Assembly: GCF_013299165.1 (NCBI RefSeq)
Contig: NZ_JAAFKD010000019.1
Coordinates: forward strand, 1 to 64,000
Source: Microcoleus sp. bin38.metabat.b11b12b14.051
Lineage (GTDB): Bacteria; Cyanobacteriota; Cyanobacteriia; Cyanobacteriales; Microcoleaceae
DNA length: 64,000 nucleotides
Direction: 5' to 3'
The translations under genes were made by a program, and so were the position numbers. The notes under the pieces are model-generated. The model did no database searches and was not told the origin of the DNA. It was given only the letters and a program-made list of their open reading frames with translations. Positions 1-64,000 of this stretch are shown in pieces (the first letter of the stretch is position 1; each line of letters opens with the position of its first letter).

Positions 1-128
1 TTATAACATCCGTTTTGGATTGTATCCTTAAAAAGGATGAAGATATCAAGGAGCGGAATGAAGCGAAAGTTTCACGTTCCGTTCTGAAGGAGAGGTAGGG
101 GTAGTGATGCCCCTATCGACTCTACCAG

Positions 129-217
129 ACCCTCCTAGGGGTAAAACACTTCTGGAAAAATAAGCTCTCTTGTTTGCTTCGTTCCTCTCTTCGGACAATA
201 TTAAGTAAACCGTATTG
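129..217 (-). repeat. Relic of the CAATACGG miniature element
   Basis: The right end reads TTAAGTAAACCGTATTG and the interior has CCTCCTAGGGGTAAAACAC and TTGCTTCGTTCCTC. Both match, in inverse orientation, the intact 103-bp element at 48499-48601. The other terminal repeat is no longer recognisable, so this is a truncated or decayed copy. Confidence 0.7.
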
Positions 218-352
218 ATTTATACCATCTATCAAGAAGCTGGTTACAAAATAATTAGTTTGCTTGTTTTCTCAAGGATTATGTAATACCAATTTAAAAA
301 AATATTGCTACAATAATTGATACTGAGAAAAGTTTGCTCAAATATTATCGAT

Positions 353-409
353 GGTGCGTCGCTAGCTAGATTTTTCGTGTGTTTTTGCGATCGCTCGTGG
401 CGACACACC
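353..409. repeat. GCGTCGC-type palindromic repeat
   Basis: GGTGCGTCGC opens the unit and GCGACACACC closes it, forming an imperfect inverted repeat. A degenerate second unit follows at 451-508. Related units occur at 48787-48842 and inside the 59578-60065 duplication. Confidence 0.6.
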
Positions 410-538
410 CTACGAATATTGTTGCATTAATTGTTCACGCTTGGTATAAGATGCGTCGTGATGAGATTGTCGGTTTTGCTTGAGGGATTATCGATGGTGA
501 TGCACCCTAAGAATAATTTTGCGTTCTAAAAATTGGTA

Positions 539-2200
539 TTACTTCCGAGTTACTAAAACCCAATCATCCGCTGTCTTGACTACCTGAGGATTCTCCAAGG
601 CTAGATGTTTAAGCACAGGTTTTTCCAACAGAAAATAAGGTTGCGGGAGAGATTGCCATTTCTGTTTCAGCGTTTCGCTGTCGGCGACAATAACTTGCCT
701 CTGGCTGTAAAAATTTAGCGACGGACGAGGTAATTTATGAGAGGTAAAGACTTCCTTGCCGGCTGGGGTTCCTTGGCGGACTATTTCGGCGATCGGCTTA
801 ACTGGATAATCCTCGGCGAGTTCCCAAACCCAGTTATCGGAAGCAACAAATACTAAGAGCGTGACGTAAGTTCCCCAAATTAAAACTAAAATAAACTGCC
901 GATCCTTGCGGTGCAATAATACGGCCGCCAGTGTCATTGTCAAAACTACAAACATTAGCATTAACTGCAAATCTCGCTGGGGCTGCACAATTTGTCCCCC
1001 AAACCTTACCCAGCCGCTGAAGTACGCACAACCGACGATAGCAACTACGGCTATTACTGCCAAAATAGCGGGATGAGGCAACAAAGATATAGCATTAAAA
1101 TGTTCTTCTACTTCATCTTTTATGGGTTCTTCCGGCAGCCACATTTGATCCCAAACTTCGGCGAGATAGCTGCCAACGGCGATCGCAAAAGCTGGATAAA
1201 CTGGCAAAACATACCAAGGTAATTTGGTATTCATCACAGAAATCGCCAGTAGATATACTCCAGTCCAAACTAATACTAATTTTGGCCCGGGAAAATTTCG
1301 ATTTTCCCAACTCAAACGCAGCCCTTGCAGGTAAAATAACTGCCAAGGCCAAGCTGATTCTAAAATTTTTAATAGATAATACCAGGGCGCGCCTTTGTGA
1401 TTCCCGACGGGCTCCCAAATGCGCCGGAAAGATTGGTTAACTAAATTAGCGTTGATGAAATCTTGGCCGTAGTGCAGCCATTGGGCAAAATACCATGCAG
1501 CTACTGGTAAAGTGCCGATCGCCAATCCGCCCCACAGATACCCAGAAGTCAGGAGTCGCGGGGTATCCCAAACCAGGAAAACAAAGCCGATCGTCCCCAG
1601 CAGCAGCCCCAACATCACGCCCTTAGTCAGGCAAATGAGTCCGAACCCAATCCCCGCCCCCAAAGCGTAGCGCAAATCGCGGCGCGATCGCAGCAAACAC
1701 CACATCGACGCCACCAAAAAACACAAAACTGCCCCGTCTAACATCGCCAAACGTCCGTGCCGCACTACCGGGAGCAGCGTCAGATACACCAGAGCCGAAA
1801 AAATGGCGATCGAGCGCTGCACAAACAACTCCCGCCCAATCGCGTAAAGCAGGGGCACCGAAGCAGCCGTCAGCATCGCCGGTACCAGCCTCGCCGTCAA
1901 TTCGCTGACACCGCCGGCGCGAAAACACAGCCCGATCAGCCAGTGTACCAGAGGTGGCTTGTTCAAATAGGGCATAGAGCCGATCGTCGGATACAACCAA
2001 TTTAAATTACCGCGCCAAATTTCCCGGCTTACCTGCGCCGCAATCCCTTCATCCCAATCCCGCAAAGCCACACCGCCCAGATTCAGCCCGAAAATCAGCA
2101 CCGCAGCCAACAACAAAGCCAGCATCCACAGTTTGTCTGTCAAGCTGTCATTGAAGCGAGTTTTGGATTGGCGCCCCGGGAATCGAAAGATGTTTGACAT
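539..2200 (-). CDS. Glycosyltransferase family 39 / ArnT-like membrane protein
   Basis: A 553-residue polytopic membrane protein. After one N-terminal membrane segment (about residues 24-45) comes the first-loop motif RDWDEG, with Asp50-Glu51 in the position of the catalytic acidic pair of GT-C enzymes (ArnT/PMT/GT39). About ten further hydrophobic segments follow, and then a soluble C-terminal region of about 100 residues ending in DDWVLVTRK. Family members transfer a sugar from a polyprenyl-phosphate donor to lipid A, protein or another envelope acceptor. The acceptor cannot be told from sequence. The gene stands alone, diverging from the 2258-3888 pair, and no clear Shine-Dalgarno sequence precedes the ATG. 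Confidence 0.88.
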   Translation of the reverse strand: MSNIFRFPGRQSKTRFNDSLTDKLWMLALLLAAVLIFGLNLGGVALRDWDEGIAAQVSREIWRGNLNWLYPTIGSMPYLNKPPLVHWLIGLCFRAGGVSELTARLVPAMLTAASVPLLYAIGRELFVQRSIAIFSALVYLTLLPVVRHGRLAMLDGAVLCFLVASMWCLLRSRRDLRYALGAGIGFGLICLTKGVMLGLLLGTIGFVFLVWDTPRLLTSGYLWGGLAIGTLPVAAWYFAQWLHYGQDFINANLVNQSFRRIWEPVGNHKGAPWYYLLKILESAWPWQLFYLQGLRLSWENRNFPGPKLVLVWTGVYLLAISVMNTKLPWYVLPVYPAFAIAVGSYLAEVWDQMWLPEEPIKDEVEEHFNAISLLPHPAILAVIAVVAIVGCAYFSGWVRFGGQIVQPQRDLQLMLMFVVLTMTLAAVLLHRKDRQFILVLIWGTYVTLLVFVASDNWVWELAEDYPVKPIAEIVRQGTPAGKEVFTSHKLPRPSLNFYSQRQVIVADSETLKQKWQSLPQPYFLLEKPVLKHLALENPQVVKTADDWVLVTRK

Positions 2201-2257
2201 AAAAAAGTATACAATTATAGATTTTTAATTGGCGATTGAAGAATTGAATAATTGGGG

Positions 2258-2395
2258 ATGACTTATGAATTAACGGTTTGGAGTACCGGGCTGGGGTTGG
2301 ATGCTGGGGGGAAACTGGTGTTAAGAGCTTTTTTAGCGTCCCAAACAGAAGGTAAACTTAGACAGCAGTTATTTGCGATCGGGGAAATGCCATGA
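2258..2395 (+). CDS. Small 45-residue ORF coupled to the next gene
   Basis: An ATG at 2258 opens a 45-codon frame starting MTYELTVWSTG and ending IGEMP. Its stop overlaps the start of the following gene in an ATGA arrangement at 2392-2395, which is typical of translational coupling. No family is recognised. The frame has ordinary codon use, includes a HIP1-like GCGATCGG, and has no membrane segment. It may be a true small protein or only a leader peptide. A related DNA stretch with GTACCGG and CTGG spacing recurs near 4166-4203, outside any frame. Confidence 0.5.
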   Translation: MTYELTVWSTGLGLDAGGKLVLRAFLASQTEGKLRQQLFAIGEMP

Positions 2396-3888
2396 ACTTG
2401 CCGGTAATCATAGATATTATAATTGGGTTAGTGTTTATCTACCTAACTTTAAGCTTGCTAGCTTCCGAAATTCAGGAACTGATTGCTACTGTTTTGCAGT
2501 GGCGCGCCGAACATTTAAAGAAATCGATCGAAGTGCTGATTTCAGGAGGTAGCGAAGGCGCCAAAGAACCGCTGCAACTACAGCGAGTCGCACAGTTGGC
2601 TAATTTGATTTACGCCAATCCGATCGTTAAAGATTTGAATCAGGGAGCGAAAGGGCTTTTATCCCAAGGATTCCGATCTGTCACCCACAAAATGGGTAAT
2701 TTTTACCGCCAAATAACTGGCACCAAGAATGTTTTTGGCAATAAATTAACCGCGCCTTCTTATATTCCGGCTGATTGTTTTGCGGCGAGCCTTTTGGACA
2801 CTTTAAAAGTTTCTAATTTGGCGCATTCTATATCTAAGAACCGATTGGAAAGATTTAAAGATTTACAATTAGCCCAAATTCAAGTGATTGGAGAAGGGCT
2901 GAATTTGCCGGAGTCTACTAAACCGATCATCGAGCAAGAATTTGGCTGGCTGACTGCGGAATTCAATCGAGTTGTAGAAGATTATAAAAACGATTTGGGT
3001 AGTTTGAACAACAGTTTGGATCGGATGTCGGAAAAGCTGGGGTTTTATATTAACGATTCTCAGGTTTACCTGCCGGAAACCGAGCAGGGGGGGAGAGAAT
3101 TTCAGCGACAGATGGCTTTTATTAAGGCGAGTTTTGACAGCGAATTTGAGCGGGCGGCGCTGCGGGCCCAACTGCAACCGAGTTTGAGCAATCTGTTAAA
3201 TACTGCTAGGAAAGTGAGAAAAACTCAGGATACGGTAGCAGAAATTATGGACGAAAAAGAGGACAGTCCGATTTACCAACAAATTCAAGAAACCTTGGAC
3301 ATTATGCCAGAATCTCTGAAACGCAGCCTTTCTATCTTAGCGCAGCGCGCTGAAACAGGCGGCGGAGATACTCAACAGCAGTTGGAGCGGTTTCAGAAAG
3401 AAGTTGAAATTTGGTTTGACCAATCGATGCAGCGCGCTTCAGGCGTTTACAAGCGGAACGCTAGAGGGGTGGCGATTTTGCTCGGTACTACGATCGCCCT
3501 GGCTGCTAACGCTGATACGATTAATATTATCAATCGGTTGTCGAAGGATTCGATGTTGCGATCGACTGTTAATTTGTACGCTAAGCAGTTGGTGGAAAAA
3601 AACGCTAACACTAAATTGGATAATTTAACCAATCTCACCAAAGTTCAAAATCAGGTCGATCGCGCTTTGGATAATGTAGCTCTACCTTTTGGCTGGGGCG
3701 AACCTAACAGGTTAGAGCTAGACTCCCAGGGAAAATTATTTTTGCCCGCTGCGATGGCAAAATTGTTAGGTTGGATTTTGAGCGGCGTAGCTATTTCTAT
3801 GGGAGCTAGTTTTTGGTTCGAGGCGCTCAACAAGATTATCAACATTCGCAATGCAGGGAAGAAACCGCCCTCTTCTACAGAATCTTGA
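2392..3888 (+). CDS. Conserved membrane protein of unknown function
   Basis: A 498-residue protein. It has an N-terminal membrane helix (about 5-28), a long charged helical middle (30-350), a second hydrophobic stretch around GVAILLGTTIALAANADT (about 355-375) and a C-terminal membrane helix (about 460-482) before a short polar tail. The motif KRNARGVAI followed by NADTINI is a conserved-looking signature, and I know similar uncharacterised bacterial proteins with it. No catalytic motif is seen. Overlap with the 45-residue ORF upstream suggests co-translation. The function is unknown. Confidence 0.85.
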   Translation: MNLPVIIDIIIGLVFIYLTLSLLASEIQELIATVLQWRAEHLKKSIEVLISGGSEGAKEPLQLQRVAQLANLIYANPIVKDLNQGAKGLLSQGFRSVTHKMGNFYRQITGTKNVFGNKLTAPSYIPADCFAASLLDTLKVSNLAHSISKNRLERFKDLQLAQIQVIGEGLNLPESTKPIIEQEFGWLTAEFNRVVEDYKNDLGSLNNSLDRMSEKLGFYINDSQVYLPETEQGGREFQRQMAFIKASFDSEFERAALRAQLQPSLSNLLNTARKVRKTQDTVAEIMDEKEDSPIYQQIQETLDIMPESLKRSLSILAQRAETGGGDTQQQLERFQKEVEIWFDQSMQRASGVYKRNARGVAILLGTTIALAANADTINIINRLSKDSMLRSTVNLYAKQLVEKNANTKLDNLTNLTKVQNQVDRALDNVALPFGWGEPNRLELDSQGKLFLPAAMAKLLGWILSGVAISMGASFWFEALNKIINIRNAGKKPPSSTES

Positions 3889-4444
3889 GCGTTGTGTGCG
3901 ATCCGCCCGATCGACCAACTGTCATATAGCCTTTCTCACATTAATTCGCGGATGAATCTTGACCTGAAAAGCTTGCTGCTGTAAGGGTTGTAGCATAATT
4001 TAGCATACCTCATCTTTCTGAGAAACGCTATACGATTTTTGATTTTAGATGGGAATGACCCCGCAAAAACGGATACTTGCTTGGATCTGGCAAAATTTTC
4101 GACTCAAGTTTCGCTTCCCAGATTCATTGGCGCGCTCAATCAAAAGTCAAAAATCGATTGACTGGCTAAGGGTTTGAAGTACCGGCTGGCGGTTGCATTC
4201 TGGTGTGAAGGTGCTGTCACCTACAGGATATTGTATCTATGGGTAATTACGGGCCAGCCAGCCGTTGGGGAAAATATAAAAAACATAAATTCCGTGCGAT
4301 CGCGGATGGCAGGGTCGCCAAAATAGGGGAAACTGATAAGTAGGTTAAATGGAAATCAGCAACACAAATTAGTTCCCTGCCAGTTTCCTGCGGTCTGACT
4401 CCCGGGGTGTATCTACCACTCAACACCCTTTTGGAGGAAGGAAT
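3889..4444. other. Intergenic region ending in the leader of a decayed DUF4347 gene
   Basis: No gene is apparent in this 556-bp gap. Near 4166-4203 there is a stretch resembling 2274-2312. The last 50 bases carry the leader hairpin shared with the DUF4347 gene at 5808. Confidence 0.5.
4401..4440 (+). promoter_or_regulatory. Leader hairpin with ATCTACCA loop, plus ribosome site
   Basis: GGGTGT (4405-4410) pairs with ACACCC (4423-4428) around a loop with ATCTACCA. GGAGG (4433-4437) follows directly as the ribosome-binding site for the ATG at 4445. The same layout precedes 5808, with different but still paired stem bases. Confidence 0.6.
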
Positions 4445-4771
4445 ATGTTCACTTCTTTGACAGAAACCAATCCCGCATCCAGAAGCTTTACGTTAAATGA
4501 CTCCAGCATCGATCGCTGTCTGTATTTTGTTGTCTCTCGAATTTTGGCGGCGGTTGCAGTAATTTTAGTCGAGTTCAAGTCTGATGGCATTGAGCAAGTG
4601 AGCTCTGCACTTCAAAAATACGCCTCTATCCTGAGAAAGATTGACAAAGTTTCCCGAATTTGTGGCAGGTGTTGGGACAATCTCGCACCCGAACACCCGC
4701 AATTGTTAAAATGGCAGAGTCTTGGCTGGCGACAACAGCGGATTCGGTTCGTGTTATGCCGATCGAGATAG
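4445..4771 (+). pseudogene. Decayed N-terminus of a DUF4347 protein
   Basis: The 108-codon frame keeps the signature of the DUF4347 start. VAVILVEFKSDGIEQVSSAL and QKYAS correspond to [18 protein letters not shown] and EKYAS in the intact protein at 5808. LLKWQSLGW resembles the [10 protein letters not shown] stretch. The conserved SHG and LYGCDVAAG motifs are lost, and no beta-helix or RTX part follows. Leader and ribosome site are still shared with 5808. I read this as a third, degenerated member of the local family. The divergence is high, so a reduced functional peptide cannot be fully excluded. Confidence 0.7.
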
Positions 4772-5553
4772 CGACACACTCAGCAACAGCCTCCAGCGCG
4801 ATCGATTGTTTGCTAATAAGGAGATCGATCTAATTGAGGGTGTGCAGCGTGCTGAAGGCAATAGAATCGAATACAATGGCGATCGGCCAAGGTTTGGCGA
4901 TCGGCATCAAGGATGCGATCGAGCTCGATAACAGAGCGATCGTCTCAACTGATCTAAATAATTGTCCTAACCTTTGTAGTCACGGCCCAATTCCTCAAAG
5001 TCCCCGGGCCGCTAGGAGAAACCACTCGATCGGGGCGATCGACGAGCAAACATTTAATACCAGACAGTTTTGAGTGTGAGTAACACCCACAAAACCAAGC
5101 GAGTATGAGTATTCTGGGGTATAACAAATCTCGCCCCTAGCTTCGGGAGCAGATTTCAAAGGATTTTAGATTTGAGAATTAAGACTGACTGAGGTCGATC
5201 GTAATTGCGATCGCGCCTGAAGCTGTAAGCTGTTCTACATTTAAATTGTGTATAAAAAATCTATCAAACAATGAGTGGTATGGCTTTGAGCAGCGTACCG
5301 AATATGTAATTTAAATGCGCGACAGCTTATTTTTTGTTGTGATTAGCTGAATTATTCACAACGTATTATATGACCTATTTTTCCATATCTGAAACAGAGT
5401 TGGAACACGGTAATGTCGTGTCCGTTTGCCTAAACTACGACACTAAAATCACAAATTATTTATCTAATTTATAGGGGTTCCCGAATAGTAAATCACCGAG
5501 CAACTATTCCTCCAGTCCTTTATTTTCAGGGAATTACAGCCCATATATCATAA

Positions 5554-5633
5554 AATAATCCGGTTGCAAAAAACTGGATTATTTTCAATATCTTTATAAA
5601 AGATATTGCTTATTATGCAGAAATATTGAAAAT
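5554..5633 (+). promoter_or_regulatory. Tandem AT-rich hairpins in the upstream region
   Basis: AATAATCCGGTT (5554-5565) pairs with AACTGGATTATT (5572-5583), with one G-T pair. Directly next to it ATTTTCAATA (5581-5590) pairs with TATTGAAAAT (5624-5633), enclosing an inner AATATCTT/AAGATATT stem. Without a strong T-run they look more like leader structure or a protein-binding site than a terminator. Confidence 0.45.
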
Positions 5634-5765
5634 AAAAACCATGAGCTACAATCACAAACAAGTGCAATCCGGAAAAAAAATCATCAAAAAAAATAATTTT
5701 AAATATTGCACTATTTCCGAAATAGGTGTTAAGATGTAACCAAATAACGCTGATGTGATTCCTCC

Positions 5766-5799
5766 AGGGCTGTATCTACCAATAACGCCCTTAATGGAG
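5766..5799 (+). promoter_or_regulatory. Leader hairpin with ATCTACCA loop, plus ribosome site
   Basis: AGGGC (5766-5770) pairs with GCCCT (5787-5791) around a loop with TGTATCTACCA. GGAG (5796-5799) lies 8 bases before the ATG at 5808. The stem bases differ from the copy at 4405-4428, yet pairing is kept, which suggests selection for an RNA hairpin next to the ribosome site. Confidence 0.6.
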
Positions 5800-5807
5800 A
5801 ATCAAAA

Positions 5808-8800
5808 ATGAGTTCTACCTTCGCTCAAACCAATTCACAATCTTCTTTGGAAAAACTGCCCCTACGTTCCTTAGTGTTCATTGATTCTGGGGTCAAAAAT
5901 TACGAGGGAATTGCAGCGGGAGTGCTGCCAGGACAGCAGGTCGTAATCCTCGACGGCACCAAAAACGGCATCGAACAAATCTCCTCTGAAATTGAAAAAT
6001 ACGCTTCTACCAACGGGGCGATCGACTCGGTTCACATTATTTCTCACGGCAGTTCTGGCAACCTGCAACTCGGCAATACCGCTCTAGGTTCAGATAACAT
6101 AGAGCAATACAAAGGTCAGTTGGAAAAGTGGCAGACTTCCCTGGCACCATCCGCAGACATTATGCTCTACGGCTGCGATGTAGCAGCAGGTACAGGCGCT
6201 AATTTCGTTGACAAGCTCAGCCAATTAACCGGCGCTGACGTTGCCGCATCCACCAACATTACTGGCAAAGACGGCGACTGGAACTTAGAATTTGCTAAGG
6301 GTCAAATAGAATCTCCCTTAGCCTTAAAACCGGACGTGATGGCAAATTACCAAGGTGATTTAGCTACTATCGTCGTCAGCAACAATAGCGATAGCGGCCC
6401 AGGCTCATTGAGGGCTGCGGTGGCATCTGCTGTAGCCGGGGATACAATTACCTTCGCTCCTGGTTTGGCTGGCCAAACAATCAGTCTGACTAGCGGTCAA
6501 ATCGACATTCCTGTTGGCAAAAACCTCACGATTGACGGCACCGCAGCAGCAGGTTTAACCATCAGTGGCAACAACGCATCCCGCGCCTTTTTTGTCAATG
6601 CAAACGTGGTGACTGCTACGAGTTTTGCCGTCAAAAATCTCTCTATTGCCAACGCTAAAACGACAGGGACAGGTGGCGCGATCGGCACAACCGATGAAGT
6701 AAATCTGACAGTAGACAACGTTCAGTTCAATAACAACGTTGCCGACAAGGGTGGTGGGGCAATCTTCGGAAATTTCAACAATACCCTGACTGTATCGAAC
6801 AGTAAATTCAACGGCAACATTGCCACCGCAGGTAATGATGAACGCGGTGCAGGTGCGATCGGCTTTTTGAGTTCCAAAGCTTTTACTGTCACCAACAGCG
6901 ACTTCACCAACAACAAGGGAATTAACGGTGGGGCAATTAACAGCCTTCAGGGCAAGTTAACAATTGACAACTCGCGATTCATCGGCAACGACACCACCGC
7001 AGCCGTTTACGCAACAGGCCAAGATAATCCCTTTTTAAGGGGTTTTGGTGGCGCAGTTTACACAGACAGAGCCAGTTCTCTAACTGAAGCTTCCGGGACA
7101 ATTAAGATTACCAATAGCGTATTTCAAGACAACAAAGGCCGAGGTGAAGGAGGTGCAGCTTATCTGTTCACAGGCAGCCAAGACAAGGTAATTTTGGAAA
7201 ACAGCACCTTCCAAAATAACGAAATTCTGGCGCTACCCAACGGTGGCAGCCCTGGAAACGGTGGTGCGGTAACAAATTTGAGCGACAGCACCAACCAGGG
7301 ATTGACCATTACCAACACCACCTTTGCCGGCAACAAAGCTGGCGAGCAAGGTGGCGGGCTGTGGATGAAAAATGCCCCTGCGACGATTACCAACAGTACG
7401 TTTTCTGGTAACTCGGTTCCTACTACTGTGGCTGATGGCTTCGGCAAACTCGGCGGTGCAATGACTCTTGGTGCGCCCACAACTATTGTCAACACGACGA
7501 TCGCCGATAATTACGCTGGCTGGATTGGTGGAGGTATCTTCGCCGCTGCCAATGATGTCACCCTCAAAAACACGATTTTTGCCAACAATACAGCGGGTAA
7601 CGGAGGAAACCCTTGGGGAATTAACCAACACACCACCGCCCAATACAGCGATCAAGGAGGAAATTTTCAGTGGCCGCTGACTGGCAGCGATACGAAGGTG
7701 ACGACAAGTGTGACGGTGGCAGATCCTTTACTTGGCCCTCTGCAAAACATCAACGGTGCTGTCGTCAGGCCCCTGCTGGTAGGAAGTCCGGCGATCGATA
7801 AAGGCGTTGACAGCGGGCTGGCTGCCGATCAGCGAGGCGTCACTCGCCCTCAAGACGGCGACACCATTCCCGGGGCGATCTTTGACAGCGGATCTTTTGA
7901 ATTCACCACTGCTGTCGTGCCGACTCCGACTCCGACTCCGGCGCCAACTCCAACCCCCGCACCGACTCCGACTCCCACACCGACTCCGGCGCCAACTCCC
8001 ACACCCGCGCCGACTCCGACTCCCACACCGACTCCGGCGCCAACTCCCACACCCGCACCGACTCCGACTCCGACTCCGACTCCGGCGCCAACCCCAACAC
8101 CCGCGCCGACTCCGACTCCCACACCGACTCCGGCGCCAACTCCAACACCCGCGCCGACTCCGACTCCGACTCCGACTCCGGCGCCAACTCCAACACCCGC
8201 GCCGACTCCGACTCCGACTCCGACTCCGGCGCCAACTCCAACACCCGCACCGACTCCGACTCCGACTCCAGTCGGCCCCACTCCCACACCGACGCCAGCG
8301 CCGACTCCGACGCCAGCGCCGACACCCACTCCCACACCGACTCCGGCGCCGACTCCGACACCCGCGCCGACACCCACTCCCACACCGACTCCGGCGCCGA
8401 CTCCGACACCCGCGCCGACACCCACTCCCACACCGACTCCGGCGCCGACTCCGACACCCGCGCCGACACCCACCCCGGTATCGGATGCTTGCGTGCTTGA
8501 TGGCCTCAACCCGCCGCAACTCGACCCTGCGACTATCACCCCCAACCCCGTCCAACAAACTTTAGACGGCAGCGACGCTAACAATTTGATTATGGGGGGC
8601 GCCATCAACGAGTCGATTAACGGACTTGCTGGTAACGACACTCTCTACGGGATGGGCGGCAATGACAACATTGACGGCGGTGCCGATAACGACTTGCTCT
8701 TCGGCAATGACGGCAACGATTTAATCAAAGGTGGTACTGGGAATGACACCATTTATGGTGGCAAGGGTAATGACACTGTTGTTGGCGACGATGGCAACGA

Positions 8801-9458
8801 CTGGTTGCTGGGAGATTTCGGCAAAGATACTGTTGCCGGCGGTATGGGCAACGACACCATTTTTGGCGGCAAAGATGACGATATTTTGCTCGGTGAAGAT
8901 GGCGACGACTATCTGTTAGGCAACTTAGGAAATGACACAATTAATGCTGGCAGCGGCAACGATATTGTGTTCGGTAATGAAGGTGCAGACTTGCTGTTTG
9001 GTGACGTAGGAAATGACACGCTTTACGGCGGCAAAGACAATGACAGTCTCGATGGCGGTATTGGCAACGATTTGCTGTTCGGCGGCAATGAAAACGATAT
9101 TCTCTGTGGCGACAGCGGCAACGATACCCTGTACGGTGGCAAAGGCAACGATTTCCTCACAGGCGGTGCTGGCAGCGATTTCCTCAGCGGCGATGTTGGG
9201 GACGATACTTTGACTGGCGGTTCGGGAAGTGATATATTCTTCCTCACTCAAAGTGCGGGTAGCGACATCATTACTGATTTCCGTAAGGGCGAGGATTTAA
9301 TTGGTTTGGCTCCCGGTTTGAGTTTCAATCAACTCAGCATTACGTCGGGCAACAATCAAACTTTGATTAGCGTGACGGGCACCAATCAATTGTTAGCTAA
9401 GCTTAACGGTACGCCCGGTACTCTCAGCGCTGGCGATTTCACTCAGGTAACAATCTAA
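5808..9458 (+). CDS. DUF4347 / beta-helix / Pro-Thr linker / RTX repeat protein
   Basis: A 1216-residue probable exported protein. Residues about 20-185 are DUF4347, with the SHG and [13 protein letters not shown] motifs. Residues about 187-690 form a right-handed beta-helix of the SLRAAV type, rich in NNTA and GGG repeats. Residues about 703-890 are an almost pure Pro-Thr-Ala linker. About 20 RTX-type GGxGNDxLxG nonapeptide repeats follow, and the C-terminus is [18 protein letters not shown] repeats bind calcium and usually go with type I secretion. No N-terminal signal peptide is seen, consistent with a C-terminal secretion signal. The role is unknown, perhaps adhesion or surface structure. 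It is a paralogue of the gene at 10514, and no transporter is encoded nearby. Confidence 0.92.
7917..8478 (+). repeat. Minisatellite coding for the Pro-Thr-Ala linker
   Basis: Tandem 42-bp units encode [14 protein letters not shown], with one VGP interruption near 8270. Synonymous variation (GACTCCG against GACTCCC) sorts the units into blocks, a sign of local duplication. Copy number is likely to vary between strains. Confidence 0.85.
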
Positions 9459-9512
9459 CTGCCTCGGGTAGGGTGTGCAACGCGCACCTTACTGCGGGCA
9501 AAACATTGGGTA

Positions 9513-9534
9513 GGTGCGCCCGCGCGGGCGCACC
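9513..9534. terminator. Perfect GC-rich palindrome after the RTX gene
   Basis: GGTGCGCCCGC followed by GCGGGCGCACC is a perfect 22-bp palindrome 54 bases beyond the stop codon. It could end transcription or be a REP-like unit. There is no following T-run, so the terminator reading is uncertain. Confidence 0.45.
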
Positions 9535-9852
9535 GCCCGAATAAAACACCATACGCGATTGATTGTTAAAACCGTCAAGAGATATCGAAGAAAGATGTGA
9601 AAAATAGACTCTCTTGTTTGCTTTCCTACGGAGCGCGTTCATGTATAGCGTTCCTCTCTTCAGACAAAAAACACTAACCCAAGTCTATTGGCATCAAACA
9701 AGCTTTCTCACCAACTAAATTTCCGAGCTCTGGCAAGTTTGGACATCGCAAAAACAGGTTACATTGACCCATCTTTGGCGCAATTATTCGGGTTCTAAGT
9801 CAGGCGAATGTATGGCGCGATAGCTAGAGCAATTTTTCGTAAGTCTGAGCTA

Positions 9853-9976
9853 ATATCATTTCCTATCGATTGCCATAATGAAACGGTTTTTAATCGACCA
9901 GAAAGTCCGCTCTCCGGTTGCGGACTGAAGTCCGCACTACGAACCTTTGATAGTGGGGGTAATCGATCGGACACGG
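9853..9976. repeat. Member of the TIR/GTTCGTAGTGCGG palindromic family
   Basis: The left end ATATCATTTCCTATCGATTG and right end AATCGATCGGACACGGGA match the terminal inverted repeats of the better copy at 56777-56911. The core has GCGGACTGAAGTCCGC and CACTACGAAC. Confidence 0.7.
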
Positions 9977-10513
9977 GAGCATTCTCTATTTTTTGAATTT
10001 ACTGTTAGTAATTCAAACAAATGTTTTAGGCGCTAAGTAGGTGAGTCAGGCGCGCAATACCAACCTCAACATAAAGGTGAAAACAGTAATTTTTATTTTT
10101 ATTAGATTATCTGCACTTAATACAAATAAAACTTACTGTTTTCACCGAAAGCTCGTGATAAATAAAATAGCTTTCGGATTTGACTGAGCAATACTTCGGA
10201 CAGTGCTTATCTGGTCGTATGAAAATGCAATTCCAGGACGCACTCGCGACAAGACTGAAACCGAGTTTCTGACTAGATTTATTGTCAAGCATCGCAAATT
10301 TTTCTCATAAACCTGGTTTTGAGACGAACGCTATGCGTAATCTTTGAAACTGTCCGAAGTGTTGACTGAGGTAAATAAACCAAAGTTTATCGTGAAGTCA
10401 AATTTCGGATGCCGCGCAATCTTTTATTCATGCTGCATCTGTCAATATCGAGATTTTAATATTTTCTAGGTGAATCTACCAGCAAATAGCAAACATTTTC
10501 CTAGGTATGCAAA

Positions 10514-13500
10514 ATGAGTTCAAATTTGACCAGTATTGATTCACAATATCTTCTCCGCAATTCTCGTCCTCATTCTCTTGTCTTCATTGACTCCGATGTA
10601 GATGATTATCAAACTCTTGCGGGCGGGGTGCTTGGGAATGCAGAGACGATTATTTTAGATAAAAATGGTAACGGAGTCGAGCAGATTACTGCGAAACTGC
10701 AATCCATTGCTGCTGCGGGGGGAATTGTAGACCAGGTTCACATTTTTTCTCACGGTAATTCTGGTAGCTTGCAGCTTGGTTCTGCGACGCTGAATGTGGA
10801 TAGTTTGCCTCAGTATGAAAGCCAGTTGCAAGGGTGGCGAAATACGCTGAGCGACAAAGCTGATATCATGCTCTACGGTTGCGATGTGGCTGCGGGTGAC
10901 GGGGCTAATTTTGTCGATCGCCTTTCGGAGTTAACCGGAGCTGATATTGCTGCATCTACCGATCGCACTGGCCGCGGCGGTAACTGGAATTTGGAGTTTG
11001 CCAAGGGCGATATTGAAGCACCCAGTGCCTTGACTCCAGAGACAATGGTCGATTACCGAGGGGCTTTAGCGACTGTTACCGTTACCAACAATAATGATAG
11101 CGGTGCCGGTTCCTTGAGAGATGCGATCGCCTCCGCAGCAGCCGGCGATACCATTCAATTTTCCTCGACTCTTGCCAATCAAACAATTGTTTTGACTTCG
11201 GGTCAGTTGGTTATCAACAAAAACTTGACAATTGATGCTGTTAGTGCTAGCAATTTAACCGTCAGCGGTAACAACTCTTCGCGGGTAATCCTGACACAAG
11301 ATGCAACCAATGTTACTCTAAAAAACCTGATTGTTGCCAACGGACGAGTGTCTGGAACCGATCCGAATAACGAAACAACTAGCGCAGGCGGTGGCATTCA
11401 AACGGGAGGTGGCAGCAATTTAACTTTAGAAAATTGCCAAGTAAATAATAATGTTGCGGGTTTCGGCGGTGGCATTTATACCGGTTTCCGCAGCAGCACA
11501 ACTGTGATTAACAGCAAGTTTAGCGGCAATGACGGTTCTTTGGCGGATAATACCGAACGCGGTGGCGGGGCGATCGCCACTAAGAGCGGGGGTTCTCTGA
11601 CTATCAGAGGTAGTGAATTTAGCAACAACAAAGGCAGCTACGGCGGGGCTGTAAATAACCTGTTGGGCAGCATGACGATCGAAAACTCTAAATTCACCGG
11701 CAACCGCACAGACAAAAACGTTGGTGGGGCAGTTTTCGTCGATGGGGCTAGCGAATTAACTAACGATGCGATCGGTGGCAACATCATTATTCGCGGCAGC
11801 ACTTTTGACGGCAATATTGGAGCCGGAGAAGGAGGGGCAGCCTTTCTGTTCGGTTATCCCCCAGATAAAATGGTGCTAGAAAATAGCACTTTTATCAACA
11901 ACAAAGCTGTCAAAAAAGCAGATGGTACAGGAGGTTCAGCAGGCGCAGTACGTCAGGGAAATGCCGATTTTACTGTTACAAGCTGTACCTTTGCCAACAA
12001 CACAGCCGATGATAACGGCGGCGGTTTGTGGATAGGGGAAGAGAGCAACATCAACATTGTTAACAGTACATTTTACAACAACACCGCTGCTCAACAAGGC
12101 GGAGGAATGGTAATCGCTAACGCAGATTCCTTTTCGACTAACATCGTCAATTCGACTTTTGCCAAAAATACCGCTGGGGAATATTCGGGAGGCATTTCTA
12201 CCTTTAACGATCCTAACAAGTCCCCAATTACTGTCAAAAATTCGATTTTTGATAGGAATACGGCTGGTAATATTTATAAAATCGGTCAGCAGACTGGACG
12301 CGCACTAATTGACGGGGGAAATAATCTGCAATTTCCCAATAAATTTACGGTGGGCGATCCTAATGACAATAATGTCACGGAAAATGTGACGATCGCCGAT
12401 CCTTTACTCGGATCTCTGCAAAACTTTAACGGCGCTTTGGTGCTGCCGCTGCTAGCCGGAAGTCCTGCCATTGATACGGGTACAGGTGCGGGCGCGCCGG
12501 CTGTGGATGAGCGCGGTGTCAGTCGCCCTCAAGATGGTGATAATAACGGAAGTGCGATCGTAGATATCGGCGCTTTTGAATACAGCACCGCAGTCATACC
12601 CACGCCAACTCCCACGCCGGCGCCCACTCCCACACCCGCACCAACTCCCACGCCAACTCCCACGCCGGCGCCAACTCCCACTCCCACACCCGCACCGACT
12701 CCCACGCCAACTCCCACGCCGGCGCCAACTCCCACACCCGCACCGACTCCCACGCCGACTCCCACGCCGGCGCCAACTCCCACACCCGCACCGACTCCCA
12801 CGCCAACTCCCACGCCGGCGCCAACTCCCACACCCGCACCGACTCCCACGCCGACTCCCACGCCGGCGCCAACTCCCACACCCGCACCAACTCCCACGCC
12901 AACCCCCACGCCGGCGCCAACTCCCACACCCGCACCGACTCCCACGCCAACCCCCACGCCCGTATCGGGTACAGATGATTGCCTGTTCAATGGCCTCAAC
13001 GCCCCGCAACTCGACCCTGCTGCCATTATTTCCAACTCCGTCCAACAAACTTTCAACGGCGGTAGCGGCAACGATTCGATCGTGGGCGGCGCCATTAACG
13101 AGTCGATTAACGGACTAGCCGGCAACGATACTCTCTACGGGATGGGCGGCAATGATAACCTCGACGGCGGCGCCGATAACGACTTAATTTTCGGCAACGA
13201 AGGCACCGATTTTGTTCAAGGTAATACCGGCAACGATACTGTCTACGCAGGTAAAGACAATGACACTGTTCTTGGCGGAGATGGCGACGACTTTTTGAGA
13301 GGAGATTTCGGCAAAGATACTGTTGCAGGTGGCAGCGGCAATGACACGATTTTTGGTGGCAAAGATGAGGATATTTTGCTGGGCGAAGATGGCGACGACT
13401 ATCTGTTAGGAAATTTAGAAAACGACACAATTAATGCTGGCAACGGTAGCGATATTGTGTTTGGTAATGAAGGTGCAGACTTGCTGTTTGGTCAACTTGG

Positions 13501-13945
13501 AAATGACACCATTTATGGAGGTAAAGAAAATGACAGTCTCGATGCTGGTGAGGGCAACGATTGGCTGTTCGGTGGCAATGACAACGATGCGATGTGCGGC
13601 GACATCGGCAACGATACGCTTTACGGCGGCAAAGGCAACGATACGCTTTACGGCGGTGCTGGTGCCGATTTCCTCAGCGGCGATATTGGAGATGACACTT
13701 TGACCGGCGGTTCGGGAAGAGATGTATTTTTGCTAAATCAAAGTGTGGGTAGCGACATCATTACCGATTTCCGCAAGGGCGAGGACTTAATTGGGTTGAA
13801 TCCCGGTTTGAGTTTCAATCAACTCAGTATTACTTCGAGCAACAATCAAACTTTGATCGGTGTGACGGGAACTAATCAATTGTTAGCGAAGCTTAACGGT
13901 GTAGCGCCCGGTACTCTCACTGCTAGCGATTTCATCAGTCAGTAG
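10514..13945 (+). CDS. DUF4347 / beta-helix / Pro-Thr linker / RTX repeat protein (paralogue)
   Basis: An 1143-residue paralogue of the protein at 5808, with the same domain order. DUF4347 spans about 15-185 ([16 protein letters not shown]). The beta-helix spans about 187-685 and opens with [16 protein letters not shown]. The Pro-Thr-Ala linker, about 694-817, is shorter than in the paralogue. RTX repeats fill about 840-1085, followed by [15 protein letters not shown]. The C-terminal 250 residues are nearly identical between the two proteins, suggesting recent duplication or gene conversion. A calcium-dependent, type I-secreted surface or extracellular protein is the likely reading; its partner and function are unknown. 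The start ATG lacks a strong ribosome site. Confidence 0.92.
12598..12965 (+). repeat. Minisatellite coding for the Pro-Thr-Ala linker
   Basis: Tandem units encode the same [14 protein letters not shown] peptide as in the paralogue, but with CCCACG-rich codons. The DNA repeats therefore expanded separately in each gene, although the peptide is the same. Confidence 0.8.
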
Positions 13946-13988
13946 TTATTTTATGCTTCGGCAGAGCGATCGACAGTTTTAACCGCTT

Positions 13989-14068
13989 CGGGGGTCAAAC
14001 TCGCAGGCGAAGGCCACAGCCACAACCAGCGCTGATGTACTTCGTTTGTCTTTCGAGTTTGACCCCCG
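13989..14068. terminator. 15-bp perfect inverted repeat after the second RTX gene
   Basis: CGGGGGTCAAACTCG (13989-14003) and CGAGTTTGACCCCCG (14054-14068) are perfect inverse copies separated by 50 bases. The position, 44 bases after the stop codon, suggests a 3' end structure. The long loop makes a plain intrinsic terminator unlikely, and it may be a small mobile element. Confidence 0.4.
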
Positions 14069-14107
14069 ACTGCATTGGGCGATAATTGCTCATCAAGCAA
14101 ACTTGAT

Positions 14108-14182
14108 ATGATTCGCTTCATTACCCATCAGATGAAAATATGGACGCTGTGGCATCTTAATTATTGGTTCTCTGGTTTTTTT
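14108..14182 (+). pseudogene. Relic of an ethylene-binding domain
   Basis: The translation KIWTLWHLNYWFSGF corresponds to DIWTLWHSAYWLSGI in the intact receptor at 15256, immediately after its metal-binding CxxxH motif. Sequence on both sides does not align, so only this short piece of a former paralogue remains. Confidence 0.55.
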
Positions 14183-14439
14183 CAAGCCCACATACCAGCG
14201 CGTCACACAGAAGAACTACTCATAATCAGCGATTTTAAAAGTTTCAAATTATATTTTTTATAAACATTTATCCGTTAAGATACGGTATCAAAATCTAAAT
14301 TAGAGCTTCATTATTTTCTAAGATTCAGTAAAATCCGAGGGTAAAAGTTAAGGTTTATAAATTTGGAGCGAAGCTATTACGGTGTTGATAAAGCTACGTA
14401 GAGTACGAGTGCTAGTGGCACTAATCCCAAAAATATTGG

Positions 14440-15110
14440 CTATCCCCAGCCGCGAGCTATTTTATTTGAGAAGACTTGCCAAAAATTTTGGGTTAGATTA
14501 AAATTGGAGCATAGGGCATCAAAGACCTCGTTAAATTTTTACGCATCTTCTGCCGCTGAGAGCAAGCCGATCTGAAAAATCTAAATATTAATGAAGAGAA
14601 CGATCGCATTTTAATCATTTTTCAGCACAGCTCGAAAGAACAGCAAAACCGTCCGCCTATCAAAGTGATGAAATAGTATGGAAATTTGCCACATTGGGAA
14701 TGATATGCGGCACAACTCAACCAAGTATTTATGAATATTTTTTCTAGGGTATTGATGCTTGAGAACAGATGGTGCCTCAGGAAAATTCGTACAAAGGCGA
14801 TTGGAAAAATAACTTACCTGACCGCTTACAATCTACCCATTCCCAACAGCTAACTATTGGCATTCGCACGTTTTTAGTTGATGGCAAGTCGGTGCAGATT
14901 CGTATTGCTGGTAATGGGATACGACGAAATATATCGGTTGTGGTACGGGCTGGGTACATAATTTATTATCAGATTATTCAAGCCCGTGAAGATTATTTGC
15001 GCTGCACTTGCAAGGTTGGGAGGGCTAGTGAGTTGATGATTAAAATTCCCTTGAAATCAAAATCTCACCCACAAGCCACTTGCTCGGAAAAATTTTTGGT
15101 AAAGCTGTAA
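14440..15110 (+). pseudogene. Decayed histidine kinase (dimerisation/ATPase region)
   Basis: Frame by frame this segment still spells a cyanobacterial histidine kinase. LPKIL and IKIGA are followed by GIKDLVKFLRIF, then DLKNLNINEEN, FQHSSKEQQNRPPIKVMK, YGNLP, and YAAQLNQVFMNIFS, which matches YAGQLNQVFMNLLS of the intact kinase at 28947. VQIRIAGNG (ATP-binding box) comes next, then ELMIKIPLK at the end. In-frame stops, at least one frameshift and loss of the glycine-rich lid region make it inactive. The last part still reads as an open 113-codon frame from 14769. Confidence 0.8.
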
Positions 15111-15255
15111 AATTGGGATAGTCCAGTTTTTGTAAATCAACTTGTGCGGTGGGGCCTTACAGCTAGCTCCAGCCCAAAGATGAGACTGGCTATAAGACCC
15201 CACTCCATAATAACAAGAAGAGCATTTAACTTGCTCCGATCGGCAACTAAACATT

Positions 15256-18200
15256 ATGTGGCAAATAGTCAAAGATATCTTTTCTCCAACTCAGTATATG
15301 CCGCACGGTCACTGCTATTTGTGGCAAACACCTTTGGTGTGGCTGCACATAACCGGCGACTTTTTAATCGCGATCGCCTATTTTTCAATTCCGGCGATGC
15401 TGATTTATTTTGTGTTTAAGCGCCGCGACGTTCCTTTTTTAGGAATATTTGCTTTATTTGGTGCATTCATTATTCTCTGCGGCACCGGTCACTTGCTAGA
15501 CATTTGGACGCTGTGGCATTCCGCTTATTGGCTGTCGGGGATAGAAAAAGCAATTACTGCTCTCGTTTCTTGCTACACTGCCGGATCGATGGTAACGCTA
15601 CTACCCCAGTTTTTGTCATTAAAGACTCCTCAGGAATTAGAAGCAATTAATATCAAGTTGGAACGGGAAATCGCCGTTCGCGAAGATGCAGAATTAGCTC
15701 TCCGCTGTGCCTACGAAGATTTAGAAATTAAAGTGCAGGAGCGCACTGCACAGTTGAGAGAAACCAACAGTTGCTTAGAAATGGAAGCTCGCGAGCGCCA
15801 AGAAGCCGAGTTAAAATTGCGCTCTGTAACCGAACGCTTGCAATATTTGCTAGCTACTACTCCGGCAGTGATTTTTAGCTGCAAGTTAGGGGGTAAACAT
15901 GACATAACATTTGTCAGCGATAACATTGTTTCACTGATCGGCTACGAAGCGGGAGATTTTTTTGAGGATTCCTTTGATTGGCACAGCCTCATTCACCCCG
16001 AAGATCGAGAAATTGTCGATGCTGCATTCACTCAAATATTGGAAAAAGAATCGATTTCCTACGAATACCGCGAACGTCACAAAGACGGTAGTTATCGTTG
16101 GATGTACGATGAGGTTAAGTTGGTCAAAGATGCTGCTGGCATACCTCTGGAGTGTGTTGGTTATGGAGTAGATATTACAGCTCGCAAACAAGCAGAATCA
16201 GCTTTGCAGCAGCAACTTAAAAGGGAGCAGCTTGTAGATGCGATTCAAGAGCGGATTCGGTCTTCTCTCAACCTAGAAGAAGTTATGAGAATGGCTGTTG
16301 AAGAAGTGCGCCAGTTTTTGTCAACTGACAGAACAGTTATTTACCGCTTTCGCCCAGATTGGAGTGGATTTGTAGCAGTAGAGTCGGTTGCAAGAGGTGT
16401 CATGCCGATTTTGGGAATTGATATTAATGACAATTGTTTTCGCGAAGGCTACGTTCCTATTTATGCACAGGGACATATTCGGGCGATCGACAATATTTAC
16501 ACTGCTGGTATTTCCGAGTGCCACATTAATCTACTCAGCGAATTTCAAATTAAAGCTAACCTTGTGGTTCCCATTTTGCAAGGGGAAAAGTTATGGGGCT
16601 TGCTAATTGCCCATCACTGCCACAGTCAAAGACATTGGAACTCTTCTGAGATAGAATCTCTCAAGCAAATTTCCGTGCAGCTAGCAATTGCCATCCAGCA
16701 ATGCACGCTATTTGAACAAGCTCAAACAGAAATTTCTGAGCGCAAGTTGGCAGAATCAGCGCTGCAAAAAGCTGTCGTGGTTGCTGATGCTGCTAACCTC
16801 GCCAAAAGCGAATTTCTTTCTTCTATGAGTCACGAATTGCGTACTCCCTTGAATGCAATTCTGGGATTTAGTCAGGTGATGGTGCGCGATTCATCTCTCA
16901 ACGATCAACACCAGCAACACCTGGAAATTATTAATCGGGCTGGGGAACATTTGCTGTCCCTGATTAATGACATTTTGGAAATGTCTAAAATTGAAGCAGG
17001 CAGAAGTCAGCTTAACGAAGGTAGTTTTAATTTAATACGCCTGCTAGAAACCTTAGAAGATATGTTCCGATTGAAAGCTAAATCTAAGAGATTGCAGCTC
17101 AATTTTGAGGTGGCTAACAGCGTACCGCACTTTGTCAATGGAGATGAGGGTAAATTGCACCAAATTTTGATTAATATTGTAGGAAATGCAATTAAGTTTA
17201 CAGAGAGGGGTAGTGTTACGTTGCGACTGAAAAACCAGGTAGAAGAAAATTGGGCTGCCCAAACGGCAGAGTTGGCGGAAGCAGAAACAAAAACTGCCGA
17301 AATCGACTCCGAAACCTCGCCACCTGGGGATTTTGATTGTGTAGACGCCCATTCTATTCGCCCGGTATCTTTAGGCCTTCATTTTGAAATTGAAGATACT
17401 GGCCCCGGTATTGCCCCAGAAGAAATGGGGAAGTTATTTGCACCATTCGAGCAAACAAAAGCAGGTTATAAATCCCAACAGGGAACAGGACTAGGTTTAC
17501 CAATTAGTCGGAAGTTTGTACAAATGATGGGAGGTGATATTGCTGTTTGTAGTACACCTGATTTGGGAAGTACGTTTTCATTTGATATTCAACTCAGGCT
17601 GGCTGAGCCTAGCGAGATTCAAATGCTTAAACCGCAGAAAAAAGTGATTGGTTTAGCACCAAATCAACCAGAATATCGGATTTTAGTAGTAGACGATCGC
17701 GCTGATAACTGTCTAGTCATAGATAGATTATTATCACCGCTAGGAATCCTCGTGCGAGAAGCTAGAAATGGTCAAGAAGCTATTGCTCTATGGGAGGATT
17801 GGCAACCGCACCTGATTTGGATGGATATGCAGATGCCTGTCATGAATGGCTATGAAGCCACCAGACAAATTAAATCTCATCCTCTCGGGAAAAACACCGT
17901 GATTGTGGCTCTCACTGCTAGCGCTTTTGAAGAGGAACGAAAAACTATCTTAGACGCAGGCTGCGACGATTTTTTGCGTAAACCCTTTGAAGCAAAAATA
18001 CTATTCTCTATTATAGAGAAACATTTAGGACTCCGCTATATTTACGCGGAACCTGTTTCTGTTAATGTCGAAAATGAAAGCCAAATTAATGGGATTGCTG
18101 GCCATCATCAATCTGTAGAAGCCCAACTCTGTCAAATGCCTATTGATTGGGTGGAGCAGATCCATAAAGCTGCTCATGAATGCTACGACGATAAAATTAT

Positions 18201-18330
18201 GCGATTGATTGAAGAAATGCCTAGAGAGTTGGCGAGTGCTGCACAAGTTTTAAATGATTTAGCACATGATTTCCTATTCGATGATATTATAGATTTAGCG
18301 AAATCTGCGGTTAAGGCGCGTCAGTCTTAA
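15256..18330 (+). CDS. Ethylene-receptor-like hybrid histidine kinase with CBCR-type GAF
   Basis: A 1024-residue membrane sensor. Residues about 1-125 have three membrane helices matching the ethylene-binding domain of plant ETR1 and cyanobacterial Etr1. Asp35, Tyr42, Ile72, Cys75 and His79 stand exactly ten positions after ETR1 Asp25, Tyr32, Ile62, Cys65 and His69, the copper and ethylene site. A coiled coil (130-190) leads to a PAS/PAC domain (195-315). The GAF domain (330-490) carries DNCF (Cys394) and the bilin-attachment Cys422-His423, as in DXCF cyanobacteriochromes. Next come HisKA (His526 in SHELRTP), HATPase (about 640-785), a receiver (about 808-930, Asp857) and a helical tail. It probably integrates ethylene and light; the adenylate cyclase 36 bases downstream is a likely partner. 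Confidence 0.92.
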   Translation: MWQIVKDIFSPTQYMPHGHCYLWQTPLVWLHITGDFLIAIAYFSIPAMLIYFVFKRRDVPFLGIFALFGAFIILCGTGHLLDIWTLWHSAYWLSGIEKAITALVSCYTAGSMVTLLPQFLSLKTPQELEAINIKLEREIAVREDAELALRCAYEDLEIKVQERTAQLRETNSCLEMEARERQEAELKLRSVTERLQYLLATTPAVIFSCKLGGKHDITFVSDNIVSLIGYEAGDFFEDSFDWHSLIHPEDREIVDAAFTQILEKESISYEYRERHKDGSYRWMYDEVKLVKDAAGIPLECVGYGVDITARKQAESALQQQLKREQLVDAIQERIRSSLNLEEVMRMAVEEVRQFLSTDRTVIYRFRPDWSGFVAVESVARGVMPILGIDINDNCFREGYVPIYAQGHIRAIDNIYTAGISECHINLLSEFQIKANLVVPILQGEKLWGLLIAHHCHSQRHWNSSEIESLKQISVQLAIAIQQCTLFEQAQTEISERKLAESALQKAVVVADAANLAKSEFLSSMSHELRTPLNAILGFSQVMVRDSSLNDQHQQHLEIINRAGEHLLSLINDILEMSKIEAGRSQLNEGSFNLIRLLETLEDMFRLKAKSKRLQLNFEVANSVPHFVNGDEGKLHQILINIVGNAIKFTERGSVTLRLKNQVEENWAAQTAELAEAETKTAEIDSETSPPGDFDCVDAHSIRPVSLGLHFEIEDTGPGIAPEEMGKLFAPFEQTKAGYKSQQGTGLGLPISRKFVQMMGGDIAVCSTPDLGSTFSFDIQLRLAEPSEIQMLKPQKKVIGLAPNQPEYRILVVDDRADNCLVIDRLLSPLGILVREARNGQEAIALWEDWQPHLIWMDMQMPVMNGYEATRQIKSHPLGKNTVIVALTASAFEEERKTILDAGCDDFLRKPFEAKILFSIIEKHLGLRYIYAEPVSVNVENESQINGIAGHHQSVEAQLCQMPIDWVEQIHKAAHECYDDKIMRLIEEMPRELASAAQVLNDLAHDFLFDDIIDLAKSAVKARQS

Positions 18331-18366
18331 TATGTTCGATGTTGAAAAAATACCGTTAGCGATCGC

Positions 18367-19506
18367 ATGAACAGCAATTCGACAAGTTCCGCCATCATTC
18401 TAATAGTTGATGATACGCCAGATAACGTGCGTCTTTTATCTACAATCCTAACTGAGCAAGGCTATCAGGTTCGTAAAGCGTTGAATGGGCCAAGAGCTTT
18501 GGCGACGGTGCAGGAGTTTCCGCCGAATCTAATTCTGCTGGACGTGATGATGCCAGAGATGAATGGATATGAGGTGTGCGCGCAGTTGAAAGCTTCAGCA
18601 CAAACCAGTTCCATTCCGGTGATATTTTTAAGCGCCTTAGATGATGTTTTAGATAAGGTGAAAGCCTTTGATGTTGGAGCAGTTGACTATATTACTAAAC
18701 CTTTTCAAGGTAAAGAAGTATTGGCACGAGTGGCAAATCAGTTAACAATTCAAAGCCAGCAAAAGCTACTTCTAGAACAAACTAAGCAATTAGAAGAACT
18801 TGTCGAATGTTTGCAAAATGAAATTAAAGAGCGGGAAGCGGTTGAGCTAGCTTTAAGGCTGGCTCAACAAAAGTCGGATGATTTATTGCTAAATATTTTA
18901 CCTGCTGCGATTGTTGAAAATTTGAAAAAAGGCGAAGGTTATCCTGCTGAGAGGTTTGAGTCAGCAACAGTGCTGTTTGCGGATCTTGTCGATTTTACTT
19001 CTCTTGCTGCGAGAATTTCACCACTAGAATTGGTGGATTTGCTCAATCAAATTTTTTCTAAGTTTGACGAACTAACTGAAAAACACGGTTTGGAGAAAAT
19101 TAAAACAATTGGAGATGCTTATATGGTAGCAGGGGGTTTGCCTGTGCCGAGGGCAGATCATGCAGATGCGATCGCCAATATGGCTTTGGATATGCAGGAG
19201 GCGATCGCAAATTTTAAAGCGGACACAGGCGAACCATTTCAAATTCGGATTGGCATTCATACAGGCCCAGTAGTTGCTGGGGTAATTGGCACTAAAAAAT
19301 TTATCTATGATTTGTGGGGGGATACTGTTAATGTTGCTTCTCGGATGGAATCACACGGATTATCGGGATATATTCAAGTTACTGGGGCTGTTTACGAACA
19401 GTTAAAAGATCGGTATTTATTTGAGGAACGGGGCGAAATTACGGTTAAAGGTAAAGGAGATACGAGCGTTTATTGGCTCAAGGCTAAAAAAATCCGTTGC
19501 AGCTAA
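18367..19506 (+). CDS. Response regulator with adenylate cyclase output
   Basis: A 379-residue protein. The N-terminal receiver domain (about 10-130) has the DDTP acidic pocket and the phospho-acceptor in LLDVMMPEMNG. A coiled linker (130-185) follows, then a class III nucleotide cyclase domain (about 195-370). FADLVDF and GDAYM give the two metal-binding Asp residues. Lys246 in KTIGDAYM and Asp315 in YDLWGDTVNVASRM are the purine-specifying pair of adenylate cyclases; guanylate cyclases have Glu and Cys there. It should make cAMP from ATP when its receiver is phosphorylated. The gene follows the ethylene/CBCR kinase by 36 bases on the same strand, so a two-gene operon is likely. Confidence 0.92.
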   Translation: MNSNSTSSAIILIVDDTPDNVRLLSTILTEQGYQVRKALNGPRALATVQEFPPNLILLDVMMPEMNGYEVCAQLKASAQTSSIPVIFLSALDDVLDKVKAFDVGAVDYITKPFQGKEVLARVANQLTIQSQQKLLLEQTKQLEELVECLQNEIKEREAVELALRLAQQKSDDLLLNILPAAIVENLKKGEGYPAERFESATVLFADLVDFTSLAARISPLELVDLLNQIFSKFDELTEKHGLEKIKTIGDAYMVAGGLPVPRADHADAIANMALDMQEAIANFKADTGEPFQIRIGIHTGPVVAGVIGTKKFIYDLWGDTVNVASRMESHGLSGYIQVTGAVYEQLKDRYLFEERGEITVKGKGDTSVYWLKAKKIRCS

Positions 19507-19517
19507 TTGGTAAGTTA

Positions 19518-19584
19518 GAGCGGAAGGAAGAAGGAAGAAGGAAGAAGGAAGAAGGAAGAAGGAAGAAGGAAGAAGGAAGAAGGA
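19518..19584. repeat. Heptamer tandem repeat (GAAGGAA)
   Basis: About nine copies of a 7-bp GAAGGAA unit. The same heptamer recurs at 20992-21084, inside the methyltransferase gene at 41620-41657 (opposite strand) and at 55651-55690. Confidence 0.9.
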
Positions 19585-19606
19585 ATAAAAAATGCTATAA
19601 AATTAA

Positions 19607-19688
19607 TATACCTCTTGCAAAAATAGCTAGAAACGGGCCCCAGAACTCGCTCCTAGATTTGATCGAAAAGACTTTTGCAATAGATATA
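19607..19688. repeat. Small TATACCTCTTGCAAAA inverted-repeat element
   Basis: TATACCTCTTGCAAAA at the left and CTTTTGCAATAGATATA at the right form terminal inverted repeats of an 82-bp element with AGAAACGGGCCCC inside. Relatives are at 36959-37013 (left half) and 61610-61732. Confidence 0.65.
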
Positions 19689-19701
19689 ATGGTTTGGGTA
19701 A

Positions 19702-20982
19702 TTAAAAAATGAAAATAATTTGCAGATTCACCTGAGAATTTTTCCGGACTATTTCAATGCGATCGATAAATTCTCTAAAGTAGAACCTCCGTTCCGATTC
19801 CGATAAGTCGAGCCAAAATTGGGGAAGAGAAACAGTTTGAGCAATTTCTCGCAAATTTACGGGGGGCATTTGCGCTAATTTGCTTTGCAGTTCTGCAACT
19901 TCTGTGCGTATTTTATAGGAGCGCAAATCAGCGGTTTCTGTGTCTAAAATGCCGCTTGCAATCAGGGCGGGGAGTTGCTCTAGGATTTGTTGTTTAGATT
20001 GGATCGCCGCAGCCATTCCTGCTTTGATTACATTCAGATCCGGCATTTGCAAACCAGCAACAGCATCGGGCAAATCGCGACAAATTCTCGCTATGGTTAA
20101 TTGCAATACTTCTTCGTAGGAAATGCCGCGGCATTTAGGCTGTGACAGACAGTTAATCGGTCGCAAATAAAGGTATTCTTTCTCTTTGCGGTAGGCTGTG
20201 ACTTTGGCAACTGTCATGGGCGATTTGCACTCGGCGCAAATTGCTAAACCTGCGAGGGAACGCGGGGCGCTGGCGCTGCGGGGAGCAAGGCCGCGGTTGC
20301 GCCGCAGCAATCTGTCTATTTGGGCGGCTTCTTCTCTGGAAATAATCGGGACGTGGGTGTTAGAAATTACTTGGCCGTTTTGATATTGTAAATCGCCTCG
20401 GTAGGCGGGATTTGTCAGCCAGCGGCGGCCTGTGCTGACGGAGATTTTTTTGTTGTATTTCTTTGCTAAATGGCGCACGGAACCGCGCAGGGAACCGTAG
20501 ATGAGAAAGTGTTCAAAAAAGTCTTTGACGGCGGGGGAGGCGGTTTTGTCGATCGTATATTTGTCTTTGCCGCGCCGGTAGCCGTAGGGGGCTTTTCCGG
20601 GTGGGGGAAGGGATTTGATGCGGTTGCGGGCGTGTCCTTTGCGAAGGCTGCGGCTGTGCTGGCTGCGCTGGAGTTCGGCGAGGAGTTTGAGCAAGTTGGC
20701 TCTGTTTTCTGTTTGTTTTTCGTCTGTGACAATTAGTTGGATGCCGAGGTTTTCTAGTTGTTCGAGGTGGGCGCACACTTGCTGTACTGTGTCGCCGAGT
20801 TCTTCAAAGCGCTGAATTAACAGGTATTTGACTGGTTCGGTTTGGCAGTCTTTTAGCAGTTGCTGGAGTTGCTGGCGCCCTCCTAAGTCTTGATAGGTGC
20901 GATCGACCTCTTGGCCCCAAATTTCCGCTGCTGGCGCAGGTTCTAGCAGCGGTTCGCTGTAAGAGTAGGCGATGATTTTCAT
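19702..20982 (-). CDS. Large serine recombinase-like protein, catalytic residues not conserved
   Basis: A 426-residue protein with the layout of large serine recombinases. There is an N-terminal resolvase-like fold (about 1-90), a recombinase domain with PPPGKAPYGYRR and RRWLTNPAYRGDLQY (about 115-230), a zinc ribbon with CAEC and NCLSQPKC (about 248-290), and a helical C-terminus. In the first domain the usual YxRVS stretch reads YSYSE, and the DRLGR pair of catalytic arginines reads EELGD. Strand exchange is therefore doubtful. It may act as a DNA-binding protein, as I know similar degenerate homologues in cyanobacteria. No attachment sites or phage genes lie nearby, but heptamer repeats flank the gene on both sides. 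Confidence 0.8.
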   Translation of the reverse strand: MKIIAYSYSEPLLEPAPAAEIWGQEVDRTYQDLGGRQQLQQLLKDCQTEPVKYLLIQRFEELGDTVQQVCAHLEQLENLGIQLIVTDEKQTENRANLLKLLAELQRSQHSRSLRKGHARNRIKSLPPPGKAPYGYRRGKDKYTIDKTASPAVKDFFEHFLIYGSLRGSVRHLAKKYNKKISVSTGRRWLTNPAYRGDLQYQNGQVISNTHVPIISREEAAQIDRLLRRNRGLAPRSASAPRSLAGLAICAECKSPMTVAKVTAYRKEKEYLYLRPINCLSQPKCRGISYEEVLQLTIARICRDLPDAVAGLQMPDLNVIKAGMAAAIQSKQQILEQLPALIASGILDTETADLRSYKIRTEVAELQSKLAQMPPVNLREIAQTVSLPQFWLDLSESERRFYFREFIDRIEIVRKNSQVNLQIIFIF

Positions 20983-20991
20983 TTATAGAAG

Positions 20992-21084
20992 AAGCAAGAA
21001 GGAAGAAGGAAGAAGGAAGAAGGAAGAAGGAGGAAGGAAGAAGGAAGAAGGAAGAAGGAAGAAGGAAGAAGGAGGAAGGAAGAA
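20992..21084. repeat. Heptamer tandem repeat (GAAGGAA)
   Basis: About a dozen 7-bp units, with two GAGGAAG variants, directly upstream of the recombinase-like gene. Copy number is expected to vary. Confidence 0.9.
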
Positions 21085-21206
21085 AAGCAAGGTTTTTAGT
21101 AGCTAATTAAGAACCTAATTTACTCAATCCGGCTTTATTTATTTGTCCCCTCTGCTAGGACTAAAGTTTTACTATATACGCGGTTTCAACTGCCGAATCT
21201 CATCTT

Positions 21207-21566
21207 TTACTCGCTGAGTTCAATGATATTCCCATCTGGATCTTGGGTAAATAATGCCGATCGCCCTGACGCGCTCATTTGTACCGGGCAATTGTTGGCT
21301 GCTAATTGCTGTTTTGCAGCCTCTAAGTTAGCCACAGCAAACGCTAGATGTCGGTTGCGTCCCCATTTTTCGGAATCTACGGCATCTGGTAGAATTGTTG
21401 CAGCTAAAATTAGGTGGAGCTGGAAGTTGCCGATTTGATACCAGATTCCCGGAAATTTTAATTCGCGATCGATTTTTGGCAGTCCTAATACGTTGCTGTA
21501 AAAGTGTTGGGATTTTTCGAGATTGGAAACGATTATGGCGGCGTGGAGGCAATTAGTAATTTCCAT
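21207..21566 (-). CDS. VOC (glyoxalase/dioxygenase superfamily) protein
   Basis: A 119-residue single-module protein of the vicinal-oxygen-chelate fold. The beta-alpha-beta-beta-beta repeat is visible from AAIIVSNLEKSQHFYSNVLG through FQLHLIL, then RHLAFAVANLEAAKQQL and FTQDPDGNIIELSE. Possible metal ligands are the His of LHAA (His8), the His of QLHL and the final Glu of IIELSE. Such proteins range from glyoxalases to resistance proteins, so the substrate is unknown. The gene stands alone on the minus strand, in the gap before the phosphatase gene. Confidence 0.85.
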   Translation of the reverse strand: MEITNCLHAAIIVSNLEKSQHFYSNVLGLPKIDRELKFPGIWYQIGNFQLHLILAATILPDAVDSEKWGRNRHLAFAVANLEAAKQQLAANNCPVQMSASGRSALFTQDPDGNIIELSE

Positions 21567-21766
21567 TTGTGTTTGGCATTGATTTTTTTAACCACCGAGC
21601 CAGGCATATCTGCGCTGATGAAGGCAGAATGGCTGATATTTTGTGTTTTATTGATATGATAACACGAGCGGTTGCTCTTAAATCTATTTTGAATTGAGCT
21701 CGTGCTATAGCAGTTTTAAAATGAGCGAAGTATTCACCAAGCAATTAACAATTTATCAATTACCTA

Positions 21767-21800
21767 ATCAAAAATCAAAAATCAAAAATCAAAAATCAAA
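21767..21800. repeat. Heptamer tandem repeat (AATCAAA)
   Basis: Four to five AATCAAA units just upstream of the phosphatase gene. They belong to the group of 7-bp period repeats scattered over the window. Confidence 0.8.
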
Positions 21801-21832
21801 TCCTGTACCTTTAGAAACCTGAGAAAAGCTAT

Positions 21833-23941
21833 ATGGCCTCCACTCTTTGGCAATTTCGTCTCCGCACCGCCCTCGTACTTCCCTTTGTGCTGCAAATCGT
21901 TGCAGCCGTTGGCTTAGTCGGCTATCTTTCCTTCCGTAACGGACAAAAAGCGGTAACAGATTTAGCTAACCAGTTAATGATTCAAGTAAGCGATCGCACT
22001 TATCGGCACTTAGATGATTATCTCTTAACTCCACATCAAATTAATCAGATCAATATCGATGCGATCGAAACAGGATTGCTGGATATAAATGACTTAGATA
22101 TTGCAGGACTTTATTTTTGGAAACAGGTGCAAGCATTCGATAATCTTGGCTTCATTTCCTATGGACTTTCAGATGGACGCTTTATTGGTGCTGGGCCAGT
22201 AAGAGCGGGAGAAGGCATCAGCATTGCCGAAGTTTCAGCAAGGACAAACTGGAAAATTAACGCGCATTTAACCGACGGCAAGGGCAATCGAATTAAGGTA
22301 ACGCAGGTTGCTCCTTACGATACGGTGACATTAGAATGGTACACTCAGGCAGCTCAAGCAGGGAAACCGATCTGGACTTCTGTCTATTCGCTAGATGAGC
22401 TTAACTTTATTGCTGTCGGGGCAATGCGTCCCATGTATGCCAAGGGCAAGCTAATCGGAGTGATTGGGGTCGATTTACAACTATCCAATATTACTAATTT
22501 TCTGCACAACTTAAACTTTAGTAAATCCGGGCGAATTTTCATTATGGAACGAGACGGACAATTGATTGGAAATTCTGGGCCGCAACCCTCTTTTATCAAG
22601 GTGAATAATCAAGTCAAACGCTTTAGCGCTCTCAACATCTCCGACCCTGCGATCCAAGCTGCTGCTAAAGCGTTGCAAGAACGGTTCGGTAGCTTTAAAA
22701 ATCTTAAAAATAGCGCCAGGATTAATATTAAAATTAAAGGTGAAAATTACTTTGTCCTCGTTGCTCCGTGGCAAGACAAGTTTGGGCTGGACTGGCCGAT
22801 CGTGACGGTGGTTCCCGAATCTGATTTTATGGGTCAAATCAATGCGAATACCCGCACCACAATTATCTTGTGTGCGATCGCATTTACTGTGGCAACGGCA
22901 ATTGGAATTTTCACAGCCCGCTGGATTGCTACCCCGATTGAAGCCATCACCCAAGCTTCGGAATACATGGCTAACGGCGATCTAGACCGACAGGTAAAAA
23001 CTAGCTCCCTTATCGAACTAAAAAAACTTGCGAACTCTTTTAACAGCATGGCAGGACAACTAAAAGAATCCTTTGAAACTCTAGAAGATAAAGTTACACA
23101 ACGCACCAGTGAACTCGCCACAGCTAACGCCGAAATTGTGACGCTCAATCAGCGACTCAAAGCCGAAAATATGCGAATGAGTGCTGAACTATACATTCTC
23201 AAACAAATGCAGCAGTTGATTTTGCCTAAACACCCAGAAATGCAGGAGATTGAAGACTTAGATATTGCCGGATTTATGGAACCAGCCGATGAAGTAGGTG
23301 GCGATTATTACGATATCCTCCATACTGACGGCGTGGTCACTATTGGCATCGGCGATGTCACCGGACATGGCTTAGAAAGCGGGATTTTGATGGTGATGAC
23401 TCAAGCGGCTGTCCGCACTCTTCACCAACTGAGAGAATCAGATCCGGTGCGTTTTTTAGATACCATCAACCGCACTATTTATCAAAATATTCAGCGCATG
23501 AGCTCAGACAAAAATCTGACGCTGGCTATTCTCAATTATGCCTGTGGAACAATCAGCATTAGCGGTCAGCATGAGGAAACTATTGTTGTCAGAAAAAACG
23601 GTAAGATCGAGCGGATTGATACAATAGATTTGGGATTTCCCATCGGCTTGGATGAGAATATTTCAGAGTTGATCCACCAAGTTTTAGTAAAGTTAGAACC
23701 GGGGGACGGAGTGGTGCTGTATACCGATGGCATTCCCGAAGCCCGAAATATTTACAAAAAATTCTACGGGATTGAGAGACTGTGTGAAGTGGTTTCGATT
23801 AATTGGCATAAAAGCTCCGAAGAAATCAAGCAATCGGCGATCGATGATTTACGAGAGTTTATTGGAGAACAAAAGGTTTTTGATGACATTACTTTAGTAA
23901 TTGTTAAGCTTAAGGATGGGTTGACAGTCAAGCACTTTTGA
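21833..23941 (+). CDS. Cache-HAMP-PP2C (SpoIIE/RsbU-type) serine phosphatase
   Basis: A 702-residue membrane phosphatase. A membrane helix (about 12-32) leads into an extracellular Cache-type sensor (about 45-335), a second membrane helix (about 340-362) and HAMP (362-415), then a coiled coil and the PP2C domain (about 465-695). Metal-binding motifs are GGDYYD, GDVTGHG, YTDGIPEA and FDDITLVIV. RsbU/IcfG-type enzymes dephosphorylate a STAS-domain antagonist and so release a partner-switch target. The STAS protein at 25616 and the ATPase at 24806 are the obvious partners, and a close paralogue lies at 26281. The ligand of the sensor is unknown. Confidence 0.92.
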   Translation: MASTLWQFRLRTALVLPFVLQIVAAVGLVGYLSFRNGQKAVTDLANQLMIQVSDRTYRHLDDYLLTPHQINQINIDAIETGLLDINDLDIAGLYFWKQVQAFDNLGFISYGLSDGRFIGAGPVRAGEGISIAEVSARTNWKINAHLTDGKGNRIKVTQVAPYDTVTLEWYTQAAQAGKPIWTSVYSLDELNFIAVGAMRPMYAKGKLIGVIGVDLQLSNITNFLHNLNFSKSGRIFIMERDGQLIGNSGPQPSFIKVNNQVKRFSALNISDPAIQAAAKALQERFGSFKNLKNSARINIKIKGENYFVLVAPWQDKFGLDWPIVTVVPESDFMGQINANTRTTIILCAIAFTVATAIGIFTARWIATPIEAITQASEYMANGDLDRQVKTSSLIELKKLANSFNSMAGQLKESFETLEDKVTQRTSELATANAEIVTLNQRLKAENMRMSAELYILKQMQQLILPKHPEMQEIEDLDIAGFMEPADEVGGDYYDILHTDGVVTIGIGDVTGHGLESGILMVMTQAAVRTLHQLRESDPVRFLDTINRTIYQNIQRMSSDKNLTLAILNYACGTISISGQHEETIVVRKNGKIERIDTIDLGFPIGLDENISELIHQVLVKLEPGDGVVLYTDGIPEARNIYKKFYGIERLCEVVSINWHKSSEEIKQSAIDDLREFIGEQKVFDDITLVIVKLKDGLTVKHF

Positions 23942-24000
23942 GCTGGGAGCCGTGGTTGATACTCAAGAGTTAATTCTCAAGTCCTTATAGACTTGTAAAT

Positions 24001-24696
24001 GGTAAATGCGATTCGGCTTAGATGAGGATATTTCAGATTGGCTCTGTCATGTTTTAGTAAACATAGAGCCGGGGATGGGGTGGTGGTTTACACTGATTTA
24101 CAGCAAAGTAGTCCCGAAATTTCCAACCATAACGGTTTTATTGTCAAGTATACGGGAAATGGACTGATGGCCGTTTTTCCCGAGGGCGTCGATCATGCTG
24201 TTCAGGCAAGAATTTTGAAGCTTGAACAGTTGCAAAAATTCAATCAAAACCGTATAATAAATGGGAGATTCCGCTGAATAGTGGCATTGGTATCCATGTC
24301 AGTGATACGATGGTGGTGATTATTTGAAAGGCGAATCGGATGCAAGCCGATGCGCTGTCGGCTCGGATCGATCTCACGGTTCGCCTGGAAAGCTTAACTC
24401 AGTATTATGGCGTATATTTATTAATCTCAGGAGATGTGGTACAACGTTTTAGTAAACCTGAAAAGTATCATATTCGATTTTTGGATCGGGCAATTGTCAA
24501 AGGCAGACAAGAAGCGATTACTGTGTGTGAGGTGTTAGATGTTGAGGTGGAACCAGTGCGATCGCTCAAAATTCAAATTTTGCCTGTTTTTGAGGAGGGG
24601 CTCGAACAATATTGTCAGGGAAATTTTGCTAAGGCTCAACTTTATTTTGAACACATTGTGGCGCTAAATCCCGCTGATAAACCCAGCCGAATCTAG
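24001..24696 (+). pseudogene. Chimeric relic: phosphatase C-terminus joined to an adenylate cyclase
   Basis: The first 100 bases closely resemble the end of the neighbouring phosphatase gene (GLDEDIS, HVLVNIEPG, DGVVVYTD), with a one-base deletion in the glycine codons. Then comes decayed class III cyclase sequence. NHNGFIVKYTGNGLMAVFPE corresponds to the KYTGDGLMAVF region, its metal Asp changed to Asn. NSGIGIHV, LSARI, YGVYLLISGD and YHIRFLDRAIVKG follow. The C-terminal part is still open as a 118-codon frame from 24340, but the catalytic core is broken by stops. It marks a former extra phosphatase and cyclase at this locus. Confidence 0.8.
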
Positions 24697-24805
24697 CTAA
24701 AACGCATCCAAGCACTGTTATAAAATAGTATTCCTGCTAACTGGAATAGCCTGTGGAAATTTACCCAGAAGTGACATTGATAGATTAATTGGAGTAATAA
24801 AAATA

Positions 24806-25417
24806 ATGACATCTGGAAGCTTACAAACTGTACCACAAATATTTGGAGAATTCATCGACGAATTTGCACCGGATCGCGACTCCCTAGAACTTACATTTAC
24901 GCCCACTTCTCGCCCCATCAAGCAGCGCTGGCGCAACAATAGGGTATCTGCTCATTTTGTGGCAGATTATTTGTCCAGTTTTATCCCGGTGGACGAGGAG
25001 GATGCTAGCAGCGAAAAACGGATTAAACAAAGCAAGGGAGCCGTGAGCTATATCGCCAATGAACTGTTAGAAAATGCGATAAAGTTTACAGATGAAAATA
25101 GTAATTATAAGGTTAATTTTGGCATCCATTTTCTGGGAAAATTTGATGTAATAGCGGTTATTTTTGCCACTAACTGCGTGCAGGAACCAGTGGCTAAAAA
25201 GTTGCAGGAATTCATTGCTAAAGTGTTGAATTCTGACTCGAATGAACTGTATTTACAGCAGCTTGAAAAGAATGCTGAATGTGAAGGTGAAACATCGGGA
25301 CTGGGATTGCTGACGATGATTAATGACTATTCAGCTAAGATTGGTTGGAAATTTGAAGCAATGCCAGATCGTCCCAACCTGCTCTGTATTACGACGCTAG
25401 TTCAAATTAGCGTTTAG
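24806..25417 (+). CDS. Histidine-kinase-like ATPase, probable partner-switch kinase
   Basis: A 203-residue soluble protein. SYIANELLENAIKFTDE (about 90-107) is the N-box of GHKL ATPases, and GETSGLGLLTMINDY (about 155-170) serves as the glycine-rich lid. It has no HisKA domain. The size and motifs fit a stand-alone anti-sigma-type or SiaB/DUF6272-like serine kinase, which would phosphorylate the STAS protein encoded 200 bases downstream. GGAG lies 11 bases before the ATG. Its place between two PP2C phosphatases and next to a STAS gene supports a partner-switching role; the target is unknown. Confidence 0.75.
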   Translation: MTSGSLQTVPQIFGEFIDEFAPDRDSLELTFTPTSRPIKQRWRNNRVSAHFVADYLSSFIPVDEEDASSEKRIKQSKGAVSYIANELLENAIKFTDENSNYKVNFGIHFLGKFDVIAVIFATNCVQEPVAKKLQEFIAKVLNSDSNELYLQQLEKNAECEGETSGLGLLTMINDYSAKIGWKFEAMPDRPNLLCITTLVQISV

Positions 25418-25539
25418 TTTTAACTGTTTCTATGTTAACTAGCCCAAAAAGAAATATAATTCCGCGACAAAAGTCGTGTGGTTCCCAAAATATTTGACTT
25501 TTGTTCAATCTCTGAGATTTATGTTTGGAGTAAATCTAT

Positions 25540-25563
25540 AATCTCAAATCTCAAATCTCAAAT
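25540..25563. repeat. Heptamer tandem repeat (TCTCAAA)
   Basis: Three to four 7-bp TCTCAAA units between the ATPase and STAS genes. They match the 7-bp period of the other short tandem repeats in the window. Confidence 0.75.
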
Positions 25564-25615
25564 CGATTGACTTTGTTGTGCGATCGCCATAATTAACTCA
25601 GGAAACTACAAAACA

Positions 25616-25969
25616 ATGGATATTCAGGAAATCAAAGGTCAAGACTACAGTATTCAATACGATCCACAATCGATGACAGTCTGTTTTCAAGGCGAACTCT
25701 GCTTAGACGGGGCGTCAGATTATAAGCCAATAGTTGATTTATTAGAGGGGGTCGCCAATCCCGAACCCCCTCACATTACTTTGAACCTCAAAAAATTGGA
25801 TTTTGTTAATAGTTCTGGGATTAATATGCTGTCTAAGTTTGTCATTACTGTGCGAAAAAAGAAAACTATTCAACTATTGGTAGTGGGTTCGACAGATGTT
25901 CCTTGGCAACAAAAGTCTCTCAAGAATTTAGAAAAGCTGTTGCCAACTTTGAAGTTAGAACTGGAGTAG
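25616..25969 (+). CDS. STAS-domain protein, anti-sigma-factor antagonist type
   Basis: A 117-residue protein. The core shows the STAS pattern: a strand around TVCFQGELCLDG, then HITLNLKKLDFVNSSGINML, a helix (SKFVITVRK) and a final strand (IQLLVVG). Ser in FVNSSGI (about residue 67) is at the usual phosphorylation position of SpoIIAA/RsbV-like antagonists. It is longer than the minimal domain only by a short C-terminal helix. The neighbouring ATPase should phosphorylate it, and the flanking PP2C proteins should dephosphorylate it. This repeats the logic of the icfG clusters known in cyanobacteria. Confidence 0.82.
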   Translation: MDIQEIKGQDYSIQYDPQSMTVCFQGELCLDGASDYKPIVDLLEGVANPEPPHITLNLKKLDFVNSSGINMLSKFVITVRKKKTIQLLVVGSTDVPWQQKSLKNLEKLLPTLKLELE

Positions 25970-26280
25970 CATAGTCGATCGCACTCGAAAACAAGTCAAA
26001 AGAGGCTTGACCTACACCAGAGAATACTGTATCAAAATACTTTGCTACATTTACCCGCAATCGCGGGTTTTTGTGGCTGTAGCGAGGGTTGGAACCTGTG
26101 GGCAGAAAGCGGGGATTTTGTGGCGGATTTGATATAATTTGAGCAGCTTGAGACTGGGAAACGATCGCGCGATCGATCGGACTCGTCGTGGCGATCGCAT
26201 ATTTGGCAGTCGATCGCTCCTTGTGTCTTTTGTTCGCAATGCTGAGACAACGCCAACAGCCCTGGGGAGTGTTTTTCACA

Positions 26281-28446
26281 ATGGTTTCTCAACAACGCGC
26301 GATCGTCCGCACCAAGGCAAAATTCCGTCTCCGCAGCATCCTGGTAATTCCCTTTGTGTTGCAAATTGTCGCTGCTGTTGGCTGGGTGGGCTATCTCTCT
26401 TACAGAAACGGAGAGAAAACAGTCAACGAGCTGGCAAATCAGTTGGGACGCTCCGTCAGTGCTAGAGTTAACGAGCGCGTCCAAAACTACTTAGAAGCTC
26501 CGCCGCTAGTCAATCAAATCAATCAGGATTCTTTACCGCTAGGAGTGTTGGACTTCGAGGATTTACAGCGCTCTCGACCGTATCTCTGGCAACAAGTTCT
26601 GCGTTTTAATTCGATCGGCTACGCGGGAATTGCTAATGAAAAAGGTCAGTACCTGCGAATTGGTTGGGTGAACCGACTGGCGGGAGCTGAGCAACCTCAG
26701 CTTGCTCAGCAACTAATTCCCGGGGGTGGCGACTTGCTCTATTACAACATTGACAGTGATGGAAACCCGATCGAACTTGAGAGGTCTCAGCCTAATTATG
26801 ACGTTCGCACCCGCCCCTTTTACAAGGTTGTTGTTGAGAAAAAACAGGCAGCTTGGAGCGACGTTTACATTAATTTTGGCTACGGTACGCTGCAAATTAA
26901 TGCCAGTCAGCCTTATTATGATGGCGCAGGGAAACTGATTGGCGTGCTGACTTGTCAGATGGGGCTCGATCAAATTCGCGGTTTCCTGCAAACCTTAAAC
27001 GTCGGTAATTCCGGTCAAGTATTTATCATTGAGCCGAATGGCGACTTAATCGCCAGTTCGTTAAAAAATCAGCCTCTGTCGCTGGGAGAAGGGCAAAACA
27101 GAAAGCGACTCAAAACCCAGGACAACAGCAACTCGTTGATGCGAAAAAGTGTGGTTTATTTGCTCGATCGCTTCCACAGTTTGCAAGACATTCAAGAAAC
27201 TGCTGAACTTAATTTTCTGCTCGACGGTCAGCGGCAATTTCTCCAAGCTTCTCCGCTAACTGACAAATACGGTCTCAACTGGCTGATTGTAGTTGTGGTT
27301 CCCGAATCCGACTTTATGGGGCAAATTTATGCTAACAATCGTAACACCATATTGCTCTGTATTGCTGCTTTAATTGCCTCGGTTGGAGTGGGAATTCTCA
27401 CCGCTAGCAAGATTGCTCGCCGGATTTTGGAAATTGCTCGAGCTTCAGAAAATCTCGTAGGTGGCGCTCTCAAGCAGAAAGTTGCTTCTAGCAGAATTTT
27501 TGAAGTTCAGATATTAGCTAATTCCTTCAACATCATGGCGGGACAACTAAAAGAAGCCTTTGAAACTCTCGAAGATAAAGTTAAAGAACGCACCTCGGAA
27601 CTCGCTACAGCCAATCAAGAAATTGCTGCTCTGAACAAGCGGCTGAAAGCAGAAAATCGGCGCATGAGCTCCGAACTCGGTATGCTCAGACAAATGCAGC
27701 AGTTGATTCTGCCCAAACAATCAGAACTCGCAGCAATTGCCGACTTGGATATTGCCGGATTCATGGAACCAGCCGAGGAAGTTGGCGGCGATTACTATGA
27801 CGTACTTTCCACTGAGGGTATTGTAACGATTGCGATCGGCGATGTCACCGGACACGGACTAGAAAGTGGGATTTTGATGGTGATGGCTCAAACTGCCGTC
27901 CGCACTCTTCAAGAAATGCAAGAATCAGATCCGGTACGCTTTTTAGATACTCTCAACCGCACTATATACAAAAACATTCAGCGCATGAATTCGGATAAAA
28001 ACCTGACGCTGGCTCTCCTCAACTACGCCGACGGCAGAATTAGCATTAGCGGCCAGCACGAGGAAACTCTCGTCGTCATAAAAGACGGTAAAATTGAACG
28101 AATTGATACAATAGATTTAGGATTTCCCATCGGTTTAGATGAAGAAATTGCTGGTTTTATAGCCCATGTTTTAGTAAAGTTAGAACCGGGGGACGGGGTG
28201 GTGCTGTACACTGACGGGATAACGGAAGCAACAAATAGTAGCAAAAAATTTTACGGGATCGAAAGGCTTTGTGAAATAATTTCTGTGAATTGGCACCACA
28301 GTGCGGAAGAAATTAAGCAAGCAGCAATTAATGATTTACGGAATTTTATTGGTGAACAAAAAGTATTTGATGATATTACTTTGGTAGTATTAAAGCAACA
28401 GGGCGACGTTTCGCATAATGGGAGCGTCTCCAGTCGATTACCATAA
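26281..28446 (+). CDS. Cache-HAMP-PP2C (SpoIIE/RsbU-type) serine phosphatase, second copy
   Basis: A 721-residue paralogue of the protein at 21833, with the same domain order. FRLRSILVIPFVLQIVAAVG forms the first membrane helix. The Cache sensor (about 45-345) differs clearly from its paralogue. HAMP and a coiled coil follow, then PP2C with GGDYYD, GDVTGHG, YTDGI and FDDITLVV. The frame is open from 26188, but the ATG at 26281 fits the paralogue's start and has GGGGAG about 12 bases upstream, so I chose it. The last codons (SSRLP, stop) lie inside the left end of a mobile palindromic element, which suggests a replaced C-terminal tail. Two divergent sensors feeding one STAS protein is the likely arrangement. 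Confidence 0.9.
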   Translation: MVSQQRAIVRTKAKFRLRSILVIPFVLQIVAAVGWVGYLSYRNGEKTVNELANQLGRSVSARVNERVQNYLEAPPLVNQINQDSLPLGVLDFEDLQRSRPYLWQQVLRFNSIGYAGIANEKGQYLRIGWVNRLAGAEQPQLAQQLIPGGGDLLYYNIDSDGNPIELERSQPNYDVRTRPFYKVVVEKKQAAWSDVYINFGYGTLQINASQPYYDGAGKLIGVLTCQMGLDQIRGFLQTLNVGNSGQVFIIEPNGDLIASSLKNQPLSLGEGQNRKRLKTQDNSNSLMRKSVVYLLDRFHSLQDIQETAELNFLLDGQRQFLQASPLTDKYGLNWLIVVVVPESDFMGQIYANNRNTILLCIAALIASVGVGILTASKIARRILEIARASENLVGGALKQKVASSRIFEVQILANSFNIMAGQLKEAFETLEDKVKERTSELATANQEIAALNKRLKAENRRMSSELGMLRQMQQLILPKQSELAAIADLDIAGFMEPAEEVGGDYYDVLSTEGIVTIAIGDVTGHGLESGILMVMAQTAVRTLQEMQESDPVRFLDTLNRTIYKNIQRMNSDKNLTLALLNYADGRISISGQHEETLVVIKDGKIERIDTIDLGFPIGLDEEIAGFIAHVLVKLEPGDGVVLYTDGITEATNSSKKFYGIERLCEIISVNWHHSAEEIKQAAINDLRNFIGEQKVFDDITLVVLKQQGDVSHNGSVSSRLP

Positions 28447-28554
28447 CAAAAAAAAGGTTCGTAGTGCGGACTTTAGTCCGCAGACTGAAAGCGGACTAAA
28501 GTCCGCACTACGAACGATCGAATATTATTGCGGTGAATCGAGCCGACAGGATAT
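28425..28554. repeat. TIR/GTTCGTAGTGCGG palindromic element overlapping a gene end
   Basis: The left end has GTCTCCAGTCGATTACC and the right end GAATCGAGCCGACAGGATAT. The core is GGTTCGTAGTGCGGACTTTA with its inverse copy GCGGACTAAAGTCCGCACTA and CGAAC. The left end contains the stop codon of the phosphatase gene. Confidence 0.75.
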
Positions 28555-28946
28555 AAGTCAATAGCGTTGGGTTAAGAGCGTTCTGGAAGTAAAACGACCT
28601 GAAAAGTAGACACGGAGATTGCTTCGTTCCTCTCGAAGTACAAAAAAACCGTTAACTGAACTGTATTGCGATCTAAGTTTCTGAGCCCAAGCGTATTGTG
28701 TAAGAGTCTTAATGTATAATACGTTAATCAGTTGAAGAAGTTGATTGCAAACATACTGGCTTCTGAGGCAAATGAACGGAAGCAGATCGGGTGTGTGATT
28801 TTTTGGGTTACAGTTATCGTGCGATCGGGGACGATCGCAAATCTGGTAAAGCCTGCGAGGGATTTTAATATTTCATGTCACCGTACTACAAACCCGCCTC
28901 TGCCACACACAATTTTTACAGCTCAATTTGGATGTTTGTCAAGTCT
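28447..28946. other. Intergenic region made largely of repeat elements
   Basis: After the palindromic element come a weak relic of the CAATACGG element (about 28590-28675, with ATTGCTTCGTTCCTC and CTGTATTG) and about 260 bases without a recognisable feature. A 72-codon frame from a TTG at 28732 has no support. Confidence 0.5.
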
Positions 28947-30362
28947 TTAAGTTTGGTGCATTGGTAGTTCAATGATAAACTCGGTTCCCTGGGACGGTTC
29001 AGACTCGCACCTGAGGGTTCCTCGGTGATTTTCTACTAAAATTTTGTAGACAATAGACAGTCCTAAACCCGTACCTTTACCGATCGCCTTCGTGGTAAAA
29101 AACTGCTCGAACATTCGTTTTTTAACCTCTGCTGTTATTCCCGATCCCGTGTCAGCAATCCGCACTCTCACGCGATCGAACCCAGCTAATTCTGTGCAGA
29201 TCGAAATTTTTAGGGCAGCATGGGGCTGATTTTTTGCGGCCTCGTCCAAAGCATCGATCGCGTTGCTAATTAGATTCATAAATACTTGATTTAGCTGTCC
29301 GGCATAACATTCTACAGGAGGCAGTTTTCCATAATTTTTAACTATTTGAATATCTCGACGGTCTATTTTAGAATTGAGGCGGTTTCGCAAAATTAAAATG
29401 GTGCTGTCTATGCTGTCGTGCACATCGCACAGGGTCATGTTACTGTTATCGGTTCGCGAAAAGCTGCCCATGGATTTGACAATTTCCCGAATGCGATCGG
29501 AACCCATTTGCATGGAGGACATAACTTTAGGCAAGTCTTCAACTAAAAATTCCAAATCCATCTGTTGGATTTGAGATTTGATTTCAGCAGAGGGATTGGG
29601 ATACTGTTCTTGATAGAGACGCAGCAGGTACAGCAAATCTTTTGTATAGATTTCGGCATGGCTCAAGTTACCGTAAATAAAACTAACTGGGTTATTAATT
29701 TCGTGGACGATACTCGCCATTAGTGCTCCCAGCGAAGACATTTTTTCGCTGTGGAGAAGTTGAGCTTGAGTTTGTTTGAGTTCGCGAAGCGCGCGATCGA
29801 TCTCGGCGGCTTGAGCTTCCGCTTTCGATGTAGCAGCACAGCTTTCTTGATAAAGTTCAACTTGTTTGAGGTCGATTTCAAATTGTTCGATTTCGCTTTC
29901 TTGCTGGTACTGACTCACCACAGCATCGAAAGCTGCTAGCAAGTCGCCGCCAGCAGCTCGGACAATGTACGCTAGATGGGGATTTTCCAGCCCGAGTTCG
30001 CCGTCGGGAACTTGCACCAATGCTTTGATGCGATCGATATATTCGCATACTTGCTGGTCTAGATACAGCGGCGCCTCAAAATACATCGCCTTCACAGCGG
30101 GTGAAGGTGGGCTTAATAAGTTGGTGCTGTCACTATTAATTAAATCGCGATGAGATTTTTCCATTAGCTCGATCGCCTCTAACAAATTCTCGCGCAGTGT
30201 TGCTCTTTCTGCGGTATTCTCAGAGCCAACTAACCTCATGCAAAAAAATGCGGTTCGTTGAGACAGCATTCGCTGGCGACCGCTAATATTAATTACCGCT
30301 GCACTAACTTTTCTGGCTGTCGTAATTTCTTCCAGATTAAAGTAGTTGCTCAATGCTGCCAT
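28947..30362 (-). CDS. Sensor histidine kinase with PilJ-type N-terminal domain
   Basis: A 471-residue cytoplasmic kinase without membrane helices. Residues about 10-165 resemble the PilJ/NarX-type four-helix domain (SAAVINISGRQRMLSQRTAF, then YLDQQVCEYIDRIKALVQ). A coiled coil leads to the dimerisation helix with SIVHEINNPVSFI, and then to HATPase with NLISNAIDAL, RIADTGSGI and GTGLGLSIVYKIL. The end is TEFIIELPMHQT. The frame is open up to 30425, but the ATG at 30362 has GAGG nine to ten bases upstream and directly precedes the conserved domain, so I prefer it. No response regulator is adjacent. The closest relative in the window is the decayed kinase at 14440. Confidence 0.88.
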   Translation of the reverse strand: MAALSNYFNLEEITTARKVSAAVINISGRQRMLSQRTAFFCMRLVGSENTAERATLRENLLEAIELMEKSHRDLINSDSTNLLSPPSPAVKAMYFEAPLYLDQQVCEYIDRIKALVQVPDGELGLENPHLAYIVRAAGGDLLAAFDAVVSQYQQESEIEQFEIDLKQVELYQESCAATSKAEAQAAEIDRALRELKQTQAQLLHSEKMSSLGALMASIVHEINNPVSFIYGNLSHAEIYTKDLLYLLRLYQEQYPNPSAEIKSQIQQMDLEFLVEDLPKVMSSMQMGSDRIREIVKSMGSFSRTDNSNMTLCDVHDSIDSTILILRNRLNSKIDRRDIQIVKNYGKLPPVECYAGQLNQVFMNLISNAIDALDEAAKNQPHAALKISICTELAGFDRVRVRIADTGSGITAEVKKRMFEQFFTTKAIGKGTGLGLSIVYKILVENHRGTLRCESEPSQGTEFIIELPMHQT

Positions 30363-30678
30363 TCGTAATATCCTCGAATCAACTAATTTTTTGTAGCTCG
30401 TACTTAAACAAGAGATGAGCGCCATAAAAAAAATCTACAATACAGTAAGTCATAAATATATGCTGTACATTCTGTTTAAGTAGTATAATGAAATACATTT
30501 TATTGGTCGCTTACTGGTAGCAGATGTGGCACAAATAAGACTTTATTTATCGTCGCGACAGAACGAAGAACCAACAAGCAATCAACCCCATGGCTAAAAT
30601 TCAATTAAGAGCGTTTTAACCGTCGGAGGAGGTTGACATATCACATTTTTTAGCATTCGGCTGGTTGGACATTTTTTC

Positions 30679-31506
30679 TTAATTATTCAAAAAACTACAA
30701 ATCAATTTTGCCATGATAGGAGCTTGAGTTTGTGGCAATCCGTGAGTAGCATTGGGAATAATTGCTAACTCTGCTCCCGGTATCTCGTTAGCGTAGGTTT
30801 GGCAGTGCCATAGAGGAATTGTTTCGTCGCCCATAGCTGCGATGACTAATGTAGGAATTTGCAATTTATGAACTTCTTTTTCTACGGTATCAACTGCGTC
30901 TTCCGGCCGCATCCGGCTCATTAAAAATGACCTTGCTACTGGCTGATACATTAACTCCCTGCGCCACCCGGAAATTTCCTGCAATTTGTCACTTTTTCGG
31001 GCTAAACTAGCAAAAGGTTTTGCCAACTGCAATGCCCAATCGACGACTGGGGTTTGCCACAGCAAGGGGCGCAAAGCATCGTACTGACCGCAAAAACTGT
31101 CGTCCCGAATTCCCGCAGGTGCTGCTAATACTAAACTGCTGACAGAATTAGGATATTTGAGGGCATATGCAGATGCTACCCAACCGCCAAAAGAATGTCC
31201 GATGATGGTGCAGGGTTCGATGTTTAGTTGTTCTACAACTTGCCGCACGAAGGCAACTTCTACGGCTACGTCGTACTGGATTTGTGGTTTGCTGGATTCT
31301 CCAAAGCCCAACATATCTAAACTGATGCACCGAAACTGAGATTGCAATAATTCAATTAATGGCAGCCAGCATTTTTTTTCTCCAAAGAAACCGTGCAGCA
31401 GCAATAAGGGTTTGCCTCTCCCGATGTCGAGGTAGGCGGCTGTTTGGCTGCTGCCGTTGACAACTGTACTTAAAGTGTGCTTGCTTGCTGCTGCTTGAGA
31501 CTGCAT
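30679..31506 (-). CDS. Alpha/beta hydrolase
   Basis: A 275-residue soluble hydrolase. LLLLHGFFGEKKCWLPL gives the oxyanion-hole strand. The nucleophile is Ser in GHSFGGWVA (about residue 107), the acid is probably Asp in AAMGDETIPL, and the catalytic His is in NATHGLPQTQAP near the C-terminus. The order fits the alpha/beta hydrolase fold (esterase, haloperoxidase-like or C-C hydrolase group). A cap region lies at about 140-200. The substrate is unknown. The gene is monocistronic and divergent from the small gene at 31670. Confidence 0.88.
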   Translation of the reverse strand: MQSQAAASKHTLSTVVNGSSQTAAYLDIGRGKPLLLLHGFFGEKKCWLPLIELLQSQFRCISLDMLGFGESSKPQIQYDVAVEVAFVRQVVEQLNIEPCTIIGHSFGGWVASAYALKYPNSVSSLVLAAPAGIRDDSFCGQYDALRPLLWQTPVVDWALQLAKPFASLARKSDKLQEISGWRRELMYQPVARSFLMSRMRPEDAVDTVEKEVHKLQIPTLVIAAMGDETIPLWHCQTYANEIPGAELAIIPNATHGLPQTQAPIMAKLICSFLNN

Positions 31507-31669
31507 GGGCGATCGACTCCTGAGGCTTCTGAAATATTATATGTAAACAATTGTAACAAAAACGCAGTCCAAAGGTTAAACTTCATTACAGAGTACAGAA
31601 TTAGAAAGAGAGCGTGATAGTCTCTATTATTATTTGAAAAATACTGCAAAATCAAAGCAGGAGAAAACT

Positions 31670-31870
31670 TTGAACTCTACTTTAAAACGTTACCCGGCTT
31701 GCTCCCTGCGCGAAGATGTCAGCGAGTACGTGGCACACTTACAGCTTCACATGACTTTACAAGCTCGAAATTTGCTGCCGGCGATTACCACTGCTAAGGA
31801 TAGTCGCGAACAACTGTTGCAGCAGACTCAGGCTCATTTTGAAAAGCGTGTTTCTCGGCAATCTCTTTAA
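31670..31870 (+). CDS. Small protein of unknown function
   Basis: A TTG at 31670 preceded by CAGGAGAAAAC opens a 66-residue frame (MNSTLKRYPACSLREDVSEY to HFEKRVSRQSL). The frame is open from a TTG at 31634, but the GGAG site favours 31670. It is hydrophilic, rich in Gln and Arg, probably helical, and has no known motif. An intrinsic terminator follows at 31949-31985, in keeping with a real transcript. Confidence 0.6.
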   Translation: MNSTLKRYPACSLREDVSEYVAHLQLHMTLQARNLLPAITTAKDSREQLLQQTQAHFEKRVSRQSL

Positions 31871-31948
31871 ATAATTTTTCGGTTTCGCCAATTAGCAAAT
31901 TATACGATCGCCCGCGATCGGTTTTTTCTCAATTTTCAACATTCCCTC

Positions 31949-31985
31949 AACCCGGTATCTTCACAAATACCGGGTTTCTTTTTGG
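31949..31985 (+). terminator. Intrinsic terminator
   Basis: AACCCGGTAT (31949-31958) pairs perfectly with ATACCGGGTT (31967-31976), followed by TCTTTTT. It ends the small gene at 31670 and insulates the outer-membrane gene downstream. Confidence 0.8.
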
Positions 31986-32040
31986 GGAATAGGCATCAGA
32001 CCCGGTTTTAGGTAATATGCGTTGAGTATGCTTTAGTTTT

Positions 32041-33777
32041 ATGTTTATGCGAATTCCGATTATTGCTTTTTTGAGTCTGGCGGCGGTGGCTGGTGGGGAA
32101 TTGGTGGCGCGGGCGATCGATCTGAATGTCCCACCGGCTGAGGTGGAGGTTGCAGAAAAAACCGCAGAGATTGACAGGCGAGACGCCTGTCCCACAAGGG
32201 ATCAGAGGGAGGATCATGAGGTGACTCTAACTGTGCGGGATTTGCCGACATCCATTGACAGGCGAGACGCCTGTCCCACAATGGTGGCATCTGATGAGGT
32301 TGCAGTTGCTCCAGAAGTTCGATCGCCCTCAATCAAGTTTGATCGCCCTAAAGATTTTACATCTGTGTTACCAACTCCAGCAACCATAGCTACCACCAGC
32401 GAAATCCCGGAAGCTGTCAACCGCAACGCCGGAGAGTTAGCTGGTACTGCACAAATCAGTCAAGCGCCAAATCCTGAGGGCCTTTATGTAGCCGAGGTGA
32501 AAATTCGCTTTGTTAATTCCCGAGACGAAGCTGTGGATAAACAAGGGAATCCGATTAAAGGTAGAGTTTCGGAAGATTTTATCCGAGGTGAGCTCCAACT
32601 CAAGGCGGGGGATAATTACAGCCCGCAAGTTGTGCGATCGGATTTGCAGCAGTTGCAGCAGTTGGGATTGTTTGACAAGGTGACTGTTGCAACTGAAGCA
32701 GCGGGGACGGATATTAATGTAATTTACAATGTCCAAGAGCGATCGGCTCGTTCTTTTGGCGCGAGTGTTACTCTGAGTGATGATGTTGGTGTTGCTGTTC
32801 CTCTTTCCTATGTCGATCGCACTTTCGGCAGCAACGGACAGCGCCTGTCGGTGGAAATTGCGCCGAGTCTCCGAGGTATCGAGTACGATGTCCAGTTTGT
32901 CAGCCCTTACGTTGCGGCTGATGACCGTTTGGGATACAGTGTCAGAGGTTTTGGCGATCGCAGAATCTCGGAAATTTTCAACAAGGATATTAATTTGCCC
33001 AACGGCGATCGAGTTCGGGAAATTCGGATGGGCGGAAATCTCGCTGTTACGCGACCTTTGGGCGATTGGCGCGGAACTTTGGGACTCAATTATACCAATA
33101 TCAGCACGCGCGATCGCAATTTAAATATTGCCCGCCGCGACGAACTCGGCAATCCTCTCACATTCAGCGGTGCGGGCGTTGACGAGTTATACACTGTGTC
33201 TTTCGGCGCGGTGCGCGATCGGCGAAACAATCCCTTCAACCCCACCAGCGGCTCGATTCTCAGCCTCAGCACCGAGCAGTCGATACCTCTGGGGCGAGGT
33301 AACATTGTGAGCAACCGCCTGCTGGCAAATTATATACAATATGTACCAGTAACTTTACTCGGCATCAGCGAGTCGGAAACTTTGCCAGAAATGTTGGCTT
33401 TTAACTTGCAAGGCGGGACGGTAATTGGAGATTTGCCACCGACGGAAGCATTTCGCCTCGGGGGCCGCAATTCTGTGCGGGGTTACGACGGTGGGGAAAT
33501 TGGCAGCGGGCGCAGTTATTTCTTGGCTTCGGGCGAATATCGGTTTCCTGTGGGCGAGGATGTAGGCGGCGTGCTATTTGTAGATTTTGCGTCGGATTTG
33601 GGCACGGGTGACAGCGTGTTGGGAAAACCGGCGGTAGTTAGGGGCAAACCTGGGACTGGGGCTGGTGTTGGTTTGGGTGTGAGGGTGCGATCGTCCTTGG
33701 GATTAATTCGCTTAGATGTGGGTGTTAGCGATGCGGGCGACATCAAATTTATCCTCGGTACAAAACAGCGATTTTAA
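32041..33777 (+). CDS. BamA/TamA-family outer-membrane protein with two inserted palindromes
   Basis: A 578-residue outer-membrane protein. A signal peptide (about 1-25) is followed by a variable region (26-150), one POTRA-like domain (about 155-235, ending INVIYNVQER) and a C-terminal Omp85 barrel (about 240-578). The barrel has FRLGGRNSVRGYDGGEIG and a final strand ending FILGTKQRF. Family members insert or secrete proteins across the outer membrane. It is shorter than BamA, so it resembles patatin-type or accessory Omp85 proteins. The variable region contains the peptide IDRRDACPT twice, each encoded by a mobile-looking palindrome (32170-32196 and 32254-32280) inserted in frame. No partner gene is adjacent. 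Confidence 0.9.
   Translation: MFMRIPIIAFLSLAAVAGGELVARAIDLNVPPAEVEVAEKTAEIDRRDACPTRDQREDHEVTLTVRDLPTSIDRRDACPTMVASDEVAVAPEVRSPSIKFDRPKDFTSVLPTPATIATTSEIPEAVNRNAGELAGTAQISQAPNPEGLYVAEVKIRFVNSRDEAVDKQGNPIKGRVSEDFIRGELQLKAGDNYSPQVVRSDLQQLQQLGLFDKVTVATEAAGTDINVIYNVQERSARSFGASVTLSDDVGVAVPLSYVDRTFGSNGQRLSVEIAPSLRGIEYDVQFVSPYVAADDRLGYSVRGFGDRRISEIFNKDINLPNGDRVREIRMGGNLAVTRPLGDWRGTLGLNYTNISTRDRNLNIARRDELGNPLTFSGAGVDELYTVSFGAVRDRRNNPFNPTSGSILSLSTEQSIPLGRGNIVSNRLLANYIQYVPVTLLGISESETLPEMLAFNLQGGTVIGDLPPTEAFRLGGRNSVRGYDGGEIGSGRSYFLASGEYRFPVGEDVGGVLFVDFASDLGTGDSVLGKPAVVRGKPGTGAGVGLGVRVRSSLGLIRLDVGVSDAGDIKFILGTKQRF
32170..32196. repeat. In-frame palindromic insert, copy 1
   Basis: GACAGGCG and CGCCTGTC form an 8-bp perfect stem around AGA, followed by CCCACA. 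It encodes IDRRDACPT inside the outer-membrane protein. Confidence 0.75.
32254..32280. repeat. In-frame palindromic insert, copy 2
   Basis: Identical to copy 1 over 27 bases and in the same reading frame, 84 bases downstream. The flanking codons are unrelated, so this is two insertions or a copied unit rather than a tandem protein repeat. Confidence 0.75.
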
Positions 33778-33778
33778 A

Positions 33779-34143
33779 TAGTTGGCAGTTGGCAGTTGAC
33801 AGCTTGCGCGCTCGCGACTTGCCCGCCCGCGAAGTCGAGGGGAGTCGAAGAGTTGGCAGTTGACAGAAGAGCCCGCCCGCGGAGTCGAGGGGTTGACAGT
33901 TGACAGCTTGCGCGCTCGCGACTTGCCCGCCCGCGAAGTCGAGGGGAGTCGAAGAGTTGACAGTTGACAGAAGAGCCCGCCCGCGGAGTCGAAGAGTTGA
34001 CAGTTGACAGAAGAGCCCGCCCGCGGAGTCGAGGGGTTGACAGCTTGCGCGCTCGCGACTTGCCCGCCCGCGAAGTCGAGGGGAGTCGAAGAGTTGACAG
34101 TTGGCAGTTGACGTTTGACAGTTGGCAGTTGACAGTTGACAGT
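33779..34143. repeat. Complex tandem repeat after the outer-membrane gene
   Basis: Heptamers of the AGTTGAC/AGTTGGC type alternate with longer GC-rich blocks containing CTTGCGCGCTCGCGACTTG and CCCGCCCGCGAAGTCGAGG. The larger block occurs three times and a shorter GCCCGCCCGCGGAGTCGA block four times. The open frames through it are repeat artefacts. Confidence 0.85.
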
Positions 34144-34145
34144 TA

Positions 34146-34275
34146 ATATACCCTGTCCGCTCAATTAACCGCAATAAGTAAGGTTCGTAGTGAGGACTTC
34201 AGTCCGCAAAATTCTGCGAACTTCAGTCCGCACGTGCGATCCATTTTTGTTATAGTAATCGACCGGACATGATAT
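34146..34275. repeat. Member of the TIR/GTTCGTAGTGCGG palindromic family
   Basis: The left end is ATACCCTGTCCGCTCAATTA and the right end TAATCGACCGGACATGATAT. The core has GGTTCGTAGTGAGGACTTCA and CTTCAGTCCGCAC. The rest of the gap to 34529 has nothing recognisable. Confidence 0.7.
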
Positions 34276-34529
34276 CAGTTAATAGTTGACGCTTCCTAGA
34301 ATAAGCAAGAGGGAAGAGGGAAAAAAAATCATCAATAAATCTTCTTCTTTCTTCCATCTTAGACCTGATTGAATTCATGGCCCGACCCTTGGGAAATTAT
34401 CTGCGTTTATTTGCGTTGCATCTGCCTTAAATCTGCGGTTGACTGGCTATATCAAAGATTGAGCCAACAAGTCTCAATAAAAAATGTCATCGATCTTATT
34501 CCTGAGACTTGTTGCATCTTCTATATCCA

Positions 34530-36191
34530 TTAAACCACTGTCTTAAACAGATTTTGCGCGACGAAATTGCCCACCGCCAAACCAGTTGGCAGTGCATCGT
34601 CAACCGTAGACTCGCGCACGTGAATGCCGCCGTAAACGCGACTGATCGCGTCATCGTATGCAGCATCGTAAAAACTGTTGTAAGTGCGCGTTACACCGGG
34701 CATTTCTTGGGAAACTGCGCTAAATGAGTAGTTTTCACCAAAAAAGTTCGTCATCACTCCCGCAAATGCACCGGCAAAAGTTGAATGTCCCGAGATGTAA
34801 TCTGGGAATGGCGGAGTTGGATTGAGAAGAGGTTCCCATTCCGGATCGGTTACGGTTCCTGAAATGCCGTGGTTGGCCGCAAATCCGCCGGTAATCAAAT
34901 CGTCTGGGCGCGGTTGAATTACTTTCCCGTTGTATTTGGCGTCCCACGCGACAATTGCTGCATCGGCCAAAGCGACGTTCAACTCAGCAAACAAGCGGGC
35001 ATTTTCCGGGACGGATCTTTCCTCGCGCATGGCGACTTCTTCGGCAATTTGGTTTAATTGTCCGTAGGGTCGGAAAGTGTCGGGGCGATCGTCCGCCCAG
35101 AAAAAAGCGATTTCGGTTTGGTCGGGAGTCCGCGTTACGGTGGTGTTTGCGGTAGTCTGTTTGCCGCCCAACTGTCGAACTTCTTCTAAGTCTTGCACGA
35201 AGCGATCGCTTCCGGGTACGCCATCTAAGCCGTTTGGTGCAAATGCTGCGGTGTCTGGAATTGCAAAGGGTTTAACTTTCCCCCAGTTGGCGCCCAGCGC
35301 TACGCCTTTGGTGGGGCCTTCTGTTTTCGGGCGCCAAACGTAATCGCCGGCTGGGGGAACATAAGGGGCGTTGTTGCTGGAACCGTCGTTAGTGCGGGAG
35401 GCGATGATGGTGTCGGCGACGAAGTTCCCAAAGGCGACTCCATCGGCTTCTGCTTGTGGCGTGTCGTTGATTTCTGCTAAGGATAGCGCGAGTTGTCGAT
35501 CGAATAATGCTGTTTGATTCGGTAGCAGCGCGACTAATGCTTTGTGGGCTGCGCCTGCTGCTGCTGCTTCTCGGGATGCGCCGGCGGGGGCGGGTGTGTT
35601 GACGGCGTAGGAGTTGTGAGTGCGATCGAACGCATTGACTGCATCGTAAACCGAGAGGGAGGTAATCGCTAGCAAGCGCGATCCTAAAGTAGGCGGTACG
35701 CCCCGCCCCGCTTTCCCTTCAGCTTGGATCGCATTTAAAGCAGTCGCATTCCAGTCGAGGACTACATCGCTTCCTGGTGCAGAAATTAGTTGCGAGATTT
35801 GTTTGGTGCCGTTGTTTTGCTCAATTTCGGCAATCAGGTTACAAGCCCCTGGAGCTCCCACTGAGGTGTTGTTGGCATACTTCAATTTAACTGTTGTGGA
35901 TTGTCCCGGCTGCAAGCTGAGTTGTTTGATAGTCGAGGTAAGCAAGCAATCGTTGACTAATTTGCCGTCTGGGGCGCGATCGATAACGTCGTCTGTAGAA
36001 GCGTAGAGTTTGACTGTGACGGGGCCTGTGATAGCTGCGGAGCCTTGATTTGTCACGGTTACGTTAACTTGCGCTCGATCGCCCATCTCAATAGTCTTGG
36101 GTAAATCGATCCTGCTAAATTTAGCTCCTAAAGCCCCTTGGGAGGGAAGTAAATTTTCAGCAGTTAGTATATTTAGAGCTTCTGGATTCAT
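34530..36191 (-). CDS. Vanadium-dependent haloperoxidase-like protein with CARDB domain
   Basis: A 553-residue protein. Residues about 25-145 form a CARDB-like beta-sandwich (VNVTVTNQGSAAITG, then LQPGQSTTVKL). The rest is a helical vanadium-haloperoxidase/PAP2 domain. Its vanadate-binding signatures are PDYISGHSTFAGAF (about 460) and SRVYGGIHVRES (about 525), with a Lys/Arg-containing stretch upstream (GKVIQPRPDD). Family enzymes oxidise halides with peroxide or act as phosphatases; the halide cannot be told. No signal peptide is seen. I chose the ATG at 36191 because AAGGTGAC stands just before it; a GTG three codons earlier overlaps that site. No neighbour points to a pathway. Confidence 0.88.
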   Translation of the reverse strand: MNPEALNILTAENLLPSQGALGAKFSRIDLPKTIEMGDRAQVNVTVTNQGSAAITGPVTVKLYASTDDVIDRAPDGKLVNDCLLTSTIKQLSLQPGQSTTVKLKYANNTSVGAPGACNLIAEIEQNNGTKQISQLISAPGSDVVLDWNATALNAIQAEGKAGRGVPPTLGSRLLAITSLSVYDAVNAFDRTHNSYAVNTPAPAGASREAAAAGAAHKALVALLPNQTALFDRQLALSLAEINDTPQAEADGVAFGNFVADTIIASRTNDGSSNNAPYVPPAGDYVWRPKTEGPTKGVALGANWGKVKPFAIPDTAAFAPNGLDGVPGSDRFVQDLEEVRQLGGKQTTANTTVTRTPDQTEIAFFWADDRPDTFRPYGQLNQIAEEVAMREERSVPENARLFAELNVALADAAIVAWDAKYNGKVIQPRPDDLITGGFAANHGISGTVTDPEWEPLLNPTPPFPDYISGHSTFAGAFAGVMTNFFGENYSFSAVSQEMPGVTRTYNSFYDAAYDDAISRVYGGIHVRESTVDDALPTGLAVGNFVAQNLFKTVV

Positions 36192-37054
36192 TAATGTCAC
36201 CTTGTTTAAATTTTAAAGCTTTTTCAGGTGTTATCAAGTTATCCGACTATGTTGCCCTTCTACGAGTTCTTATCTCAATCTTTATAAAAACTTGCCTATT
36301 CATTCATTGCTTTGTTGAATCTTAATAAATCTGTTAAAGATTCACTGTTTCTGAGTGAATGCACACAATTTTATTTACAAAACTTGACTTTTTATATTTT
36401 TGTCAATTCAAGTAAAAACATAATACATCACATAAATTAACAAACACCAAAAACAATTTTTTACCTACTTTTTTATTCACAAAAATAGTTGTTCAGTCAG
36501 GATCTCGCAATCCTATACAGTTGCGATCGGACTGTATGGGAGGTGAAACGAGAGCGACCAACAGATACGCTGGATGGCTCTGGCGCGCGATCGCTCCCGA
36601 CAACAAAATGTTACTCAATGGCATTGCACAATAATATTCTATGCTAATAGTTTTATTAACAAATATTTACTCTCAAGAGCTGTTCGTAATTTGGGTAAAA
36701 AAGGCTACAGAGCATTAATGTGTACTTAAAAATAATAATTTTTGTACGGTCTTCAGAATTAGAACAGCTCCTCGCTAGGGACAAAATATTGTGATGTCCA
36801 GTGTTCTAGGTAATGAATTGCTCGATCGGCGAGGGAGGCCTCAAGACTGAATAAGCCCGGTTGGCGATCGCTATTAAAGTCCCGTGGAGTTTGAATGCGA
36901 TCGCTAAATTTATCTCTTAGTTAAGCGATCGCCAAGTCTCAAAAAGATCAGGTACACTTTATATCTCTTGCAAAAATAACGAGAAACGGGCCCCAAAGCC
37001 CGTTCCCAAATTTAATTAAAGCGATAGCGCGTTTCAATTCGATCGCTGTGAGTG
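36192..37054. other. Intergenic region, no gene seen
   Basis: About 860 bases. The first 300 are AT-rich and probably hold the haloperoxidase promoter. Around 36500-36620 and 36830-36950 HIP1-like sites cluster. The left half of the TATATCTCTTGCAAAA element, with AGAAACGGGCCCC, lies at 36959-37013. No frame is convincing. Confidence 0.5.
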
Positions 37055-37324
37055 TCAAATTTTTGAGGCGATCGCAGCAACCAGCACGCAGAAACCTAGC
37101 GCTCTCCGAAAATAATTAACACCTTGAAATAATTCTTCCCACGCCCAAGTAAACAACGAGCCAAAAGCTATTAGGTCTAACCCTGTATAGATATTACCTG
37201 TTGTAAACAATAGCTTAAGCACACTCGCTGCAATCGTGACAATCAGCGGTAGGTTGGGCGGCTGAGCGATAACAATTTCGCCGTTGCTATCGCGGAATAT
37301 TTGATCGAATGCTGTATTTGTCAT
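37055..37324 (-). CDS. Small membrane protein of unknown function
   Basis: An 89-residue protein with a polar N-terminus (MTNTAFDQIFRDSNGE) and hydrophobic segments at about 27-44, 48-64 and 70-88. The middle contains the aromatic stretch LFTWAWEELFQGVNYFRR. It resembles small conserved cyanobacterial membrane proteins, but I cannot name the family. It is monocistronic, and the upstream region has a GCGACT-T5-AGTCGC hairpin near 37384-37400. Confidence 0.75.
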   Translation of the reverse strand: MTNTAFDQIFRDSNGEIVIAQPPNLPLIVTIAASVLKLLFTTGNIYTGLDLIAFGSLFTWAWEELFQGVNYFRRALGFCVLVAAIASKI

Positions 37325-37576
37325 AAAAGAAATACGGTAAGTGGGAAACTCAGTCCCTTTAGGGCTGATAGGAAAACGACGCGAGCGACTTTTTTAGTCG
37401 CGTTGAATCTTTTCATTACCGCGCAAGGGAATTGCTTGGCTCTTGTGTACTTTTGTAATGTACTTTCACTCTTGACAATTACCATCTCAAACCTTACAAT
37501 CCTGTACGCATAATGTTTGCTCTTTTGGAGCCTCCCTTGCGGGGTAATGTTAGCTTGTCGGTCAATGTTATGAGGG

Positions 37577-37790
37577 CTTGTTAGGCTGGTAGCACTGTTT
37601 CAGTGACTTTAAAACTGTTTAACCACGCTTCGACAGAGCAGGGGACTAGCTTCGCATCCACAGGGTGTCGTGACCCAAATAACGTAGACCTCGAAAGTCT
37701 TAGGCTGGTCAGTACAGCTTGTTTGATTACTCTTACAAGCTCAGTGGCTTTAACCCTGAGTTACTGACTACCTTAAGTAGTTGAGCTGAT
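37577..37790. ncRNA. Candidate structured RNA or mobile-element end
   Basis: GTCAGT (37708-37713) pairs with ACTGAC (37763-37768) and encloses AGCTTGT (37716-37722) paired with ACAAGCT (37735-37741). CTCAG/CTGAG can form an alternative stem. TTAGGCTGGT and CAGTGRCTTTAA occur twice (37582-37612 and 37700-37753), so the segment looks partly duplicated. It might be a small RNA or the remnant of a transposon end, and the strand is undecided. Confidence 0.35.
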
Positions 37791-37963
37791 GGTTTTTAGT
37801 ATATTTAAATAAACCAAACATTCCCTCTACCTTTTTGTTGATTAGGTCAATTGTTCTGATGGCTTGTACCCAAGGTGCGATCGCCGCGACGGCTGGGGGC
37901 CCGAAGCTGAAAGCGCGTCGCGGAGAGTTTTTTGGGCTTAGCGGCTCAGCTAACCCGTAGCGT

Positions 37964-37987
37964 CGCCCTCCCTACGACGGGAGGGCG
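37964..37987 (-). terminator. GC-rich hairpin after the small secreted-protein gene
   Basis: CGCCCTCCC (37964-37972) pairs with GGGAGGGCG (37979-37987) around six bases. It lies 14 bases beyond the stop codon of the minus-strand gene at 38002. The T-run is weak. Confidence 0.5.
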
Positions 37988-38001
37988 CCACCGCGCTGAT
38001 T

Positions 38002-38409
38002 TTACCGGATATTAAACGTGTTGCGGATGCGCCCGTTGTAATCGACTCTCACTCTCCCATCTGGGTAAACTGTAACCACCGTCTCTACCGTATACACAGA
38101 CGCACCGGGTTTGTGTCCTTGAAAATTAAATGTCCAGCTACCATCGGCATTTTCTACAAAAGGCGATTCGGCTGAAGCACCGTGCATTGATGCTTCGGCT
38201 CGATATTGTCCCAAGCCTCCGTTAGCATTTTCTGCTGTTTGACGGGCTAAGTTTTTCGCTCGGTTGAGTTCGATATTGTTGGAAATTACTGTAATATCGG
38301 TGAGTTGACTTTCTGTTGAACGAAGGGGATTGCTCAACGCCGGGGAAACTCCCGCAGCTAATGTTGAAAGTGCTAGCAAACAAGCAAGTGGGGTGCGTAG
38401 TTTCATCAT
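38002..38409 (-). CDS. Small secreted protein of unknown function
   Basis: A 135-residue protein with a clear signal peptide (MMKLRTPLACLLALSTLAAG, cleavage likely near ALS-NP at about 26). The mature part has a helix with LNRAKNLARQTAENANGGLG and a beta-rich C-terminus: ADGSWTFNFQGH, YTVETVVTVYPDGRVRVDYN. Similar short exported proteins are common in cyanobacteria, but no function is known to me. A hairpin follows the gene, and upstream lies the palindromic-repeat array. Confidence 0.82.
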   Translation of the reverse strand: MMKLRTPLACLLALSTLAAGVSPALSNPLRSTESQLTDITVISNNIELNRAKNLARQTAENANGGLGQYRAEASMHGASAESPFVENADGSWTFNFQGHKPGASVYTVETVVTVYPDGRVRVDYNGRIRNTFNIR

Positions 38410-38548
38410 ACAAACTCATTTATAGTTTGTAAACTCTACGGCAATTGCGTTAACTAACCCGGAACAGTTAATTATGTGATGCTGTTGAGGTAAGATTGGA
38501 TGCGGGATTGATTGTGTAACTACAAAACTCGGAACAGCTAATTATTTG

Positions 38549-39264
38549 ATGGCGATCGATTACGATCACAAAAAAGGTTTGTAGTGTGTTGTGGGAGTTC
38601 TGGGCCGGAATGCGGACTGAAGTCCGTACTACGAACGGTTGTGTGTCGTGGGAGTTCTGGGCCCTCCGCGGGCTGAAGTCCGTACTACGAACGGTTGTGT
38701 GTTGTGGGAGTTCTGGGGCCTCCGCGGACTGAAGTCCGTACTACGAACGGTTGTGTGTTGTGGGAGTTCTGGGGCCTCCGCGGACTGAAGTCCGTACTAC
38801 GAACGGTTGTGTGTTGTGGGAGTTCTGGGCCCTCCGCGGGCTGAAGTCCTTACTACGAACGGTTGTGTGTCGTGGGAGTTCTGGGCCCTCCGCGGGCTGA
38901 AGTCCTTACTACGAACGGTTGTGTGTTGTGGGAGTTCTGGGCCCTCCGCGGACTGAAGTCCGTACTACGAACGGTTGTGTGTTGTGGGAGTTCTGGGCCC
39001 TCCGCGGACTGAAGTCCGTACTACGAACGGTTGTGTGTTGTGGGAGTTCTGGGCCCTCCGCGGACTGAAGTCCTTACTACGAACGGTTGAAGCGGACTGA
39101 AGTCCGTACTACGAACGGTTGTGTGTTGTGGGAGTTCTGGGCCCTCCGCGGACTGAAGTCCGTACTACGAACGGTTGTGTGTTGTGGGAGTTCTGGGCCC
39201 TCCGCGGACTGAAGTCCTTACTACGAACGGTTGAAGCGGACTGAAGTCCGTACTACGAACGGTT
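38549..39264. repeat. 56-bp tandem array derived from a palindromic element
   Basis: The left flank (GATCGATTACGATCAC, then GGTTTGTAGTG) matches the left end of the TIR/GTTCGTAGTGCGG family. From about 38577 a 56-bp unit repeats about twelve times: GGTTGTGTGTTGTGGGAGTT, CTGGGCCCTCCGCGGACTGA, AGTCCGTACTACGAAC. Two short 32-bp partial units stand at about 39090 and 39233. Units differ by few bases, so the expansion is recent. Confidence 0.9.
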
Positions 39265-39273
39265 GTGCGGTGT

Positions 39274-40884
39274 TTAATTTTTAATTTTCACTTTTGACTC
39301 GGCGGCTGTTTCCCCGTCGTTCAAATAGCGGTAACTCATGCGAGAAATATCTCTAATTAAACTTTGAGCTGGTTTCTCGGTTTCCGGCGGATGTTTTACC
39401 ATCACGGCTACTAAATAACGCTTCCCGTTTGGCAAATCCACCATCCCCGCATCGGCTAGCATTGTATTGATGTTGCCGGTTTTGTGAGCAATTACTGCTC
39501 CTTCACCCAAGCCTCTTGGTAGCAAACTATCGTTTTTGGTTTGGCGCATGATTTGCAAAATTCGATCGCGCGATTTGACAGAAACCAAATTTCCGCGATC
39601 GACTTGAGCGATAATATTGATCAAATCCTTCGGGCTGCTAGTATTCGTTCCCTCCAAATCCGGCAACTTATTGCGTAGCACTGTCGCCCTCAATCCCCAG
39701 CTTGCAAAATGCTGGTTCAAAACCTCGGCACCTCCCAACAATTCAACCATCATATTTGTCGCCGTATTGTCGCTGACAACAATCATTTTTTTGGCAACTT
39801 CCAAAGCGGAATACTTCTGGCCCGGTGCATCGTCTTGCATATCCCCAGAACCGCCGACAATGTGTTCTGGTTTTAGCGTCAGCATCTGATCTAGCTGGAT
39901 TTTGCCTTCATCTACTGCTTGGAAAAAAGCCACTAAAATCGGTACTTTAATCGTGCTCGCTGAAGCAAAAGCAGCATCGCCGTTAAAATTTAGGTAGCTT
40001 CCAGTATCTAAATCAACTAGAAATATTCCCGCTGTTAAAGTTGGATTTTCTGTTGCTATCACCTGAACTTGTGTTTTCAAAGCTGCTATTTCTTGATTTA
40101 GTTGCAATGCTTCTGGGGCGGCTGGGGCAGCAACTGCGCTATCGGCTGGGTTTTTCTCGCCTGCGGGGGTTTCCTGTGTCGCTACACTCGATCGACTCAC
40201 AGCATTCACCACCGACAGCAGCGTACCGCAAATCACCGCTATCCCAACTCCCAAAATCAGCAACCGAGTAGCGTACACCAACGGCGGCACGTTCCGAGTT
40301 GCAGAACGTTTCCCCGGTCTCTGGCTTCTTTGGGGGCGCGGTTTCGGCACCGGGGCTTTTTTGACATTTGCGGGTGTTACCTGGTCGGGAATGCTCGCTG
40401 GAGGGGTACTGGAGCGATTTTTGCTAGGTGCCGGGGGAGTCTTCGTCTGGGGCTCGCTGATGGGATTGCTGGCGGGAGTCTCTACAGGCGCATTCGGTTC
40501 GGGAAAAGCGAACATATCGACAGCAGCAAGGCCTTTTTTGCGAGGTTGGCGGCTCTTGGCCTGACCAATTTTAGCGGTTTTGGGTTTTTTGGGATTAATT
40601 GCTGATTGGGGATTGGACAAAAAGTCCTGTGCGCTCAATTCTGCGGGGGAAGGTGCGGGAGAATTGGCTCTACTTCTGGGGGCGCGGGTTGGTTGGGGTG
40701 GAAAAATCGCAGGTTGTGATGTGGGAATTTCCGGATTGCTGTTTGGCGCTTGAGGAGGGCGACGGCGGCCGGATTTGCCAGACTCAGTTGCAGCGCCGGA
40801 TTTAGGCGGCTTTGGGCCGGAGTTGGCAGAGGCTAGCGAGGACATCACTGATAATATCGATCGTTTGGGAAACCGCTCTGCCAC
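39274..40884 (-). CDS. Membrane-anchored class A beta-lactamase-like serine hydrolase
   Basis: A 536-residue protein. Residues 1-205 are Pro/Ser/Lys-rich and disordered. A single membrane helix (about 208-230) follows, and then a periplasmic hydrolase domain (about 270-525). The three class A motifs are present: Ser310-Thr-Ile-Lys313, SDN in VVSDNTATN, and KTG in AHKTGNIN. Such proteins are beta-lactamases or peptidoglycan-acting transpeptidase-like enzymes. The long cytoplasmic tail and membrane anchor favour a cell-wall or housekeeping role over resistance. The GTG start at 40884 has AAGGAG about eight bases upstream. The stop is only a few bases from the 56-bp array. Confidence 0.88.
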   Translation of the reverse strand: MAERFPKRSILSVMSSLASANSGPKPPKSGAATESGKSGRRRPPQAPNSNPEIPTSQPAIFPPQPTRAPRSRANSPAPSPAELSAQDFLSNPQSAINPKKPKTAKIGQAKSRQPRKKGLAAVDMFAFPEPNAPVETPASNPISEPQTKTPPAPSKNRSSTPPASIPDQVTPANVKKAPVPKPRPQRSQRPGKRSATRNVPPLVYATRLLILGVGIAVICGTLLSVVNAVSRSSVATQETPAGEKNPADSAVAAPAAPEALQLNQEIAALKTQVQVIATENPTLTAGIFLVDLDTGSYLNFNGDAAFASASTIKVPILVAFFQAVDEGKIQLDQMLTLKPEHIVGGSGDMQDDAPGQKYSALEVAKKMIVVSDNTATNMMVELLGGAEVLNQHFASWGLRATVLRNKLPDLEGTNTSSPKDLINIIAQVDRGNLVSVKSRDRILQIMRQTKNDSLLPRGLGEGAVIAHKTGNINTMLADAGMVDLPNGKRYLVAVMVKHPPETEKPAQSLIRDISRMSYRYLNDGETAAESKVKIKN

Positions 40885-40939
40885 GTCTTACTCCTTCTGC
40901 ACTGTAAATTTCTAGTTTAAGATTTTTTAGCTTGTGAGC

Positions 40940-40975
40940 CAATAGATTTTAGATTTTAGATTTTAGATTTGGGGA
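40940..40975. repeat. Heptamer tandem repeat (ATTTTAG)
   Basis: Several 7-bp ATTTTAG units followed by GATTTGGGG variants, upstream of the hydrolase gene. The same heptamer recurs at 59460-59545. Confidence 0.8.
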
Positions 40976-41135
40976 TTTTATCGATTTTAGATTTGGGGAT
41001 TTGGGATTTAACCGAAATCTGGGACGAAAGTGCGGGTTTGGGATGACGATCGCACTTTATGCTAACAATACCCATAAATCAGCAAATTTATATCAAAACA
41101 ATCTGCGATCGACAATCTCCAATCTCAAATTGCTA

Positions 41136-42137
41136 CTATTCTGGCTGAATGTCGCCCGGATTTTCCGGCAACGCCCCATCCAGAGTATCAGAAACTGGCG
41201 ATCGCGGATAACTTTTTAATCCCCATTCTGTTTGACGAATCACGCCCCGCAGCATGGAGACTTCATCCACCGTGGGATACGCGCGATTGTACAAACGCCG
41301 AAATTTTTCCATCCGACTTGCTGCTGTGTGCGGCTGCAAATAACCAATTTTTAGCAGCAGCCCTTCTAATTGCTCGTAATATCCCTCCAAATTTTCCAAG
41401 GTTGCACTGTTGGGGGGATTGGGAGAGGGGGGGATTGGGAGAGGGGGAGATTGGGAGAGGGGGAGAGGGGGAGAGGGGGAAAATATTCCCTGGGATTGCT
41501 TCTTTCTCTCCGTTACATCCGTTGCATCCCGCACATTGCTTGTTGCCGAACTTACATCCGCTACATCCGTTACATCGGTTACATCCCGCATATTGCTTGT
41601 TGCCGAACTCTCTTCCTTCTTCCTTCTTCCCTCTTCCTTCTTCCTTCTTCCTTCTTCCCGATACAATTCATAGCAGCAAATAGCCACAGCTTGAGCCAGA
41701 TTTAACGAAGTGTAAGCATCGCTGCTGGGAATCCGAATCAAGCGCTGGGCGCGGTTCAATTCGGCGTTAGTCAATCCACAATCTTCTCGACCAAAAATTA
41801 GGGCGCTGGGGGCTTCTAGCAACCAAGGTAAAGCATCTGCTGGTGATTCTAGCGGCATTGGGTGCGATCGACTATCATCTCCTGTAGTTGCGATCGCCCT
41901 GACACATCCTACCAAAGCAGCCGGCAAACTCTCAACTACCTTAGCCGTTTCCAATATATCGGCCGCCCGCACAGCCATCAATCGGGCTTCTTCCCCTAAA
42001 TAATCGCACTGAGGATTCACCAAAATTAATTGACGCAAACCCATATTTTTCATCACGCGGGCGACTGAACCCACATTCAAGGGCCCGGCGGGTTCGACTA
42101 AGACGATGCGGATGTTGGCTAATGCCGTTGCGATCAT
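41136..42137 (-). CDS. trmJ: TrmH-family RNA methyltransferase (TrmJ-like) with low-complexity insertion
   Basis: A 333-residue SPOUT methyltransferase. Residues 8-158 hold the catalytic domain: IRIVLVEPAGPLNVGSVARVMKN at the start, IFGREDCGLTNAEL, and the knot motif IPSSDAYTSLNLAQAVAI. TrmJ methylates ribose 2'-OH at tRNA position 32. Residues about 160-245 are an insertion read from repeats: REEGRRKKEEGRRKKEE from GAAGGAA heptamers, two SSATSN-DVTDVTDV-like blocks, and PLPLSQSPPLPIPPSP from a GGGAGAG repeat. The normal helical C-terminus resumes at ATLENLEGYYEQLEGLLLKIGYL. The insertion sits between the knot and the C-terminal helices, where it may be tolerated. Copy-number changes could shift the frame. 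Confidence 0.88.
   Translation of the reverse strand: MIATALANIRIVLVEPAGPLNVGSVARVMKNMGLRQLILVNPQCDYLGEEARLMAVRAADILETAKVVESLPAALVGCVRAIATTGDDSRSHPMPLESPADALPWLLEAPSALIFGREDCGLTNAELNRAQRLIRIPSSDAYTSLNLAQAVAICCYELYREEGRRKKEEGRRKKEESSATSNMRDVTDVTDVADVSSATSNVRDATDVTERKKQSQGIFSPSPPLPLSQSPPLPIPPSPNPPNSATLENLEGYYEQLEGLLLKIGYLQPHTAASRMEKFRRLYNRAYPTVDEVSMLRGVIRQTEWGLKSYPRSPVSDTLDGALPENPGDIQPE
41405..41657. repeat. Repeat block inside the methyltransferase gene
   Basis: Three adjoining repeat types: GGGAGAG-rich units (41405-41480), CATCCGTTACAT-like units (41518-41600) and CTTCTTC heptamers (41610-41657). All are read through in frame by the methyltransferase gene. Confidence 0.8.
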
Positions 42138-42273
42138 TTTTACTGGGCAGATTTTTTGCTGAAATTAGACTGAATTTTATTAATCTTCGATCGAAAATTG
42201 GAAACCGCAGATATCATCCCCATTAACGCAGATTAACGGAGATAATTTAAGATAACGTATTGTCAAAATTAGC

Positions 42274-42429
42274 ATGGCAAAGCAGCGATTGAAGTCCGAT
42301 TTACCGACTAAGATGTGTCCGGTGTGCGATCGACCTTTTACTTGGCGCAAAAAATGGGCCGACTGCTGGGATGAAGTAAAATACTGCTCGGATCGCTGTC
42401 GCCGCCGCCGTAATAGCACCGAAAGTTAA
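42274..42429 (+). CDS. DUF2256 zinc-ribbon protein
   Basis: A 51-residue protein starting MAKQRLKSDLPTKMCPVCDR and containing PFTWRKKWADCWDEVKYCSD and RCRRRRNSTES. The spacing Cys-x2-Cys (MCPVC), then Cys-x3-Cys (CSDRC) and the PFxWRKKW core are the DUF2256 signature, a small predicted zinc protein. Its function is unknown; in other bacteria it often lies near photolyase/cryptochrome genes, but none is here. It starts 64 bases before the peptidase gene on the same strand, so co-transcription is possible. Confidence 0.85.
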   Translation: MAKQRLKSDLPTKMCPVCDRPFTWRKKWADCWDEVKYCSDRCRRRRNSTES

Positions 42430-42493
42430 GAATCTCTTGCCATTTGCCAAACTGAGGCTAAGATTGCAAAGGAAAAATTTCACGGTTAGAAGT

Positions 42494-43429
42494 ATGGCAT
42501 CGCAACAGGTGCAACCAAAGCTAGTTATTCACGGCGGTGCCGGTAGTTGTCTGCAAAGCAAGGGCGGAATTGAAGCGGTACGCAAATCGCTTTACGATGT
42601 TTTGGAGGCAGTGTATCCGCTGCTGAAAAATGGCGCAAGTGCCGTAGATGCAGTGGTGCATGGCTGTCGGTTGTTGGAAGATGACCCGCGATTTAATGCG
42701 GGTACGGGTTCTGTGGTACAGTCGGACGGGCAAATTCGCATGAGTGCTTCGCTGATGGACGGCTTGATGCAGCGTTTCAGCGGTACGATTAATGTGGCTC
42801 GGGTTCAAAATCCGATCGAACTTGCTCAATTTTTACAGACTTCGGACGATCGCGTATTATCTGATTTTGGTGCGGCGGAATTGCTGCGAGAACTTCACTT
42901 GCCGATTTACGATCCGATGACGGATTTGCGTTTGCACGAGTGGATGCAGGAACGCCAAGGCAATTTTAACAGAGCAATGGCTAATGTGGTGGCAGAACCT
43001 GCGGGTGTTGGCACGATCGGAGTTGTAGCTTTGGATACTCAGGGACGCTTGGCTGCTGGAACTTCGACTGGCGGCAAGGGTTTTGAGCGCATCGGGCGGG
43101 TGAGCGACTCTGCAATGCCTGCGGGGAATTACGCGACTGCGAATGCGGCGGTTAGCTGTACGGGTATCGGCGAGCACATCATGGATGAGTGTTTGGCGGC
43201 GCGAATTGTGATTCGGGTAACGGATGGTTTGAGTTTGAAAGCTGCTTTTGAGCGTTCTTTTGCGGAGGCTGACGATCGCAAACGAGACTTTGGTGCGATC
43301 GGGATTGATGCTAATGGTGCGATCGCGATCGGCAAAACTAGCGAGATCATTCTCGGTGCTTTTCACAATGGTACAGAAATGGGCGACACTTTGGAAACAA
43401 ACAAGGGAACGCTAGTTTTTAGTGCTTAG
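42494..43429 (+). CDS. Isoaspartyl peptidase / L-asparaginase (Ntn hydrolase)
   Basis: A 311-residue plant-type asparaginase. LVIHGGAGS opens the protein, and DPRFNAGTGSVV and MSASLMDG follow. Thr in VGTIGVVALD (about residue 178) is the autocleavage site and the nucleophile of the beta subunit. GTSTGGKGFERIGRVSDSAMPAG binds substrate. Enzymes of this type remove isoaspartyl residues from dipeptides and hydrolyse asparagine. The frame is open from a TTG at 42437, but the ATG at 42494 directly precedes the conserved start, so I chose it. Confidence 0.92.
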   Translation: MASQQVQPKLVIHGGAGSCLQSKGGIEAVRKSLYDVLEAVYPLLKNGASAVDAVVHGCRLLEDDPRFNAGTGSVVQSDGQIRMSASLMDGLMQRFSGTINVARVQNPIELAQFLQTSDDRVLSDFGAAELLRELHLPIYDPMTDLRLHEWMQERQGNFNRAMANVVAEPAGVGTIGVVALDTQGRLAAGTSTGGKGFERIGRVSDSAMPAGNYATANAAVSCTGIGEHIMDECLAARIVIRVTDGLSLKAAFERSFAEADDRKRDFGAIGIDANGAIAIGKTSEIILGAFHNGTEMGDTLETNKGTLVFSA

Positions 43430-43542
43430 AAAAGGCCTTTGATTTTCGGCATACAACAAGTTAGAACATTTTTGACAAATTGCTGGAAACCTGTATTGGC
43501 GGCGTGGTATCGTAATTTACATCCTCCTCACCGCCAATACCT

Positions 43543-45129
43543 ATGACTCCACAGAGCAATCTCAATGCGATCGCTCAACCTGCGATCGATCCAAAAGACT
43601 TAGAAAAGTTAATCAATTTATCTGGGCGCAGTCTGTGGGTAGCTGCTGTATTGGGCTTGACATTTCCAATTTTTGCCTACATTTACACTAAACGAAGAAT
43701 TGCTGCTTATATTTCTCTTCTGCTTGGCGGTTTAATTGGTTTACTGACGATATTCATAGTTTTTTCTAGACCAATACCCAATGGCAGTACAATTCCTATT
43801 ACTGCATTTTATACAGTGTCTTTACTGGTTTCCCTGGGAATTACTATTGACAACTGCGCCGCTATTCTCAGAGCTAGAAAAAAAGTTGAATTCTTAACAG
43901 GACAAACTCCTTGGAAAACAGCTAATAATCAGCAAGTTAAAAACGGAAAGTGGCCTGCATGGTTTCCCTACCCCAGTTCTTGGCTAAGAGCTGTAGCTTT
44001 AACATTGTGGATAGCTGTTGTGGTGAGAATCGTCACTTTTTGGATTGCTGTCATCGGCATAACTTTATCAGCACTTGAAGAAGATATGGGTTCATTTTGG
44101 CGAGGCTTGGGACTAATCATACCTCTGTCTGTAGCCATACTATCTTACATTCACCACATTTTGTTTTTTGATGAAGCCAAGACACCGTACAGGTGGTTTC
44201 CCAGTCCCAGAAGTTTGTGGGAAGGTGTATATGCCCCTATTGTGGTACTGTTATCTTTGATAATGGTAGTAGTTTTGCTATTACCATTTTTCCCAATTGT
44301 TCCAAGCTGCAACTACGGAGCAGAATTTGAATTAGCTAGTTGTCTGAAGTCTCATGAAGCAGATGTATCAAATTATCTATCTACTATTACTGAAGTTGCG
44401 GGAGTAATTTGGATAGTGACATCTGCATATCTTTACCAAATAGATTATTTGATTCGGAATAACTTTTCTATAAAAACACTAGCAGAATTAATTCTACTGG
44501 GATTTTTAGCTTTTTTGGCAGTTTCAGCGAGTTCGCTGCTGTCGAAAAATTCAGAGGTTAGGCAGGCTATAAATTTCCCTGAACAGACAAAAGTACCGAT
44601 TGCAGTGAATTCTGAGCCAACACCTTCTTTACCAACTGCACCCACAGCCAAACCATTACCTCCGAATCCTGAAACAGTTAAATCAGACTCTTTTGGGGAT
44701 GCAGTAAATAAAGCAACTAATGCAGCAAATCTTGCTCAGAATGCTCAAACTCAGACGCAGTGGCAGGCGGTAGTTGCTGAGTGGCAAAAGGCGATCGCCC
44801 TAATGAAATCTGTCCCACAGTCGAGTGAAAATTATGATGTAGCTCAAAATAGAGTTGTACAGTACCAGGATAATGTAGTTGCGATTAAGCGCAGAATCAG
44901 TCGCCCTTTTCAACAGGGAATTGATGCAGCTCAAAATGCAGCTTTTTTTGCTACAACAGCTAAATCTAAAGCTGAGTGGGAGTTCGTGGCAACTCACTGG
45001 GAGGAAGCCCTCGCGTCTATGAAATCTGTGCCGCCTTCAAATTCTAACTATGCTGTAGCTAAGAATAGAGTTGTGCAGTATCAGCAAAATTTAAACGCTG
45101 CACGTTTAGCAGTTAGTCGCGCTAAATAA
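43543..45129 (+). CDS. Multi-pass membrane protein with C-terminal helical repeat
   Basis: A 528-residue protein. About eight membrane segments fill residues 25-345 (SLWVAAVLGLTFPIFAYIYT, then WLRAVALTLWIAVVVRIVTF). A Pro-rich linker (about 355-380) precedes two copies of a 60-65-residue helical unit: WQAVVAEWQKAIALMKSVP-SSENYDVAQNRVVQYQ and WEFVATHWEEALASMKSVP-SNSNYAVAKNRVVQYQ. One more copy of this unit is in the protein at 55705. The unit probably forms a helical hairpin, outside or inside the membrane. The function is unknown, and the gene is monocistronic. Confidence 0.85.
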   Translation: MTPQSNLNAIAQPAIDPKDLEKLINLSGRSLWVAAVLGLTFPIFAYIYTKRRIAAYISLLLGGLIGLLTIFIVFSRPIPNGSTIPITAFYTVSLLVSLGITIDNCAAILRARKKVEFLTGQTPWKTANNQQVKNGKWPAWFPYPSSWLRAVALTLWIAVVVRIVTFWIAVIGITLSALEEDMGSFWRGLGLIIPLSVAILSYIHHILFFDEAKTPYRWFPSPRSLWEGVYAPIVVLLSLIMVVVLLLPFFPIVPSCNYGAEFELASCLKSHEADVSNYLSTITEVAGVIWIVTSAYLYQIDYLIRNNFSIKTLAELILLGFLAFLAVSASSLLSKNSEVRQAINFPEQTKVPIAVNSEPTPSLPTAPTAKPLPPNPETVKSDSFGDAVNKATNAANLAQNAQTQTQWQAVVAEWQKAIALMKSVPQSSENYDVAQNRVVQYQDNVVAIKRRISRPFQQGIDAAQNAAFFATTAKSKAEWEFVATHWEEALASMKSVPPSNSNYAVAKNRVVQYQQNLNAARLAVSRAK

Positions 45130-45187
45130 AACAATATTCGTAGTGCGTAAACTGTTCACCTTCTTCCGATATTTAATGAGTAATTTA

Positions 45188-46438
45188 TTAAATTCGCAAC
45201 TGCCAAAGTTTAACTGTACCATTATCGCTGCCACTAACCAAAGTTTCCCCCAACTGCCCGATCGCCAGCGCCGACACCGGGCTAGAATGTCCGTCTAAAG
45301 TGTGCAACAATTCGCCGCGCAGATTCCAGAGTCTGACGGTACCATCAAAACAGCCCACTGCAAAGTATTTCCCATCCGGGCTAATCGCGGCCGCGGAAGT
45401 GATGCGAATTCCGGTTTGCAGGGAATGCAATAATTCGCCTGTTTCCAAATTCCACAGGGAGATCATTTTGTTACCGTGACAGACGAGAGTTTGGCTATCT
45501 GGAGTAATTGCCACATAATTTTCGCTGCCAAATGTTCGCCGCACTTCTCCCCCCGGCAATTCCCACAAAGTCACGGTAGCGCGACAGAAACCACTGGCTG
45601 CATTCAGCCCGCTAGCTACTAACATTTTACCGTTGGGACTCAATGCGATCGCACTTATGTCATCCCCTTGATAGCCTTTCAAAACTTGCAGCAGTTGGCC
45701 GCTGTTGAGGTGTTGCAGCTTGACAGTGCCGCAGGTAGTGCCGATCGCCAAAATTTGCCAGTCGGGACTCACAGCGACAGATTCGTGGCGGTGTACGTCT
45801 GCTAAACGCTTGATCTGTTCGCCGTTTTGCAGGTTCCAGATTTTGACTGTCCCCGCGCGCGATCGAGTTAACAGCGTTTTGCTAGCGGGGCTGAAAGCCA
45901 CTAACAACACCGCTGTTGAATGCCCGGAAATAGTCCGCAACAATTCCCCGCTGTGCAAACTCCAGACTTTCACTGTACTGTCGTGGGAACCGGTTGCGAG
46001 TAATTTTCCGTCGGGACTGATGGCGGCGGAGAGAATGCTGTCTGAATGGTGGAGAGTAGCTTTTAAGATCGCACCGGATGAGGTTTTCTGTTGTTTTTTA
46101 TACCCGGCTATTACCAGCCAGTCGATCGCATCTCTCCAATTTTTAAGTGCATTTCGGGGTCTATTTGTCAATATTTCTATGTATCGGTACAAAGTTTTGG
46201 ATAAGTCAACCTCTACGCCCTTGATTTGTTTGTTCAGAAATACCGCCATCTCAGCGGGGCTGTAGCCACACAGCAAGCCGCACAAGTGCCTTTTTTCCAC
46301 GGGTGTCAGCCCTCTTCTGGTGTGGGGGGCAAATTCTAGTTTGGCGTTTGCCAAGTCGCTGTAAAGCTTTTCGATGTCCCAGTCATGGATTGCCCGTGTA
46401 AATGGCTCTTCGGGTCGATCGAGGTTTGAGGGTGTCAT
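45188..46438 (-). CDS. WD40-repeat protein with cyanobacterial N-terminal domain
   Basis: A 416-residue protein. Residues about 20-115 form a helical domain (LTPVEKRHLCGLLCGYSPAE to RNALKNWRDAIDWL), which I know as an N-terminal module of large cyanobacterial WD40 or NTPase proteins. From about 125 there are seven WD40 blades, such as LLATGSHDSTVKVWSLHSGE and TLVSGSDNGTVKLWQLRI, enough for one closed propeller. It lacks the ATPase domain usual for such proteins, so it is a short form. It probably acts as a protein-interaction scaffold; partners are unknown. The final WD40 units are intact. Confidence 0.88.
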   Translation of the reverse strand: MTPSNLDRPEEPFTRAIHDWDIEKLYSDLANAKLEFAPHTRRGLTPVEKRHLCGLLCGYSPAEMAVFLNKQIKGVEVDLSKTLYRYIEILTNRPRNALKNWRDAIDWLVIAGYKKQQKTSSGAILKATLHHSDSILSAAISPDGKLLATGSHDSTVKVWSLHSGELLRTISGHSTAVLLVAFSPASKTLLTRSRAGTVKIWNLQNGEQIKRLADVHRHESVAVSPDWQILAIGTTCGTVKLQHLNSGQLLQVLKGYQGDDISAIALSPNGKMLVASGLNAASGFCRATVTLWELPGGEVRRTFGSENYVAITPDSQTLVCHGNKMISLWNLETGELLHSLQTGIRITSAAAISPDGKYFAVGCFDGTVRLWNLRGELLHTLDGHSSPVSALAIGQLGETLVSGSDNGTVKLWQLRI

Positions 46439-46634
46439 TTGTGGCAGTCGCGATCGGGTTCCTAGTCAAATTCCTAACCAAAATCCTAACATTCGCTGTG
46501 CGCGATCGAACTGCATTCACCGCTAATCTATTTTTAACACAGCAAAAAGCCAAAAGAGTTTCGGGTTAAAAATACCTTTTAATCCTAACCTTGACAGTTT
46601 GCCAAACAATTATACATTAACGGAGAAATAGAAA

Positions 46635-47012
46635 ATGTCTGGAATTGCGATCGGCTTATTTTTTGGTCTGGGTTTTCTTTTAACTATTGTTGGTTCTATC
46701 TGGGGATTAGTTCAAGCCTTCCAAGAGGACATTGTTTGGGGATTACTTTACTTCTTTGTCCCATGTGCTGGCTACGTTTTTTATGCGAAGAAATGGAGTA
46801 ATCTAAAAATCAGAAAAACCTTTTTAATTCAATGTGCTGGATTATTCATGTTTGTATTGGGAGGTATTACTACAGCAATTTTTCCACCCCCAGTATCACC
46901 TAATGTAGATCCGGGTTCTAACGAGCAATCGCCCTCTGCTTTTCCTTCGGATTTCAACACTTCTCCATCACCTAACAAATCGCCTGCTCCCAAACCAAAA
47001 TCATCTCCTTAA
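46635..47012 (+). CDS. Small membrane protein, short paralogue of the next gene
   Basis: A 125-residue protein. Three hydrophobic segments (about 3-25, 30-50, 58-80) surround the conserved GLVQAFQEDIVWGLLYFFVP. A Ser/Pro-rich tail (about 85-125) ends in SPAPKPKSSP. It is a tandem duplicate of the gene at 47123: the first 60 residues and the leader (TTTGCCAAACA to GGAGAAAT) are closely similar, but the C-terminal TPR unit of the longer copy is absent. The ribosome site GGAG lies 12 bases before the ATG. It is the first gene of the 46.6-53.9 kb island. Confidence 0.82.
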   Translation: MSGIAIGLFFGLGFLLTIVGSIWGLVQAFQEDIVWGLLYFFVPCAGYVFYAKKWSNLKIRKTFLIQCAGLFMFVLGGITTAIFPPPVSPNVDPGSNEQSPSAFPSDFNTSPSPNKSPAPKPKSSP

Positions 47013-47122
47013 GTTTGTGCAGCAACCCTTCGGAGCTTAATTCTGTGCTTGTTGCTGCTCAACCATCTGACTTGAAGCAATCGATTTGCCAAACAACTAT
47101 ATATCAAACGGAGAAATATAAA

Positions 47123-47749
47123 ATGTCTGGAATTGCGATCGGCTTATTTTTTGTTCTCGGTATTCTTTTAAGTATTGTTGGTTATATCTGGGGATTAGTT
47201 CAAGCTTTCCAAGAAGACGTTGTTTGGGGATTGCTTTACTGGTTCATTCCATTTGCTTCATTAGTTTTTTATATTAAAAAATGGAGCAATAAAAAAATCA
47301 GAAAAACATTGTTTATTCAACTTGCTGCATGGCCAATGCTTTTATTATCAGGGATTATTACTATGGTCACTTATGGGACAGAGTTTACAAAAATGTCTCA
47401 GTCTGGAACCATAACCATAAGCGAAGGATCTAGCGAGCAATCCCCCTCTTCTTTTCCTTCAGATTTCAGTATTTCTTCATCACCAACTCCAGAGCAATCT
47501 CCTAGTTCCGAGTCATCCCCTCAACTTTCACCAGCACCTATTCCTGAGCCTACTTCTGGTACTGTTGGCGCTCAACTATATGACTTCACAAAATCAATGA
47601 AACTCGGCTATGCCTACTACGGACAGGGAGACTATCAAACAGCTTTAATCAATTTTAACAGAGCTTTGCAGGTACGCCCTAGCAATACCTATGCTGTCAA
47701 GGCTGTTGAGAATACCAAAAGTGCGATCGTCCAAGGCCGTGTCAAATAA
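47123..47749 (+). CDS. Membrane protein with Ser/Pro linker and C-terminal TPR
   Basis: A 208-residue protein. The N-terminal half matches the preceding gene (MSGIAIGLFFVLGILLSIVG, then GLVQAFQEDVVWGLLYWFIP). A Ser/Pro/Glu-rich linker (about 110-150) leads to a TPR-like unit with YAYYGQGDYQTALINFNRAL (about 165-200). The frame is open from 47015, but the ATG at 47123 has the duplicated GGAGAAATATAAA leader and fits the paralogue. A relic of the same C-terminus is found at 48848-48910. The function is unknown, perhaps a membrane-anchored scaffold. Confidence 0.82.
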   Translation: MSGIAIGLFFVLGILLSIVGYIWGLVQAFQEDVVWGLLYWFIPFASLVFYIKKWSNKKIRKTLFIQLAAWPMLLLSGIITMVTYGTEFTKMSQSGTITISEGSSEQSPSSFPSDFSISSSPTPEQSPSSESSPQLSPAPIPEPTSGTVGAQLYDFTKSMKLGYAYYGQGDYQTALINFNRALQVRPSNTYAVKAVENTKSAIVQGRVK

Positions 47750-47823
47750 TTGTTCCATGATAAATTGCGTACAGCGGAGAGATTAGTAATTCAGGTTGTT
47801 TGTAAAAGTAAAAGGATAAACGG

Positions 47824-48321
47824 ATGAAAGTTCTCAGCCAAACACCAGATGAACTAACAATTCAAACTTCTAGCATTTGGGATGGTTGGCGATTAATCTC
47901 TCCCTTCATTATCATTGGATTATTGCAGATTATCTTTGCATCAAATTGGATAGGTGGAGGTATCTTTCTATTATTCTCGCTGTGTTTATCGGACGGCGCG
48001 ATATCTGAAATCTATATCTTTGATAGAACTTTGTGCAAAATGACGGCTAAACGACGGAGTTTGTCGCGCGGGGATGTTACCGAACGCTCAAATCGCGATA
48101 TTTGTGCGGTGGAATTAGGCGAAATAGAAGATAGTGAGGGAAATTCTAGTTACTATGTTGAATTGTTAATGTTGGGGTGCGATCGCATCTATTTGAGAAG
48201 CAATTCAGTAACAGAAAAATGCGAAATAGCTGACTTGATTCGCACCTATGTCTCGACGAGCGATCGTCGCAATCAAGCAATATTTTTGCCAAGCAAGTGC
48301 ACCGGAGGTCTTGTCAAATAA
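47824..48321 (+). CDS. Paralogue-family membrane protein (short member)
   Basis: A 165-residue member of the local family. It opens MKVLSQTPDELTIQTSSIWD, has two hydrophobic segments (about 22-55), and then the shared C-terminal module: IYIFDRTLCKMTAKRRS, VTERSNRDICAVELGE, VELLMLGCDRIYLRSNS and ADLIRTYVS. The long central cysteine module of the members at 51139, 52016 and 53058 is missing. The C-terminal module, with alternating strands and one last helix, could be a PH-like fold, but that is inference. The ATG follows AAAAGGATAAACGG. The function is unknown. Confidence 0.8.
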   Translation: MKVLSQTPDELTIQTSSIWDGWRLISPFIIIGLLQIIFASNWIGGGIFLLFSLCLSDGAISEIYIFDRTLCKMTAKRRSLSRGDVTERSNRDICAVELGEIEDSEGNSSYYVELLMLGCDRIYLRSNSVTEKCEIADLIRTYVSTSDRRNQAIFLPSKCTGGLVK

Positions 48322-48394
48322 TCTGTATATGATAAAATCAAAACAACACAAAAATCATAGATTCAAGTTGTTGTTTCATCAAAAAGATGAATTC

Positions 48395-48481
48395 ATGAAG
48401 ATTATCAGCCAAGCCTGCTTTTTACTGAATCTGTTGTATAGGTTGCCCTTTATTTTGGCAGAAATATGGATTATTATTTAG
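48395..48481 (+). pseudogene. N-terminal fragment of a paralogue-family gene
   Basis: MKIISQACFLLNLLYRLPFI corresponds to the family start (MKVLSQTPDELTIQTSSIWD plus membrane helix) and stops after 28 codons. It ends 8 bases before the target-site repeat of the mobile element at 48499, and the rest of the gene is gone. Confidence 0.5.
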
Positions 48482-48498
48482 CAAATACAACTATAACT

Positions 48499-48601
48499 CA
48501 ATACGGTTTACTTAAGATTGTCATTGCGAGGAACGAAGCAATCGCAGAGTTGATTTTTCATCGTGTTTTACCCCTAGGAGGGTCTTAAGTAAACCGTATT
48601 G
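48499..48601. mobile_element. 103-bp miniature element with 19-bp TIRs and 10-bp target repeats
   Basis: CAATACGGTTTACTTAAGA (48499-48517) and TCTTAAGTAAACCGTATTG (48583-48601) are perfect inverted repeats. AACTATAACT stands directly outside both ends (48489-48498 and 48602-48611). This is the classic mark of a non-autonomous transposon (MITE) with target-site duplication. The interior has no frame. The intact ends and target repeats mean a recent insertion. Confidence 0.9.
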
Positions 48602-48786
48602 AACTATAACTTGCCAACGAATAGAAGCTAAATAAGGCAATTGTAAACTCACAGAATCGAGCTTGTCGGGTTCAAAGACTCAAGAAATATCTCTGGATAA
48701 TTTAGTGGGATGCAAAGTTATGCCATGTAGAAAAAAGCTTACTACAATAGAATTGTTGGGTTGGTTTCGTCCACCCCAATGTGTAA

Positions 48787-48842
48787 GGTGCGTCGCTATC
48801 AGATCTGCCGTAAAATTTAGGGATTGTTCATAGCGGCGCACC
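48787..48842. repeat. GCGTCGC-type palindromic repeat
   Basis: GGTGCGTCGC at the left and GCGGCGCACC at the right enclose 36 bases. It is followed by CTAC, as in the copies at 59578-60065, and abuts the TPR gene relic. Confidence 0.7.
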
Positions 48843-48847
48843 CTACA

Positions 48848-48910
48848 ACTGAGGCCCTCAAGGGTATTGCGGATACCAAAAAGGCGATCGCCCAAGCAAA
48901 GGCTAAATAA
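48848..48910 (+). pseudogene. C-terminal relic of a third TPR membrane-protein paralogue
   Basis: The frame TEALKGIADTKKAIAQAKAK ends in a stop codon and matches AVKAVENTKSAIVQGRVK at the end of the protein at 47123. The rest of the gene is missing and a palindromic repeat stands in its place, so the locus once had a further copy. Confidence 0.6.
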
Positions 48911-48951
48911 TCTACATACACATCCACTTAAAATCAATTCAACATAAAATT

Positions 48952-49689
48952 ATGAAACAGACATCAGACAAACTAGAATTCGTAGAAATGTTCGCATTTT
49001 GGATGCCGCTATTTGTTGGGGGAGTTTTTTTTGTAACTGGTTTATTTGTGGGTTCGTCTTCCGGCAATTTTTGGGTTTATTTATTCGCTCCACTTGGCTT
49101 GATTATTATGATATTAGCAGAGATCGAGACAATTACCCTTGACAAAAATCTCGGTCACATGACTATCAAGCGGCATCAACCACTGATTACCAAAAAGAAA
49201 ATTATCAAGCATCTACTTCAAGATATTTCAGGTGTGGAAATACAGGGGACATCAAGTAGCGAGGGCAATACCTATCGCGTCTGTCTGGTGTTGGACTCAG
49301 GTAAGCGACGTGTTCCTCTAACTTCTTCGTTCAGCACTGGTTTAGGAGACAAGGACAAAAAAGCCGAAATCATTGCGACATTCTTGAATATCCGAAATTA
49401 CGGTCTTGACGGCTTTCCCACAGACAACTCTAATGAACTTAAATGGGACAGTATAGAAGAGGAGATTACCCACTGGAAAACAGCAATTAAAAGTGATTCC
49501 AATGATGCTGATGCTCACATGAAATTGGGATTAGCTTTGATGCTTCAAGATGCAACCAACAACAAAGAAGAAGCAATGGGCTATCTAAAAGAAGCCCAGA
49601 CTTTGTTCAAAGCTCAAGGCTATGACGAGGAAGCTACGCAGGCTTTACAACTTTACAGTGTGGCTTATTGGGGAATGATGGGAAAGTGA
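48952..49689 (+). CDS. Paralogue-family membrane protein with C-terminal TPR-like part
   Basis: A 245-residue divergent member. After KQTSDKLEF come two membrane helices (about 15-60). The shared module follows (TITLDKNLGHMTIKRHQPL, HLLQDISGVEIQG, YRVCLVLDSGKRRVPLTSSF, then KAEIIATFLNIR). From about 165 there is a helical TPR-like region (EEITHWKTAIKSDSNDADAH, then NNKEEAMGYLKEAQTLF). It combines the two domain types of the island, the family module and a TPR, in one chain. The function is unknown. A strong inverted repeat at 49725-49788 follows the gene. Confidence 0.8.
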   Translation: MKQTSDKLEFVEMFAFWMPLFVGGVFFVTGLFVGSSSGNFWVYLFAPLGLIIMILAEIETITLDKNLGHMTIKRHQPLITKKKIIKHLLQDISGVEIQGTSSSEGNTYRVCLVLDSGKRRVPLTSSFSTGLGDKDKKAEIIATFLNIRNYGLDGFPTDNSNELKWDSIEEEITHWKTAIKSDSNDADAHMKLGLALMLQDATNNKEEAMGYLKEAQTLFKAQGYDEEATQALQLYSVAYWGMMGK

Positions 49690-49724
49690 GGTTCAGATTA
49701 TCAAGATTGATGCACTTAGACTCA

Positions 49725-49788
49725 AGAAACCGGGTTTTTTGCCAAATCGCCGGCTGAAACGAAGTATTTCCAGAAAAACCCGGTTTCT
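49725..49788 (+). terminator. 15-bp inverted repeat, terminator-like
   Basis: AGAAACCGGGTTTTT (49725-49739) and AAAAACCCGGTTTCT (49774-49788) are perfect inverse copies 36 bases after the stop codon at 49689. The AAACCCGGTTTCT core also recurs at 62950-63165, so it may be a repeat used as a 3' end. Confidence 0.5.
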
Positions 49789-49952
49789 GGGCTGCATTTT
49801 CAAGAATACAATTATGACTTTTATGAGGTTAATCAATGACATTTATGAATTGACCTAACAAGAAAACTGTTGAATAATTGTAGCTAGTAACTTAGCTATA
49901 AAACATTGATAACGAATCAAGTTCTAAATCAACTAATCACACATGAGGAAAT

Positions 49953-51053
<1,101 letters not shown>

Positions 51054-51138
51054 TCAATGTTAATTCAGCTTACTTAATTAACGATTTCAAAAGTTGTCTA
51101 ACAATTGTCAATCAATTAAACAGGAGTTAATACCTAAG

Positions 51139-51939
51139 ATGAAAGTTATCAAAAAAACCGAACATCTTCTAAAGCTTAATAATTTAGGAGAAATGATTTA
51201 TGGTGCGATATCTCCTACAGTATGGGTAATGGGATTTTCAGGAATACCTTTATTTATGATGCTCTTGATTATGGCATCTGCTGGAGTGGAAAGACTTTCC
51301 TGCAACAAAATTGAGCCAAAAATCGCAACTTGCCAACTCAGTAGATCGAGTTTTATGGGATTAAATAAAGGCGAAGTAACACCGATTGAGCAAGTGAAAG
51401 GAGCTAGATTTGAGACAAGCAAGACTACCGATAGTGAAGGCACTCCCATGACTGTTAAAAATGTATTTTTGGTGACTAAGGAAGGGGAATTATTGCTGGC
51501 AACTCAAAGTGCCGAGGATGCAAATTCATTCAATAAATATATACAAAAATCGACCGGAGGGTTGGTGATAGAAACAGATAATCGGTTATTATTTTTTGGG
51601 ATAATGCTTTTTCCCAGCTTGTTTTTAGTTATTGGTTTTAGAGTATTTTCTCGTACATTGCGTTATTCTATTGTTGAAACTTACATTTTTGACAAGACTG
51701 CAAGTACCTTAACTACGAAGAAAAGGGGAATATGGGTGAATAAAGTTGCCGAACGATCGCTCGCTGAAATTTCGGAAGTCAAATTAGAAACAGAACACAC
51801 CGAAAATGGTATCTTATGCGAGATATATTTGCTAATAGATGGGGGCGATCGCCTATTTTTAAGTAGTAGCTTGAACCATAAAAAACAACAAAAAATGGCT
51901 GATTTAATTCGTGGCTATCTCGACGGGCGATCCGTCTGA
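51139..51939 (+). CDS. Paralogue-family membrane protein (long member)
   Basis: A 266-residue protein. MKVIKKTEHLLKLNNLGEMI starts the chain, and a membrane helix follows (about 25-50). Next comes a central module with two cysteines (VERLSCNKIEPKIATCQLSR, then KNVFLVTKEGELLLATQ) and a second membrane region (about 150-178). The last part is the C-terminal module: YIFDKTASTLTTKKRGI, ERSLAEISEVKLE, LLIDGGDRLFLSSS and KMADLIRGYLDGRS. The frame is open from 51094, but the ATG at 51139 fits the family. GTCAATCAATTAAACAGGAG precedes it, and the same leader stands before the next gene. Confidence 0.82.
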   Translation: MKVIKKTEHLLKLNNLGEMIYGAISPTVWVMGFSGIPLFMMLLIMASAGVERLSCNKIEPKIATCQLSRSSFMGLNKGEVTPIEQVKGARFETSKTTDSEGTPMTVKNVFLVTKEGELLLATQSAEDANSFNKYIQKSTGGLVIETDNRLLFFGIMLFPSLFLVIGFRVFSRTLRYSIVETYIFDKTASTLTTKKRGIWVNKVAERSLAEISEVKLETEHTENGILCEIYLLIDGGDRLFLSSSLNHKKQQKMADLIRGYLDGRSV

Positions 51940-52015
51940 ATAAATACACTTACCTCAAAAGTGATCTGGAAAATTCTGCAAAAGATGTCAATCAATTAAA
52001 CAGGAGTTAATACCG

Positions 52016-52858
52016 ATGATGAAAATAATTGAAAAAACCGAACATCTTCTCAAACTTAAAAATGGATTAAGTTTGTTTGGTTTGGTATTTCCTGCTCTAT
52101 GGCTGATAGGATTTACGGGAATACCCTTGTCAATGATACTTATCCCGATGTCCTCTTCAGGAGTGGAAAGACTTTCGTGCAAAAAAATTGAGCCAAAAAT
52201 CGCAAGTTGCGAAATGAGTAAGTCAAGTTTTATGGGATTAGTTAAAGGAGAATTACAGTCCATCCCACAAGTCAAGGAGGCTAGAGTTGACAAAATAGAT
52301 ACTACTGATAGCGATGGGAACTCAACTTTCAAACACAATGTATTTTTGGTAACTAACCAAGGAAGTGTTTACCTACCGTCCCAAACTGTTGACGATGCAA
52401 ACTCGTTCAATCAATATATACAAAACTCTGTTGAAAAATTAGTAATAGAAAAAGATAATCGGGTGTTAGATTTCGGTGGGATACTTATTTTTGGTAGCTT
52501 TGTCGTTATTGGTTTCGCTGCGGTGTATTCTATGATCGATGATTTATTCAGTGTTGATACTTACATTTTTGACAAAAATACAAGTATCTTAACTCTTAAA
52601 AAAAGGGGGATAAGGACGAATAAAGTGGTCGAGAAATCGCTCAGTAAAATTTCTGAAGTCGAATTAAAAACAGTTCAATACAAAACAGAACATATGGACA
52701 GCTATATCCACGAGTACGAGGTACGTTTGCTAATGAATGAGGGAGATATCCTATGTTTAAGCCGTAGCTCAAATCGGGAAGAGCAACAAAAAATGGCTGA
52801 TTTGATTCGTGGCTATCTCGACGAGCGATCGCCAAAGTCAATCACCAACGATAAATAA
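52016..52858 (+). CDS. Paralogue-family membrane protein (long member, tandem copy)
   Basis: A 280-residue tandem duplicate of the preceding gene, with the same leader (GTCAATCAATTAAACAGGAG) and order of parts. MMKIIEKTEHLLKLKNGLSL starts the chain, a membrane helix follows, and then VERLSCKKIEPKIASCEMSK, HNVFLVTNQGSVYLPSQTV and a second membrane region (about 155-180). The C-terminal module has YIFDKNTSILTLKKRGI, EKSLSKISEVELK, LMNEGDILCLSRSS and MADLIRGYLDERS. The glycines of the GGDR loop are partly changed (NEGDI). The function is unknown. Confidence 0.82.
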   Translation: MMKIIEKTEHLLKLKNGLSLFGLVFPALWLIGFTGIPLSMILIPMSSSGVERLSCKKIEPKIASCEMSKSSFMGLVKGELQSIPQVKEARVDKIDTTDSDGNSTFKHNVFLVTNQGSVYLPSQTVDDANSFNQYIQNSVEKLVIEKDNRVLDFGGILIFGSFVVIGFAAVYSMIDDLFSVDTYIFDKNTSILTLKKRGIRTNKVVEKSLSKISEVELKTVQYKTEHMDSYIHEYEVRLLMNEGDILCLSRSSNREEQQKMADLIRGYLDERSPKSITNDK

Positions 52859-53057
52859 CGGAAGGCTATCTCCAACAAAGGCGCAGGTGAACTTGCGACA
52901 TTTGTTGTCGGTTACAAATTTTAGTGTTAGCCTATTATTAATATGAAAATAGTCATGGCATAGGACTACTTCAAATAATATATAAGTTAACAATTGGGCG
53001 GAGATGGGTCAGCAAGTCGATCGGTGGTAGCAATTTTGGAGTTAAAGGCTAAAATAA

Positions 53058-53849
53058 ATGAAAATAATCAAGCAGACAGCAGATGAACTAATCATTCAGA
53101 CTAAAAGCATATTAGATTTTTGGTTGGCTAGTTGTTTATTAATGACATTTGGACTGATCGGGCTGACTTTTGACTATCATGCAGTAACACTTAGCTGCGA
53201 GCGATCGCACCAAAAGCAAGGAAATTGCCAGTTGGTACGATCGCACTTACTGGGATCGAACATCCAAGAAATTCAGCTTGCTACGTTGCAGGGAGCTAAA
53301 GTAGAAAGATTGGGCTACAAAAGCAGAGTTATACTTGTGACTTCTGTTGGCGATGTTCCTTTCAGTGCTAACTCTACTAACTGGGGGAATAAAGACGCTG
53401 CTGCTTCGGACATTAATTTTTTTGTTAAAAACGCAAAATCTCGCTTGCTGCGCTTAAGCCAAGACGATCGCTTTTTGGGATGGACAGGAGGCATATTTTT
53501 GCTCGCAGGAGTCGGAGTCATCGCCTTGGGAAATAAAGAAACCTACAGCTTCGATGGAAGTTCAAACACCTTGACTGTTAAACGGCGGGGTTTGTTGGGG
53601 CGTACAGTAATGCAACGCTGTCTGGGCGACATTTATGGGGTGGAAGTCGATCGCACCATAGATCGGGATCATGATATTTGGTATCAAGTGAGATTGTTAG
53701 TTTGTGGAGGAGATCGCATATCCCTTCCCCAGACAATGAACCCCTACGAGCAAGTAGAAATGACCAAAGCGATTAACAACTATCTGCACGCGCGATCGCT
53801 CCAAGGTGTTTGTAGTGAGGATTTTAGTTGCAAACCTTCTGCGGACTAA
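53058..53849 (+). CDS. Paralogue-family membrane protein with repeat-encoded tail
   Basis: A 263-residue long member. MKIIKQTADELIIQTKSILD is followed by a membrane helix (about 22-42), the cysteine module (LSCERSHQKQGNCQLVRS, VILVTSVGDVPFSA), a second membrane segment (about 135-155) and the C-terminal module (YSFDGSSNTLTVKRRGL, QRCLGDIYGVEVD, LLVCGGDRISLPQTM, AINNYLHARS). The last 14 codons (GVCSEDFSCKPSAD) and the stop are read from a palindromic repeat at 53804-53867, so the native end has been replaced. It is the last gene of the island and converges with glmU. Confidence 0.82.
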   Translation: MKIIKQTADELIIQTKSILDFWLASCLLMTFGLIGLTFDYHAVTLSCERSHQKQGNCQLVRSHLLGSNIQEIQLATLQGAKVERLGYKSRVILVTSVGDVPFSANSTNWGNKDAAASDINFFVKNAKSRLLRLSQDDRFLGWTGGIFLLAGVGVIALGNKETYSFDGSSNTLTVKRRGLLGRTVMQRCLGDIYGVEVDRTIDRDHDIWYQVRLLVCGGDRISLPQTMNPYEQVEMTKAINNYLHARSLQGVCSEDFSCKPSAD

Positions 53850-53867
53850 AGTCCTCACTACAAACCT
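53804..53867. repeat. GTAGTGAGG palindromic repeat overlapping a gene end
   Basis: AGGTGTTTGTAGTGAGGATT at the left and GTCCTCACTACAAACCT at the right form the outer inverted repeat of this family member. It supplies the tail and stop codon of the gene at 53058. Confidence 0.75.
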
Positions 53868-53878
53868 AGTTATTTGTT

Positions 53879-55255
53879 TCAATCTTTCAACTTCCAACCG
53901 GGTTTGACAACTTGCCGCGATCGGGCAATTACTAAAGAGTCATTTGGGACATCTTCTGTTACGACAGAACCTGCGGCTACGGTAACATCTTCTGCCAAAG
54001 TTATTGGTGCCACCAGCACGCTGTTGGCACCGATTTTAGTTCGATCGCCTATTTGAGTTTTGTGCTTGTTTTTGCCATCATAATTGGCGGTAATTGTCCC
54101 AGCACCGATGTTGACTTTTTCTCCCAAAGTTGCGTCGCCTAAATAAGATAAGTGAGCGACATTAGTTCGATCGCCAATTTGAGCATTTTTCAATTCGACA
54201 AAATTGCCGACGCGACAGTTCGCACCTATTTGCGCGTGTCCCCGCAGGTGTGCGTAGGGGCCAATTCGGGAATTTTCAGCCACCATACTATCAGAAATTA
54301 CTGAATAAAGCACAGTCACATTTTCTGCAATTTGACTGTTTTCAATCAAACTACCGGGCCCGATGCGACTCCCAGAGGCGATCGAAGTTTTCCCCCGCAG
54401 ATGGGTTTGCGGTTCAATTACCACATCCGGCTGCAACTCTACGGTATCGTCAATCGTGATGCTGTGCGGATCGAGCAGCGTCACGCCCGCCGTCATCCAC
54501 TTGTCTTTTACCCGCGCTTGCAAAATATCAGAAGCTGTGGCTAAATGTTTGCGATCGTTAATTCCCAAGATTTCTTGATAATCTTCAACATCCACCGCCA
54601 TGACGGGAGACAGGATACTTACGGTATCAGTTAAGTAATATTCTTTTTGGTCATTGTCTGCTTTCAAATCTGGCAAAATTTTCTCTAAATGCGGCCAGTG
54701 AAAACAGTAAACACCTGCATTAATTCGCTGATTTTTCCTTTGAGCTGTTGTGCAGTCGCGGTCTTCGACAATTTGCTGCACTAAGTTTTGACTGTCGGTA
54801 AATACTCGCCCATATCCTTGGGGATTCGGCAAATTAGCTGTCAATATAGTAGCAGAGTTTTGGTGCTGTTGGTGAATTGCCATCAATTGTTTGATTGTTT
54901 CTGCTCTTAGCAAAGGTACATCGCCATTTAAAACCAGCAAATCTCCTGGAAATCCCTTTAAATGAGGTAACAATTGCTGGATGGCGTGGCCGGTTCCCAA
55001 TTGTTCAGTTTGTTCGACAAATTCTAGGGGAGGAAATTCGGAACTTTCGGGTATTTCTTGACTTCTCAGGAGGGCTTCTTTAACAAGTTCTCCTCGATAA
55101 CCGACGATGACAAGCCGCCGGGAAATTTCAATTTCTTGACAACTTTGGAGGACTCGCTCAACTAGGGTTCGCCCGCCCAACTCGTGTAGAACTTTGGGTA
55201 AGTCAGATTTCATGCGCGTGCCGCGTCCAGCAGCTAAAATTGCTATTGCTATCAT
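53879..55255 (-). CDS. glmU: Bifunctional UDP-GlcNAc pyrophosphorylase / glucosamine-1-P acetyltransferase
   Basis: A 458-residue GlmU of normal length. The N-terminal uridylyltransferase has [20 protein letters not shown] (about 7-26), the LNGDVPLL metal site and QPYGR-like NPQGYGRV. The C-terminal left-handed beta-helix (about 255-440) shows hexapeptide repeats such as [18 protein letters not shown] and ends with the acetyltransferase part [20 protein letters not shown]. It makes UDP-GlcNAc for peptidoglycan and lipopolysaccharide in the cytoplasm. The gene is single and convergent with the island. Confidence 0.97.
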
Positions 55256-55704
55256 TGTGCGATCGAGCTATTTGCTATAAAAACTAGAATATTGACTAAA
55301 TGATGATATCACTCGCTGTCTGTCGGTGGTGGTGCGATCGCACAATTTTTTAATCTCCGATCTCAAATCCTGGCGTACAGCGTCTTTTTCGGGCCGGATG
55401 TCCGTTTGAGGCGCTACGGTTGTGGTATCTGGAGTTGCGCGCCCGGTATCAAATTTCTGAAGACTGAAGTCCTTACTAAGAACCGAACTCAGGTTCGATC
55501 GTTCGGACTTCAGTCCTTCCCCAAGGGACGCGACGGAGACGGAGAGAGATTATTTGCATCTTTGGGGTTGAATTTACCGAGATAGATTATACTATTCGTT
55601 GAATTTCAGTTATGGTGTTTTTAACTCAAAAAAACTATTAGTTGCTCATTCCTCCTTCTTCCTTCTTCCTTCTTCCTTCTTCCTTCTTCATCAGGTGTCC
55701 AGCT
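55256..55704. other. Intergenic region with repeat copies
   Basis: It contains a degenerate copy of the palindromic family (about 55457-55526, with GACTGAAGTCCTTACTA and CGGACTTCAGTCC), and a CTTCTTC heptamer block (55651-55690) just before the gene at 55705. No gene is seen. Confidence 0.55.
55651..55690. repeat. Heptamer tandem repeat (CTTCTTC)
   Basis: Five to six 7-bp units, the complement of GAAGGAA. It ends 14 bases before the ATG of the next gene and so may affect its leader. Confidence 0.85.
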
Positions 55705-56706
55705 ATGACTGAGCTTAATTTTCCGGAACTTGCCAAGCAGGGAAATCCACAGGCGATCGCATCTTGGCTCAACAGCAAGTTACAATCAGAAGGCATCGCA
55801 GCCTCCGCGAATCTCGACGGCGACTGTTTGGATGTAATTCTGGAGGCCGAGGAAGTACCGAAAGAAGATAAATTAGTTGATTTTGTCCGCGATGAACTGG
55901 CGAATTTGCAGCCGGAGGCGATTCGGAAAGTGAAGGTGCAGGGGCGAGAAAGCGGTGAGATTGCGGCTGCTTGGAGTCAGGAGTTTAGTTTGGAGAGCAG
56001 CATTTTGGCACCACAGAGATTTGCAGGAGAATCCGTCTCAAATATTGCGGTTGCTAATGTGGACGATCGCACAGAAACGGAAAGTAATATGGATGAAGAG
56101 AAATCGCCAGAATTGGCTGCATTTGAGAAGCGGCTGCGATCGACTTTCATTGTAGTCGGGCTGGTGACGGGTATGTTGGCCCTAGCCGTGGTGGCTTTTG
56201 TCAGCAAGATTTTGAACCAGCAGCCAGCAACTGCTCTGAAGAATCCAGATGAAACAGCCAATGTAGCAACTGTAGCGGATACTTTTTTTCGAGATGCAGT
56301 TAACAGCGCAGTCAAAGCAGCAGAGTTAGGGCGAGCAGCAAAAACCAAGCAAGATTGGACGATCGTTGCCGATCGCTGGCAAGAAGCAGTATCGTTGATG
56401 AGAAGAGTACCCGTGTCTAGCGCCAACCACGAACTAGCTCAGACAAAAGTAATCGAGTATCAGAAATATCTGCTTTACGCTCAAGAATCAGCAGTAAATC
56501 CCCCGCCGCCAGAGCCAACTCCTGCAACACCCAAAAAAGCCGAGCCTGAGAAAGCAACTCCCAAGAAAGCTAATTCTGAAAAAGCCGAGCCTGAGAAAGA
56601 AACTCCCAAGAAAGCTAATTCTGAAAAAGCCGAACCTGAGAAAGAAACTCCCAAAAAAGCTAATTCTGAAAAAGCCGAACCGGAGAAAGTAACTCCTTCC
56701 CGATAG
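55705..56706 (+). CDS. Single-pass membrane protein with helical repeat and charged tail
   Basis: A 333-residue protein. Residues about 1-95 are an alpha/beta domain (MTELNFPELAKQGNPQAIAS, then LDVILEAEEVPKEDKLVDFV) that I know from other cyanobacterial proteins. A membrane helix (about 152-172) follows. Then comes one copy of the helical unit found twice in the protein at 43543 (WTIVADRWQEAVSLMRRVP, then ANHELAQTKVIEYQKYL). The tail has three 15-residue repeats of the AEPEKETPKKANSEK type, encoded by 45-bp DNA repeats. The frame is open from 55642 through the heptamer block, but the ATG at 55705 starts the conserved domain. The function is unknown. Confidence 0.82.
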   Translation: MTELNFPELAKQGNPQAIASWLNSKLQSEGIAASANLDGDCLDVILEAEEVPKEDKLVDFVRDELANLQPEAIRKVKVQGRESGEIAAAWSQEFSLESSILAPQRFAGESVSNIAVANVDDRTETESNMDEEKSPELAAFEKRLRSTFIVVGLVTGMLALAVVAFVSKILNQQPATALKNPDETANVATVADTFFRDAVNSAVKAAELGRAAKTKQDWTIVADRWQEAVSLMRRVPVSSANHELAQTKVIEYQKYLLYAQESAVNPPPPEPTPATPKKAEPEKATPKKANSEKAEPEKETPKKANSEKAEPEKETPKKANSEKAEPEKVTPSR

Positions 56707-56776
56707 ATTAGTCCTAGAAACACCGTTCATAAACCCGGTTTTTACGAACAATTTCGTTACAGCCCACATAAAAGTA

Positions 56777-56911
56777 ATATCATGTCCCGTCGATTAAAAT
56801 CACAACAAAAACAGTTCGTTCGTAGTGCGGACTTCAGTCCGCTCTTATCCTGCGGACTGAAGTCCGCACTACGAACCTTACTGATTGCGTTCAATCGACC
56901 GGACATGATGT
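56777..56911. mobile_element. Best-preserved member of the TIR/GTTCGTAGTGCGG family
   Basis: A 135-bp element. The left ATATCATGTCCCGTCGATTA and right AATCGACCGGACATGATGT match as terminal inverted repeats in 17 of 20 positions. Inside, GTTCGTAGTGCGGACTTCAG and its inverse copy CTGAAGTCCGCACTACGAAC form a second, perfect inverted repeat. No frame is present. It looks like a non-autonomous element that has spread in the genome. Confidence 0.8.
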
Positions 56912-56933
56912 CAAACCCCAAAATTAAATAGTT

Positions 56934-57758
56934 ATGACTGACAACAGTTTAATCATTTCGTCTGAATGGTTGGTAGCCAATACCGCAAATCCGCAAGTTG
57001 TAATTATTGACTGTCGGTTTTCCCTCGCTGACCCAGAATTGGGAGAAAAACAATATCAAGAAAGTCACATTCCCGGAGCTTTCTATTTAGATTTAAATCG
57101 GGATATCGCGAGTGCAGTTGGCGCGCACGGCGGCAGACATCCGCTACCAAACATTGAAGAATTAGCTGATAAATTGAGCGCAATCGGTATTAATTCAGCA
57201 GAAACTTTAGTCGTGGCTTATGACGATTCGCGGCTGGCTTTTGCATCTCGTTTGTGGTGGCTGCTGCGATATATGGGACACAGCAAAGTCGCTTTGTTAG
57301 ACGGCGGTTTCAGCGCGTGGAAAGCGACGGGATATCCGGTAACAAATACTTTGTCAGAACCCCGCGAGGGTAAATTAGTGGTGAAATTGCAGCCTGATAT
57401 GGCGGTTGATATTGAGGCTGTAAAAGAGCGCAAAGACCTACCGAACACGGTTTTGGTTGATTCGCGAGAAAGCGAGAGATACGAGGGCTTGCGGGAGCCG
57501 ATCGACCCGATCGCAGGTCACATTCCGGGTGCTGTCAACTACCCTTGGCAAGCGGTGACGGATGAAACTCGAAAAGTGCGATCGACCTCCGAACAAAAAC
57601 AGCGGTGGGCGGAAGTAGAAACAGCCGAAGAAATCATCGTTTACTGCGGTTCCGGCGTGACAGCTTGCGTAAATTTACTCTCCTTAGAAATCGCCGGAAT
57701 TCCCGATGCTAAACTCTATGTCGGTAGCTGGAGTGATTGGTGTTCCTATCAATTGTAG
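56934..57758 (+). CDS. sseA: Thiosulfate / 3-mercaptopyruvate sulfurtransferase (tandem rhodanese)
   Basis: A 274-residue two-domain rhodanese. Domain 1 (about 5-130) is inactive and includes DCRFSLADPELG. Domain 2 (about 150-270) carries the active loop Cys238-GSGVTAC, the form seen in mercaptopyruvate sulfurtransferases. The end is LYVGSWSDWCSY, usual for the family. It transfers sulfur from thiosulfate or mercaptopyruvate to an acceptor such as cyanide or a thiol; the physiological donor cannot be told. The ATG follows the mobile element by 22 bases, so its promoter may come from or across that element. Confidence 0.92.
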   Translation: MTDNSLIISSEWLVANTANPQVVIIDCRFSLADPELGEKQYQESHIPGAFYLDLNRDIASAVGAHGGRHPLPNIEELADKLSAIGINSAETLVVAYDDSRLAFASRLWWLLRYMGHSKVALLDGGFSAWKATGYPVTNTLSEPREGKLVVKLQPDMAVDIEAVKERKDLPNTVLVDSRESERYEGLREPIDPIAGHIPGAVNYPWQAVTDETRKVRSTSEQKQRWAEVETAEEIIVYCGSGVTACVNLLSLEIAGIPDAKLYVGSWSDWCSYQL

Positions 57759-57981
57759 GGTGCGTACCAAAGCACCAATAATATCAAATCCCATTGCATC
57801 GTCTTGTATTCATCTCTATCTTCTCTCTCTGCGCCCTCTGCGCTCTCTGCGGTTAAATCATTCCGATACAACCGGAAACGATATAAGATTTGGCGGTTGA
57901 AACCACATTTATACAACATTTTTTTCAACCCACACCCGGTGAATTTTGTATGTACAGACGCGGTTTCAACCGCCCCGTTTC

Positions 57982-59454
57982 CTAAAAATCGAAATAAATA
58001 TAAGGTAAACCGCCATCGGGAGCCAACACCCAAACTGCATACAAACAAATCGGCACTAATACCAATTTTACAGGCCAATTTAACTCCAACTTCAAACCCC
58101 GACTCAGCGCATAATTCCCCAGCATTGCGACAGCCACAGCCGCCAACATCCAAGTTAAATGCACTCTTTCCAAACCCAAAGCTTCCACATAAACTTTATT
58201 TGCAAACTGTGCGTCAGCAGGGTATCCCCACAAATGCGAAATCGCCCATCCCGAATTCTTTAAATCAGGAAGCCGGAAAAATATCCAACTACCAAAAACC
58301 ATCGTTTGAGTTAACAGCCAACCGATCGCCATTCCGATCGGATTTTCCCACAAAAACTCGATCCGCAACTTCTTAAAAGTCACATCCGTCACCCGGTGCA
58401 CCGCCAAAGCCAAACCGTGCAAACCTCCCCACACTACAAATCCCCAAGCCGCCCCGTGCCAAATTCCGGCAATTAACATGACAACAGACAAATTAAGACA
58501 AGTGCGCCACAAACCGACGCGCGAACCTCCCAGCGGAAAATACAAATAATTTCGCAGCCAATCCCCCAAAGTCATGTGCCAGCGCCGCCAAAAATCAGCG
58601 ATGCTGGTACTAAAATAAGGAAAATCAAAATTTGGTGGCAAATACCAACCCAGCAGTAAAGCAGTACCGCGCGCCATGTCAACGTAGCCGCTAAAATCGA
58701 GATAAAGTTGCAGCCCGTAAGCAAAAATCGCCAGCCACAAATCCTCGCTTCCCGCGCGCTGCAAGTTGGTAAAGCTTAAATCGACATAAATTCCCAAGTT
58801 GTCGGCGAAAAGACCTTTTTTTACTGCACCGAAGGCGATCGTCCAAAGTGCCTCAGAAATGCGATCGGGCGTCGGAAAATTCTGGGATTTGAGTTGATAA
58901 ATCAAGTTGTGATAGCGAGTAATCGGGCCAGAAATCAGTTTCGCAAAAAACAACTTGTAAGCAGCAAAGTGCAGCAGCGAAGTAGCCGCCGGCGCCCCTC
59001 GGTACACGTCAATCAAATAAGCAATGCACTCAAAGCAAAAGAAACTCAATCCCAAGGGTGCAACTACGTGAGTTTTCACCCAGTTAGCGCTGTCGAGAGC
59101 AACTGGCCAATTTAACAAAGTGCCGATCGAATTCAAGAAAAAAGGCACATATTTAAAACCCAGCAGCAGCAACACATTCAGCCCAATTCCCAGCCACAGC
59201 AGCAACCAACGGCGCCGATTCCAAGATTCATTAGCAATCCGCCAATCCAGAGGTTCCCCGATCGCCATCGCCAAGCAATAATTAAACACTACACCTACTA
59301 ACAGCAGAGGAATGTACCAAATTTGCAGCGAAGCATAAAAAATCAGACTTCCCGCCAGCATGACAAATAGCCGCCACCACCGCAGGGGAACCAACCAGTA
59401 AGCCGCAAACAAAACTAATAGAAACAGGGCATATTGAAGGGAGATGAAAGTCAT
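57982..59454 (-). CDS. MBOAT-family O-acyltransferase
   Basis: A 490-residue integral membrane enzyme of the AlgI/DltB type with about eleven membrane segments. His333 in MLIAGIWHGAAWGF is the catalytic His of MBOAT proteins, and His293 in FWRRWHMTLGDWLRNYLYFP is the second conserved one. LQLYLDFSGYVDMARGTALLLG is a further family signature. AlgI relatives move acyl, usually acetyl, groups across the membrane for modification of an exported polysaccharide. The usual AlgJ/DltD-like partner is not in the window. The gene stands alone on the minus strand. Confidence 0.93.
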   Translation of the reverse strand: MTFISLQYALFLLVLFAAYWLVPLRWWRLFVMLAGSLIFYASLQIWYIPLLLVGVVFNYCLAMAIGEPLDWRIANESWNRRRWLLLWLGIGLNVLLLLGFKYVPFFLNSIGTLLNWPVALDSANWVKTHVVAPLGLSFFCFECIAYLIDVYRGAPAATSLLHFAAYKLFFAKLISGPITRYHNLIYQLKSQNFPTPDRISEALWTIAFGAVKKGLFADNLGIYVDLSFTNLQRAGSEDLWLAIFAYGLQLYLDFSGYVDMARGTALLLGWYLPPNFDFPYFSTSIADFWRRWHMTLGDWLRNYLYFPLGGSRVGLWRTCLNLSVVMLIAGIWHGAAWGFVVWGGLHGLALAVHRVTDVTFKKLRIEFLWENPIGMAIGWLLTQTMVFGSWIFFRLPDLKNSGWAISHLWGYPADAQFANKVYVEALGLERVHLTWMLAAVAVAMLGNYALSRGLKLELNWPVKLVLVPICLYAVWVLAPDGGLPYIYFDF

Positions 59455-59459
59455 GCAAT

Positions 59460-59545
59460 TTTGGATTTTAGATTTTAGATTTTAGATTTTAGATGTTACA
59501 AAACTCATGGGATTTTAGATTTAAGATTTAAGATTTTACAAAAGT
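59460..59545. repeat. Heptamer tandem repeat (ATTTTAG)
   Basis: Two blocks of 7-bp ATTTTAG-type units separated by about 20 bases, in the upstream region of the acyltransferase gene. Confidence 0.85.
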
Positions 59546-59577
59546 CATCCGATTTTAGATTTTCGATTGCAGTATTT

Positions 59578-59781
59578 GTAGGGTGCGTCGCCTTCGACAA
59601 GCCCTTGCATAAAAATTGACTTTTCCAGTAGCGACGCACCTTAGCCCTTGCTAAAAACTTTGCTACTACATAATTATTGGGTTTGTTTGCACTCCGCGAG
59701 CGATCGCGCTGGTGCGTCGCTATGAAATTGTCGATTTTTTTGAGAGATGTTGCATGGCGAGGCACCCTGCGGTTAGGACTG
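59578..59781. repeat. 205-bp direct repeat, copy A
   Basis: It contains two GCGTCGC-type palindromic units, such as GGTGCGTCGC paired with GCGACGCACC, joined by AATTATTGGGTTTGTTTGCAC. Copy B (59861-60065) is about 90 percent identical. Confidence 0.85.
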
Positions 59782-59860
59782 AGAACTGCTACATTTTACA
59801 GCACAAAGGTTAAATGCTGTTGCAAATTCAATAAACTTTGTCTTTATAGCATCTGTATTC

Positions 59861-60065
59861 GTAGGGTGCGTCGCCCTCGACAAGCCCTTGCATAAAAATT
59901 GATTTTTCGAGTAGCGACGCACCTTAGCTCTTGCTAAAAACTTTTGCTAAAACATAATTATTGGGTTTCTTTGCACCAGCGTGAGCGATCGCGCTGGTGC
60001 GTCGCTATAAAATTGTCGATTTTTTTGAGAGATGTTGGATGGCGACGCACCCTACGGTTAGGACT
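59861..60065. repeat. 205-bp direct repeat, copy B
   Basis: It matches copy A from GTAGGGTGCGTCGCC to GGTTAGGACT and ends exactly one base before the stop codon of the kinase gene at 60066. The 80 bases between the copies show nothing notable. Confidence 0.85.
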
Positions 60066-61604
60066 TCACCACCGTTGGCGCCGCCCGTCGCAGTACAATG
60101 AATTTCTGGTAGCAAGTCTTTCAGCAAATACCGAAAAACTCTTTTGCTCTTTGACTACCGCAACTTTTGGTGTCCGATCGCGCGCCGGAGGTTGAGAATT
60201 GGCGATCGCCCGCCCTGTTTCCTCTGGTTGAGCTGCCGAAATTTCCGTACCTACTGCTGAATCTCCTGCATAGGCGATCGGCAAATTGACCAAAAAAGTC
60301 GCACCCACCCCGGGCGAACTTTCTATTTCAATACTTCCTCCCAAAAATTCCGCCATTTTTTTACACAGAGACAATCCCAATCCCGTGCCTTTCACGCCCT
60401 TCTGCAAGTGATTTTCCACTTGAACAAATTCTTCAAAAATCCGCGTTTGGTCGGCTGACGAAATGCCAATACCCGTATCAGCCACAGAAAAAGCAACCAT
60501 TCCCCCCTCTCCCATTTCGGCCGCAACTCGGACTTCTCCGGCTTCGGTAAATTTCAGCGCATTAGAAATCAGATTCCGCAAAATCTGAGCAACTTTTCCC
60601 TCGTCGGTGGTAAGGGTTGGAAGTTCCAGAGGCGCTTCAAAAATTAGACTTACGGGCGATTTTTGCGGTAGCAGGGGGCGCATCATTCCCCGCAGCGCGC
60701 TGAACAAATCTTCGACTTCAAACTCAGCCACGCGCACAGTTACTTTTCCGGCTTCAACTTTGGCTAAATCTAAGGAATCGTTGACAAGTTCTGCGAGAGA
60801 TTCGGCGGATTTGCGAATAAAATTTATTTGTTTGTCTTGTTCGGGTGAAAGTTCTCCGTCGAGGCGATTTAACAAGATTTCAGAAATGCTGAGAATTGTG
60901 GTTAGTGGAGTGCGAAACTCGTGACTCATGTTGGAGAGAAAGCTGGTTTTGAGTTCGCCCTCTCGCTGGAGAGATTCGGCTTTTTCGTTCAATTCCGCGT
61001 AAAGTGCGACGACTCCGCGATTCCTGTCTTCTAGTTCTTGATTTAATTGTACGAGTTCTTCTTGACGCTGGCGGAGTTCGTCTAAAGTGCGAAGCAATTC
61101 TTGATTTTGCTGCTGAATTTCCGCATAGGGATCTTCGGGAATTTGGCGCGCTAGTTTGTCAACTAATTGATTTAGTTCGATCGCACTTAGCGCAGGCATC
61201 TGCTTAGAAAACTGCTTAATCAATTGTACGGCCGTTCCGCGATCGGGCGCGGAGTCGATTTGCACCTCGTCCATCAACCGTTTTGCTGCTGCTAAACCCA
61301 TTCCCGCACCAGTTTGCGATCGAAAATTCTGGCCCAACACAGTCTGTAAATCCGCAATTCCCGGCCCGCTGTCAGAAATCCGAGTCCGAAAAACTTGCGG
61401 CGATTCCCCTTCCACAATAAATTCTACTTTGCCACCGCCTGCATATTTGAAAGCATTGCGGGCAATCTCGGAAACTGCTGTTGCGATTCGGGTTTGTGAT
61501 TGGGAGTCGAATCCCAACAACGCGCCGATTTGGCGAGCTCTTTGGCGGACTTGTACGATGTCTTGTTCAAAGCGAACTTCCGTCGTCAGGATTGGGTAAA
61601 TCAT
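60066..61604 (-). CDS. Histidine kinase fused to an RsbT-like ATPase domain
   Basis: A 512-residue cytoplasmic protein. Residues about 1-135 are an RsbT-type GHKL ATPase: VRFEQDIVQVRQRARQIGAL, AVSEIARNAFKYAGGGKVEF, ISDSGPGI, TGAGMGLAAAKRLMDE. A coiled coil (about 165-235) leads to HisKA with LSNMSHEFRTPLTTILSISE, and then to a second ATPase domain with LISNALKFTEAGEV, VADTGIGIS and GTGLGLSLCKKMAEFLGGSI. Two ATPase folds in one chain join partner-switch and two-component logic. The frame is open to 61784, but the extra codons come from a repeat element (61610-61732), so the ATG at 61604 is preferred. It is last in a likely operon with 61828, 63178 and 63791. Confidence 0.88.
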   Translation of the reverse strand: MIYPILTTEVRFEQDIVQVRQRARQIGALLGFDSQSQTRIATAVSEIARNAFKYAGGGKVEFIVEGESPQVFRTRISDSGPGIADLQTVLGQNFRSQTGAGMGLAAAKRLMDEVQIDSAPDRGTAVQLIKQFSKQMPALSAIELNQLVDKLARQIPEDPYAEIQQQNQELLRTLDELRQRQEELVQLNQELEDRNRGVVALYAELNEKAESLQREGELKTSFLSNMSHEFRTPLTTILSISEILLNRLDGELSPEQDKQINFIRKSAESLAELVNDSLDLAKVEAGKVTVRVAEFEVEDLFSALRGMMRPLLPQKSPVSLIFEAPLELPTLTTDEGKVAQILRNLISNALKFTEAGEVRVAAEMGEGGMVAFSVADTGIGISSADQTRIFEEFVQVENHLQKGVKGTGLGLSLCKKMAEFLGGSIEIESSPGVGATFLVNLPIAYAGDSAVGTEISAAQPEETGRAIANSQPPARDRTPKVAVVKEQKSFSVFAERLATRNSLYCDGRRQRW

Positions 61605-61609
61605 GCCAT

Positions 61610-61732
61610 TAGACCTCTTGCAAAAGTCCTTGTAATCAACATTTCGGACGGGAATTACCCGTCCCAAAAACATCATTTTTTCGGGTTCAATGGGCATCTT
61701 GCCCATTCTAGCTATTTTGGTAACAGGTATAT
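61610..61732. repeat. TAGACCTCTTGCAAAA inverted-repeat element
   Basis: TAGACCTCTTGCAAAAG at the left and CTAGCTATTTTGGTAACAGG plus TATAT at the right are related to the ends of the element at 19607-19688. It lies directly upstream of the kinase start and inside the former operon spacer. Confidence 0.55.
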
Positions 61733-61827
61733 TTTTGATTTTTGATGTTCGATTTTCGATCGGGGAATCGCTGATGACTCTCATGGTTTAGAACTCACAA
61801 AGCAGTTTCATTCTTGGGGAACTAATA

Positions 61828-62847
61828 TCAAGCTGGTTGTTTTACCTTGGCTACTACAACTGTCATGTCATCCCGAGTCCGTTTGAAGTCTCGGTAGAGT
61901 ACGGCTGCGATTAAAGCCGGATGTTTCGCCGCCAAACCCGGGTAGCGGTTTAAATCCCACTGCGCCGCCAAACCATCGGAGTGCAGGATTAGCAGGGAAT
62001 GCGACGACCAAGGATAGACAAATTCTGCTACTTTTTGCATCCGATGTCCAACTGTGCCGTTGTAGGAAACCATGCTGCGGCTTTGGTTATCTGTGAACAC
62101 TACACCAGTGATGTTACCAACTCCGGCAAAACAAATTGTTTTTTGGGTACGATCGATCAGGGCGATCGCAGCAGCCGCTCCTCTGGTATTTTTTAAAGCA
62201 GCGTGAGCCTTCTCTAAAATAGCTTTCGGCCCCAGTTTAGCGTTTTCCCCAAATACCCGCACCGCTTCCTGCGACGCTTCCTCGGCCAAAACCCCGTAGC
62301 CGAGCCCGTCAGCAACTAAAATCAGATTTTTGTCCGCGTCATTTTCAACAGCCCAGGAATCGCCACAAATTTGCTCTCCAACTTTCGGCAAGTGGACGAC
62401 CCCAAATTCCAAGTAATTGCTGTTTTGGCAGGCTTCCCGGCTAATTTGTGCCTGTTCCAGCCGCATTAACAAAGCTGTCCCCAGTTTCGGTACAGAATGA
62501 ATATCAAAAAAACTAGAGAGCCGTTTGATGGCGCCGAGTCCGGTTCCCGGAGTTCCCGCCGTCGAAAAACCATCGCGCAAACACTGACCAACATTTGCCA
62601 TTCCCGGCCCTCGGTCTAGCGCTACTATTTCAATGCTATCTCCTGTCGCTGTTTTTACAGTTTGCAGCAAAATTTCTCCTTCGCGGGCGTGTTTGACGAG
62701 GTTTTTTGCTGCTTCGGTAATCACAATTGCCACTTTAGCGCGATCGGTCTCGTTAAATCCGACTTCCGTCGCCAAGGCGACAGCAATTCGTCGGGCTTCT
62801 CCAACTTGACTTTCTTCTGTTACTGGTATAGCTAGGGCATCGATCAT
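61828..62847 (-). CDS. Fusion of RsbT-like ATPase and SpoIIE/RsbX-type phosphatase
   Basis: A 339-residue soluble protein. Residues about 10-135 form a GHKL ATPase (KVAIVITEAAKNLVKHAREG, ALDRGPGM, GTGLGAIKRLSSFFDI). Residues about 145-335 are a small PP2C phosphatase, with the metal Asp in CGDSWAV, LVADGLGYG, LILHSDGLAAQW and RDDMTVVVAKV. A kinase-like and a phosphatase domain in one chain could set the phosphorylation of the neighbouring STAS protein both ways, as RsbT and RsbX do separately in Bacillus. It is second to last in the minus-strand cluster. Confidence 0.9.
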   Translation of the reverse strand: MIDALAIPVTEESQVGEARRIAVALATEVGFNETDRAKVAIVITEAAKNLVKHAREGEILLQTVKTATGDSIEIVALDRGPGMANVGQCLRDGFSTAGTPGTGLGAIKRLSSFFDIHSVPKLGTALLMRLEQAQISREACQNSNYLEFGVVHLPKVGEQICGDSWAVENDADKNLILVADGLGYGVLAEEASQEAVRVFGENAKLGPKAILEKAHAALKNTRGAAAAIALIDRTQKTICFAGVGNITGVVFTDNQSRSMVSYNGTVGHRMQKVAEFVYPWSSHSLLILHSDGLAAQWDLNRYPGLAAKHPALIAAVLYRDFKRTRDDMTVVVAKVKQPA

Positions 62848-63177
62848 TATCTTGTATTTCTAATATTAAGCTAGCGCGCATTTCAAAAGTCAGTTGTCAT
62901 TGGTCATTGGTCATTTGTCATTGGTCACTTGTCATTTGTCATTTGTCGTGACCTCAGAAACCGGGTTTCTTAGAATATTTCTCGTCACCAAACCTACAAC
63001 TCGTAGAAACCCGGTTTCTCCCCCCTAACGAGTCAGCAGTAATTAGTAATCGGTGACACCTCACAAACCCGGTTTCTCCCCTAATGAGTCAGCAGTATAA
63101 ACCCGGTTTCTTCCTAGATTTCTCCTTACCAAACCCAAAACTCGTAGAAACCCGGTTTCTAGCCCCATCTCCCCATC
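62848..63177. other. Intergenic region with repeats
   Basis: A block of GTCATTT/GTCATTG heptamers (about 62890-62947) is followed by five copies of an AAACCCGGTTTCT-type sequence (62958-63165), partly in CGAGTCAGCAGTA-linked units. No gene is seen. The operon is thus interrupted by expandable repeats. Confidence 0.7.
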
Positions 63178-63576
63178 TCATCTCCAACGGACGATCGCAA
63201 TTTTAGTCCCCTTACCCACTTTGGAAACAATCTCAAATTCGTGCATCAACCGCTTAGAACCGCTGAGACCCAAACCCAAACCACGATCGGAAGTATAACC
63301 GTCAGTCATTGCCAATTCAATGTCTGGAATTCCCGGGCCCTTATCTTCAAATATCAGCCGCAGTCCCTTGCGACTACCTAATTGCAGCGTTTCGAGAGTT
63401 ACAGTTCCCCCTTTACCGTAGTCTACTGTATTGCGGGCGAGTTCGCTGGCTGCGGTAACAATTTTTGTTTGGTCTACTAAGCCGAATCCCATTGCTACAG
63501 CCCAACCGCGCACTTGCTGTCGGACGTGGACTATATCGGAGGACGATCGAATTTCTAGTGTCTCACGTTTTGACAT
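63178..63576 (-). CDS. rsbT: Anti-sigma / stressosome kinase RsbT-like
   Basis: A 132-residue ATPase. The order is RSSSDIVHVRQQVRGWAVAM, ASELARNTVDYGKGGTV (N-box), LIFEDKGPGIPDI (G1 box) and DRGLGLGLSGSKRLMHEF (lid). Length and motifs fit RsbT, the serine/threonine kinase of stressosome modules that phosphorylates RsbS. The frame is open to 63609, but MSKRETLEIRSS at 63576 matches the usual start. The STAS gene lies directly upstream. Confidence 0.88.
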   Translation of the reverse strand: MSKRETLEIRSSSDIVHVRQQVRGWAVAMGFGLVDQTKIVTAASELARNTVDYGKGGTVTLETLQLGSRKGLRLIFEDKGPGIPDIELAMTDGYTSDRGLGLGLSGSKRLMHEFEIVSKVGKGTKIAIVRWR

Positions 63577-63790
63577 GGCTGCTAATCTACTACAATAGAA
63601 CTTCTCCACAAAATAGAAGACTTATCCTCATCAACCAAGTTTCCCGTAATAAATCTGGAGTTTGTCAACAAGGTATCTAGAAATAAACCAGGTTTCTTTA
63701 CAGTCAAAAAAAATGCAACATTGGCAACTCCCAAGCCTTAGGCAGTGTAATTTTAATCTCCAATCGAAAAATGAAATATTGACTGACTGT

Positions 63791-64000
63791 TTACACTTCT
63801 GAATCAGCAGACAAACCCAAGGATTTTCGCAACAAATTCATGCCTTTTTCCACGTTTAAAGCTGTCCGAACACCCGTCAAAGAAAGCCCCAATTCAACCA
63901 GCGTAATTGCCACGGCTGGCTGCATTCCCACCACCACTGTTTCCGCATCTAAAAAACGCGACATAGTAGCGATATTGTTGAGAATGCGTCCGATGAAAGA
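63791..64000 (-). CDS. rsbS: STAS-domain protein RsbS-like (partial, runs off the window)
   Basis: The last 69 codons are present: [20 protein letters not shown], then [40 protein letters not shown] and GLSADSEV, followed by a stop. [15 protein letters not shown] and TALNVEKGM are RsbS/RsbR STAS signatures. The part with the phosphorylated Ser of RsbS-type domains lies just beyond the window edge. It should be the substrate of the RsbT-like kinase downstream. Confidence 0.85.

Follow-up and report, generated by a model that had tools for sequence, protein, structure and literature searches.

Can two neighbouring genes of a Microcoleus genome convert a gas and light into a change of cAMP? To our knowledge, working ethylene receptors have been demonstrated in few bacteria, and the steps downstream of these non-plant receptors are poorly mapped. 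In the window, the 64,000-nucleotide stretch of Microcoleus sp. contig NZ_JAAFKD010000019.1 analyzed here, a hybrid histidine kinase with an ethylene-receptor-type front end is followed by a response-regulator cyclase. The coordinates and lengths of both genes and the 36-base gap between them, as given in an earlier sequence-only reading, proved exact on re-reading. The features of the locus are as follows.

14120..15062, plus strand: remains of a decayed ETR-histidine kinase gene upstream of the pair (tblastn)
15256..18330, plus strand: hybrid histidine kinase, 1024 aa, in the order ETR1_N, coil, PAS, GAF, HisKA, HATPase, REC, C-terminal helical domain
15334..15621, plus strand: ETR1_N ethylene-binding-type transmembrane domain, residues 27-122 (Pfam, alignment, model)
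15907..16161, plus strand: PAS domain, residues 218-302 (Pfam)
16270..16695, plus strand: cyanobacteriochrome-type GAF, residues 339-480 (Pfam, alignment, matches to solved sequences)
16429-16440, plus strand: DNCF motif, residues 392-395, inside the kinase GAF
16519-16524, plus strand: Cys-His, residues 422-423, inside the kinase GAF
16801..17595, plus strand: HisKA plus HATPase_c kinase core, residues 516-780, with His526 in SHELRTPLN (Pfam, motif)
17680..18015, plus strand: internal receiver REC1, residues 809-920, Asp857 (Pfam, motif, alignment)
18031..18327, plus strand: C-terminal helical domain of the kinase, residues 926-1024 (42-row alignment, model)
18367..19506, plus strand: response-regulator class III nucleotide cyclase, 379 aa, with adenylate-type residues (Pfam, alignment)
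18397-18732, plus strand: REC of the cyclase gene, Asp59 (Pfam)
18946-19482, plus strand: class III cyclase domain (Pfam)
19702..20982, minus strand: serine recombinase gene, a fixed flanking marker of the site that is not counted in the circuit (relatives' loci)

The kinase is matched in Pfam by ETR1_N (27-122), PAS_3 (218-302), GAF (339-480), HisKA (516-582), HATPase_c, and Response_reg (809-920), which bears out the PAS domain and internal receiver proposed earlier, and the cyclase protein is matched by Response_reg (11-122) and Guanylate_cyc (194-372, E 1.1e-67). The significance of the matches in both proteins places the domain assignments far from chance. We consider it fairly probable that, in cyanobacteria of the Microcoleus type, the two genes form a signalling unit through which ethylene and light should alter cAMP, both stimuli acting on one kinase that phosphorylates the receiver of the cyclase. 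Ethylene would be bound by copper in the three-helix membrane domain, light would be sensed by a bilin on the GAF domain, and the two inputs would converge via the coil and the PAS linker on the single histidine kinase. Phosphate from His526 would then pass to the neighbouring receiver, at Asp59, and alter, upward or downward, the activity of the attached putative adenylate cyclase.

The GAF domain carries the DXCF residues Asp392, Cys394, and Phe395 as well as Cys422-His423, as the sequence-only reading had it, and all of these are invariant across 16 aligned orthologues (the window kinase and 15 of its 21 relatives). Its matches with E <= 1e-10 comprise 24 different solved sequences, the best being 6oap (E 1.6e-51), and its dN/dS against 8 of the 22 genus orthologues, the set used for all such comparisons, is 0.09-0.27. 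By its sequence, the domain qualifies as a DXCF cyanobacteriochrome GAF, with the canonical Cys-His and the second cysteine of the DXCF type. A bilin would sit on Cys422, with Cys394 as the second cysteine, and one state would most likely absorb violet or blue light and the other a longer wavelength. Family membership and invariant site residues together give good support to the dual-sensor anatomy that had been assigned to the kinase.

At the other sensor, ETR1_N scores 133.9 bits against a curated cut-off of 27. The copper/ethylene site residues are common to the window kinase and Arabidopsis ETR1, a plant receptor whose GAF is without bilin and whose downstream pathway is different. We take Tyr32 and Ile62 of ETR1, and so the full residue spacing, to be shared with the window kinase. 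The published site residues of ETR1 include Asp25, Cys65, and His69 (PMC12643061). Among 41 more varied ETR domains, Tyr42 and His79 are invariant, and Asp35, Ile72, and Cys75 are kept in at least 90%. The predicted model of the domain (mean pLDDT 81.5) places the five residues on the first two long helices, Asp35 and Tyr42 on helix 25-55 and Ile72, Cys75, and His79 on helix 62-87. None of 128 Foldseek matches of this model to solved structures reached E <= 0.001, and a PDB sequence search with the domain returned one match, which is unrelated (E 0.017); a solved relative therefore seems to be absent from the PDB copy searched. By domain score and site residues, the window kinase ranks as an ETR1-type receptor that would be expected to bind ethylene.

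The pair might instead be a functional unit that mainly senses light; ethylene would then not be its physiological signal, and the ETR-like domain would provide a membrane anchor, a copper site, or a redox sensor. We regard this as unlikely, although it has the most to recommend it among the alternatives. Site residues differ in the ETR domains of some relatives by BLAST mapping (Asn-Tyr-Leu-Ser-His in L156, Asp to Asn in L153, L166, and L168), which shows that the domain can outlast a complete site, and hydrogen peroxide has been discussed in connection with ETR1-type receptors (PMC3546692). However, Asp35, Tyr42, Ile72, Cys75, and His79, which the sequence-only reading had picked out, are all present and invariant across the 16 aligned orthologues. 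In the comparison with L087, the nearest one, the ETR domain moreover shows a dN/dS of 0.05, lower than any other of the seven parts compared. Over all eight comparisons the range is 0.05-0.28, the domain being less constrained against L090, L091, and L092 (0.25-0.28) than in the other five, and the kinase is under purifying selection in both its ETR and its GAF part. Cells of Geitlerinema and Synechocystis have also been reported to bind ethylene, as has the SynEtr1 domain expressed in yeast (PMC6682694), which speaks against this alternative.

If the kinase integrates both signals, the question becomes where its phosphate goes. Beyond the internal receiver, residues 926-1024 make up an additional helical domain, conserved in the 42-row alignment, in which the structure model predicts five helices with confidence. 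We considered a hidden HPt here and rejected it, although the helical prediction is confident: an invariant or nearly invariant histidine is absent across the 42 aligned rows, so the domain is not an HPt by sequence. The window kinase thus does not show the HPt with conserved histidine after the receiver that defines a phosphorelay hybrid kinase. Because no HPt follows the Asp857 receiver, the internal receiver most likely buffers or tunes the kinase.

The partner gene was followed through 29 genomes of the genus. The kinase was found in 22 of them, the window's included, and the same 22 hold an orthologue of the cyclase (82-100% identity); the other seven hold only paralogues (54-56%). Kinase and cyclase lie adjacent on the same strand in all 21 loci read in relatives (one of them truncated at its contig end), and the genus genomes and named loci rule out adjacency as a peculiarity of one genome. 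In 6/6 assessable genomes without the kinase the cyclase is missing too, and the site, otherwise intact, is found between an adhesin-like gene and the recombinase; the 29th genome (G003, 74% complete) was kept out of this count. Loss of the pairing in close relatives, set beforehand as evidence against the link, was not seen, and with joint presence in 22 and joint absence in 6 of the 29 the kinase and the REC-cyclase are genetically coupled. From this joint occurrence in filamentous relatives of Microcoleus we propose a circuit of two genes linking gas and light to cAMP, one that six sound genomes of the genus manage without. Mobilization of the pair by the neighbouring recombinase is not supported, as the recombinase occupies the site with and without the pair.

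The two genes could also stand together for co-expression only, with another kinase driving the cyclase and the window kinase reaching other regulators by way of its internal receiver or of a separate HPt protein. We judge this improbable, a little more so than a purely light-sensing role. The kinase does have its own receiver, and the genome holds 15 HPt matches; its 37 class III cyclase matches and 18 matches to the window's kinase core mean that some adjacency is to be expected. Neighbours were read for the 13 closest of those 18 (the remaining 5 fall below 43% identity), and in 2 of the 13 a receiver gene of the partner type is absent alongside, while a REC-cyclase on contig C3 has a receiver that groups with the partners and no adjacent kinase of the window's class. 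Against this, 8 of the 13, the window's included, directly precede a gene with a partner-type receiver, no Pfam Hpt match was found in either protein at E <= 0.01, and the genes are absent jointly, never singly, from the six assessable genomes.

The receiver also stays when the output changes. The named loci, the best 80 of 220, hold 56 ETR kinases of the window's kinase and receiver class, 20 of them close orthologues of the window kinase and 36 further ones. Among these loci, the next gene begins with a similar receiver in 47 of the 56 (27 of the 36 further kinases), 8 have no gene of this kind alongside, and 1 lies at a contig edge; a cyclase is the next gene in only 3 of the 36 further kinases and the second gene in 2 more. 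A receiver tree of 117 columns, made by a quick search that left open 54 of its 101 inner branches, groups 53 of the 56 partner receivers on a single branch (SH-aLRT 89) with their outputs mixed, whereas all 10 included internal ETR-kinase receivers lie outside it. This tree omits 14 close genus loci and receiver matches shorter than 95 model positions; the kinase tree omits these 14 loci and L142, which lies below the unrounded 45% threshold. The receiver of the cyclase belongs to the group that accompanies this kinase class irrespective of output, so the tie goes beyond the two genes lying side by side. The proposed link between kinase and cyclase is partly supported, by pairing and receiver group in close relatives; in more distant ones the partner is mostly not a cyclase. 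We give about even chances to a broader scheme, in which cyanobacterial ETR hybrid kinases share one partner-receiver lineage, a "plug", whose output is exchanged among cAMP synthesis, c-di-GMP turnover, and further histidine kinases; the Microcoleus group would have the plug with an adenylate cyclase, so that ethylene, a plant hormone, and light would jointly set cAMP.

Asp206, Lys246, Asp250, Asp315, Asn322, and Arg326, together with the receiver Asp59, are kept in 26/26 aligned REC-cyclases, the window's included. We take these to be the metal-binding Asp pair, the adenine-type pair Lys246/Asp315, and the Asn and Arg of the active site; the Lys246/Asp315 columns are visible in the alignment against adenylate cyclase 9. 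The dN/dS of the cyclase domain is 0.17-0.23 against the eight orthologues. The residue set identifies the protein as a class III adenylate-type response regulator, whose product would be cAMP. That it makes another product or is inactive, for instance as a guanylate cyclase or pseudo-enzyme, is highly improbable: the Pfam model spans adenylate and guanylate cyclases alike, but the complete residue set and the 13 best solved matches, all named adenylate cyclases, speak against it.

Comparison with known systems separates what is familiar from what looks new. GeiEtr2 of Geitlerinema (Baaleninema simplex, PCC 7105; L136), a near relative already in print, has the same domain order, being described as a 1025-aa hybrid with ETR, PAS, GAF, and receiver (PMC6682694), and a receiver-output gene likewise lies directly next to it. 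Identity to the window proteins is 64% for ETR, 47% for the histidine kinase, and 56% for the receiver. However, by BLAST mapping its GAF is without the DXCF cysteine and has Cys-Tyr in place of Cys-His, and its partner is a REC-GGDEF-EAL protein, a c-di-GMP enzyme, instead of a class III cyclase. These domains exclude a mislabelled class III cyclase and agree with the published "diguanylate cyclase domain" (PMC6682694). SynEtr1/UirS (slr1212) of Synechocystis PCC 6803, described as a receptor for ethylene and light (PMC6682694, PMC3546692), resembles the window kinase by published description in its ETR domain, dual-cysteine cyanobacteriochrome GAF, and histidine kinase; unlike the window kinase, it is described without an internal receiver, and its partner UirR is an AraC-type regulator (PMC3546692) rather than a cyclase. 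A histidine kinase acting on an adenylate cyclase, as proposed for the window pair, has its published likeness in Anabaena PCC 7120, where the phytochrome-like AphC is said to phosphorylate and activate CyaC (PMC4284465); no ethylene domain is mentioned there for AphC, whereas the window kinase has ETR1_N.

The modules and the combination of ETR and bilin domains are thus already known, while the cAMP wiring and the swapping of outputs look new. Among the open-access papers listed, none was seen to describe an ethylene receptor whose partner is a cyclase, and a description elsewhere is possible. As cAMP has been tied to motility in cyanobacteria (PMC4284465), a conserved pair that should end in cAMP would give cyanobacteria of soil crusts and mats a compact, testable path by which gas and light reach behaviour. 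How ethylene front ends came to be rewired is suggested by the swapping of outputs behind a single receiver lineage, and the partner genes form a natural series in which cAMP and c-di-GMP outputs can be compared.

Upstream of the pair, the remnant at 14120-15062 consists of four tblastn pieces with 47-74% identity, two of them with in-frame stops, and it overlaps a 113-aa ORF at 14769-15110. The corresponding third gene, an ETR-histidine kinase of 513-551 aa, is intact in 10 of the 21 relatives read.

The hybrid kinase gene and the REC-cyclase gene lie on one strand, with a gap of 36 bases from kinase to cyclase, in a source genome of 7.07 Mb and 64 contigs. The features at the site are as follows:

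14120–15062, + strand: remnant of a short ETR-histidine kinase gene, four pieces with in-frame stops
15256–18330, + strand: hybrid kinase gene, 1024 aa
18367–19506, + strand: REC-cyclase gene, 379 aa
19702–20982, − strand: serine recombinase (Resolvase, Recombinase, zinc ribbon), which occupies this site whether or not kinase and cyclase are there

Pfam assigns ETR1_N, PAS_3, GAF, HisKA, HATPase_c, and Response_reg to the kinase, and Response_reg and Guanylate_cyc to the cyclase. The sequence-only reading, which described a kinase with ETR, GAF, PAS, and internal receiver domains and a cyclase at that distance downstream, is confirmed by the coordinates, the Pfam matches, and the invariant site residues.

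The model of the ETR domain (the ethylene-binding-type membrane domain) predicts three long helices at residues 25–55, 62–87, and 91–121 (mean pLDDT 81.5). Of the copper/ethylene-type residues, D35 and Y42 sit on helix 25–55, and helix 62–87 carries I72, C75, and H79. All five ETR1-type residues, which had been noted as kept, are invariant in an alignment of 16 orthologues (the window and 15 of 21 relatives). The same 16 sequences also show no variation at GAF residues D392, C394, F395, C422, and H423, which bears out the DNCF cysteine and Cys-His bilin-type site recognized earlier; by its sequence, this GAF belongs to the DXCF class. UirS, which is built alike, is described in PMC3546692 as blue/green photoreversible and as a UV-A sensor. 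A more diverse set of 41 ETR domains has Y42 and H79 without exception, and each of D35, I72, and C75 in 90% or more. Mapping of ETR domains by BLAST showed altered copper-site residues at four loci of relatives, with N-Y-L-S-H in L156 and Asp replaced by Asn in L153, L166, and L168; these are possible natural ethylene-blind variants.

The kinase carries the SHELRTPLN motif with His526 as well as N, G1, and G2 boxes, and its receiver has Asp857. In the cyclase, the receiver Asp59, the metal residues Asp206 and Asp250, the adenylate-type Lys246 and Asp315, and Asn322 and Arg326 are kept in 26/26 cyclases. Pairwise dN/dS between the window and eight genus orthologues was 0.05–0.28 for the ETR domain (0.25–0.28 in L090, L091, and L092 and 0.05–0.13 in the remaining five), 0.09–0.27 for the GAF, 0.08–0.26 for the internal receiver, 0.17–0.23 for the cyclase domain, and 0.31–0.67 for the C-terminal tail of the kinase. 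Purifying selection therefore acts on the sensors and the enzyme, with looser constraint on the tail.

At a threshold of E ≤ 1e-200, the kinase is present in 22 of the 29 genus genomes, the window's counted. All 22 encode an orthologue of the cyclase (82–100% identity), and the remaining seven have only cyclase paralogues at 54–56% identity. At 21/21 relatives' loci read, the cyclase comes after the kinase in the same orientation (in L102, it is cut by the contig end), so the pairing, whose loss would have counted against the proposed link, is conserved. The serine recombinase beside the pair has one match each in 28/29 genus genomes, and neither kinase nor cyclase lies between the adhesin-like gene and the recombinase in the 6/6 pairless genomes read (G006, G007, G009, G016, G023, and G025). 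The seventh kinase-less genome, G003, is 74% complete with no recombinase match and stands outside this absence count. Given joint presence in 22 genomes and joint absence at six sites, kinase and cyclase behave as one unit in evolution. In 9/21 relatives, the kinase is longer (1219–1232 aa), because of an extra segment after the coil and before PAS, which Pfam identifies as a further GAF in the one example tested.

An intact gene for a 513–551 aa ETR-histidine kinase lies just upstream of the pair in 10/21 relatives (domains checked in one); it is in two pieces in L098, and only an end is left in L089. The unit in its fuller form thus comprises two ETR kinases and one cyclase, and the short kinase has been lost from this position in the window's line, where the four-piece remnant lies. 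In G025, beyond the recombinase, there is a 494-aa gene similar to the short ETR kinase over its kinase half but lacking the ETR part. Two long, similar adhesin-like genes (5808–9458 and 10514–13945, + strand) carry Thr-Pro/Ala-Pro and GNDT-type repeats, and their relatives flank the site in the six pairless genomes. On the other side (21833–28443, + strand), a DUF6272 gene and a STAS gene are enclosed by two phosphatase genes of dCache-HAMP-SpoIIE architecture; this group, partly syntenic in relatives, is a possible partner-switching module.

The most economical route for the signal would be transfer of phosphate from kinase His526 to cyclase Asp59. Because Pfam found no Hpt domain in either protein and the kinase tail has no conserved His, the internal receiver cannot pass phosphate via an HPt within the same protein; it may serve as a phosphate sink or modulator. 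The kinase-cyclase link, formerly bare inference, thus gains comparative support from gene pairing and shared presence and absence, and its functional steps stay predictions. PMC6682694 and PMC3546692 present SynEtr1/UirS of Synechocystis as an ethylene and light receptor, and PMC4284465 states that Anabaena AphC phosphorylates and activates CyaC. Both the kinase type and kinase-to-cyclase coupling are known, and among the open-access matches listed, no paper dealt with an ethylene receptor partnered by a cyclase; the joining of both therefore looks new.

Beyond the genus, a scan of named genomes gave 220 relatives, and the counts that follow rest on the best 80. ETR, HK (histidine kinase core), and REC matches combine in 65 genes, 56 of which form a comparable class (HK and REC each at least 45% identical to the window's). 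A partner gene, on the same strand, within 400 bases, and beginning with a receiver like the cyclase's, follows 47/56 (cyclase 22, GGDEF 9, receiver only 8, other 8); eight have none, and one is at a contig edge. The 20 close orthologues (HK at least 70%) comprise 19 with the cyclase, plus L129, where the cyclase is truncated at a contig end and so counts as receiver only. The remaining 36 show cyclase in 3 (L151, L157, and L164), GGDEF in 9, receiver only in 7, other in 8, none in 8, and an edge in 1; here, a receiver neighbour is common (27/36) and a cyclase is not. Two of the seven receiver-only loci, L148 and L158, have a REC-cyclase as second gene. In the subset of partners scanned with Pfam, those of L138 and L143 have kinase parts behind the receiver and that of GeiEtr2 has GGDEF-EAL; in L141, the second gene is a REC-HK. 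GeiEtr2 (L136 here) shares the architecture of the window's kinase; according to PMC6682694, it has 1025 aa, and its gene is grouped with one that encodes a diguanylate cyclase domain.

In a tree of 104 receivers (quick search, 117 columns, 54/101 inner branches open), 53/56 partner receivers fall on one branch (SH-aLRT 89) with mixed outputs, along with one REC-cyclase without an adjacent kinase and one receiver heading a kinase. The three off it (L137, L181, and L185) follow kinases not of the comparable class, and all 10 internal receivers of ETR kinases included lie off the branch. In the kinase tree (42 rows, quick search), three changes of the cyclase label are required, and starred branches force two of these, so pairing with a cyclase arose or disappeared on more than one occasion.

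The window's genome holds 18 kinase-core matches, 13 at 43% identity or more. Directly after 8/13, the window's counted, is a gene of the partner-receiver type; of the other five, two stand in tandem ending in a receiver gene, one has a receiver gene upstream, and two have none. Three of those receiver genes carry a cyclase (window, contigs C26 and C12). The pair thus exemplifies a general cassette of kinase plus receiver-output gene, and is distinguished by its ETR-bilin front end. Genome-wide matches to class III cyclases (37), HPt (15), and Crp (5) make a cAMP pathway plausible. The cassette was also seen at L246, L257, and L259–L263 (contigs C1, C3, C6, C12, C25, and C26) with cyclase or histidine-kinase outputs, and on C12, three kinases run ahead of one REC-cyclase.
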